This document shows positions 1-36,297 of a stretch of DNA of 36,297 nucleotides, one piece after another; position 1 is the stretch's first letter, and each line of letters opens with the position of its first letter. The translations under genes and the position numbers were made by a program. The stretch comes from Thermodesulfovibrio sp. (lineage in GTDB: Bacteria > Nitrospirota > Thermodesulfovibrionia > Thermodesulfovibrionales > UBA6898): NCBI GenBank assembly GCA_013824615.1, contig PNOC01000037.1, positions 1-36,297 of the forward strand, in the 5' to 3' direction. The notes beneath the pieces are model-generated. The model was not told the DNA's origin. It did no database searches and saw nothing but the letters and a program-made list of their open reading frames with translations.

Positions 1-2649
1 GTGGCAGAACGAACACTGCTGTACTGCAGTCACAAACGCCCCGCTGCTGGTCACCCAGTTGAAGGTCGTTACCTTACCAGCCGCTCCTGCACCGTTGCTA
101 TGGCAGTAGGTCGTCGAGCAGGTCGAATTCGTGTATCTGTAGGTGCCGTCCAATACTGATGTAGCACCCTGTGTAAACGTTCCGCTGCCTGCCAACGTTG
201 TCCAGAACGCTACTTCTGCCGTTCTGTTCGTCGAGGCCCAGCCTCCTCCATGGTTTGTGCTGAAATGGCAGATGCCGCAGCTGAACTTGTATTGTGTGGC
301 ATTTGACAGGTTTGCAGGAGCCAGTGACCCTGCTCCGACTGTTGCCCAGTGATTGTTATGCTGACCAGCGAGAGAATTATTCACTGCATGGCAACTGCCG
401 CAGGCAAGTGAACCGGAACTACCCCATACGCCGCTATTGCCGCCGTGGCAGCTGACCGCAGAGCAGGTTCCACCGCGAGCGTTATAAGCATAGTTGAAAG
501 ATGTTGATCCCCATGCCACAACGTTATAAATCTTGTTAACGTGGTTGCTGAAGGTGCTGATTGTTGTACCATTCGCTGTCGTAATAAAGTGACATACCTG
601 GCAGCCCTGTGCTGCATGAGTAGTCGAACTAATATGGCTATTAGCCTTTGAGGTCCAGTTTGTATAGTCAGGTCGACCATCGGCTGTGCTGGTACCATGA
701 CAGCCTGCACAGGTCAGCGTTACTGACCAGTCGGCTGAACCGCTGTGCGGAGCGCCTGTCGCAACGCTCTGACCATCACCATGACAATATATGCTGGAGC
801 AGGTTGTCCCGGCATAACCGCCGATAGAGTTAAAGGAATCAAACTTGACGTTTCTTGTGCCGTCAACATGCAGAGTAGTTGACTTTATGGTTGCCCAACC
901 GGTTGAATCGGTGGTTGCCATGACTACTGAATCATGACACTTTGAGCAGGAGAACTTATAACCCTGCGCAGTTCCGACATGCTGCGCATGACGGGTTGAC
1001 GAAGGAACATTGGCAGCATTATTACCATGGCAGGTTCCACAGGCGCCGCTACCTGTACTGCCCCATACTGCAGTGTAATACGCCGGAGCAGCTGTGCCGG
1101 TGCTATGGCAGTAGACGCTGGAACAGTTTCCATAACCGCCACCAGGGGCGTTATTGCCGTTTGTGGTACCACCACTGTAGGAGCCGGTGCTCATCGTTAC
1201 GTCTATGATATTGTTAACATGAAGAGCTGCGTTTGTAGTGCCGGATGTGTATCCGGTATGACAGTTTGAGCAGGGCATATTGTAGTTTGCCGCTGCATTA
1301 TTAGCATGTTTGATATGACTTCCGGTTGCGGTAACACCCGCCATGTCGTTATGACAACTGCTGCAGACCAGCGCGCCGGCAGTGTCAAGCCACTGGGCAG
1401 TCTTGTACGTAGGAACTCCCGTACCGCTTGCGCCCTGGGCCGTGCTGTGACAATAGATATTATTACAGTTTAGTGTTCCGGTCTGGGTCAGGGTTGTACC
1501 AGGCTGAGCCTGATATTTTCCACCCGGAAGAATTCTTCCGTCGTATGACCCGATGCTGGTATATCCGAAGAAATTGAAGCCAAGGTCTATCTTGGCATTA
1601 TTCATATCCTGAACTTTATGACAGTAACTGCAGGCATAGGCGAGATTTGTGCCGCCTGAAGTGGCATGCTTCTGATGCTTTCCTGAAGTAAGAGACCCTG
1701 TAGCGGGAACAGCAAGGCCTGTCATCGGCGCAGTCCCGCCGACGATATTGGTAACCGGAGGATTGCCATGGCAGGTATCACAGCCTCCACCCTTAAAGCC
1801 CTCATCATGTGCATGGCATGAGGCGCAGGCCGCAGAGGCCTGGGAATGCTCAGTAACACCGGTGGCGTTTGCCGGATCTGCAAGCGTATGGCAGACAAAA
1901 CAGACGCTCTCAGTCGGGAAAGCTGAATCGCCAGGGCCCCTGGTTCCGCTTGTCCTGAACATCTTGACCGTCGCCGACCCGACCGTGGCCCCGCCGGGAT
2001 TTGCTACGCTGATGGCATCCTTTACATTTTTTCCGTAAACGATAGCATACTGTGTACCAGCAGCGGCCTTCGGGAATGTTGTGCCTGTCCCTACCTTGCC
2101 GGCCACTGTCACTGATGACTGACCGTTGGTTGCTGTTTTGATCTTATAGACGAAACCTCTGTAGGCTGTGTTCGGTATGAGATAATAATTCTGATACTCT
2201 GCACCAAGCGGTGCTGAAAGCGTAAGCGGCATTTCATTGGCAACCGTGTTCCAGGAGCCGACACCGGCGAGAGTACCCGTTGCTATATAACTGACTGTCC
2301 CCCATCTTTTGCTCTGCATCTGATAATGCGGATTGTGGCAATCTACGCACTCGACCATCCACCCGCCCATAGTCTGCCACATGGTGCTGGCAGTGGTTGT
2401 GGTGGAATGTGTTTTATGAAGGCCGTGGCACTGCGTGCACCTGAGGTTATTGACCGTATTGTCGCCGCTGCCCGCAGACATCCAGGAGGGAGGAGATCCT
2501 GCCCCGGTCGTATAATGACAGTTACCGCAATCGACCCCATTATCGATGGTGTGCGGCTGGTCATACGCCGCCCACACAGCCCCTTGTGCCAGAAGCAGCG
2601 CAAAACAGGCCACTATCAGAATTTTTATGGTCTTGGTAACGTTTTTCAT
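1..2649 (-). CDS. Very large multihaem c-type cytochrome, CxxCH plus CX4CH type (3' end outside window)
   Basis: The reading frame is open from the ATG at 2649 to the window edge (883 codons, no stop), so the C-terminus is missing. A signal peptide (MKNVTKTIKILIVACFALLL..., cleavage near residue 27) sends it to the periplasm. I count 16 CxxCH haem sites (first CGNCH at residues 41-45, last CSFCH ending at residue 883) and five CX4CH motifs (CNNIYCH, CSSVYCH, CSSIYCH, CSAVSCH, CSTTYCH) alternating with them. This alternation is characteristic of the Geobacter CxxxxCH/CxxCH repeat cytochromes. The start overlaps the stop of the upstream gene (TAATG) and follows a GGGGTG ribosome binding site, so translation is probably coupled. 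Likely role, by inference: periplasmic or extracellular electron carrier with a long haem chain. CX4CH sites may bind haem or only pack against it; the sequence cannot tell. Confidence 0.93.
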   Translation of the reverse strand, partial: MKNVTKTIKILIVACFALLLAQGAVWAAYDQPHTIDNGVDCGNCHYTTGAGSPPSWMSAGSGDNTVNNLRCTQCHGLHKTHSTTTTASTMWQTMGGWMVECVDCHNPHYQMQSKRWGTVSYIATGTLAGVGSWNTVANEMPLTLSAPLGAEYQNYYLIPNTAYRGFVYKIKTATNGQSSVTVAGKVGTGTTFPKAAAGTQYAIVYGKNVKDAISVANPGGATVGSATVKMFRTSGTRGPGDSAFPTESVCFVCHTLADPANATGVTEHSQASAACASCHAHDEGFKGGGCDTCHGNPPVTNIVGGTAPMTGLAVPATGSLTSGKHQKHATSGGTNLAYACSYCHKVQDMNNAKIDLGFNFFGYTSIGSYDGRILPGGKYQAQPGTTLTQTGTLNCNNIYCHSTAQGASGTGVPTYKTAQWLDTAGALVCSSCHNDMAGVTATGSHIKHANNAAANYNMPCSNCHTGYTSGTTNAALHVNNIIDVTMSTGSYSGGTTNGNNAPGGGYGNCSSVYCHSTGTAAPAYYTAVWGSTGSGACGTCHGNNAANVPSSTRHAQHVGTAQGYKFSCSKCHDSVVMATTDSTGWATIKSTTLHVDGTRNVKFDSFNSIGGYAGTTCSSIYCHGDGQSVATGAPHSGSADWSVTLTCAGCHGTSTADGRPDYTNWTSKANSHISSTTHAAQGCQVCHFITTANGTTISTFSNHVNKIYNVVAWGSTSFNYAYNARGGTCSAVSCHGGNSGVWGSSGSLACGSCHAVNNSLAGQHNNHWATVGAGSLAPANLSNATQYKFSCGICHFSTNHGGGWASTNRTAEVAFWTTLAGSGTFTQGATSVLDGTYRYTNSTCSTTYCHSNGAGAAGKVTTFNWVTSSGAFVTAVQQCSFCH

Positions 2650-5168
2650 TATTTCACCCCCTGCAGTCCTAAGTCAGCTACCGAGACTTTGACTCCGACC
2701 CCACTGCTGAAGGCATCAAAACCGGATGCTCGCTGGCCATTGCTGTCCAGAATGCGGACTGATTTCATATTATTTCCTGAACCGTCACCGAGGACGATAT
2801 CTGTATTTCCGTCGCCGTTTACATCACCTGCTGCAATAAAGTCCAGCGTCGATGATCCGGTTGCAAATGTCTTTACCAGTTCGCCTGTCGCCGTAAAGAT
2901 TCTGACTTCCGGCCCATTGGTTCCGATGCAGGTAACAAATATTTCGGCCGCGCCATCCCCGGCTAAATCGGCTACAGCAAGATTTGCCGCAGTTGCATCA
3001 GTGCCGGCAATGGGAACCCCGGCGCTCTTTGCGCAGGCGGTAAATTCTTTTGCTGATGAGGCAGCCCAGCTGCCAAAGCCGGCCGTGGTATCGACTTTGA
3101 ATATTTTCACCGTAACGCCGTCTCCTGCAGTCCGCGGAGCGGTTACGATCTCCGCTACGCCGTCCCCGTCAACGTCACCAACGGCAACGGTTACTCCACC
3201 GGTCTGAGATGCATACGCTTCGAAGGTTGCTCCGGAATCGTTAATGGTAGCTGTTGAAGCGTCATAGGCAAGAATTCTTACCGTTGTTGTTTTGGAAGCA
3301 TCAGCAGTGACTATCTCATCTTTTCTGTCGCCGTCAAAATCACCTGCGGCAACATTGACGCCGGTCCGGTGTGTATACGCCGCAAAGGCAAAACCGGCCT
3401 TCATGGAACCATCACGATTAAAGCCCTTCACTGCAGCAGGAACTCTGTTGCCGCCGCCGGTCCCAACAAGTATATCGGGAATACCGTCCCCGTCAAAATC
3501 ACCGGTTGCGGTGTTTGAGCCATACCGGTATGAGAAGGGGGTGAACTGAAGCAGCTTACTGCCGTCTCCACCGAATACTGTTACGTCTGATGTCTCATAT
3601 TGCCCTGCATTGCGGGACACGATTATATTGAGCGCGTTCCGTTTGACGCCAGGATCCACAACCACCTGTTTGGCCGTAACCGTAAGGTTGACCGTGACCA
3701 CAGAAGATGTTGCTGTAGCAGGAGAATCAATAGTGACCTGCCCTGCGTAACTGCCAGCTGCAAGGCCGGCTCCAAGGCTGAGGGTCACTGTCGAGGCTGC
3801 GTTAGAAATGCCGGTTGTGTTCGAAAGAGCAATCCAGTTGCTTGAGGTTGCAGCAGTCCAGGTCATGGCCTTGCTGAGATCATTTTCAAGGTTAACCGTG
3901 ATCGACTGCTGTATCACTGAGCCCTCTTCTACCTGCAGATCAACAGTTGCAGGCGTCACCGAAAGAGCGGGTGCCGGCAGTAAGGTCAGAGTCACCGGGA
4001 GGTTCAGAGACCTTCCGTCATATGTAAAGCTGATGTTTCCGCCGTACTGACCAGACTGCATGTCTGCCGTTGCTGCAGATACATTAATTGTATCAGTCGC
4101 ACCAGCTGCTGTCTGACCGGCCAGAGCAGAGACTCTTACCCAATCAGGGCTGGCCTGAGCAGTCCAACTGACCGCAGCAGTCCCGCTGTTTGCGAGTCCA
4201 AAAGAAGTATCGCCTGTGCTGTATGCGCCCTGGACCTGAATTTTCAGGGCAGAAGGATTTGCATCGAGAATTGCATACTGGTCAATGCCCAGGCAGTAGA
4301 TCTTTTTGGAAGAGGGCACTGAAGCGTAAAGCTTTGAATTTGCATACTTTATATTGTCAACTCCTGCGATTCCACCCAGTTTGGCCAGGCTGGTGCCTGC
4401 CTTATCATATACAAATACCGAACCTTTTGTTCCGTCGGAGAGATAAACTCTCTGGGCATCATCAACTGCTATACTGGAGAAAGAATAGCCTTCTCCGCCT
4501 GTCGCTCCGGTAGATGCAAAGGAGAACTGACGAACCGGGGCACCGGAAAGGTCAAATACCTGAACTCTCCAGACCGAGGTTGCCGTAGCGCCGACCATGA
4601 CACTCAGGCCATTATCAAGCAGATATAATTCATTATTGGCTTCATCGAATGCCATATCTTTTACCGCGCCGCCGAACAATCCATTACTGCCGAACAAAGG
4701 TTGAACAACACCGGAAGCATCAGCAATCTTCACTTTATAGTCATTTTTATCCAGTATATAGAGAGAGCCATCGGCCTTTGAAGCCATAGCTGCCGGACTT
4801 AAGACACCTGATATGGTCCCCACAAGGGTACCGTTTGAAAACTTGTCTATTTTACCATACTGTCCGACATACAGGATACCGTTACTGCCTACATGGAGAG
4901 AGAGAGGATAGGATGCAAGAGATATACTGCCGAGCAAAACGCCGTCGAGAGAGTATTTGAACACCGTGCTGCTTGACACCGTATTGTCTGAGGCGCGCGT
5001 CGAATAGACAGCACCAGCGGCATCTGCCGCAATCTTCGCGGGTGTCGCTGCAAGCTGGAACTCTGCCAATTTTGCGTACGTTGGCGGAGCTGCCGCATAA
5101 ACAGTCGTCACCATTTGAAGTATTACAAACAGCGCTACCCATCCTGCCTTAGATATTCTCTCTCTCAT
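2649..5168 (-). CDS. Secreted beta-propeller / BACON-like Ig / FG-GAP repeat protein
   Basis: An 839-residue exported protein with no haem motif. The signal peptide ends near residue 25. Residues about 28-300 form NHL-like propeller blades (repeated LYVGQYGKI, LYILDKNDYKV, VYLSDGTKG strands). Residues about 320-500 hold two BACON-like Ig repeats, each with an SW-W/NWI-type strand followed by a SGQYGG or AGSYAG turn. Residues about 510-835 contain FG-GAP/VCBS-type repeats with calcium-loop motifs such as GDFDGDGIPD, GDVDGDGVAE and GDVNGDGNTD. This domain set suggests a cell-surface adhesive or scaffold protein. It sits between a tetrahaem cytochrome and the giant cytochrome, whose start codon overlaps its stop, so it probably docks or organises extracellular cytochromes (inference). 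The ribosome binding site GGAGGATGCA directly precedes the ATG. Confidence 0.9.
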   Translation of the reverse strand: MRERISKAGWVALFVILQMVTTVYAAAPPTYAKLAEFQLAATPAKIAADAAGAVYSTRASDNTVSSSTVFKYSLDGVLLGSISLASYPLSLHVGSNGILYVGQYGKIDKFSNGTLVGTISGVLSPAAMASKADGSLYILDKNDYKVKIADASGVVQPLFGSNGLFGGAVKDMAFDEANNELYLLDNGLSVMVGATATSVWRVQVFDLSGAPVRQFSFASTGATGGEGYSFSSIAVDDAQRVYLSDGTKGSVFVYDKAGTSLAKLGGIAGVDNIKYANSKLYASVPSSKKIYCLGIDQYAILDANPSALKIQVQGAYSTGDTSFGLANSGTAAVSWTAQASPDWVRVSALAGQTAAGATDTINVSAATADMQSGQYGGNISFTYDGRSLNLPVTLTLLPAPALSVTPATVDLQVEEGSVIQQSITVNLENDLSKAMTWTAATSSNWIALSNTTGISNAASTVTLSLGAGLAAGSYAGQVTIDSPATATSSVVTVNLTVTAKQVVVDPGVKRNALNIIVSRNAGQYETSDVTVFGGDGSKLLQFTPFSYRYGSNTATGDFDGDGIPDILVGTGGGNRVPAAVKGFNRDGSMKAGFAFAAYTHRTGVNVAAGDFDGDRKDEIVTADASKTTTVRILAYDASTATINDSGATFEAYASQTGGVTVAVGDVDGDGVAEIVTAPRTAGDGVTVKIFKVDTTAGFGSWAASSAKEFTACAKSAGVPIAGTDATAANLAVADLAGDGAAEIFVTCIGTNGPEVRIFTATGELVKTFATGSSTLDFIAAGDVNGDGNTDIVLGDGSGNNMKSVRILDSNGQRASGFDAFSSGVGVKVSVADLGLQGVK

Positions 5169-5206
5169 TGCATCCTCCTGTATATACCTAACATAAGTGT
5201 AATTTA

Positions 5207-5989
5207 CTATTTAATATGACAGCCGAGACATAAGGCACTGTTATTATTGGATAATACCAGGAAATTGGTACCGCCGAAATTATCCAGATGAGGGTCATGA
5301 CAGGTTGAACACTCAACCGAACGGTTTGCAGTGAGGTTGAGCCTGTTCAGAATCGCTACCGGGATAGAGCCCACAGGCTGCAGCCCGCTGTCCAGAGGCT
5401 GGACCGTATCATAGCTGAAGCCTATCGGATGGTCATTCTGCAGATTTCCGCCACCGGATGCACAGTTGTCACCCGCGCAGACACCCTCACCAATATTCAG
5501 CCTTCCAATACTCGGATCACTGACCGCAAAATCGCCAAACTGGTTAAAAGCAACCGGCTGATCAGGAGCACCCGTAAGCGGGTTTCTGGTCAGCACGTTC
5601 ATTGCCCCAATTCCGTCGTGACAGCTGAGGCATAAAAGCGAAAGAGTGCCGGGCCCACCTGCGGTGTTAGCCTGAAGAGTTGTACTTGTATACGGGGTCC
5701 AGGCCCTGACAGGAATGGCCCTGTTCCAGAGAAATGACGAAATACTGGCCGCACCGCCTACAGTGTTGGGGTTAGTGCTGTAGGATTGCGTCTTGGTTGC
5801 ATGATGCGGAGTATGACAGAAGACGCATACCTCCTCGGTATTTCCCGATGCAAAAGGAGAAATACCAGAAATGGACAGGTCATGGAGACCTCCCTGCACC
5901 CTGGCTGCGGCATTTTGCGCAGTCAATGTGTAAATTACCACCATACTGACCAGCATCATAATCATTAAAACACTGTATTTACGCATCAT
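5207..5989 (-). CDS. Tetrahaem c-type cytochrome, doubled-CXXCH family (paralogue 1)
   Basis: A 260-residue exported cytochrome with a signal peptide over residues 1-29. Haem sites are CVFCH (55-59), CLSCH (120-124), CSTCH (227-231) and CLGCH (254-258, almost at the C-terminus). It shares a pattern with the cytochromes at 7218 and 13905: H(D/N)LS after the signal peptide, CxxCHxPH, LWN, CLSCHDG, an HPIG-like histidine, CxxCHDPH, then a last CxxCH. The histidines outside CxxCH (H36, H187) are candidate distal ligands. Cys171 and Cys176 are extra and may form a disulfide. Size and layout resemble tetrahaem filament cytochromes such as OmcE, but filament formation is inference. The start has a GAGGAG ribosome binding site. 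The upstream 101-bp gap has no clear terminator. Confidence 0.93.
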   Translation of the reverse strand: MMRKYSVLMIMMLVSMVVIYTLTAQNAAARVQGGLHDLSISGISPFASGNTEEVCVFCHTPHHATKTQSYSTNPNTVGGAASISSFLWNRAIPVRAWTPYTSTTLQANTAGGPGTLSLLCLSCHDGIGAMNVLTRNPLTGAPDQPVAFNQFGDFAVSDPSIGRLNIGEGVCAGDNCASGGGNLQNDHPIGFSYDTVQPLDSGLQPVGSIPVAILNRLNLTANRSVECSTCHDPHLDNFGGTNFLVLSNNNSALCLGCHIK

Positions 5990-6090
5990 GTAGCTCTCCT
6001 CATTAATTTTCTATCATAAATTTGTGCAATTAATATGCCATTAACTGCTATTTCTGCAAATACATTTATTATACAACTGCAATATGGTGA

Positions 6091-7185
6091 TCATTTCAGC
6101 CTCTGGAGCCCGCGGGAAGTGTAAAAGGCGTTGTCGTGCAATACGTCCCTTCCCGAGACATGGCAGTTTAGCAGACATGTCGGTTTTCCGTCAAGTGCCG
6201 GCATATACACAGGGAGGGGCACAAAATTGACAAATTTTGTCGGAAAATCAATAAGGTGCTGATTTTTTTCAGACCCGTGCGAGGCGTGGCAGGCTGAACA
6301 CGGTATATGGTTGTAGACCACATGTTCCTTATGTGTCTTGAAACTGATATTGTTCAGGATACTGCCGCGGTCGTGGCAGGAATAACAGAGCGCATACGAC
6401 AGTGGAGACTCTGCTGTTTCATTCTTTATATATTCATATCTCAGCATCCCGGAAATATTTGAACCATGCGGCCCACGGGGTCCATGCTGGTCATCATTGC
6501 CGTGGCAGTCAGAGCAGGTAATCCTGCTCATCACGTTCAGGGATTTAACCAGACTGGGGACACGCATATTTCTGCCTGGAGCCTCGATGGGGTGATAGGA
6601 CAAATTATTCTGGTCAAACTCAAGCCGCTTGTTCTTCGACATCATCGGCAGATTTGCGCTGTCGGCATGGCAGTTATAACAGACCTCGTATTCCTCCCGG
6701 GCCTCTTTGACCCTGGCTCGGGCCCTGGAGTAGCCATTAATTCTGGCAAGCGGTTTTTCAGACGTCACCTCATGGGTCTTGTGGCAGTCCTCACAAGTCA
6801 CATGCCGCGGTGCGCCGGGGTTCTTCTCCGGAAGCTCTTCTCCCGCCCGGTGACTGCTGCCGGACTCGGCTACCGGATGTTTGTATCGCTTGTTAAAAAC
6901 AGACTGCATATCGGTTCTCGCTGTCCCTACCCCTGCGGCCAGAGTCAGGCCATGGCAGGAAAAACACATCTCCTGCTTCGAAGCTGCTGCGAGCATCGGC
7001 GTGCCGCGCTTGCCATGCCCCCTGTGGCAGGAGGAGCATCCGCCGGGATTCTTGGACCGGTCCAGATGTGTGGACAAGCCTGCTGCAGCAAAGGACTCCG
7101 ACGCCGGGCCCGCGAACAGGGCAAACAGCACCAGCACCTGCAGCAGGCAGATCCTCCCGGATTGTTTCATAATTTTCTGGACCAT
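6091..7185 (-). CDS. Octahaem-like c-type cytochrome with one CX3CH site
   Basis: A 364-residue exported protein whose signal peptide spans about residues 12-33. Seven canonical haem sites are CSSCH, CFSCH, CEDCH, CYNCH, CSDCH, CYSCH and CSACH. Near the C-terminus an eighth site has three spacer residues, CLLNCH. Many additional histidines (for example in HGPRGPHG and HKEHVVYNH) could act as distal ligands. Between haems 1-3 the CxxCHxxHG/CEDCHKTH pattern is that of c3-like doubled-CXXCH cytochromes. An AAGGAG ribosome binding site six bases upstream supports the start used; a second ATG five codons in is possible. It lies 32 bases after a tetrahaem cytochrome in the same operon and probably relays electrons between periplasmic and outer-membrane components (inference). 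Confidence 0.92.
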   Translation of the reverse strand: MVQKIMKQSGRICLLQVLVLFALFAGPASESFAAAGLSTHLDRSKNPGGCSSCHRGHGKRGTPMLAAASKQEMCFSCHGLTLAAGVGTARTDMQSVFNKRYKHPVAESGSSHRAGEELPEKNPGAPRHVTCEDCHKTHEVTSEKPLARINGYSRARARVKEAREEYEVCYNCHADSANLPMMSKNKRLEFDQNNLSYHPIEAPGRNMRVPSLVKSLNVMSRITCSDCHGNDDQHGPRGPHGSNISGMLRYEYIKNETAESPLSYALCYSCHDRGSILNNISFKTHKEHVVYNHIPCSACHASHGSEKNQHLIDFPTKFVNFVPLPVYMPALDGKPTCLLNCHVSGRDVLHDNAFYTSRGLQRLK

Positions 7186-7217
7186 ATTTTACTCCTTAAC
7201 CCGTATCATGAAGCGTA

Positions 7218-7994
7218 TCATGGGCACGAGGTATGACAGTGCATGCAGAGGTTGTCATAAACCAGCCAGGGCCAGCCCCCCTGAGCCCCGGAGGTGTCCC
7301 TCAGAAATTTGGTCACACCGGAGGTCTGATCATAGTGCGGATCATGGCACGAGGTGCACTGAACACCGGCATACCAGTTGGCCGGATCTGAACATCCCGC
7401 AGGGTCGGCGCAGGCTGGGTTATATATATTGTGTGTGGGCTGCAGATAAGGGGCCCCGGGGGGAGCCGTCAGCTTCATGGATATTGTACCGCACTGGGCC
7501 TGTTTGGCTGTCACCAGGTTGGCATTATATTCAATAGATATAAGGTGATGTCCGCTCAGATTGGTACCGATTACACTGGTGCCGGTCAAAGGACCGGAAC
7601 CAACGGTCCTCATTGAATAAATAGTGTTCTGGACCGCACCCAGAGGAACCGTCCCATCATGGCAGCTGAGGCAGAGCCGGGAGGAGCCGTCGGGAGGATT
7701 CAGCGGTGAAGAAAGCTGAGTTCCTGTAACCCCGGGCTTTATCGACACAGTATACGTTGCCGAAGACAGCCTGTGATTCCAGAGCGGCCCTGAAGTCAGG
7801 GCTGTATGCGGGGTATGGCAGAATACGCAGATCTGGGTCTCGGACTGGGCACGGTAGGCCGATGTCCCCGACGAGGCCGAAAGATTATGCTTATTCGGCG
7901 CAGTGAGGTTCCCAACAGCTGAAGAAGCGGGGTTCAAGCCCCAGACGAGCATCCCACCTGCCATCATACAGACCAGCAAGACTATGTTTTTCAT
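7218..7994 (-). CDS. Tetrahaem c-type cytochrome, doubled-CXXCH family (paralogue 2)
   Basis: Exported 258-residue cytochrome. I chose the ATG at 7994, which has GGAGG seven bases upstream, over a TTG two codons earlier. Haem sites are CVFCH (56-60), CLSCH (108-112), CTSCH (213-217) and CMHCH (250-254). The family pattern is kept: KHNLS after the signal peptide, CHTPH, PLWN, CLSCHDG, a histidine pair before ISIEY, CHDPH. Three further cysteines (168, 195, 201) lie in the insert before haem 3, and one more is at the C-terminus, so disulfides are plausible. The gene lies 15 bases after an NHL lipoprotein gene. The role is extracellular or periplasmic electron transfer; an OmcE-like polymerising subunit is possible but not shown. 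Confidence 0.93.
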   Translation of the reverse strand: MKNIVLLVCMMAGGMLVWGLNPASSAVGNLTAPNKHNLSASSGTSAYRAQSETQICVFCHTPHTALTSGPLWNHRLSSATYTVSIKPGVTGTQLSSPLNPPDGSSRLCLSCHDGTVPLGAVQNTIYSMRTVGSGPLTGTSVIGTNLSGHHLISIEYNANLVTAKQAQCGTISMKLTAPPGAPYLQPTHNIYNPACADPAGCSDPANWYAGVQCTSCHDPHYDQTSGVTKFLRDTSGAQGGWPWLVYDNLCMHCHTSCP

Positions 7995-8009
7995 AAACAA
8001 TCCTCCACC

Positions 8010-9041
8010 CTAATTACCGCCAAGAAAACGGAACGCCTGAATCCGCATGTTTATCGTATCTGCCACATATATTATATTCCGGGCATCAACAAAAATACCC
8101 GTAGGGAGATAAAACTGGCCATAGCCATGGCCCTTTTCTCCAAAGAACAGCAAAGACCTGCCCTCCTGGTCAAAAATCTTGACCATATCACGGCCCGCAT
8201 CAACAACATAAATATTTCCTTCAGTATCAATCGCTACCCCTTTAGGTTTGTCCAGGGCCGCATGGCTGTCTCCGACACTTCCGAACTTTTTCAGAAATTT
8301 CCCGTCCGGAGCAAATATCTGCACCCTGAAGTTCAGGAAATCTGTTACATACAGCCTGCCCTGCTGGTCAACAAACAGGTGGCCCGGAAAATTAAACTCA
8401 CCATCTCCCTCGCCGCGTTTGCCAAAGGTCCCCTTGCGCTTGCCGTCTGTCCCGTAGATGTGCACTGCATGACCCAGACTGTCCGCAACATACACGATAT
8501 TGCGGGACCGGTCGATAGCAAGCCCTGTAGGTCTGACGATCTCGCCCTCAAAAAAATGGAGAAAGGAACCCTGAGCTGTGTAGGCTATGATCTTCTTTAA
8601 CTCGGGGTCAGACACATAGATGTTCCCCTGAGTGTCGGCAACGACCCCGATAGGGTATTCAAGACTGTCTGCACGGGCATAGGTTATATGCATCACGTCC
8701 AGCGACTGCCTCTCGATGATGGTTACCCTCATGGCTCCGGGGTCTGCAATATAATATCTCTTCTCGTCCACATAAACTGCCTGAGGCCGCAGGAGAATAT
8801 TCGTCCTCTGCAGCTCCTCTTTTTCACTTCCGGCCACGATGCGCTCCAGAGAATTCTGATCCTTGCTATCTGCGTTCCCTACCTGCTGAAGTGCCCAGAG
8901 ATACTTTATCCTCGGCTTCTCGGGTGTCCCAGGCCAGGTAATAGCATCCTGCGCCGTAATATCGAACCGTGCCTTTTCAATGGCCGGGGCACAGGCAGTC
9001 AACAGACAGAGCATACTAATTGCCATCCTCCATAGTTTCAT
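8010..9041 (-). CDS. NHL-repeat six-bladed propeller lipoprotein (paralogue 1)
   Basis: A 343-residue lipoprotein. The ATG at 9041 gives a compact signal peptide ending in the lipobox LLTAC (Cys17) and starts seven bases after the stop of the beta-barrel gene, whereas the longer open frame would overlap that gene. After the lipobox comes a segment with PEKPRIKYL, shared with the propellers at 14827 and 23582. NHL blades follow (YPIGVVADTQGNIYVSD, RPTGLAID, KPKGVAIDTEGNIYVVD, LPTGIFVDARNIIYVAD), enough for a six-bladed propeller. No catalytic residues are recognisable; NHL propellers usually bind proteins. Its position between an outer-membrane barrel and a tetrahaem cytochrome suggests a periplasmic or surface adaptor of the electron conduit (inference). 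Confidence 0.92.
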   Translation of the reverse strand: MKLWRMAISMLCLLTACAPAIEKARFDITAQDAITWPGTPEKPRIKYLWALQQVGNADSKDQNSLERIVAGSEKEELQRTNILLRPQAVYVDEKRYYIADPGAMRVTIIERQSLDVMHITYARADSLEYPIGVVADTQGNIYVSDPELKKIIAYTAQGSFLHFFEGEIVRPTGLAIDRSRNIVYVADSLGHAVHIYGTDGKRKGTFGKRGEGDGEFNFPGHLFVDQQGRLYVTDFLNFRVQIFAPDGKFLKKFGSVGDSHAALDKPKGVAIDTEGNIYVVDAGRDMVKIFDQEGRSLLFFGEKGHGYGQFYLPTGIFVDARNIIYVADTINMRIQAFRFLGGN

Positions 9042-9048
9042 GATCCTG

Positions 9049-11205
9049 CTAGTAGCCTGCACCGATAAACCGGGTCGCCTTGAGGTAGACCCTGTGGTTA
9101 ATGCCCCTGTCAACCGAACCAAGCAGTAATTTTTTGGCCTCATACTCTGCCGATACGACAAGTCGACGGTAATACCAGTTCAACCGCGCATTCAGCACGC
9201 CTTCTGATTCGTTAAGTTCCTGTACCACATTGTTATCGGTTGTCCTCTTTGCATAGTTCAGGGTCAGCTGAAAAATAAGGTTCCTGGCAAAAGTAGTCGC
9301 ATAAAGAGCGGCAAAACCATAAGTCCGGGCCCGCTGCCGCAAAGAGTTGTTTAACATCTTTGTATCCGAGCCGTAGGCCGAGAGACTTAATCTGTGCATC
9401 TGATAGTACCAGTTTGCCCTGAGATCAAGCCGGTCAATGGTTTCGTGGGAATCATGGCCATTATTTTCTTTGACGTCTGAGCGGGTCAGGTAGGCCTCAC
9501 CCACGATATTGGAGGCGATCCTGGCCGAGACTCCCAGAGAAGCGTCATACCTTTTTGCCATACCGTCTGTCCTGTAGAGAGATGAAGCTCCTGAACCTGA
9601 AAAGAACGGGGTGCCGGTCCCTGACTGGATGGCAGCTGCCGGAGAAACGCTGTAAGACAGAGAGCCATTCAGGGAAAAATTCTTCCATTTTGTGGTTGAA
9701 AACGCGATATCCGCGCTGTAGGGGACACCTTCATTCGAAAGTCCGATACTTGCCCCGCCCCTGAGAATTAAGCCGTTAATGCCGCTGTAGGTCAATCTCT
9801 CCGCAAGGGTCAGCTCGTACGAAGAGCCTTCCTGAATCCTGCTTCTGTCCTGAAAAAAGATCAGGTTTAAATTATCATCACTCTTGCTGTTGCGCACAAC
9901 TCCGGAGAGACTTGTGATAGAGAAGAGATTGGGCGCAAGCTTTTTATGCATTTCTCCAATTCCGTTCAGCGAACCGGCTCTGGAGGTGCCGCTGTCCTGG
10001 TAGCTTAGTCCGAACCTGAGATGGTATATGGTGTCAGGCCCTGACCTGAATTCACGCCGGGCCAGAGAGTTCAAAGATAATGCGGAAGAATTCCTGCTCG
10101 TAATATAGTCCGCGCTGGAGTCTACAATAAACTGTTTAATCACGTTATTCGCTTCAAGCCTGAGTCTGCTGACCTTTGTCGAGTGAGTAAGGGCCAGACT
10201 CCTGAGTTCAGTGCTGGTCACATAATTGTTATAGCTCAGAATATAGCGGTATGCCTTGCCGCTGAAAGTCGCGCGAGCGTCAAAATTGGAGGAATCAAGA
10301 TTTTGATCAGGAGTCTTGTACGTTGTCTTGTTATAATCAAATTCAAAAAACGGGAAAGGAACAACAAAACCGCTGTCGCTGTTATTTCTGTTGTTATTCC
10401 TCCTCTGGTTCCCGGCATTCTCATTGCCGTTGCCGTTTCCATTGCCGTTTCCATTGCCATTGCCGTTCCCATTGCCGTTCCCATTGCCGTTTCCGTTTCC
10501 ATTTCCGTTCCCATTTCCGTTTCCGTTCCCATTTCCGTTTCCATTTCCGTTTCCGTTGCTGGCGTTGTTGCTATTGTTCTGCTGGCCGTATTTCGTCCTG
10601 GTCGACTGTTGATAGGCACTGTTTACAGTCACAAATTTTCCTTCCGAGAAGAACCTGAAGACAATCGGAAGATAGTAAGATGCACTCACGCCGTAAGTGG
10701 TGGTGGTGTAATCACCGCCCTTAAACGTTGAGTAATGGAATGATACCGGCTTCGGCATATAAAGCAAAAAGGCATATTTGGGGTTACGGACAGACTGGAC
10801 ACCACTCAGAAGCGTCAGGGAAATATCCATCCCCCGGGTGGAATAGGTACTGTCCCCGGTGCTCTTCGTAAACATGCCCTTCACATCGTACATGACAAGG
10901 CGCGGGTCGACAATGGGCCCGCGTACACCCAACTCATAATGCTGGGTCAGATACGAGTAAGAGGAGACCCCCGGTGAACCCTCGGTCGGGGTAAGCGAGC
11001 CAGAATCACCTCCCCAGTAGCGGTTATACTCCAGACTTACAAGGCCATATAACTGGGGCTTCTTAGGCAGGCCGGCCTGTTCACGGCCAAAAGCCTGTTT
11101 CGGTAAAAAAACAACACTAATCAGCACCAGCAAAGCAAAGACAAGCAGCCTGGCAGACCGAATGATTTCAGCGCGGACTATGCTTTTGGAAATATCTTGC
11201 TTCAC
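9049..11205 (-). CDS. Outer-membrane beta-barrel protein with Gly-Asn repeat
   Basis: A 718-residue exported protein. After a long n-region the hydrophobic stretch LLVFALLVLISVVFL ends in QAFG. The rest alternates polar and hydrophobic/aromatic residues as in transmembrane beta-strands (YGLVSLEYNRYWGG, YRYILSYNNYV, LRFGLSYQDSG), and the chain ends in an aromatic residue (FIGAGY), typical of barrels inserted by BamA. Residues about 217-261 are an uninterrupted Gly-Asn repeat flanked by Asn-rich sequence, probably a long loop or linker. It starts with GTG and overlaps the upstream DUF1670-like gene by four bases (GTGA), so the two are translationally coupled. With the downstream NHL lipoprotein and cytochromes it could be the porin part of a porin-cytochrome conduit (inference); it shows no similarity I can name to MtrB or OmbB. 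Confidence 0.85.
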   Translation of the reverse strand: MKQDISKSIVRAEIIRSARLLVFALLVLISVVFLPKQAFGREQAGLPKKPQLYGLVSLEYNRYWGGDSGSLTPTEGSPGVSSYSYLTQHYELGVRGPIVDPRLVMYDVKGMFTKSTGDSTYSTRGMDISLTLLSGVQSVRNPKYAFLLYMPKPVSFHYSTFKGGDYTTTTYGVSASYYLPIVFRFFSEGKFVTVNSAYQQSTRTKYGQQNNSNNASNGNGNGNGNGNGNGNGNGNGNGNGNGNGNGNGNGNGNGNGNGNGNENAGNQRRNNNRNNSDSGFVVPFPFFEFDYNKTTYKTPDQNLDSSNFDARATFSGKAYRYILSYNNYVTSTELRSLALTHSTKVSRLRLEANNVIKQFIVDSSADYITSRNSSALSLNSLARREFRSGPDTIYHLRFGLSYQDSGTSRAGSLNGIGEMHKKLAPNLFSITSLSGVVRNSKSDDNLNLIFFQDRSRIQEGSSYELTLAERLTYSGINGLILRGGASIGLSNEGVPYSADIAFSTTKWKNFSLNGSLSYSVSPAAAIQSGTGTPFFSGSGASSLYRTDGMAKRYDASLGVSARIASNIVGEAYLTRSDVKENNGHDSHETIDRLDLRANWYYQMHRLSLSAYGSDTKMLNNSLRQRARTYGFAALYATTFARNLIFQLTLNYAKRTTDNNVVQELNESEGVLNARLNWYYRRLVVSAEYEAKKLLLGSVDRGINHRVYLKATRFIGAGY
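10423..10557. repeat. Hexanucleotide tandem repeat encoding (Gly-Asn)n
   Basis: About 22 copies of a six-base unit, read on the plus strand as variants of GTTTCC, GTTCCC, ATTGCC and GTTGCC. On the coding minus strand every unit is a Gly codon followed by an Asn codon. The third bases vary (GGA, GGC, GGG; AAT and AAC), so the peptide repeat is kept while the DNA has partly diverged. The tract may change in length by slippage or recombination without shifting the frame. Confidence 0.97.
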
Positions 11206-11621
11206 ACGGTTCCTTCCCGCTGAAAAAACGGCCTGCCATCGCCCGAAGGCAGAAAGCGTCCGTCATTTTTTTGCGGAATGAACTTCTGCGGATTGCTTAT
11301 ATGGCCCGACCTTTTTTTGCGTCTTCCTCGCAGAGATACCTCCAGGCCTTTTGCCTCCAGAGAGGCTATATCCCTCTTGAGTGTGGCAAGAGAGGTCAAC
11401 AGCAAAAGGGAAAGATCTTCATAGCCCAGAAGCACGCCATATTCAGCAGCCTCCGTGGTAAGCCGGATAATCCTCCTGAGGCGCAGGTGTCTGATACCTC
11501 CTGAGTGAAGGATGCCCTCATCGCCATCAGAAACAAGGGACAGGCTCAGCAGAACATCCCTAGAACCATTCCCGTTTCTATGGCCACTGTAGCGATATGT
11601 TATTTTTCCGGTCTGTTTCAT
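11202..11621 (-). CDS. DUF1670-like helix-turn-helix protein, short form
   Basis: A 139-residue cytosolic protein, with no signal peptide. The core (LSLVSDGDEGIL near residue 30, then AAEYGVLLGYEDLSLLLLTS and ATLKRDIASLEAKG) resembles the part of DUF1670 proteins with a winged/HTH-like segment. Full-length DUF1670 proteins are, as I recall, longer at both ends, so this is a short or truncated member. The C-terminus is basic and looks unrelated (RGRRKKRSGH). I chose the ATG at 11621 over a TTG at 11636; there is no clear ribosome binding site, but the ATG overlaps the stop of an upstream open frame (ATGA). Its own stop overlaps the start of the barrel gene. As first gene of the operon after an operator-like region, it is a candidate local regulator (inference). 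Confidence 0.7.
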   Translation of the reverse strand: MKQTGKITYRYSGHRNGNGSRDVLLSLSLVSDGDEGILHSGGIRHLRLRRIIRLTTEAAEYGVLLGYEDLSLLLLTSLATLKRDIASLEAKGLEVSLRGRRKKRSGHISNPQKFIPQKNDGRFLPSGDGRPFFQREGTV

Positions 11622-11656
11622 AATAATTGCACGCAATAAGTCCGCAGCGTTATTTC

Positions 11657-11690
11657 GCGCAAAAACGCAGGGAAATAGCGCAAAAACGCA
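11657..11690. promoter_or_regulatory. Two direct copies of GCGCAAAAACGCA, 21 bp apart
   Basis: GCGCAAAAACGCA occurs at 11657-11669 and again at 11678-11690. The 21-bp period places both on the same DNA face, two helical turns apart, as expected for a cooperative operator. The copies lie 36-69 bases upstream of the DUF1670-like start, within the predicted leader of the minus-strand operon. No known regulator motif is recognised. Confidence 0.5.
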
Positions 11691-11732
11691 CTCGCACGTT
11701 TTTTGAGTCGTTCCTTAAAAAACAGCAACATT

Positions 11733-11758
11733 AGCTCATTTGAGCTTCTTTGAAGAAG
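11733..11758. promoter_or_regulatory. Two overlapping 14-bp palindromes
   Basis: AGCTCATTTGAGCT (11733-11746) is an inverted repeat of AGCTCA around TT. CTTCTTTGAAGAAG (11745-11758) is an inverted repeat of CTTCTT around TG. They share two bases. A two-base centre is too short for a stable RNA hairpin loop, so DNA-level dimer binding is more likely than a terminator. Confidence 0.45.
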
Positions 11759-11777
11759 AACAAAGCCTCCCCTATAT

Positions 11778-11792
11778 AAGTAATCATTACTT
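11778..11792. promoter_or_regulatory. 15-bp perfect palindrome upstream of the plus-strand promoter
   Basis: AAGTAATCATTACTT has seven-base arms around a single C. It ends two bases before the predicted -35 box at 11795, the usual place for an activator or repressor site acting on the SUMF1-like gene. Confidence 0.5.
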
Positions 11793-11794
11793 AA

Positions 11795-11823
11795 TTGCAA
11801 ATATAGTGCCAAGCTCTTAAAAT
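11795..11823 (+). promoter_or_regulatory. Sigma70-like promoter for the SUMF1-like gene
   Basis: TTGCAA (11795-11800), a 17-base spacer and TAAAAT (11818-11823) match the consensus at 4/6 and 5/6. Transcription would start near 11830, about 64 bases before the ATG at 11894. Confidence 0.45.
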
Positions 11824-11854
11824 ATGCCGATAAGCTCGCTAAACACAAGGCTGC

Positions 11855-11863
11855 ATTATAGCA
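11855..11863 (-). promoter_or_regulatory. Extended -10 promoter for the minus-strand cytochrome operon
   Basis: On the minus strand the sequence is TGCTATAAT, an extended -10 element with a perfect TATAAT. No good -35 is seen, as is usual for extended -10 promoters. The start near 11848 gives a leader of about 225 bases before the DUF1670-like ATG and runs through the plus-strand promoter, so the two transcripts would interfere. Confidence 0.45.
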
Positions 11864-11893
11864 AAATGCCTTAAAATAATATATAGTATCCGG

Positions 11894-12769
11894 ATGGGTA
11901 GGAATAACTATTTCGCAATAATCTTCATTCTTTTTATGGCGGTGAGCATCTGCTCCGGGGAAACGGTAACGCTTAATGACAGTCTTGAGATGCGCCTTAT
12001 TCCTGAAGGGGATTTCACCATGGGCAGCTCTGAATCGGGAAAATATCCAGCGGAGGAACAGCCGGCTCATCGTGTCTTCACCTCGGCTTTCTATATACAG
12101 GTCCATGAGGTCACAAACAGCGCGTTTGCAGCATTCCTGAATGAGACTGCGAACAAAGAGAATCTCCGCAAGGAGCGGGATGCCTGGATAGTTATCAGGG
12201 ATGACCTGAAGAGTGAAAAAGGCAGGGACTTCTGGCCTGCTGATATAGCTATCGAAAATGGTAAATTCAAACCTCTGTCGGGATTTGAACAGTATCCTGT
12301 CTTAAGTGTAAGCTGGTACGGCGCTGATGCATACTGCAGATGGGCGGGAGGACGCCTGCCAACAGAGGCTGAATGGGAAAAAGCGGCCCGCGGAGGACTA
12401 CAGGGGGCCGATTATCCGTGGGGAAATATGCTGCCGAGTGACGGTATCATATTTAACCGGTCCTGGGTCCATAACCATTACCCTGCGCCGGTAGAAACAG
12501 CCAAGACCTATTACCCCAACAACTACGGCTTATATGGCATGGCGGGCAATGCGGCTGAATGGTGTTCAGATTGGTATGACCCGACGTACTACCGGCAGTC
12601 CTCAGGGAAAAACCCCCGCGGGCCGGAGAAAGGCAGCAGCAAAGTTATCCGGGGTGGGTCCTGGGCAAGCAGCACTCAATCGCTGCGGGTCGCATACCGG
12701 AGTTTTGGCTCACCGGCGAACATGCCGAGCGGCGTAGGATTCAGGTGTGTCAGGGACGCGGGGAAATAG
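11894..12769 (+). CDS. Secreted SUMF1/FGE-fold protein lacking the catalytic cysteines
   Basis: A 291-residue protein with a signal peptide over residues 1-21. The rest is a full FGE-sulfatase (SUMF1) domain: IPEGDFTMGS, VHEVTNSAFAAFLN, YPVLSVSWYGADAYCRWAGGRLPTE, GLYGMAGNAAEW and the C-terminal GVGFRCVRD. Formylglycine-generating enzymes carry a redox-active Cys pair just after the GGS motif (CHRSYC in human SUMF1). Here the GGSWASSTQSLRVAYR segment has no cysteine, so sulfatase activation is unlikely. Other SUMF1-fold proteins act as binding or structural modules. The ribosome binding site is weak, and no in-frame ATG exists between an upstream TAA at 11840 and this ATG. It is the only plus-strand gene among minus-strand cytochrome genes, so a role in cytochrome or surface-protein assembly is a guess. 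Confidence 0.88.
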   Translation: MGRNNYFAIIFILFMAVSICSGETVTLNDSLEMRLIPEGDFTMGSSESGKYPAEEQPAHRVFTSAFYIQVHEVTNSAFAAFLNETANKENLRKERDAWIVIRDDLKSEKGRDFWPADIAIENGKFKPLSGFEQYPVLSVSWYGADAYCRWAGGRLPTEAEWEKAARGGLQGADYPWGNMLPSDGIIFNRSWVHNHYPAPVETAKTYYPNNYGLYGMAGNAAEWCSDWYDPTYYRQSSGKNPRGPEKGSSKVIRGGSWASSTQSLRVAYRSFGSPANMPSGVGFRCVRDAGK

Positions 12770-12816
12770 ACACTTCTCCCGTTACCTGAAACATAACCTG
12801 ATTAATTAACTTCGGG

Positions 12817-13824
12817 TTATTTAAGAGGTGCGGGAGCAACTCCCTTATCCCCAGGCCTATCGAATAAGGTAATCGGAAATTCCTTCTTAAGCTCCTCGAG
12901 CAGGGCCTTTTTTCTGGCATCAAAGGTCTTCTGCCAAAGCTCTCTTCGGATTGTTTCTTTCGACTCTTCAAAACTCAGCATCTGGGAAGGCTTCTTCTCG
13001 AGCGCTTTGAGTATATGGAACCCGTAGATGCTCCGCAGCAGACTACTGAGCTCCCCCTCTTTCAGAAGGAAAGCGGCCTCTTCAAGGTCCCGGAACTCAA
13101 ATTGCCCGCGATGTACAAATCCGACATCCCCACTTTTGTAGCGGTAGGCATCCTCTGATTTTTCATAGGCAACGGCCCCGAAATCCTTGCCTGCCTTTAT
13201 TTCAGCAAGCAGGCCCTCTGTCTGCTCCCGTTTCTTCAGCCATTCCTCCTCAGGAGCCGCAGGATCCCCCTTCACCATGATATGCAGCAGGTGTACCGAC
13301 TCCGGACGCATGAACCTCTTCTTATTGCCTTCATAATAGCCGACAAGATCTCTATCTGTAGGGATGCTCTCCGTTGAAAGGTCCTGCAGGAACTTCTTGA
13401 CCACCTGGATTTTTTCGATACGGGCCTCGAGCTGCTTCAGCGTCATCTGCTTTTTTTCGAGCGATTCCACCAGCCTCTTCCGAGTACCAAAGCGCTTTAT
13501 GTTGTCTTCAATTATTCTTTCTGTAATCTCAGGAGCAACGGTCAACCTGCGTTTGAGTGCCCCCTGGTAAAAGAGTTCAATCTCAATAAGCTGGGTAAGG
13601 GCCTCGCCCCGGTATTTATCTTTCTGGGCAGGGGTTACCATTTGATGAAATCCCCCGGGAGGAACATACTGGGCAACAGCCTCCTGGACCATTGTCTCAG
13701 ATATAAGCACTGCACCAATTTTGGCCGCAATCTTATTCTCCCCGACTGCTATAGCAGGACAGACTGCGCAGAGGACCATAATCACACAGATTGGACTATA
13801 CTTTTTCCAGAGTTGCACAACCAT
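12817..13824 (-). CDS. Exported parvulin-type peptidyl-prolyl isomerase (PpiC/SurA-like)
   Basis: A periplasmic foldase of 335 residues. The signal peptide ends near GENKIAAKIG. Residues about 30-165 form a helical SurA/trigger-factor-like chaperone arm (a conserved-looking ETMVQEAVAQY, then a charged helix). Residues about 175-285 form a parvulin rotamase domain, seen from VHLLHIMVKG, GDVGFVHRGQF and YGFHILKALEKK. I prefer the ATG at 13824, which has GAGAGG seven bases upstream; an ATG two codons earlier is too close. The gene follows the tetrahaem cytochrome across a terminator, so it may be made from read-through or a separate promoter. Parvulins are common beside extracellular cytochrome genes, and this one may fold the secreted cytochromes (inference). 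Confidence 0.92.
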   Translation of the reverse strand: MVVQLWKKYSPICVIMVLCAVCPAIAVGENKIAAKIGAVLISETMVQEAVAQYVPPGGFHQMVTPAQKDKYRGEALTQLIEIELFYQGALKRRLTVAPEITERIIEDNIKRFGTRKRLVESLEKKQMTLKQLEARIEKIQVVKKFLQDLSTESIPTDRDLVGYYEGNKKRFMRPESVHLLHIMVKGDPAAPEEEWLKKREQTEGLLAEIKAGKDFGAVAYEKSEDAYRYKSGDVGFVHRGQFEFRDLEEAAFLLKEGELSSLLRSIYGFHILKALEKKPSQMLSFEESKETIRRELWQKTFDARKKALLEELKKEFPITLFDRPGDKGVAPAPLK

Positions 13825-13860
13825 CAGCATACCTCTCAGAGCAGGATAGAATTAATAAAA

Positions 13861-13889
13861 AAAAAGGAGGTGTTTCCACCTCCTTTTTT
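13861..13889 (-). terminator. Rho-independent terminator of the tetrahaem cytochrome gene
   Basis: AAAAAGGAGGTG (13861-13872) pairs perfectly with CACCTCCTTTTT (13877-13888) around a four-base loop. On the minus strand the stem is followed by a run of T. It begins 16 bases after the cytochrome stop codon. The symmetric A/T flanks would let it work in both directions. Confidence 0.92.
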
Positions 13890-13904
13890 AATAAACAGCG
13901 TTCC

Positions 13905-14558
13905 TTACTTAGCTGAGTGACAGTCTGAACAGATCGTTGCCAGAGTGTCCTTGAGGAACGGAACTTCACCAGCGGTTGTGTTGTGGGGATCGTGGCATGA
14001 ACCACACTCCACACGACCTGTACCGTTACCACCACCATAGATCTTCCACTTTTTGCCGTTAACCTGGTTGTTAGCATTAACAACAGCGCTGAGACCGGCA
14101 ATAGTGACTGCGGAGTTATACACAACGCCGATAGGATGGGTTGTGGTGAGGTCAGTACCGATGTAACCGCCTGCTGCAGCATCAATCTTACCAGCGGTAA
14201 GAACGCCAGCCAGAACAGGTGTATCGTCGGTCCCGTTGATAACATCACCAACGTTGATTGTTCCATCGTGGCAACTCAGACAGGTCTGGGAGTTAACACC
14301 AGGCTGGTTGACGGTAGAACCTGCGAGGGTATTACCGCTGCCGTAAAGGGTATAAGCCGCCACAGACATGGTTCTGTTCCAGAGCGGAGCACCTGTAACT
14401 GCATGGTGAGGGGCATGACAGTATGCACAAGATGACTTGACACCAGCGGTATAAACACCGCCGCCCGGGGAAAGGTCATGCTTTGAATTCGCGATCAGAG
14501 CAAAAGCTGATGATGCGACAAGCAGCATACACAGGGAAATCAGGATAATTTTCTTCAT
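13905..14558 (-). CDS. Tetrahaem c-type cytochrome, candidate filament subunit (paralogue 3)
   Basis: A 217-residue exported cytochrome, the smallest of the three tetrahaem paralogues; mature size is about 197 residues after cleavage near Ala20-Leu21. Haem sites are CAYCH (44-48), CLSCH (93-97), CGSCH (185-189) and CSDCH (210-214). Histidines H27 (KHDLS), H51/H52 and H141 (HPIG) are candidate distal ligands. Small size, Gly/Asn/Thr-rich segments between haems and only four haems match OmcE-type nanowire subunits, but I cannot test similarity to OmcE here. It has a textbook AAAGGAGGTGA ribosome binding site, its own promoter and its own strong terminator, so it is probably an abundant monocistronic protein. 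The flanking foldase and NHL lipoprotein may serve its export or assembly. Confidence 0.95.
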   Translation of the reverse strand: MKKIILISLCMLLVASSAFALIANSKHDLSPGGGVYTAGVKSSCAYCHAPHHAVTGAPLWNRTMSVAAYTLYGSGNTLAGSTVNQPGVNSQTCLSCHDGTINVGDVINGTDDTPVLAGVLTAGKIDAAAGGYIGTDLTTTHPIGVVYNSAVTIAGLSAVVNANNQVNGKKWKIYGGGNGTGRVECGSCHDPHNTTAGEVPFLKDTLATICSDCHSAK

Positions 14559-14586
14559 TCAGTTTCACCTCCTTTCATTTGTAGTT

Positions 14587-14614
14587 ATTATAAAGAGTAA
14601 AAATACTCTGTAAC
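14587..14614 (-). promoter_or_regulatory. Promoter of the tetrahaem cytochrome gene with spacer palindrome
   Basis: On the minus strand: GTTACA (14609-14614, 4/6 to consensus), a 16-base spacer, then a perfect TATAAT (14587-14592). The spacer contains the inverted repeat GAGTATTTTTACTC (14595-14608), placed where a bound repressor or a spacer-twisting regulator would control the promoter. The rest of the 14559-14826 gap shows no gene I trust. Confidence 0.55.
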
Positions 14615-14782
14615 GAAATTTATTAAATGCAATTACCTTGCCATCTTTAAATCTACGAATCCAACAATCGGACTACATTCATTTTGCGCCATTATAGGCA
14701 ATTCTGCAGGATAAAGCAACCCCAAAAACAGGAAAGAACGAAAAAAATATGCATCAAATAGCCCAATCACAAGACGTTTATA

Positions 14783-14798
14783 GTGGGTTTTCACCCAC
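14783..14798 (-). terminator. Hairpin after the NHL gene, weak terminator at best
   Basis: GTGGGT and ACCCAC pair around a four-base loop, 29 bases after the stop at 14827. No T run follows on the minus strand, so it may be a pause, a processing site or an RNA end protector rather than an intrinsic terminator. Confidence 0.35.
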
Positions 14799-14826
14799 CC
14801 TGTTCTGTAGCTACCCTTCCCCATTT

Positions 14827-15858
14827 CTACTTCCTCGCCGAAAGATATTGAAACATCGAAATGCGGGCAGTAAACTGCTCGGTAACATAAATGCGGTCTG
14901 TGTTATCTATGGCTATCCCGGCAGGCAGAAAGAATTCCCCTGCCTGGGTCCCATGACTCCCGAAAAAGAGCAGAATCTCGCCCTCTTTGCTGAATATCTG
15001 CACATTCTGGAATGCAGCATCTACGACATACACGTGGCCTTCGGAATCCACGGCAATACCCTTAGGGCGGGCGAAGCAGCCGACACAGTCTCCAAGCTGG
15101 CCGAATTTGCGGATGAATTTGCCGTCAGGACTGAATATCTGTACTCTGAAATTCTGGGTGTCAGAGACATAGATGTTGCCCTCTTTATCAAGCGCAATAT
15201 GAGACGCGGTATGTAAGTCCCCGCCTTCTACCCCAAGTTTTCCGAAGGTGAAGAGCATTTTTCCATCGAGCCCAAAGGCCATAACCCGGTTTTTGCGGGT
15301 GTCTACAACATACAGTCGCTGCCGGTTGTCATCCAGCGCTATACCGGTCGGGTTCTCAAAATCGCCAGGTTTTCCTATAGAGGTAACAAACCGGAAGTCA
15401 CGGTCAAAAACGAAGACCTTGCGTTCACTGATATCAGTCACATAAACCCTGCCATCCCGTGCAGAAACCGCAATCCCGACCGGCTGGGGCATTTTCCCCA
15501 TGCCGGATTCACCGATGAACCTGACCTTCTTGTTTTTTCTGTCGAAGACAACAACCTTTCCGACTTCACTAACGTAAACCCGCTCCTGAGCATCAACCGC
15601 AATGCCATAAGGCTTCGTCAGTTGAAACTCGTTGCCTGTCCCGAAGATTGCATCGCTGAAGGAACTGCTCTCTTCGACATCGAGGCTCGTCTTCAGCTGG
15701 CCCAAATATTTGATCCGGGGAGGGTCAGGGGGCAGGGGCCAGATAAGATCGGGGATTGCCACCTTTTCAGTGGCACACCCCGCCAGAATGCCCAGCGTAA
15801 AAAGTATAACGATTTGTCCGAATGCTCTGAATTTCAATTTTCTGCTCATGTCTATCAT
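14827..15858 (-). CDS. NHL-repeat six-bladed propeller lipoprotein (paralogue 2)
   Basis: A 343-residue lipoprotein; the lipobox is LAGC (Cys28). I chose the ATG at 15858 (after GAGGTG) over the longer frame, which would overlap the upstream cytochrome; the ATG at 15849 is an alternative. The segment LIWPLPPDPPRIKYLGQL after the lipobox matches the propellers at 8010 and 23582. Six NHL blades follow, for example KPYGIAVDAQERVYVSE, QPVGIAVSARDGRVYVTD, NPTGIALDDNRQRLYVVD and RPKGIAVDSEGHVYVVD. A GDCVGC cysteine pair in blade 4-5 is unusual for this family and could form a disulfide. Its likely job is a protein-docking scaffold on a membrane next to the nine-haem and tetrahaem cytochromes (inference). 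Confidence 0.93.
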   Translation of the reverse strand: MIDMSRKLKFRAFGQIVILFTLGILAGCATEKVAIPDLIWPLPPDPPRIKYLGQLKTSLDVEESSSFSDAIFGTGNEFQLTKPYGIAVDAQERVYVSEVGKVVVFDRKNKKVRFIGESGMGKMPQPVGIAVSARDGRVYVTDISERKVFVFDRDFRFVTSIGKPGDFENPTGIALDDNRQRLYVVDTRKNRVMAFGLDGKMLFTFGKLGVEGGDLHTASHIALDKEGNIYVSDTQNFRVQIFSPDGKFIRKFGQLGDCVGCFARPKGIAVDSEGHVYVVDAAFQNVQIFSKEGEILLFFGSHGTQAGEFFLPAGIAIDNTDRIYVTEQFTARISMFQYLSARK

Positions 15859-15877
15859 TACACCTCTGGTTCTGGGT

Positions 15878-16663
15878 TTACATCTTGTGACAGTTATCAC
15901 AGATCTCAAAGTCGGTATTTGCCTTGTACCGGAACAACTTTATCCAGTCCGAGCTGTGAGGATTGTGGCAGCTTCCGCAGTAAAACTTCTTGCCAGGACG
16001 CGCAGGGTCGGTGGCAGACTTCTTCTTTTTCAGCGGTAGACCAATGGGATGGCCAGCTGTTGAGAAACCGGAGACGGCATGAGGGGTCTTCCTCACCTGG
16101 GGGTGGCACTCAAAGCAGAGGCCCACTGCGTCCTGTTTAAGCAGCGCCATCTCCTCCGCAACATGCGGCTTATGACAGCCCAGGCAGATACCTCCGGCTA
16201 CCGGCATATGGATATTTTTCTTTGTAAATTCTTTTTTCTCATGGCAGTCATAACAAAGATCCGGCACCTTCTTCAGCAGCAGTTTTTCATGTGCAGACTT
16301 ATGCGGAGAGTGGCAGCCGGTGCAACTGCCGATGCCTACCGGCGCGTGTATCGACTTGCCGGCAAACTTGGCTTTATCATGACAGCCGAAACAGAGATCC
16401 GGCTGCTCGGCTGAAAGCCCTTTCGGGAACTTGTTTGTCTTTTTGTGCGGAATGTCGCTGGCATCAATACCGGGGTGGCAGGTGGGGCAGCCCATCTGGA
16501 CAGCAGCATGGACGACCTTCCCCTTCGAGAGTTCTTCGTGACAGGAGAGGCAGTCCGGGCCGGCAGCAGATACCCCCTGACTGTCAAGCTGGAATATCCC
16601 GGCGGCAATTATTAAAGCGGTGAGACAGACGAGAAAAAACACCCTGTTCTTTGCAAAAGGCAT
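15878..16663 (-). CDS. Nine-haem periplasmic c-type cytochrome
   Basis: A 261-residue exported cytochrome. Nine CxxCH sites can be read: CLSCH, CPTCH, CFGCH, CTGCH, CYDCH, CLGCH, CFECH, CGSCH and CDNCH (last residues). The spacing CFGCHDKAKF..CTGCHSPHKS, CYDCHEKKEF..CLGCHKPHV is the doubled-CXXCH repeat, about one haem per 28 residues, with histidines (IHAPVG, IHMPVAG) conserved between pairs as candidate distal ligands. I chose the ATG at 16663, which has GAGGAG at the right distance; the first ATG four codons earlier has no such site. The NHL gene starts 19 bases downstream. High haem density and small size suit a periplasmic electron shuttle. Confidence 0.95.
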   Translation of the reverse strand: MPFAKNRVFFLVCLTALIIAAGIFQLDSQGVSAAGPDCLSCHEELSKGKVVHAAVQMGCPTCHPGIDASDIPHKKTNKFPKGLSAEQPDLCFGCHDKAKFAGKSIHAPVGIGSCTGCHSPHKSAHEKLLLKKVPDLCYDCHEKKEFTKKNIHMPVAGGICLGCHKPHVAEEMALLKQDAVGLCFECHPQVRKTPHAVSGFSTAGHPIGLPLKKKKSATDPARPGKKFYCGSCHNPHSSDWIKLFRYKANTDFEICDNCHKM

Positions 16664-16753
16664 AGCGCTCCTCATTTTCTCAGCAGTATCTTCATCTTCA
16701 GCCTACTGTCCATTGTACATTTCTCATAAACTAACAAAACAGCCGGAATTCTG

Positions 16754-19720
16754 TCAATCGGCTTCAGAAGAACCGGCCTGCAGGACCCTGAATAGCATGC
16801 CCGGAACCGGCCCGGCAGAGACGAGTACCGGGTGTGTTGCCCAGCGTTTTCTCATCCGTCCGGTCTCTCCCTGTGCAAGGTTCCCTGCCATTTCGGCCGC
16901 CAGGAGATAGCGCAGTTCCGGCTCAGTCCTGGCCAGACCTCCATCTATCATAGCCCCTGCGGTCTGAACAATGCCGGCCGCATCTCGCCTTCCAAGGGCC
17001 TTAAAAAAGATCAGCCAGCTCGTATCTGTCTTTGTCATGGTTGCGGTGCAAGACCCTGATTCAAGACTTCGCCAGATTCTTTCCAACTCCTCAGGCCTCA
17101 GATTAGGCACCAACCGCAAGGCCGTATTGAAGAGCACGGAGGTCCTCATATCATCAGGGACCGCGGCGCAATCATAAAAAATCTGTCTGAGCGCAGCCGC
17201 CTGGGCTGAAAGCTCAGGGGAGCCGGCTTCAGGCCGGGATTTCTGAAGAATGAGGTCACGCAACTGCATGGCACGGTAGACCTCCAGGGAGTGTGGATAG
17301 AACGGTGTCGGGGTCACATGGGTATCGACAGCTTCCTGCTTCTGGCCCCCCAGCAGCTCGAGGATAGGGAGCGGTTCTGAGGCGAGCGAGAGCATCTCCC
17401 GGGCGTCAGCCTTCATAAATCTGGCCCGGGTTGCGTTCTGGTCCAGGACCGGATAGTAGTCTGAGTTGCCCTGGACAGGAAAGGTCTCTATGAATTTTCT
17501 GAGGACCCTGCTGTTGCCGACCATTCTGATCTGAATATCCTGAAGGTTTCTCATGCTGACCCTTTTAAGAAGCATATCCAGTTCAGGAGATGCGAATATC
17601 CCGGGACCAGGCTCAGGGACCTGCTGATTGGACGCAACAATCAGTATGTCGCCATAACTCGGGGCATAGACTACAAAATCAGCAAACTGTAAAGATACAG
17701 ACTTCAGGACTGACATGACCAGGGGCAGGTCGATCTCATAAAGCTGCATCCACTGGACAAAGAGACCTTTGTCATTAAGATACCGGCTGACCAGCCGGTA
17801 GAACTCCTCTGAAAAAAGACCTGAAACACCGCTCACCCATGGATTTGAAGGTTCCGAGATGATGATGTCATATTTTTTGTTATGCGCAGAGAAGTAGGTT
17901 TTTGCGTCTTCAATATAAATACTGCTGCGGGGGTCTGTAAAGGCACGATCAACAAAATTACCGAACTTTCTGGCCCCGTTCACCATCTCCCGCTCAATCT
18001 CGATGGTATCAACGCGTTCGAGCTGAGAAGAACCAAGCAGGGCATGTGTGGTCAGACCGGAGCCCAGTCCGATGTTCGCCGCTGTTTTGGCATTGGGATT
18101 CAGAGAAAGAGGGAGCGCCGCGGCAAAGACCATGGTAGCCTCGTCAATATGCCCCGCAGCATTCTCCCGCATATGGATTGAGGCGTCGGGTTTGCCGTTC
18201 GTCCGGATCTGCATGACCCCGCTGTTCTGCAGCACCATGCTGACTGTCGCTGTCTTGCCATCCTCGTGAAAGACAAGACGGCTGTTGTCTTGGGTGACTG
18301 TCCCGCCTTCACGGTACACGCCGGATGCCATTTTATAAGAGTCAAGTTCGACAAACAGCAGCACACCGGCTATCACCGCAAGAGAGAACGCAGTCACCGC
18401 TGCGGGAATCTTCTTCTGTGGATAACCGGCTGCAGGACTCCAGAGCAGGGCCAGGCCGAGCAATATATCCAGGCCTGCCCCGAACGCCAGCAGGCCTTTA
18501 AGTCCAAGCAGAGGGAGACCAAGATGTATTGCAAAAAAAACACCGGCAATGGCTCCTATCGTGTTAGCAGCATAGACAGCCCCGATACTCCGCTCCCCGA
18601 AGCCCCGCTGCAGAAGGATATACGTTATCAACGGCAGGGTCATCCCCGCACAAAACGCTGCCGGCAGCATAATGGCAGAAGCAAGAGCGTGACTTGAGAT
18701 ATTGAAGAGCGCATACCCTCCCTCTGTCTTGGCTATATTCTTCATGAGCCACTGCATGACCTCGAACGTACTGCCATAAAGGGGCAGGGTCAGCAGGGCC
18801 AAGACCCCCATAATGAGCTGAATGAAAAGGAGATACCGGAGCGGCTGCCCGATACGGTCTATCCGCTTCTGTATCCAGAGCCCCCCCAGGGCGAGTCCCA
18901 GAATAAAGGCGCTGAGCATCAGCTCAAAAGCATGGGTGGAGCTGCCCAGCACGAGACTGAGCATCCGTATCCAGCCGACCTCGTAGATAAAGGAGGCGGT
19001 CCCGGTGAGCAGCGAAACTGCCAGCAGGGCACGGTACAGGCCGCGGCCAGCCGGTACCTCCTCAGGCTTTGCAGACAATACCGGAGAGACCTGGGGCCCC
19101 TCTTTGGCTGACATATACCAGATGGCGGCCGCAATCGCTATATTCAGCATTCCGGCCAGCCGGATAGTCCCGGGCAGACCAGCCAGACTGACCAGCCAGA
19201 ACCCGCTGGCCACCACTCCGGCTGCGGCCCCAATGCTGTTGGCAAAATAAAGCAGCGCAAGAGATTTTCCCGGATCTTCAGGAAAACGTCTTAGGACTGC
19301 TCCGCTCATGAGCGGAAAGGTCATGCCAAGGAGAACCGTCTGGGGGAAAATGAGAGCAGAGGAAAGCAGCCACTTGTACGCATTGACTGTTGCCGGACTG
19401 CTTAAGGCAGGGATAGCCGTATTAAATGAAAAACTGACCGCCTTTTCAAAGACCTCGTGAAAAAGCAGGGCTGACAATCCGATCGCTCCCTCTGCCAGCG
19501 CATACCCGAGAAACAGATTCCTCCAGCGCCCCATATACCGGCTGCTGAGATACGAACCCAGCGCCATCCCGCCCATAAAGATGGCAAGGACAAGAGTCTG
19601 TGCATAGGCAGCATGCCCCAGGAACAGTTTGAGATAGTGGGTCCAGATTGATTCATAAATAAGCCCGGAGACGCCGGACAGAGAAAAAAAAAGGATAAGC
19701 ACCGGATAGCGCCGCGCCAT
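16754..19720 (-). CDS. Membrane-fused spermidine-synthase-like protein (MFS-like plus methyltransferase fold)
   Basis: A 988-residue protein. Residues 1 to about 455 form many hydrophobic helices with MFS/transporter-like repeats (GGMALGSYLSSRY, LLGMTFPLMSGAVLRR and, later, AGMTLPLITYILLQRGFG; ANSIGAAAGV and ANTIGAIAGV), suggesting an internal duplication. Residues about 520-750 form a spermidine-synthase-like Rossmann fold: NIGLGSGLTTHALLG at 549, the acidic TIEIE strand, DAKTYF, and SEPSNPWVSGVSGLFSEEFY. The DxxDPxGP catalytic loop of true spermidine synthases is replaced by SEPSNPW, as usual in these fusions, so polyamine synthesis should not be assumed. The C-terminal 200 residues are soluble and helical. 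It lies 63 bases after the unknown lipoprotein and 90 before the nine-haem cytochrome gene, probably in one operon. Confidence 0.88.
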   Translation of the reverse strand: MARRYPVLILFFSLSGVSGLIYESIWTHYLKLFLGHAAYAQTLVLAIFMGGMALGSYLSSRYMGRWRNLFLGYALAEGAIGLSALLFHEVFEKAVSFSFNTAIPALSSPATVNAYKWLLSSALIFPQTVLLGMTFPLMSGAVLRRFPEDPGKSLALLYFANSIGAAAGVVASGFWLVSLAGLPGTIRLAGMLNIAIAAAIWYMSAKEGPQVSPVLSAKPEEVPAGRGLYRALLAVSLLTGTASFIYEVGWIRMLSLVLGSSTHAFELMLSAFILGLALGGLWIQKRIDRIGQPLRYLLFIQLIMGVLALLTLPLYGSTFEVMQWLMKNIAKTEGGYALFNISSHALASAIMLPAAFCAGMTLPLITYILLQRGFGERSIGAVYAANTIGAIAGVFFAIHLGLPLLGLKGLLAFGAGLDILLGLALLWSPAAGYPQKKIPAAVTAFSLAVIAGVLLFVELDSYKMASGVYREGGTVTQDNSRLVFHEDGKTATVSMVLQNSGVMQIRTNGKPDASIHMRENAAGHIDEATMVFAAALPLSLNPNAKTAANIGLGSGLTTHALLGSSQLERVDTIEIEREMVNGARKFGNFVDRAFTDPRSSIYIEDAKTYFSAHNKKYDIIISEPSNPWVSGVSGLFSEEFYRLVSRYLNDKGLFVQWMQLYEIDLPLVMSVLKSVSLQFADFVVYAPSYGDILIVASNQQVPEPGPGIFASPELDMLLKRVSMRNLQDIQIRMVGNSRVLRKFIETFPVQGNSDYYPVLDQNATRARFMKADAREMLSLASEPLPILELLGGQKQEAVDTHVTPTPFYPHSLEVYRAMQLRDLILQKSRPEAGSPELSAQAAALRQIFYDCAAVPDDMRTSVLFNTALRLVPNLRPEELERIWRSLESGSCTATMTKTDTSWLIFFKALGRRDAAGIVQTAGAMIDGGLARTEPELRYLLAAEMAGNLAQGETGRMRKRWATHPVLVSAGPVPGMLFRVLQAGSSEAD

Positions 19721-19783
19721 CAGGCCCCACCACCCGGAAAGCAGGAAAAAACAGGCAGGCAGATACAGGGAAGCAGCCCCTGA

Positions 19784-20788
19784 TTATTTCGCATCACGAC
19801 TGAGGTTTTTCACCGGCTGGTCCGGTTTCTGCGTCTTCAGATTCTTTTTTTCAGCAGCTGCAGAGAATTTTTCAAGATCAAGGGTACCGTCAGAGCGCAG
19901 CAGGGCAGAGGCATCATCAGAGGTGACATCTGCCGGAGACCAGGCGGAAATCTCGGGAACAAGATAGAGATTGTCCGGGGGATAGCCATCGCAGATGTCT
20001 TTCCAGAATTCCCCTACGCACCGGCCCAGATAGCCACCACCGACAAGCACCTTGCGGGGACTGACCGCGGCCAGGAATTTAAGCAGCCTTTTTTTGTCGG
20101 CAGGCTTCAGTCCACCGGAAGTGGTCCGCCTTGAGAACAGATACAGCACTGATTCCGACTCGTTCGTAACTTCATTGATATACCGCATGTATTCATCGCG
20201 GCCGTCCCCGTAGCGATAGGAAGAGGCCTCGCCATAGTCCCCGGGAAGCACCAGCAGCACCAGTTTCTTTGCTGTTGACGCGTATTCAAGGAAATCCCTG
20301 AGCATCCTTTCCTGGGCCTGCATCAGCCTGCCTTTACTCGAAAAAACCTGACTCTGGAGAAATTGCTGCAGGGCATTGAGCTGCGCCTCTCCGGGAAACG
20401 GTTCCAGAAAGGAGCTGCTCTCGGCATCAAAGAAGGCATAATAGGCAGGGTGTATTATCACATACAGATCTCCCTGGTCCAGATAGTTGCGGTAGGCAGC
20501 ATAGTCGCGTTCGTCGAGATCGGCAAGCTCTTTTATCAGAAATCGTCTGTAGGCAGATGCACGCCAGGTTGTGTTCGCCTCCAACGTCGCATTGCGCTGT
20601 TTAATGGCATCAAGAACCTGCGCGACCTCTTCCCCTTCAGGGGGCTTAATCACCGAGGCAAGCATGAACGTCGTATCAGCAATCACCGTAGCCTGCTTTG
20701 CACAGCCACCGAACAGAAAGATTGAGATTGTTACTATTGCTGCCATTGCAGTAATGGATACCTTCATACCCGGATGTTCCACGCTCAC
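19784..20788 (-). CDS. Lipoprotein of unknown alpha/beta family (copy A)
   Basis: I do not recognise the family. A 334-residue protein with lipobox GGC (Cys29). It starts with GTG in a four-base GTGA overlap with the TPR gene; an ATG seven codons later is an alternative start. It is 40-50 % identical by eye to the protein at 27012. Shared blocks are VIIHPAYYAFF, RDFLEYASTAKKLVLLVLP, YINEVTNESESVLYLFSR, LLKFLAAVSPRKVLVGGGYLGRC and LYLVPEISAWSPAD. Strand-helix alternation with Gly-rich loops suggests a Rossmann-like enzyme or binding domain on the periplasmic side of a membrane. His and Cys in the IHPAYY and GGGYxGRC blocks are invariant between copies and are candidate functional residues. Confidence 0.88.
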   Translation of the reverse strand: MSVEHPGMKVSITAMAAIVTISIFLFGGCAKQATVIADTTFMLASVIKPPEGEEVAQVLDAIKQRNATLEANTTWRASAYRRFLIKELADLDERDYAAYRNYLDQGDLYVIIHPAYYAFFDAESSSFLEPFPGEAQLNALQQFLQSQVFSSKGRLMQAQERMLRDFLEYASTAKKLVLLVLPGDYGEASSYRYGDGRDEYMRYINEVTNESESVLYLFSRRTTSGGLKPADKKRLLKFLAAVSPRKVLVGGGYLGRCVGEFWKDICDGYPPDNLYLVPEISAWSPADVTSDDASALLRSDGTLDLEKFSAAAEKKNLKTQKPDQPVKNLSRDAK

Positions 20789-21786
20789 CTGGCGACCTGT
20801 CCCTTCGGATATTTCATGGAAGGATGCCCCTGCAGATACTGTTCGAGCTGCTCAATCTCATCCTCCACTGCCCGTTGTGAGGCGACGGTGCTGAAAACAA
20901 CTTTTGTACCGTATTCGAGATAGAGCCTGAAAGAATCGATCGCCTTCTGCACCATGTCTTTCCGGAGATAGGTGCGCGCAACATTATAGTGTGCCTTTGC
21001 AAAAGAAGGGTCCAGTTCAACCGCTTTCTTGTATGCCAGAAAAGCCTCCTCAATCGCCTCTTCATGGGTATAGGCATTGCCGATATTATAGTAAAAACCC
21101 GGCTGGTCCGGCATCAGTTCTATGGCCTTTTTGTACTCGTCGATCGCATAGCGGTAAAAATGTCTCTCTTTATAGGAATAGCCGAGATTATTGTGTGCCA
21201 ACGCCGACAGGGGATTCAGTCTGATCGCCTGTCTATAGGCCTTGGCCGCATCATCGAATATTTCAGCCTCTTCATAGATGGTTCCGAGGACAAACCAGGC
21301 CCAAAAGTTATCGGGGTCCCTCTCAACCGCATTTTTAGCATATATTAGTGCCTGCCCCGTATTGATCTGCCGCAGTATCTCCCCCAGGGCAGTCAAAACC
21401 CTGGCGTTTTCGCCGGCTTTGTCGGTAGTCTTATCAAGCATGGCCACAAGCTTCTCCGCCGCCCCGGAGCGCCTGCCTTCCCTGGCCGCAAGGAGCAGGG
21501 AGAGTACGGTTGCCTCATGATTTTCCCCGTGTTTTTGAATAACGGTCAGAGCCTCCTCAGCCTTCTTAAATTGTCCCGCCCGATAACACGCCGAGGCATA
21601 TGCTCCTATAGCGTCGACCGGAAGCTGGTCCATAGCTGTCTGTTCGTATGCAGCGATGGTCTTGTCCCAATCTCCAATCAAGAAGAACCTCTGTGCATCC
21701 TCAAGCGGCGATGCAAGGCTCTGTCCGCATAAGACAAATAACAACGCGACACCCAACAAAACTATTCCACCATCCCGCCGTATCAT
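20785..21786 (-). CDS. Exported TPR-repeat protein
   Basis: A 333-residue protein with a signal peptide (cleavage after SLAS, residue 26). At least six TPR units are visible: the best are WAWFVLGTIYEEAEIFDDAAKAYRQ, ALAHNNLGYSYKERHFYRYAIDEYKK and FAKAHYNVARTYLRKDMVQKAIDSF. TPR superhelices bind peptides or proteins, so this is probably a periplasmic assembly scaffold. Its start overlaps the stop of the GT-C-like gene (ATGA) and its stop overlaps the start of the lipoprotein gene (GTGA), so the three products are made together and are likely partners. Confidence 0.92.
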   Translation of the reverse strand: MIRRDGGIVLLGVALLFVLCGQSLASPLEDAQRFFLIGDWDKTIAAYEQTAMDQLPVDAIGAYASACYRAGQFKKAEEALTVIQKHGENHEATVLSLLLAAREGRRSGAAEKLVAMLDKTTDKAGENARVLTALGEILRQINTGQALIYAKNAVERDPDNFWAWFVLGTIYEEAEIFDDAAKAYRQAIRLNPLSALAHNNLGYSYKERHFYRYAIDEYKKAIELMPDQPGFYYNIGNAYTHEEAIEEAFLAYKKAVELDPSFAKAHYNVARTYLRKDMVQKAIDSFRLYLEYGTKVVFSTVASQRAVEDEIEQLEQYLQGHPSMKYPKGQVAR

Positions 21787-23378
21787 GATTTATTGTGTTG
21801 TCTCTCAATCATCAGATTAATCTGCTCCCTAACCAGGCTTTTCGGAATTGAATATGCTTTCACGACCGGCTCGTTGTCAACCACGTTCCTAACAAATACT
21901 AATGTATAATTGTCCAAAAATACCGGTACCCATTCACTGTCATCCAGCAGTACCGTGACCAGAGGAATTACTTTGTCAGTATTTGAGAAAAAATACCGCG
22001 TAATAATATATTTTACTGCATAGGCATCGAGTGTTGATTTCCACAAAGGTTTCCCCATAATCTCAACCGCGTTAGCACCATCAATATCATTGGTCTGTAA
22101 AAAAACATGCTCACTAAGGACCCTTCCATCGATAAAAACTCTCCTCCCGGGAGAGCACCGCCATATCAGATAGCCTCCATAGTCGTAATAATTGTACATA
22201 TTCCCCTGAAGGTTGTTATTAACAACAAACTCGGCAGCTGACAAAGGAAAACTATCAGCATCAATAAACTGGCCTGCCATAAATGCTTTCAAATTTTCAC
22301 GGCCGTTCCAGGCAAAAAAAGCAGCAGAAATAATAGCCAAAGACAGAACAAACGACCTGATAATTGTCGGGTATTTCGTTCCCGAGCAATATCTTCCCAG
22401 GGACGGCAGCGCCGCAATGAGAAAAAAAGGTATATAGCGAACCTGATAAAAAGAGAAATATCCGGTCCCAGCAAGAATGAGCCCTGCTGAAATATCGGCC
22501 CTGTCAATTCTCCGCAAAAAACCCGCCACAGCCGAAATTCCCAGTAACCAATATAGAATGACCGCATATTCTCTTTGCTCCGCAAAGTAATCCATCGTTG
22601 ATACATAGTCAGTAATAAAGCTGGCATGGGTCAGAGACATTTTGAAATACTCAATCACAACGTGATATGAGTTCGGATTAATCAGAGAAAAAATCAACCC
22701 GGAACTACAAGCCATGAAAAGCCCATTATATACTTCTTTTTTGAGAGGCCTAAACAAAGGATGAATGAACTTTATCCCCTCTGCAATCGGATATAAGATA
22801 AGAATCCCCTGCCCAATAATAAATCCGGCATGAAGGTTCGCCCAGACAAGCATGAGCAGCGAGACCATAATGACGACCGAATACGACGGGCGCGTCTCCG
22901 AGCGCGTAATCTTCTCAAGCATAAACAGAAGGATAGAGAAACCAAGGAACGAAAATACCTGTGGTCTTTCTAACGGATACATTCTAAGAACTACGATAGA
23001 AAATATCATGAGCAATCCGGCGAAGACAACATGATCTCCATGCTCTCGTTTTGCCATGAAATAGAGAAGACCGGCAAAAAGAATACAGCGCATGACGAAA
23101 ATTCCCGGCAAACCGCCCACGCTGTAAAAAAAATAATAGATTGCCTGACTGAACCAGTAGGAACTCAAAATAATCTGCTCTCTCATGGAAAAGCTGGGAG
23201 GTGTGGTGTAGGAAAAAATATCTTTTAGTGGAAGCGCATTATTCTCCCATATCCATTGCCCTGTTTTAAGGTGCCAGAAAAAATCAAGATCAGCGATTGG
23301 CCTCAATAGATAGGGCAATGACGCGCAAACAAGAATCAGGGCAAGCAATGCCGGTTTATATCGTGTAATGTGTATCAT
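21783..23378 (-). CDS. Polytopic membrane protein, GT-C glycosyltransferase-like (copy A)
   Basis: A 531-residue protein with about ten or more hydrophobic helices. After the first helix comes RPIADLDFFWHLKTGQW, where an acidic DLD sits in the first external loop, as the catalytic acidic motif does in GT-C enzymes (PMT, ArnT, STT3). The same block with DIFSYTTPP recurs in the paralogue at 25398. The C-terminal soluble part (from about 380) shares NMYNYYDYGGYLIWR, VFIDGRVLSEH and YSIPKSLVREQINL with it. GT-C enzymes use lipid-linked sugars on the outer side of the membrane; this assignment is inference from topology and motif, and a transport or polymerase role is possible. It heads a tightly coupled operon with the TPR and lipoprotein genes. 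Confidence 0.78.
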   Translation of the reverse strand: MIHITRYKPALLALILVCASLPYLLRPIADLDFFWHLKTGQWIWENNALPLKDIFSYTTPPSFSMREQIILSSYWFSQAIYYFFYSVGGLPGIFVMRCILFAGLLYFMAKREHGDHVVFAGLLMIFSIVVLRMYPLERPQVFSFLGFSILLFMLEKITRSETRPSYSVVIMVSLLMLVWANLHAGFIIGQGILILYPIAEGIKFIHPLFRPLKKEVYNGLFMACSSGLIFSLINPNSYHVVIEYFKMSLTHASFITDYVSTMDYFAEQREYAVILYWLLGISAVAGFLRRIDRADISAGLILAGTGYFSFYQVRYIPFFLIAALPSLGRYCSGTKYPTIIRSFVLSLAIISAAFFAWNGRENLKAFMAGQFIDADSFPLSAAEFVVNNNLQGNMYNYYDYGGYLIWRCSPGRRVFIDGRVLSEHVFLQTNDIDGANAVEIMGKPLWKSTLDAYAVKYIITRYFFSNTDKVIPLVTVLLDDSEWVPVFLDNYTLVFVRNVVDNEPVVKAYSIPKSLVREQINLMIERQHNKS

Positions 23379-23523
23379 AGCACATGCTCACAACACCGCG
23401 ATCAAATGACCCTCCGAGCCGCAAATTCGCAGACAGCACTCTGCCCTCCGGCAGACAGCTTTGCACTGAGTCCTTCGTACGGGCGGAAGGAATACCGCCG
23501 TATAGAATAAATAATCGCCCATA
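23356..23523 (-). CDS. Candidate small protein (55 aa) in the gap before the GT-C-like gene
   Basis: An ATG at 23523 follows GGAG with five bases between. It opens 55 codons (MGRLFILYGGIPSARTKDSV..., ending in THYTI) and overlaps the start of the GT-C-like gene by 23 bases. It has no recognised domain. The central part is also strongly structured at the nucleotide level, so it may instead be a noncoding repeat or RNA element. If translated, it could couple ribosomes to the gene downstream. Confidence 0.35.
   Translation of the reverse strand, partial: YGRLFILYGGIPSARTKDSVQSCLPEGRVLSANLRLGGSFDRGVVSMCYDTHYTI
23421..23502 (-). other. Structured element: two hairpins in the 203-bp gap
   Basis: TACGGGCGG (23478-23486) pairs with CCGCCGTA (23495-23502), allowing one bulge. 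GCAAA (23421-23425) pairs with TTTGC (23460-23464) and encloses the stem CTGCC/GGCAG (23441-23454). GCAGACAGC is repeated directly at 23429 and 23451. No T run follows, so it is not an intrinsic terminator. It does not fit a GEMM or cobalamin riboswitch core. Confidence 0.4.
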
Positions 23524-23581
23524 CACACTCCTAAAACAAATCGCTTAGATATTATTCATCAATTCAACACCTGCAGGCGTA

Positions 23582-24601
23582 TCAATGTTCTATGGTGTTT
23601 CTTAGATACTGGAATATCTGAATTCTGGTATTAATCTGATCAACCACATAAATCTTGTCGTTTTCATCTATGAATATGGATGAGGGCAGCTGAAATTCGG
23701 CAGGCCCGGCCCCGTTTGAGCCAACTGCCAGCAGATTGTTGCCGTCAAAATCAAGGATCTGAAAGTTTCCAAAAGCAGCGTCAAGCACATAAATATGCCC
23801 TTCTGAATCCAGCGCAACGCCTTTGGGACGTGCGTAATTTCCGGCTGAACTCCCGACGCTGCCAAGGGCTTTGATAAAGCCGCCTTGCGCATCAAAGATC
23901 TGCAGCCTGAAATTTCCTGAATCCACGACATAAATCCGGCCGCTTTTGTCGACAGCCACTCCATAGGGAATATTGAACTCTCCGTTGCCCTTTCCCCGTT
24001 TGCCGAATTGCCGCAGCAGCCGGCCTGAAAAATCATAAATAAACACTGCGTGTTTCCTGGCATCAGAGACAATCAGGCGTTTCTGCGCTGCATCGAGCGC
24101 CATGCCCGCCACGGTATCAACCTCTCCGCTTCCGAAATCCCTGATAAATTTTCCTGAAAGATCGTAATGGAATATCTTCTTGCCGGCAGTATCCGCGACA
24201 AAAAATCTGTCCTCTGCCACGGCGATACCTGAAGGGAGGCGCAACTGATTCAGGCCGAGTATGCTGAAATTTCCGGTCTCAAAATCAAACACAAAAACGC
24301 CCCCGATGTCAGTCACATAGAGTTTATTTCGGCTGTAGGCGACCCCATAAGGCTTGATAAACTTAATCTCGCCCCCTTCCCCGAATAAGAAGCTGGACAT
24401 AATTCTGCCCCCGTCCTGCTTCTGCACATCCTTGCTGCCGACTATCATGTCAACAAATTTGATCCGTGGTTTTTCCGGAGGCAGGGGCCAGTAAATTTCC
24501 GGAGGAATTTCTGCGATCTTCTGAGCACAGGCAGACAGCAGCAGACCTGAAACCAGTGCAGCCAGAAAAAGAAAAAAGCTCAGCTGAAATTTGCTACTCA
24601 T
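23582..24601 (-). CDS. NHL-repeat six-bladed propeller lipoprotein (paralogue 3)
   Basis: A 339-residue lipoprotein; the ATG at 24601 gives a signal peptide ending in LSAC (Cys25). An in-frame TTG five codons upstream is less likely; no strong ribosome binding site is seen for either. The post-lipobox segment IYWPLPPEKPRIKFV matches the propellers at 14827 and 8010. NHL blades include KPYGVAYSRNKLYVTD, LPSGIAVAEDRFFVAD, IPYGVAVDKSGRIYVVD and RPKGVALDSEGHIYVLD. Unlike the other two it has no tetrahaem cytochrome directly next to it; its neighbours are a small lipoprotein gene upstream and the GT-C-like gene downstream. It may therefore dock the modification machinery to cytochromes (inference). 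Confidence 0.92.
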   Translation of the reverse strand: MSSKFQLSFFLFLAALVSGLLLSACAQKIAEIPPEIYWPLPPEKPRIKFVDMIVGSKDVQKQDGGRIMSSFLFGEGGEIKFIKPYGVAYSRNKLYVTDIGGVFVFDFETGNFSILGLNQLRLPSGIAVAEDRFFVADTAGKKIFHYDLSGKFIRDFGSGEVDTVAGMALDAAQKRLIVSDARKHAVFIYDFSGRLLRQFGKRGKGNGEFNIPYGVAVDKSGRIYVVDSGNFRLQIFDAQGGFIKALGSVGSSAGNYARPKGVALDSEGHIYVLDAAFGNFQILDFDGNNLLAVGSNGAGPAEFQLPSSIFIDENDKIYVVDQINTRIQIFQYLRNTIEH

Positions 24602-24653
24602 GGCGTATGCTAACAAAATCGGACAAAAACTGACAAGACGAAGGAGAAGTCAA

Positions 24654-25229
24654 TCAGCGAACGCAGGCGACCAGCGGCATGGTCTCCGGAACAAACATCG
24701 ACCGGCCGAGATGGACTATTTCCGGGCGCTGCTCCCTGTTCCGTTTCAGGTCAAACGTAAGGCAATACTCGGGGCCAAACGGCCTGACACTGAAATCAAA
24801 ACCTTCAATGTCATTGCGCAGTTCAAGCCGGAACACGACTGTTTTCTGTTTAAGACGAACATCACTGAGCAGTGTGGTATTGTGAGCCTGGAGGCCGGCA
24901 ATCACTCCTGACTCAACCTGAATACTGCCGGAATAGATCGTGGGCTTCCCCGGAGTCTCGAAACCGAAGCGGTCCGACTTTGCCACCCTGACGTGCCAGG
25001 CATTGCCGTTCCTCCAGAGATAATAGCCGCCCCCGGCCCTTATGGCGGACATGTCGGGCTGGCCCTCAAACATGGCCGTATGCGGAAATTGCGCTCCGCC
25101 GGGCTGAAGCAGGGAAGGTTCAGATCCCGGGGGACCCAGAACTGCATTGCACGACGACAGCAATAAACCAGAAAGGGCCAGCAGCAACACCTTATAAACA
25201 ACTCGCCTTAGCCAGATCAGTTTCAGCAT
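24654..25229 (-). CDS. Small lipoprotein of unknown function
   Basis: I do not recognise the family. Starting at the ATG at 25229 gives 191 residues with a basic n-region and lipobox LSSC (Cys27); a start 29 codons earlier would bury the signal peptide. The mature part (YYLWRNGNAWHVRVAKSD, SGSIQVESGVIAGLQAH, VVFRLELRNDIEGFDFSVRP) looks like a single beta-rich domain. A perfect TTGACA lies 30 bases upstream, but the matching -10 would give almost no leader. It lies 52 bases before the NHL gene, probably in one transcript. Confidence 0.75.
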   Translation of the reverse strand: MLKLIWLRRVVYKVLLLALSGLLLSSCNAVLGPPGSEPSLLQPGGAQFPHTAMFEGQPDMSAIRAGGGYYLWRNGNAWHVRVAKSDRFGFETPGKPTIYSGSIQVESGVIAGLQAHNTTLLSDVRLKQKTVVFRLELRNDIEGFDFSVRPFGPEYCLTFDLKRNREQRPEIVHLGRSMFVPETMPLVACVR

Positions 25230-25397
25230 AAACCTATAGAAACATGTTCCAGGTAAGATGTCAAGAATTTTCCGGAAATAAATATGTGAACTACCAGGGA
25301 ATTCTTCCTCGGCCACTGCAGTTGGCGATTTATACGGTTGTATCTGTTAATATATCATCGTTGATCATGAGAAAAGCCATCCTGAGCGAAATACAGC

Positions 25398-26975
25398 ATG
25401 CGTCGTAACGCGGTCATTGCCTACCTGGCCCTTCTTGTCGTCCTGTCACTCTTTCTATTGCGTCCTATTGCAGATTCTGATTTTTTCTGGCACCTAAAAA
25501 CCGGAGAATGGACCTGGGAAAACCGGCAGTTGATGACTAAAGATATTTTTTCCTATACTACGCCCCCAGGGCTCACGGCAAGAGAACAGATCATTCTCAC
25601 TTCCTACTGGCTCAGCCAGATATCCTATCATCTGTTTTATCTCCTCGGAGGTATACCGGGAATCTTTGTCCTGCGGGCACTTCTTGCTGCGGGGATCTTA
25701 TATTTTATGGTAAGAAGAAAACACGGTGATGATGCACTGTTCGCAGGACTGCTGGTCCTTTGTTTCATTGTAATCTTAAAGCTCTATCCCACGGAAAGAC
25801 CTCAGGTGTTTTCATTCCTCTTCTTTGCCATGCTCCTCTATTTCATGGAGAAGATCCTGGACTCTCGGACCTCTCAGCCGCGAACGTATGTCGCCATGCT
25901 CCCACTGCTGATGCTCCTCTGGGCAAACTTTCACGGGGGGGTAATCCTTGGCCAGGGGGTGATCGTCCTTGTTTTGTTAACAGAGGGGATAAAGTTTCTT
26001 CACCCCTTGCTCAGTCCTGCTGGAAAGCAGGAATACAGACAACTCCTGACTGCAGGCCTGGTCGGACTGGCTGCCTCCCTCATCAATCCCAACACATACC
26101 ACTTGACTGTGGAGCTTTACAGATCGTCCCTGTATCACACCGCCTTTCTCCTGGAGTATCAGTCAACCGTTAATCTCTTCACGGAACAGAAGGAGCCGGC
26201 CTTCATTCTGTTCTGGCTGCTGGAACTCGCAGCAGGCCTCGGCATTCTTCTTAGAACGAATAAGCTTAACATCACCGAGGCTGCGCTGCTTGCCGGCACA
26301 GGCTACTTTGCCTTCACCCGCATGCGCTATATTCCTTTTTTCCTGATCGCAGCACTGCCGGCCATCGGTAAGTATTATTCAGCAACAGGTTTCTTGAAAC
26401 TGGTGAGAACAGGCGTTTTTTCCCTTGCCCTGTTTGCTGCTGTTTTCTTTAGCTGGCAGATGCGTCCGGTCCTGCCCTATGTTTCTTCCGGGACATTGAT
26501 ACAGGACAATATCTTCCCGGTATCTGCTGTTGATTTTATCGCGGCCAACAATCTCAGGGGGAATATGTATAATTATTACGACTGGGGAGGGTATCTGATC
26601 TGGAGGCTTTCCCCTGAAAGGAAGGTCTTCATCGACGGCAGGGTGCTGAATGAACATATCTTCAAGCAATCCCTTAATATTGTCAGCGCAAATTCTTCCC
26701 TCATCATGGGACAGCCTGCCTGGAAGTCAGTACTGAATGCCTACTCGATAAACTATGTAATCACCCGCTATATCTTCCCGGACAACGGTAGCATCGTGCC
26801 TCTTGTCCCCGCGCTGCTGGCGGACAGCGAGTGGATACCGGTCTTCTTCGAGTCCGGGGCAGCCGTCTTTGTCAAGAGATCTCCTGAAAATTATCCCGTC
26901 ATCCGAAAATATTCGATCCCCAGGGAGGCTGTCCGCAGTGAGCTCAGCAATCTGACCGGCAGTCCCCCCCCCTGA
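25398..26975 (+). CDS. Polytopic membrane protein, GT-C glycosyltransferase-like (copy B)
   Basis: A 525-residue paralogue of the protein at 21783, with the same order of helices and blocks: RPIADSDFFWHLKTGEW, DIFSYTTPP, REQIILTSYWLSQISYHLFY, GGIPGIFVLRA, RPQVFSFLFF, WANFHGGVILGQG, NMYNYYDWGGYLIWRLSP, VFIDGRVLNEHIF and a C-terminal YSIPREAVR. The DSD in the first external loop is kept, supporting a functional acidic site. It is divergent from the small lipoprotein gene and convergent with the second unknown lipoprotein. The last codons contain nine C in a row (26964-26972). The ribosome binding site is weak. Function as a GT-C transferase is inference, as for copy A. Confidence 0.78.
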   Translation: MRRNAVIAYLALLVVLSLFLLRPIADSDFFWHLKTGEWTWENRQLMTKDIFSYTTPPGLTAREQIILTSYWLSQISYHLFYLLGGIPGIFVLRALLAAGILYFMVRRKHGDDALFAGLLVLCFIVILKLYPTERPQVFSFLFFAMLLYFMEKILDSRTSQPRTYVAMLPLLMLLWANFHGGVILGQGVIVLVLLTEGIKFLHPLLSPAGKQEYRQLLTAGLVGLAASLINPNTYHLTVELYRSSLYHTAFLLEYQSTVNLFTEQKEPAFILFWLLELAAGLGILLRTNKLNITEAALLAGTGYFAFTRMRYIPFFLIAALPAIGKYYSATGFLKLVRTGVFSLALFAAVFFSWQMRPVLPYVSSGTLIQDNIFPVSAVDFIAANNLRGNMYNYYDWGGYLIWRLSPERKVFIDGRVLNEHIFKQSLNIVSANSSLIMGQPAWKSVLNAYSINYVITRYIFPDNGSIVPLVPALLADSEWIPVFFESGAAVFVKRSPENYPVIRKYSIPREAVRSELSNLTGSPPP

Positions 26976-26995
26976 ATCAACGGAAGAGTCTGCGT

Positions 26996-27012
26996 GCCCG
27001 GCGACACCGGGC
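26996..27012. terminator. Perfect GC-rich hairpin between convergent genes
   Basis: GCCCGG (26996-27001) and CCGGGC (27007-27012) pair around CGACA, 20 bases after the copy-B stop and touching the stop codon of the opposing lipoprotein gene. There is no T run on either strand, so termination is uncertain. Confidence 0.35.
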
Positions 27013-28022
27013 TACTGATTATCAGGCGTATTGGAAAGGTTTCTTGTTTTCACGGCTGCGTTGTCACGAGTGCGGAGATTTTCCCGGACGTTGAGTGCCA
27101 GCTTCCTGATATCAATGAGCCCCTCACGCGTAATGACATCAGACGACATCTTCTCTGACATATCGGCAGGAGATACCGCTGCTATTTCAGGAACAATAAA
27201 GAGTTTTTCCTCCCCATAATGCTGCTCAAGATCACGATAAAAATCATCGAGGCAACGGCCGACGTATCCTCCGCCAAGCAGTATTTCCTTCGGTCGCACG
27301 GCATAGAGGAACTTCAGAAGAAGTTTGCGATCCTTCACGCTTAACATCCCCCTGCTGGGTTTCCGCGAGTACAGGTATAAGACAGAGTCTGATTCATTCG
27401 TCACCTCGTTCAGAAACCGCAGGTATTCATTCTGAGCATCACGAAATTTATAGGCAGAAAAATCCTTATATCCCTTCGGCAGAATCATAATGACCAGCTT
27501 CTTTTCGGTGGAAACATACTCCAGAAAATCACGCAGCACTTTTTCCTGGGCCTTCATCAGCTTTGCCTTGCCCGAGAAGGCCGTCGCACTGAGAAAGCGG
27601 TCCATCGCATTTTGCGTCGTTGCCCCGGTCAGATTATCAGGGAACAGCTCGCTGTCATGAAAAAAAGTATAGTAGGCAGGGTGAACAATAATATATACAG
27701 AACCGTTCGCGAGATATTTGCTGAACTCGGCATACTCACGTTCCGGTACCTGGTGCAGGTTTTTGAACATCGGCTTCTGGTATGCCCTCTGAATCCAGAG
27801 GGGGTCCTGCTCAATGCCGGAATTCCGGCCTTTAATTTGATGCAGGATTTCTTCAGCATGCTGCGGATCCATGGAAATGCTGTTTCTGACATTCATTGCC
27901 GGCGGCTGGATGCTCATGGAAACAGTACTCGCACACCCTGCAAGGGTCCCCGCACCTGCAAGCGCAATAAACACTGAGAGAAGTGCGATTAAACGCCTTC
28001 TTTGTCTGTCAAATAGTATCAC
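27012..28022 (-). CDS. Lipoprotein of unknown alpha/beta family (copy B)
   Basis: A 336-residue paralogue of the protein at 19784, starting at a GTG preceded by GGAG, with lipobox LAGC. Shared blocks: VYIIVHPAYYTFF, LRDFLEYVSTEKKLVIMILP, LRFLNEVTNESDSVLYLYSR, LLLKFLYAVRPKEILLGGGYVGRC and LFIVPEIAAVSPADM. Conservation is highest in the strands and Gly-rich loops and lowest in the N- and C-terminal 50 residues, which is what one expects of a folded alpha/beta domain with flexible ends. It faces copy B of the GT-C-like gene, as copy A lies in an operon with copy A of that gene, so the two families probably act together. I cannot name a function. Confidence 0.88.
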   Translation of the reverse strand: MILFDRQRRRLIALLSVFIALAGAGTLAGCASTVSMSIQPPAMNVRNSISMDPQHAEEILHQIKGRNSGIEQDPLWIQRAYQKPMFKNLHQVPEREYAEFSKYLANGSVYIIVHPAYYTFFHDSELFPDNLTGATTQNAMDRFLSATAFSGKAKLMKAQEKVLRDFLEYVSTEKKLVIMILPKGYKDFSAYKFRDAQNEYLRFLNEVTNESDSVLYLYSRKPSRGMLSVKDRKLLLKFLYAVRPKEILLGGGYVGRCLDDFYRDLEQHYGEEKLFIVPEIAAVSPADMSEKMSSDVITREGLIDIRKLALNVRENLRTRDNAAVKTRNLSNTPDNQ

Positions 28023-28074
28023 TGACTCCGCTGTAGGGCACGAGAATATTCAGTTTGAACGTTTCCATATGACT

Positions 28075-28088
28075 GTGTTATTTAACAC
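28075..28088. promoter_or_regulatory. 14-bp palindrome upstream of the copy-B lipoprotein
   Basis: GTGTTATTTAACAC is a perfect inverted repeat of GTGTTA around TT, 53 bases upstream of the GTG start at 28022 and suitable as a dimer-binding site. The two-base centre argues against an RNA hairpin. Confidence 0.4.
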
Positions 28089-28113
28089 TAATGAGCGACT
28101 TTTCACTCAATGT

Positions 28114-28146
28114 TATATTCTGGCTATATTCTGGCTGTATCCTGGC
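28114..28146. repeat. Three tandem 11-bp repeats (TATATTCTGGC)
   Basis: TATATTCTGGC at 28114-28124 and 28125-28135 is followed by TGTATCCTGGC at 28136-28146. The period is about one helical turn, so each copy shows the same face, as in arrays of regulator boxes. The remaining parts of the 356-bp gap (28023-28378) hold no credible gene. Confidence 0.6.
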
Positions 28147-28340
28147 ATGCATGTTAACACCTTCAAAAAAAGATTTTTCTCAGTAGTACCGGATTAATCC
28201 AAGCATGATTGCAATTACTATGCCGTCCAGATTCATACAGGCAGAGGCATAGTATTCTTTCCTCACGCTTAAAAGCCTGCCGGGAATACTCAGCGCAGAT
28301 TACCTTGAAATCTCAGGTGCCGGTATCCAACCTGTTCTGA

Positions 28341-28346
28341 TATAAT
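28341..28346 (+). promoter_or_regulatory. Candidate -10 box for the rubrerythrin-like operon
   Basis: A perfect TATAAT lies 33 bases before the ATG at 28379. No convincing -35 is found 16-18 bases upstream, so this is a weak call; an activator acting from the upstream repeats would be consistent. Confidence 0.3.
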
Positions 28347-28378
28347 AAAACATACTATTATTCTCAGGGGGTATAGCG

Positions 28379-28867
28379 ATGAAAGAAGCAATAGAAACAG
28401 CGATCAAGATGGAAACGGATGCAATTGCTTTTTATAGCGAAGCAGCAAACAAGACAAACCATTCGTTCGGAAAAGAAATGTTTAAGGGGTTTGTGAAAGA
28501 TGAGGCACGCCATCTGCGGATGCTTAAGGAGATACTGAAGGGTATCGACATTGAGTTTGAATTCGTCCGGCCGAAGGAGACGATCAAAACAGTCTTCAGT
28601 GAGCAGAAAGATTCCATGCTGCAGCGCGTCAAGGCATTGGAAAATGAACTTGAAGCTATAAAAATTGCAATGCATATGGAAAAAGACGGGTTTGACTATT
28701 ATAAGGCTGCAGCTGCAAAGGCGACAGTACCAAAGGAAAAAGAACTGTTCGAGCGCATGGCAGTTGAAGAGAATGACCACTACGCTATCCTGAATGAGAC
28801 CTATACGTTTCTCGACAACACCGGCAGCTGGTATATGTATGAGGAGCGGGGCATCATTGAGGGGTAG
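28379..28867 (+). CDS. Rubrerythrin-like diiron protein without rubredoxin domain
   Basis: A 162-residue soluble protein predicted as a four-helix ferritin-like bundle. Diiron ligand patterns are spread over four helices: KMETDAIAFY (helix 1), the DEARHLRML ExxH motif (helix 2), MEKDGFDYYKAA (helix 3) and the EENDHYAIL ExxH motif (helix 4). There is no C-terminal CxxC pair, so it lacks the rubredoxin-like centre of classical rubrerythrin. Such proteins reduce peroxide or handle iron in anaerobes. An AGGGGG site precedes the ATG. The flavoprotein gene starts six bases after its stop, so a flavin/iron-sulfur partner may supply its electrons (inference). Confidence 0.92.
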   Translation: MKEAIETAIKMETDAIAFYSEAANKTNHSFGKEMFKGFVKDEARHLRMLKEILKGIDIEFEFVRPKETIKTVFSEQKDSMLQRVKALENELEAIKIAMHMEKDGFDYYKAAAAKATVPKEKELFERMAVEENDHYAILNETYTFLDNTGSWYMYEERGIIEG

Positions 28868-28873
28868 CCTGAT

Positions 28874-29443
28874 ATGAAGACCATTGCATTCCTTGGCAGC
28901 CCGAGGAAAGATGGCAACACAGAGCTGCTGCTGAACGAGACGATCAGGGGCATCGAGTCGGCAGGAGAAACGGTCAGGACCTATGCGCTCAACCTGATGA
29001 AGATAGCGCCGTGCCAGGACTGCGGGGGCTGCGAGAAATCCGGTGTCTGCATCCTTGATGACGACATGAACGCGCTGTATGAGGAGATCAGGACTGCTGA
29101 CCGGATTATACTGGCCTCGCCGATCTTTTTTTTCGCGCTGAGCGCACAGTCAAAGATACTGATAGACCGCTGTCAGAGTTTCTGGTGCGAGAAGTATCTC
29201 CTGAAAAAGCCGCTGCCCGAAGGTCCTCACGGTAGAAAAGGCCTGTTGCTGCTTGTCGGCGGTATGAAAAAAGAGATCGGCATTGAATGCGGAGACGCCT
29301 CGGCAAAGGCCTTCTTCAGGACAATCAGTGTTAAAGAACATAAAGTCCTCGGGTTCCTGGGCGTAGACGCCAAAGGCGCTATTAAAGACCACGCCTCGGC
29401 ACTGCAGGAGGCATTTGAGGCAGGCAGAGCACTGGTAAGCTGA
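28874..29443 (+). CDS. Iron-sulfur flavoprotein-like NAD(P)H-dependent FMN reductase
   Basis: A 189-residue flavodoxin-fold protein. GSPRKDGNT (8-16) is the FMN phosphate loop of this family. CQDCGGCEKSGVC (Cys47, 50, 53, 59) is the compact CX2CX2CX5C motif that holds a 4Fe-4S cluster in archaeal-type iron-sulfur flavoproteins. The SPIFFFALSAQSKILIDRCQSFW segment is the usual core. The likely reaction is transfer of electrons between a cluster and FMN to a redox partner. It starts six bases after the rubrerythrin-like stop, which fits a peroxide- or oxygen-reducing pair. GAGGGG precedes the start. Confidence 0.93.
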   Translation: MKTIAFLGSPRKDGNTELLLNETIRGIESAGETVRTYALNLMKIAPCQDCGGCEKSGVCILDDDMNALYEEIRTADRIILASPIFFFALSAQSKILIDRCQSFWCEKYLLKKPLPEGPHGRKGLLLLVGGMKKEIGIECGDASAKAFFRTISVKEHKVLGFLGVDAKGAIKDHASALQEAFEAGRALVS

Positions 29444-29503
29444 AGGTAAAATCTTGCTGCCGGATTACAGCGGGTAACCCTTCAGCCATCTGACCGGTAG
29501 ATT

Positions 29504-30478
29504 ATGAAATACCCTGAATATATCCAGCTCTACCCCACCCTGCGGTGCAACCAGCGCTGTTCCTTCTGCTTTAATGATACCAGTGGCGGCGCTATGTATG
29601 GAGATATGCGGCATGGGGATGCATCGAAGCTCCTTGGCATTATGGAATCGCATGGCATCAGAGAACTGGATATCATGGGAGGGGAACCTTTCATGCTGTC
29701 CTGGATGCCGGACTTCATCCGGGAGGCTGTCAATCGGAAACTTGCAGTCAATATCAGCACAAACGGCAGCCTTCTGCCGGCGCTGCAACAACTTGACGGC
29801 CTGCGCTCCGACCTGCTGACAATCGGTATCTCTCTGGAAGGCAGCACCCCGGGTGCGCATGATTCTCTCACTGGCGGTTCTAACTTCCACGCGGCGATAG
29901 AAAGCCTGAAGTGGCTGCTCAATACAGGGCTCAATCCTTTGGTGAAAACCGTCGTAAGCGCCGACACTGTTGATGAAATACCGTCAATTATCAGTCTAAT
30001 CAGGCAAATGGGTGTCCGGCGATATTTTCTGATCCATATGGACTACTTTTCGGCTGACCCCTTGTTCCGGGAGAAGGTAATGAGTTATCAGGAATATATG
30101 CGGACTACCGGCCAGATCCTTGCAGAAAACAAAAATATGGAAATCGGGAGAGTAACCGCCTCCTGCTTCAACGGGACTGCGGCGGCAATGAACGTGCGCT
30201 GCGCAGGAGGAACAAAGAAGCTTGCGGTAATGCCTGATGGTTCTGTCCTGCCCTGCAATCTTTTTCAGGGCTTCCCCGAATTCCGGCTCGGGAACATTTT
30301 CTCCGACTCCCTGCTGCATATTATGTCACAACAGAAACTTGAATTTTTCAGGACTTTCCGCAGTAATCAATGCCGGGTATCGGACTGCGACAACAGAACC
30401 TCCTGCACCGGAGGCTGCCCTGCGCACGGATATTATCACCACCGAAACCCTGATAATCCGGATATCCGCTGCCTCTGA
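29504..30478 (+). CDS. Radical SAM enzyme with SPASM-like domain
   Basis: A 324-residue protein. The radical SAM cluster motif is CNQRCSFC (Cys15, 19, 22; CX3CX2C), followed by the GGEPF motif and an ISTNGS strand that bind S-adenosylmethionine. The C-terminal part has SPASM-type cysteines: RCAGGTKKLAVMPDGSVLPCN, then CRVSDC, SCTGGCPAHG and a terminal RCL, enough for at least one auxiliary 4Fe-4S cluster. SPASM enzymes modify peptides or proteins or act in haem d1/b-type tetrapyrrole synthesis; the substrate is unknown here and no small precursor peptide gene is visible. It starts 60 bases after the flavoprotein stop, probably in the same operon. Confidence 0.93.
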   Translation: MKYPEYIQLYPTLRCNQRCSFCFNDTSGGAMYGDMRHGDASKLLGIMESHGIRELDIMGGEPFMLSWMPDFIREAVNRKLAVNISTNGSLLPALQQLDGLRSDLLTIGISLEGSTPGAHDSLTGGSNFHAAIESLKWLLNTGLNPLVKTVVSADTVDEIPSIISLIRQMGVRRYFLIHMDYFSADPLFREKVMSYQEYMRTTGQILAENKNMEIGRVTASCFNGTAAAMNVRCAGGTKKLAVMPDGSVLPCNLFQGFPEFRLGNIFSDSLLHIMSQQKLEFFRTFRSNQCRVSDCDNRTSCTGGCPAHGYYHHRNPDNPDIRCL

Positions 30479-30491
30479 TCATCGGCAAGGC

Positions 30492-32702
30492 TCATGGACA
30501 GACAGCAGTCTCCGGATAAGGGATATTGACGTATATGAGTCCGGCTCCCCACCACATGTCTGTTCCGCGATAGGTGTAGTACGTTGGCGTATAGACCTTT
30601 GGACAGGAGGCCCTGCTGCCGCAGATTGCCGGATCGCTGGTTACCTCAGTTTGATCTTTTACCGCATGTCCAGGAAACAGGAACGATTCATCAATATGCG
30701 TCCAGAGGTCGCCACCGCCAGGTGTACGCAGCCATTTATTGTAAATACCATAACTGAACTGATAGTCCGTGAGGATATACAGCACTCTCCTGTGTGCACC
30801 CGGGTCTATTTTTGCATAATGATAATTATATTCAGCAGGGGAGGCATCCCTTGGCGCATTGTCGGGTGAGAACCTGATATAGATGTCCTGGACATCATGG
30901 CTGTAGACGTCCCATTGGTCCGCCCTGCCATCTTTATCCTTATCAAAAAGAGTTACTGCAGCAGGACTGCCGGCTGTATACCACTGCGCATTGAGACATA
31001 TCCTGTCCATATTGTTGAAGAGGTCAACCGGCGTAGGTTCGCTGATATCTTTCTCCCCGACGGCAACGGCATTGGCCTCTGTTCCGATTGTCCCGGTATA
31101 GACCACATAGAGATACACATTGGTTGCATCCAGCGGCACGGAATTGCTGCTGAAGTCAAAGGCTGCTTCCCGCGGAGCCCCTGCTTCAAGTCTCTGCGCC
31201 GCAATCGTATCCGAGGCTGCATAGGAAAACACAGCCTGCCCCGGCTTCTTGTATTTGACTATAGCCTGAAGCATACCGTTGGGCATGGCTTCTGTGATTG
31301 ACATATTTCTGAGCTTAACCCGGATTTTATCAAAGGCCTTTGCAGTAGCTCCATCCGCCGTGGCATAGACGTATTGGGCCGGGGGAGTGATCTTGATACG
31401 CCGGCTGGTGACATACCCGGCCACGGCATCGTCTTCATTACCCATCTTGCCCCTGAAGACGAGGGTGTATTTACCGGGCTCTTTGGCATCAGAGATTATC
31501 GGCAGGCTGATCACCGTGCTTTTCTGCGAAGCATTGATTGTGAGCTTCCCTCTCCAGACCTGCATCCTCTCATCCTGAGAATTGTCGCTATAAATCTCAA
31601 ACAGACCGGTCAGGTCTTCTTTCGAATTGTTTGAGATCACATACCCAGGAGAGGAGCCCGATTGAAAGGTCAATTTAATGTCGCCCCGGAAAAAGTAGTC
31701 CAGCAGACCAGCCGAGTAGCCGACTGCACGGGGGATGAGAAAAGATGCGTATTCCCTATGGATTCTGTCATTGAGAGAATATACCCTTTGCGTAAATCCA
31801 TACTTCTGCATTTCAAAGTCCAAATAAGAGTAGGCAGACAGGCGATCAATCTGTCTTGATAAAACAGGGCGATAATTATCTGTTGCATACCCCTGCAGAT
31901 ATTTCACGTCAAACTGCATTGAACCCATCAAAGGATCTACGAAGGTTTCCCTGGCGATCCATTCACCAATGGGGACTGGCAATGAATATTTCGCATCATC
32001 AATATTCGTGTTACGGCTTAGAAAACTCCTATTCGTGAAGTCAGCAAGCCCCTTGCCGCTGTTTGTCCAGAACTTGTCAAATAAATCCTGAGCGACTGCG
32101 CCATAACCTCCATATGAGAGTGTACCTATCCTGCTCTTTGTATATGCTTCATACATGTCATAATTGACAACGGAAGCGCCATGAGGATCGTTTCTGACAT
32201 GAGCAGGTACTGCCAGATCATGGGCGAGGTGGATAATCTGCCCCAAACCTCTGAATGTTTTTGCAAAGTAACCTTCTCGAGACTTCAGAACTGTGTTCGT
32301 CAATGCGTTATAGTACGAATCCCTTGCCCATTTCCAACTCCATAGATTTCCGTAATAGTCTTTTCCCCATTGAAGTGATGACTGACCCCAAGTTTGCCCT
32401 AAACCATTCAACCCCTTTCCCGATATCGGGTCATAAAAATGATTGAGACTTCTGCCTTGAAGTGCAACCATAAATGCATTTTGGTCGTCTTCCGAGTTGC
32501 TACCCATTTCCATCCATTTGCTGACCTTTACCCCATCGAATAGGCTATCTAACAATATGTTCAGATTGGCCGTCAAATATAGCCCGGTATTTGATTTATT
32601 CACGGCATTTTTTGTAATTCTTTCATGTGTAATAGTTTCGTAAGCAAAGACATTTAGAGAACCGGCCAAAAGAAAGATGCCTATCAATGCTAATTTAATC
32701 AT
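30492..32702 (-). CDS. Secreted zinc phospholipase C/S1-P1 nuclease-like protein
   Basis: A 736-residue exported protein; the signal peptide ends after VFA (residue 20). Residues about 20-330 form a helical domain with histidines spaced as in the trinuclear zinc site of phospholipase C and S1/P1 nucleases: THERIT (H26), LNHFYDP (H88), HLAHDLAVPAHVRND (H158, H161, H168). I cannot assign the substrate. The second half (about 340-735) is beta-rich with Ig-like repeats and ends in a conserved-looking YTYRGTDMWWGAG segment. It overlaps the upstream lipoprotein gene by four bases (ATGA), so both belong to one operon with the transglutaminase-like gene. It converges on the radical SAM gene with only 13 bases between. 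Confidence 0.78.
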   Translation of the reverse strand: MIKLALIGIFLLAGSLNVFAYETITHERITKNAVNKSNTGLYLTANLNILLDSLFDGVKVSKWMEMGSNSEDDQNAFMVALQGRSLNHFYDPISGKGLNGLGQTWGQSSLQWGKDYYGNLWSWKWARDSYYNALTNTVLKSREGYFAKTFRGLGQIIHLAHDLAVPAHVRNDPHGASVVNYDMYEAYTKSRIGTLSYGGYGAVAQDLFDKFWTNSGKGLADFTNRSFLSRNTNIDDAKYSLPVPIGEWIARETFVDPLMGSMQFDVKYLQGYATDNYRPVLSRQIDRLSAYSYLDFEMQKYGFTQRVYSLNDRIHREYASFLIPRAVGYSAGLLDYFFRGDIKLTFQSGSSPGYVISNNSKEDLTGLFEIYSDNSQDERMQVWRGKLTINASQKSTVISLPIISDAKEPGKYTLVFRGKMGNEDDAVAGYVTSRRIKITPPAQYVYATADGATAKAFDKIRVKLRNMSITEAMPNGMLQAIVKYKKPGQAVFSYAASDTIAAQRLEAGAPREAAFDFSSNSVPLDATNVYLYVVYTGTIGTEANAVAVGEKDISEPTPVDLFNNMDRICLNAQWYTAGSPAAVTLFDKDKDGRADQWDVYSHDVQDIYIRFSPDNAPRDASPAEYNYHYAKIDPGAHRRVLYILTDYQFSYGIYNKWLRTPGGGDLWTHIDESFLFPGHAVKDQTEVTSDPAICGSRASCPKVYTPTYYTYRGTDMWWGAGLIYVNIPYPETAVCP

Positions 32703-33379
32703 CTAACGCCTTCTATCCAATATTTCCTGTACGCGGATACATCTTGCAGTATTTTGTCTCTTACCTTGCTATTTCCATTTGGCAATAATAATGCCCCATT
32801 TCCAATTGCATCGAATATAGTCTGCAATTGAGTTTTTGAATAATATTTATAGCCTGCCGTATCCGACTCGAAGTTACTAAAACTGTCTGATATTTCTTCA
32901 TTCGAAAAAATCCTCGTCAATTTTGCCGGAGTTAGGGAATTTAACACTTTGGTATTTTCCCTCTCTTCTGCTGTGATAGAAATATCTCCTGAAAATCCAG
33001 CTCTCATAGACTTATTGGACCAATAAACTTTATATCCGGGCTTATAAATCAAAATATAGGGAGCAATCTCATTAACAGCAGAACCAATCTTCCACGGCTT
33101 AAAACTAATCCAAGATGGAATCGTGAATGTCCCATTCTTGTCTGTTTTCATCACGACTAGTTTCGCATAGCCATCAGAACCATGACTTATGTACCCTATG
33201 AGATCCCACATCGCAATAACAAGAACTCCTTCTATAGGGCTGTTTGTCTCAGTATCAACCACATAACCCTTTATGGGCTTATCATAAAAGAGAATCCACT
33301 GGTTCCCACACCCAGGGCCAGAAATCAACACTAGAGCCACGAAAATTATACCTGCAATAGTTAATATGATCTTTTTCAT
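32699..33379 (-). CDS. Lipoprotein with a carboxypeptidase-regulatory-like Ig domain
   Basis: A 226-residue lipoprotein starting at the ATG at 33379 (AGAGGAAG upstream; a longer frame reaches 33427 but overlaps the upstream gene). Lipobox region ISGPGC. The first 100 mature residues (KPIKGYVVDTETNSPIEGVLV ... TDKNGTFTIPSW) are a beta-sandwich of the carboxypeptidase regulatory-like type seen in cell-surface proteins. The C-terminal 90 residues are helical and charged with no recognised motif. It overlaps the phospholipase C-like gene by four bases, so the two are made together and may form a surface complex (inference). Confidence 0.82.
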   Translation of the reverse strand: MKKIILTIAGIIFVALVLISGPGCGNQWILFYDKPIKGYVVDTETNSPIEGVLVIAMWDLIGYISHGSDGYAKLVVMKTDKNGTFTIPSWISFKPWKIGSAVNEIAPYILIYKPGYKVYWSNKSMRAGFSGDISITAEERENTKVLNSLTPAKLTRIFSNEEISDSFSNFESDTAGYKYYSKTQLQTIFDAIGNGALLLPNGNSKVRDKILQDVSAYRKYWIEGVR

Positions 33380-33405
33380 TCGACTTCCTCTGTGTGTTTT
33401 TTGTT

Positions 33406-36297
33406 TCAGAAGCTCTCTATTTTCCATACCCCATCCTCATCCTTCACAAAATAGATAAAATAATTGATTTCCCTTGGCTGCCCACTCATGTCTTCCATAC
33501 GACTGATTCTGTATTCCGAAATGCCCCCCAGCACATAGTCCATTTTTATATCTCCCATGCTGGAGACAATTCCAGTCAAATTGTTCTTCAAAACACCTAA
33601 TATTCGTCTGTATTTTTCTTTTGAACTCCGAGCAAACAGATTCATCGCCCCTTCAATATCGCCATTCGCCAGTGCCCCCTTCATTTTCTCCCACTTGCCT
33701 TTGAGCAGGGCGTCGATTTCAGCCCTGTTTAATACGATTATGGCAATGGTATCAGTATACACATTTCCCTGGTTGTCGGTAACGGTAATTGTGGGGTGAT
33801 AGATGCCCTCTGTGGAATAGTCGTGGGTGATATCTTCGAAGGTGGCACCGGTGTAATCCATGATCCCGTCTCCTTCAAAATCCAGCTGATAACTGACAAC
33901 GGAATCAGGCATCTCAGTGGAGACTCTAAAATATGCCTCAAAAGGTGCACTGCCGCTGCTTATGTTTGAAGTGAGCTTCACATAAGGCCCTTTTACAGAC
34001 CTTACCGATAGCTCGGCCCTTGCCACCGCCCCGTTCGTATCGATGGCATTTACCACGATGGTGTTATTCCCCTCGGTCAGCGGAACTTGATTTGCGGCGA
34101 ACCTCCCGCCGGAGACCTCTGCTAGCACCCCATTGACCTTGATCGATACCTCTGCGGCAGTCGTACTCACCGTGCCGGTGACGAGCACCGACGGCCTGTT
34201 TACAACAGCATTGCTCTGCGGCGAGGTTATGGCAATTGACACAGGCTCTGCCGGGGAGGTCAAGGCGGTGACATTAATCACAGACAGATCTGTTTCCCCC
34301 TCGGCATTCGTAGCTTTTGCTGTTACCTGGTTACCTCCCGGGTGGAGCAATACTCCCCGCGCTATAAAACGTCCGTCTGGTGTGACGGTAGCTGTAACCC
34401 CATTCACCTCAACAACAGCAAGGCTGTCACTGACCAGACCCTCGACATCCACCGAACTTCCGGAGAACTCTGCTCCGTCAAACGGAAAGGTTATAGAGGT
34501 CTTCAGCGGTATCATATATTTGACTCTTATTGTTCTGGATCTGACTTTCCCGCGGTAATTTGTTGCAGTTGCGGTAATGGTGTTCATCCCCCGGTTGAGG
34601 GTGATACCCTCTGCAGCGAAGGCATTGCCGGAGACTGTTGCCTGTGTACCATTGACAACCACCGCAGCATGTGCGTCGAGGATTACCCCGGTGACCCTGA
34701 CCGTCCCGGTGGTGACTGAGGATACATTCTTCGGGGAGGTTATCACCAGAGCATTATAATCCCTGCCATAGGGTTTTCCCAGGGTGTCGGCAAGGTACTT
34801 CCACATATTTGGAGTGATGGCAGTCATCCCCCCGGCAAGCATGCCTGAGAGCATATACCCGGATTCTCCGGTGGTTGGGTCCTCCTTGATATAGCCGATG
34901 CCGGACCAGTCTTCATAATGCATAGGCAAGTTATCACCTGACGGTAGTGTCACGGTGAGGTTCCGGTTGACTGCATTGGTGATATCTTCCTTTATTGCTT
35001 CATCAAAGGACATACCGGACAGGACTGTTGTAACGTTGCTTTTATCTATGGTTACCACCGGGGGCCTGTTGCCGACCAGCTGCATCAGCTTTGCCGTAGA
35101 GATGCTCTCCACCTGCAGATCATCTTCAAGCACCCGGTGCCCAAGCACAGAACCCTGAAGGCCTGAGAGCTGCATGAAGGTCTTCTGCTTCAGAAGTTCT
35201 TCCCTCTGGGGGGTTACTCCAATCGCCCTGAGATTTGCATCGAGATATACCCCTTTCCACTGCAACCCATGTGGTATACCCATAAGATAGCTGACCTCCA
35301 CAATCCCCCCTGCGGTCACAACCGTGGGAACCGGCCTTGCGATCTGCAGGTGCAGGAGCGAGGCAAGTTCTTCTTCCGCTGTATTCCATCTGTTTATGTA
35401 GCTGTTCGTCAGCTTATACAGTATGGTATCTGCCTCGTCTTCTTCGCTGATGGCCGAAAGTTGATCGCTGACAGCTCTTTGTGCCACGATCCCGATTGCC
35501 GCAACATTCCCCGTTATGTGGCTGCTCCTGATCTTTTCAATCCCCTGGGGTGATATGAGCTCAATAAGCAGGTTGTGGGCAGCACCCATTGGCAGCCCGT
35601 CTGCACCTGCCACGATCCTCTCTGTGTTGAGTTTCAGCAAGGGTCTCAATCTCACCAGGTAGGCAGGGGTAGTATCCAATCCCCCATGCGAATCAAGGAT
35701 CTCCTGGTCTTCAACGGTCTCGGGTTCGTAGGTCAGCACGACTTTCTGGTTCGAGATCTGCTGTGCATTAAGGGTGACATCAAAGAGGGTTGCCGGCGGA
35801 TTCCCCGCTGTCGTGGCCATAAGCCGCACCTTATGTTTAAGTTCCTCCGGGATCTCTGTATATTCGTGGGTGATGAGTTTCTGGACAAACTGCATACTCG
35901 AAGGCAGTATTTTCAGGATAAACGCAGGCAGCGCCCTGCTGCTCTTATAGTCCTCAGCAAAATGACCACTGAGGGTGAGAAGCCGGGTTTTCAGATATTC
36001 AAGAGGGGTCTGGGTCTGGCTGCCGGAGAGGTACTCCTCTTTGATTCCCGCAAGGGTACTGCTGAGAGCCGGCTGCTGGTATATATCCAGCGGACTGTTA
36101 TAGCTATAGTTCTTTATCTTGATGCTGGTATCCAGCCCCAGCCAGGTTTTATCCGTGTCGTCAATGATCGCACCTCTATAGTTCCCGTAGGGCACCTGTG
36201 TCTCTACCCAGATATGTTCTACCTGGAAGTTTTCTATCCTGCCGCCGGCTATAACCGGTCGATGAGGGATACCCGCCTTCTGCAGAAACGCGGCTAT
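33406..36297 (-). CDS. Transglutaminase-like protein with Ig-like and PKD repeats (5' end outside window)
   Basis: The frame is open to the window edge, 34 codons beyond the first GTG, so the N-terminus with the catalytic cysteine is outside. Visible transglutaminase motifs are HIWVETQVPYG (catalytic His) and WLGLDTS (Asp). Residues after about 480 hold three Ig-like repeats of glucodextranase-B type (VNGTQATVSGNAFAAEGITL and copies with VNGV and AEGVPL-like turns), then a PKD domain (YQLDFEGDGIMDYTG, ITVTDNQGN) and a C-terminal NTF2-like fold (WEKMKGALANGDIEGAMNLF). Such proteins are usually secreted and cross-link or cleave surface polymers. It starts the operon with the lipoprotein and phospholipase C-like genes. 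Confidence 0.85.
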   Translation of the reverse strand: MAAFLQKAGIPHRPVIAGGRIENFQVEHIWVETQVPYGNYRGAIIDDTDKTWLGLDTSIKIKNYSYNSPLDIYQQPALSSTLAGIKEEYLSGSQTQTPLEYLKTRLLTLSGHFAEDYKSSRALPAFILKILPSSMQFVQKLITHEYTEIPEELKHKVRLMATTAGNPPATLFDVTLNAQQISNQKVVLTYEPETVEDQEILDSHGGLDTTPAYLVRLRPLLKLNTERIVAGADGLPMGAAHNLLIELISPQGIEKIRSSHITGNVAAIGIVAQRAVSDQLSAISEEDEADTILYKLTNSYINRWNTAEEELASLLHLQIARPVPTVVTAGGIVEVSYLMGIPHGLQWKGVYLDANLRAIGVTPQREELLKQKTFMQLSGLQGSVLGHRVLEDDLQVESISTAKLMQLVGNRPPVVTIDKSNVTTVLSGMSFDEAIKEDITNAVNRNLTVTLPSGDNLPMHYEDWSGIGYIKEDPTTGESGYMLSGMLAGGMTAITPNMWKYLADTLGKPYGRDYNALVITSPKNVSSVTTGTVRVTGVILDAHAAVVVNGTQATVSGNAFAAEGITLNRGMNTITATATNYRGKVRSRTIRVKYMIPLKTSITFPFDGAEFSGSSVDVEGLVSDSLAVVEVNGVTATVTPDGRFIARGVLLHPGGNQVTAKATNAEGETDLSVINVTALTSPAEPVSIAITSPQSNAVVNRPSVLVTGTVSTTAAEVSIKVNGVLAEVSGGRFAANQVPLTEGNNTIVVNAIDTNGAVARAELSVRSVKGPYVKLTSNISSGSAPFEAYFRVSTEMPDSVVSYQLDFEGDGIMDYTGATFEDITHDYSTEGIYHPTITVTDNQGNVYTDTIAIIVLNRAEIDALLKGKWEKMKGALANGDIEGAMNLFARSSKEKYRRILGVLKNNLTGIVSSMGDIKMDYVLGGISEYRISRMEDMSGQPREINYFIYFVKDEDGVWKIESF

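Follow-up and report, generated by a model that had tools for sequence, protein, structure and literature searches.

The window, by which we mean the whole stretch of 36,297 nucleotides analysed here, comes from an uncultured Nitrospirota bacterium, and 176 genomes of its order were surveyed alongside it. All genes lie where a preliminary description of this DNA had placed them, and both duplicated gene pairs reported there are genuine. The first pair comprises GTA (21783-23378, minus strand), encoding a 531-residue GT-C membrane protein assigned an STT3 fold by its structure model and Foldseek, and GTB (25398-26975, plus strand), copy B, the product of which is about 55% identical to GTA, far above chance, and pairs with it as a sister in the tree (SH-aLRT 100). 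The second comprises LIPA (19784-20788, minus strand), a lipoprotein with a lipobox cysteine at C29 and, in its model, a putative isochorismatase/nicotinamidase-like C-terminal domain, and LIPB (27012-28022, minus strand), assigned to the LIPA family by an identity of about 42%, also far above chance. A gene for a TPR protein (20785-21786, minus strand; TPR Pfam models) lies between GTA and LIPA and is translationally coupled: the ATGA overlap of GTA with the TPR gene and the GTGA overlap of the latter with LIPA can both be read in the sequence. GTB and LIPB are convergent, as claimed, with a gap of 36 bases between them.

The remaining genes discussed here all lie on the minus strand. NHL2 (23582-24616; NHL Pfam) encodes a beta-propeller lipoprotein and is the first gene of an ancestral NHL2-TPR-LIP unit. 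SPD (16754-19720), described earlier as a membrane-fused spermidine-synthase-like protein, is indeed a fused MFS/spermidine-synthase-like protein, with NF037959 matched above cut-off and PF01564 at an E-value of 3.7e-18. It is followed, in the order previously given, by CYT9 (15878-16675), a nine-haem paired-CXXCH cytochrome (PF09699, E 1e-41), and by the beta-propeller lipoprotein gene NHL1 (14827-15909; NHL Pfam). Homologues of CYT9 carry up to 21 haem motifs, and CYT9 recurs beside LIP and NHL1.

Two OmcE homologues, encoded at 13905-14558 and 7218-8000, had been overlooked. The product of 13905-14558, a tetrahaem cytochrome, retrieves PDB entries 7tfs (E 1.5e-22) and 9yuq (E 3.6e-24) in phmmer; its residues 8-215 align to residues 10-231 of 7tfs, i.e. 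homology covers the whole chain, and its homologues have four haem motifs. Judged by this homology, it is a probable filament subunit. The second OmcE-like cytochrome, at 7218-8000, matches 7tfs with an E-value of 2e-17. A gene for a PPIC-type prolyl isomerase (12817-13830; Pfam) is a conserved member of OmcE clusters and recurs in OmcE loci. OmcE cytochrome filaments have been reported as (heavily) glycosylated (PMC9473688, PMC11077965), and no glycosyltransferase acting on OmcE is named in the literature searched.

GT-C proteins and their genomic neighbours

The structure model of GTA (pLDDT 90.3) bears out the GT-C fold suspected earlier. Foldseek matched it to 23 PDB chains with E <= 0.001, of which OST/STT3, AglB, PglB and DPY19 make up almost the whole; PDB 8age (E 1e-7) is among them, and the correspondence with this fold (VIA Z 21.3) extends over 462 residues and includes the C-terminal globular domain. 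STT3-like residues are kept as well: in an alignment of 77 GT-C proteins, Asp32 of the first external loop (EL1) occupies all 76 filled rows, His183 and Arg314 are each present in 77 of 77, and Glu257, within an EYxS motif, in 68 of 77. Of the conserved blocks listed in the preliminary description, the EL1 acid thus holds across the family, whereas IHPAYY is really V/I-HP-[AGS]-YY, with solely H and P (near-)invariant. By their first-external-loop acid and predicted transmembrane fold, these proteins belong to the GT-C superfamily.

Membership of STT3/PF02516 by sequence was rejected: PF02516 is unmatched in all 20 GT-C members tested, and the host genome contains no match to it either. Profile comparison of GT-C with STT3 proteins using hhalign aligned a 29-column stretch only, giving no homology. 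In the WWDYG-like motif, GG and a downstream D-G-R are conserved and the motif Asp is kept by no more than 10 of 20 aligned proteins, and by 15 of the 77, and the GT-C proteins thus lack the WWDYG acceptor-binding motif of STT3, its Asp not being conserved. We count both the profile result and the motif against the reading proposed below. Neither GTA nor GTB is assigned to a Pfam or NCBIfam family, GTB having a weak Pfam match to PMT_2 (E 0.001), and some GT-C homologues carry TPR repeats fused at their C-terminus.

Across the 176 genomes, 27 pairs of GT-C and OmcE genes lie no more than 3 kb apart among the matches listed, against 0.7 expected, and 18 of the 46 genomes having both genes among those matches contain such close pairs. 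With profile matches added, GT-C genes are found beside OmcE-type genes in 21 genomes from 10 families; as a control, none of 52 PF02516 STT3 places is within 20 kb of OmcE. LIP, GT-C and OmcE genes are mutually within 25 kb in 12 genomes. Several GT-C subfamilies occur in OmcE loci and supported tree branches force at least five changes, the tree and the co-occurrence counts being affected by shared ancestry. GT-C genes thus adjoin filament subunit genes more frequently than expected by chance, for OmcE and, in a few cases, for pilins. The host's third GT-C gene is flanked by two N_methyl pilin genes and lies upstream of a PgfS/ArnC-like GT2 of the polyprenyl-sugar type, and other homologues are found in sugar-biosynthesis loci and pilin loci. 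The family is not OmcE-specific, since it is present in many genomes with no OmcE match, among them numerous members of a distant family within the phylum (f29), each with one copy. In the window, the GT-C genes lie 7-11 kb from the OmcE gene and are not adjacent to it, and 12 of the 19 members of the GTA/GTB subclade are not near cytochromes or pilins; we count both observations, like the occurrence of the family without OmcE, against our reading.

OmcE homologues with a GT-C gene nearby carry 4.0 N-x-S/T sequons, versus 2.1 otherwise (p 0.003; 0.016 when corrected for composition), a weak difference, uncorrected for phylogeny. As proof of N-glycosylation this excess was rejected; it is suggestive at most and does not discriminate, because conduit-type paralogues have an equal excess.

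A proposed role at cytochrome filaments

The analysis shows the order and families of the genes, the folds predicted for their products, the residues conserved in them and a statistical linkage; enzymatic activity, donor and acceptor, like any chemistry of the lipoprotein, are inferred. The region may be part of an OmcE-type cytochrome-filament electron-transfer cluster to which filament-associated periplasmic glycosyltransferases, GTA and GTB, have been added, a reading to which we give an even chance of being correct. GTA and GTB would be periplasm-facing GT-C enzymes of STT3/DPY19 fold. By analogy, they would draw on a sugar linked to polyprenyl phosphate in the inner membrane and transfer it to an exported acceptor, EL1 Asp32 and the EYxS Glu/Asp257 serving as the acids of the active site. 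A co-encoded OmcE-type cytochrome or its NHL/multihaem partners would be the likeliest to receive the sugar, prior to assembly outside the cell, and the product of 13905-14558 is the leading candidate. The TPR protein coupled to GTA would probably present or hold the acceptor.

Alternatively, the GT-C proteins may act on a polysaccharide or lipid of the cell surface (LPS core, lipid A or a cytochrome-anchoring EPS) and not on a cytochrome, their position here reflecting the clustering of electron-transfer and matrix genes. The lipid-linked-glycan GT-C enzymes ArnT, AftA/AftB and EmbA/B are indeed among the structural matches, the homologues in sugar-biosynthesis loci would fit, and G. sulfurreducens requires an anchoring polysaccharide. 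But the top structural matches modify proteins (OST, DPY19, PMT) and are not the lipid A or arabinan enzymes, and GT-C genes often directly adjoin OmcE or pilin subunit genes; we consider this alternative rather unlikely.

A broader proposal, to which we give slightly less than even odds, is that cytochrome nanowires have dedicated, exchangeable glycosyltransferases. In the way that pilin and O-antigen loci recruit such enzymes, OmcE-type loci would repeatedly have recruited STT3-fold GT-C enzymes, and these would set the glycan coat of the wire, with a role in insulating it, in adhesion or in shielding it from phage. The glycan coat of OmcE is thought to insulate the filament. A GT-C family that has no database model and recurs beside OmcE-type genes across the order provides concrete, genetically testable candidates for filament-glycosylating enzymes. 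Were the proposal true, the rule known for pilins, of a filament gene with its own glycosyltransferase, would hold for cytochrome wires as well, and the insulation and surface chemistry of such wires would become open to manipulation.

Lipoproteins and the history of the operon

Residues 105-328 of the LIPA model (pLDDT 88.5) match the isochorismatase-like fold (VIA Z 10.4, rmsd 3.6, 163 residues), but with a weak Foldseek E-value (6e-3); the top VIA rows are nearly all from the isochorismatase/nicotinamidase-like family. The motif conservation claimed for the lipoproteins holds in the family: His113, Ser219 and Cys257 are each present in 45 of 46 proteins, Glu279 is also conserved, and Cys257 is the only conserved Cys besides that of the lipobox. 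The Asp-Lys-Cys triad is incomplete, Cys being kept while the Asp position is His and the Lys position is Ser (45 of 46 in each case). Assignment to the PF00857 isochorismatases by profile was rejected (no PF00857 match, hhalign probability 0.2%); fold and Cys position alone agree. The modelled fold is probably of the cysteine-hydrolase kind and not that of glycan-transfer machinery. With Cys257 at the usual nucleophile position and His113 and Ser219 replacing Asp and Lys, this envelope lipoprotein probably works as a hydrolase or a thiol enzyme, its substrates being envelope components or cytochromes. Of the envelope- or cytochrome-modifying system suggested at the outset, the GT-C fold and the recurrence beside cytochrome genes, here of OmcE type, are supported; a lipoprotein partner in glycan transfer is not, and the GT-C family serves other loci too.

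In relatives, the order NHL2-TPR-LIP(-CYT9) recurs with no GT-C gene (loci L048, L049 and L052-L056), and GTA is therefore an insertion in the host lineage; of the two lipoproteins of the window, LIPB is the closer to the operon-type homologues found in relatives. The tightly coupled chain of the preliminary description thus has real overlaps but is not an ancestral unit, GTA having entered an older NHL2-TPR-LIP operon. These relatives, and the finding that only 8 of 56 lipoprotein genes have a GT-C gene no further than 3 kb away, led us to reject the GT-C and lipoprotein genes as a two-gene cassette. Nor is one dedicated machine supported, for the families travel separately, and about half of the lipoprotein genes are in housekeeping neighbourhoods devoid of cytochromes. 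Recurrence beside multihaem cytochromes was found for each family, GT-C by OmcE as above and LIP within three genes of CYT9 in 11 of 51 cases. Judged by gene order, the lipoprotein stands apart from the GT-C genes as an older part of an NHL-TPR-LIP-cytochrome operon.

The lipoprotein could instead be a cytochrome-maturation or assembly factor, handling thiols or haem via Cys257/His113, with the GT-C genes unrelated. Its lone conserved Cys (lipobox aside), its conserved His and its proximity to CYT9 favour this, as do the OmcE homologues encoded in 39 of 42 LIP-carrying genomes, against 16 expected, a count affected by shared ancestry; the housekeeping neighbourhoods and a modelled fold that is probably hydrolase-type, not thioredoxin-like, argue against it, and we deem it unlikely. 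It is quite improbable that the two GT-C genes are here by chance, as members of a large mobile family that enters any envelope locus, and have no functional tie to cytochromes in the window: the insertion of GTA into an older operon and the location of most close GTA/GTB relatives elsewhere would agree with this, but the excess of close OmcE pairs among the matches listed, its spread over several independent subfamilies and 10 families, and the translational coupling of GTA to TPR do not.

Comparison with known systems

The GT-C proteins resemble STT3/PglB/AglB (GT66, PF02516) in the predicted fold, C-terminal globular domain included, in the EL1 acid, in the EYxS Glu, located as the SVSE/TIXE Glu of STT3, and in a (Y/F)xDWGG...D-G-R block located as WWDYG...DNNT, with the register set by inspection; they differ in having no PF02516 match, no profile homology and no conserved WWDYG Asp. 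The DPY19 C-mannosyltransferase and PMT/ArnT share the GT-C fold (Z 16-18), and a polyprenyl-phosphate monosaccharide donor would suit the PgfS/ArnC-like GT2 of the host pilin locus, whereas PMT_2 matches are weak. The lipoprotein, on its weak fold match, would have the fold order and Cys position of isochorismatase/nicotinamidase-like hydrolases (PF00857), a register seen in the profile alignment too, but is exported, has His/Ser for the Asp/Lys of the triad and shows no sequence-level match. The Geobacter OmcE filament (PDB 7tfs), for which glycosylation is reported, has its homologues here in both OmcE-like cytochromes. Finally, in TfpW/TfpO of Pseudomonas aeruginosa, a glycosyltransferase gene lies beside the pilin gene that it modifies, and TfpW is a GT-C enzyme (PMC11841053). 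The likeness to the loci described here, a glycosyltransferase gene by a filament subunit gene, rests on gene placement and GT-C class; the subunit here is a multihaem cytochrome, with a pilin in another locus of the host.

Gene order in the window

The window is one entire 36.3-kb contig of a 3.6-Mb Nitrospirota assembly. Almost every main gene between position 1 and about 25.3 kb lies on the minus strand; from the high-coordinate end, the order is P220, NHL2 (NHL beta-propeller lipoprotein, 23582-24616), GTA (GT-C-like membrane protein, 21783-23378), TPR (20785-21786), LIPA (lipoprotein, 19784-20788), SPD (fused MFS/spermidine-synthase-like protein, 16754-19720), CYT9 (nine haems, 15878-16675) and NHL1 (14827-15909), followed by an OmcE homologue (13905-14558), a PPIC prolyl isomerase (12817-13830), two small proteins (one DUF1670-like), a 718-aa protein, NHL0, a second OmcE homologue (7218-8000), a seven-haem-type cytochrome and more cytochromes. 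Directly upstream of this run, GTB (25398-26975, plus strand) and LIPB (27012-28022, minus strand) form a convergent pair. The genes, coordinates, overlaps and duplications of the preliminary description all proved correct when the sequence was re-examined. Adjoining LIPB are rubrerythrin-like, FMN-reductase-like and radical SAM/SPASM genes (28379-30478, plus strand); radical SAM or FMN genes are again found near the cluster at two loci of relatives (L050, L081).

Linkage of GT-C genes to OmcE loci

The 13905-14558 product, a tetrahaem protein of 217 aa, matches Geobacter OmcE (7tfs; E 1.5e-22) over almost its whole length, and also 9yuq. Extensive glycosylation has been described for OmcE filaments, with an insulating role proposed for the glycan coat (PMC9473688, PMC11077965); their in-cell role as wires is disputed (PMC11077965). 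Because the window holds an OmcE homologue and glycosylation of OmcE filaments is reported, the “secreted cytochromes” earlier proposed as substrates were narrowed to one candidate acceptor.

Across 40 OmcE neighbourhoods, a conserved cluster comprises CYT9, NHL1, OmcE, the PPIase, the DUF1670-like protein, the 718-aa type, NHL0, the second OmcE and the seven-haem cytochrome, and about half of these neighbourhoods contain at least one GT-C gene, in varying position and strand. Of 176 genomes surveyed in the order, 84 carry GT-C homologues and 68 carry OmcE homologues. In all, 18 genomes contain 27 GT-C/OmcE pairs no more than 3 kb apart, against 0.7 pairs expected under uniform gene placement. 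With profile hits included, close placement extends to 21 genomes from 10 families. No OmcE gene was within 20 kb of any of the 52 places with true STT3 genes. Several subfamilies have entered the OmcE locus, as a tree of 77 GT-C proteins shows: parsimony counts 11 changes, of which supported branches force no fewer than 5.

Passing from this linkage to glycosylation is an inference, and the sequon counts are no more than suggestive. Our best reading, to which we give an even chance, is that of a filament-associated GT-C glycosyltransferase targeting the OmcE-type filament or its partners. The chief caution for GTA and GTB, which are each other's nearest relatives in the tree and are a local duplication, is that the majority of their subclade has no cytochrome linkage. 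The main rival, that the GT-C proteins modify polysaccharide or lipid, seems to us rather unlikely.

Several other features of these loci were recorded. The TrAA12-like 718-aa protein and the two small proteins (9049-11205 and 11202-12106, minus strand) are cluster members kept in many relatives. Proteins of ~700 aa with a fused OmcE-like domain and 10 haem motifs occur in several genomes (L125, L142, L143, L144, L145). In one family, CYT9 is adjoined by very haem-dense, unnamed paired proteins of ~280-306 aa with 12 haem motifs (L112, L124, L133, L135). One 6-Mb genome carries an unusual array of six GT-C homologues in 20 kb (L193, G078:C38 132000-151900).

The GT-C and lipoprotein families

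Pfam and NCBIfam searches gave the GT-C protein no family name, the matches of 20 searched members being limited to TPR tails and one weak PMT_2. Its model, a confident one (pLDDT 90.3), has OST catalytic subunits, AglB, PglB and DPY19 as Foldseek and VIA neighbours, with Z 21.3; the alignment, of 462 residues, takes in the C-terminal globular domain. Among the conserved positions, Asp32 of the first external loop is kept in 76/76 rows, His183 and Arg314 in 77/77 proteins, and Glu257, in an EYxS block, in 68/77 (GTA has Asp there); GG at 401-402 and Asp417 are also conserved. These positions fit a GT-C active site, the motif register with STT3 having been set by inspection. Sequence-profile comparison found nothing convincing between the family and same-order STT3 proteins, and the family was therefore not classed as STT3.

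LIP homologues occur in 42 of the 176 genomes and are sparse in the rest of the phylum. In the LIP model (pLDDT 88.5), the best structural matches of the C-terminal domain are almost all nicotinamidase/isochorismatase-like cysteine hydrolases (Z 10.4; Foldseek E-values weak); profile comparison gave no significant match to these hydrolases. Cys257, in GGGYxGRC, sits at the N-terminal end of the helix bearing the usual nucleophile, and His113 and Ser219, each kept in 45/46, occupy the usual Asp and Lys positions. Since about half of the LIP genes have NHL-TPR-LIP and/or CYT9 settings and the remainder housekeeping ones, such as tryptophan genes, LIP was regarded as a separate component, one that has been in the operon for longer than GTA. 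LIP homologues adjoin trpE, trpG and trpD (L070, L071, L073-L075, L078), and stand beside KorA-like (L058-L068) and accBC/efp genes (L041, L083-L086).

Pilin loci and comparison with TfpW

Near the loci examined here, PMT_2 proteins, AglJ/PpgS-like GT2 genes and GT-C+TPR proteins that look TMTC-like on inspection also recur (L049:6114-8072, L120:17965-19632, L122:7833-9374 and L064:2419-3357); glycosylation genes are therefore generally common there. Elsewhere in the host genome (G000:C16; L199:6341-14776), the third GT-C gene has a type IV pilin gene on either side and lies ahead of a PgfS/ArnC-like GT2, a GNAT acetyltransferase and sugar-modifying genes (MocA, DegT, RfbB-like), likely forming a pilin-glycosylation locus; judging by the type of GT2, the donor may be a polyprenyl-phosphate monosaccharide. 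Flanking pilin genes accompany a GT-C gene in three relatives too (L190, L191, L195). The arrangement in the host and these relatives is like that of TfpW, a GT-C enzyme whose gene adjoins that of the pilin it arabinosylates (PMC11841053).
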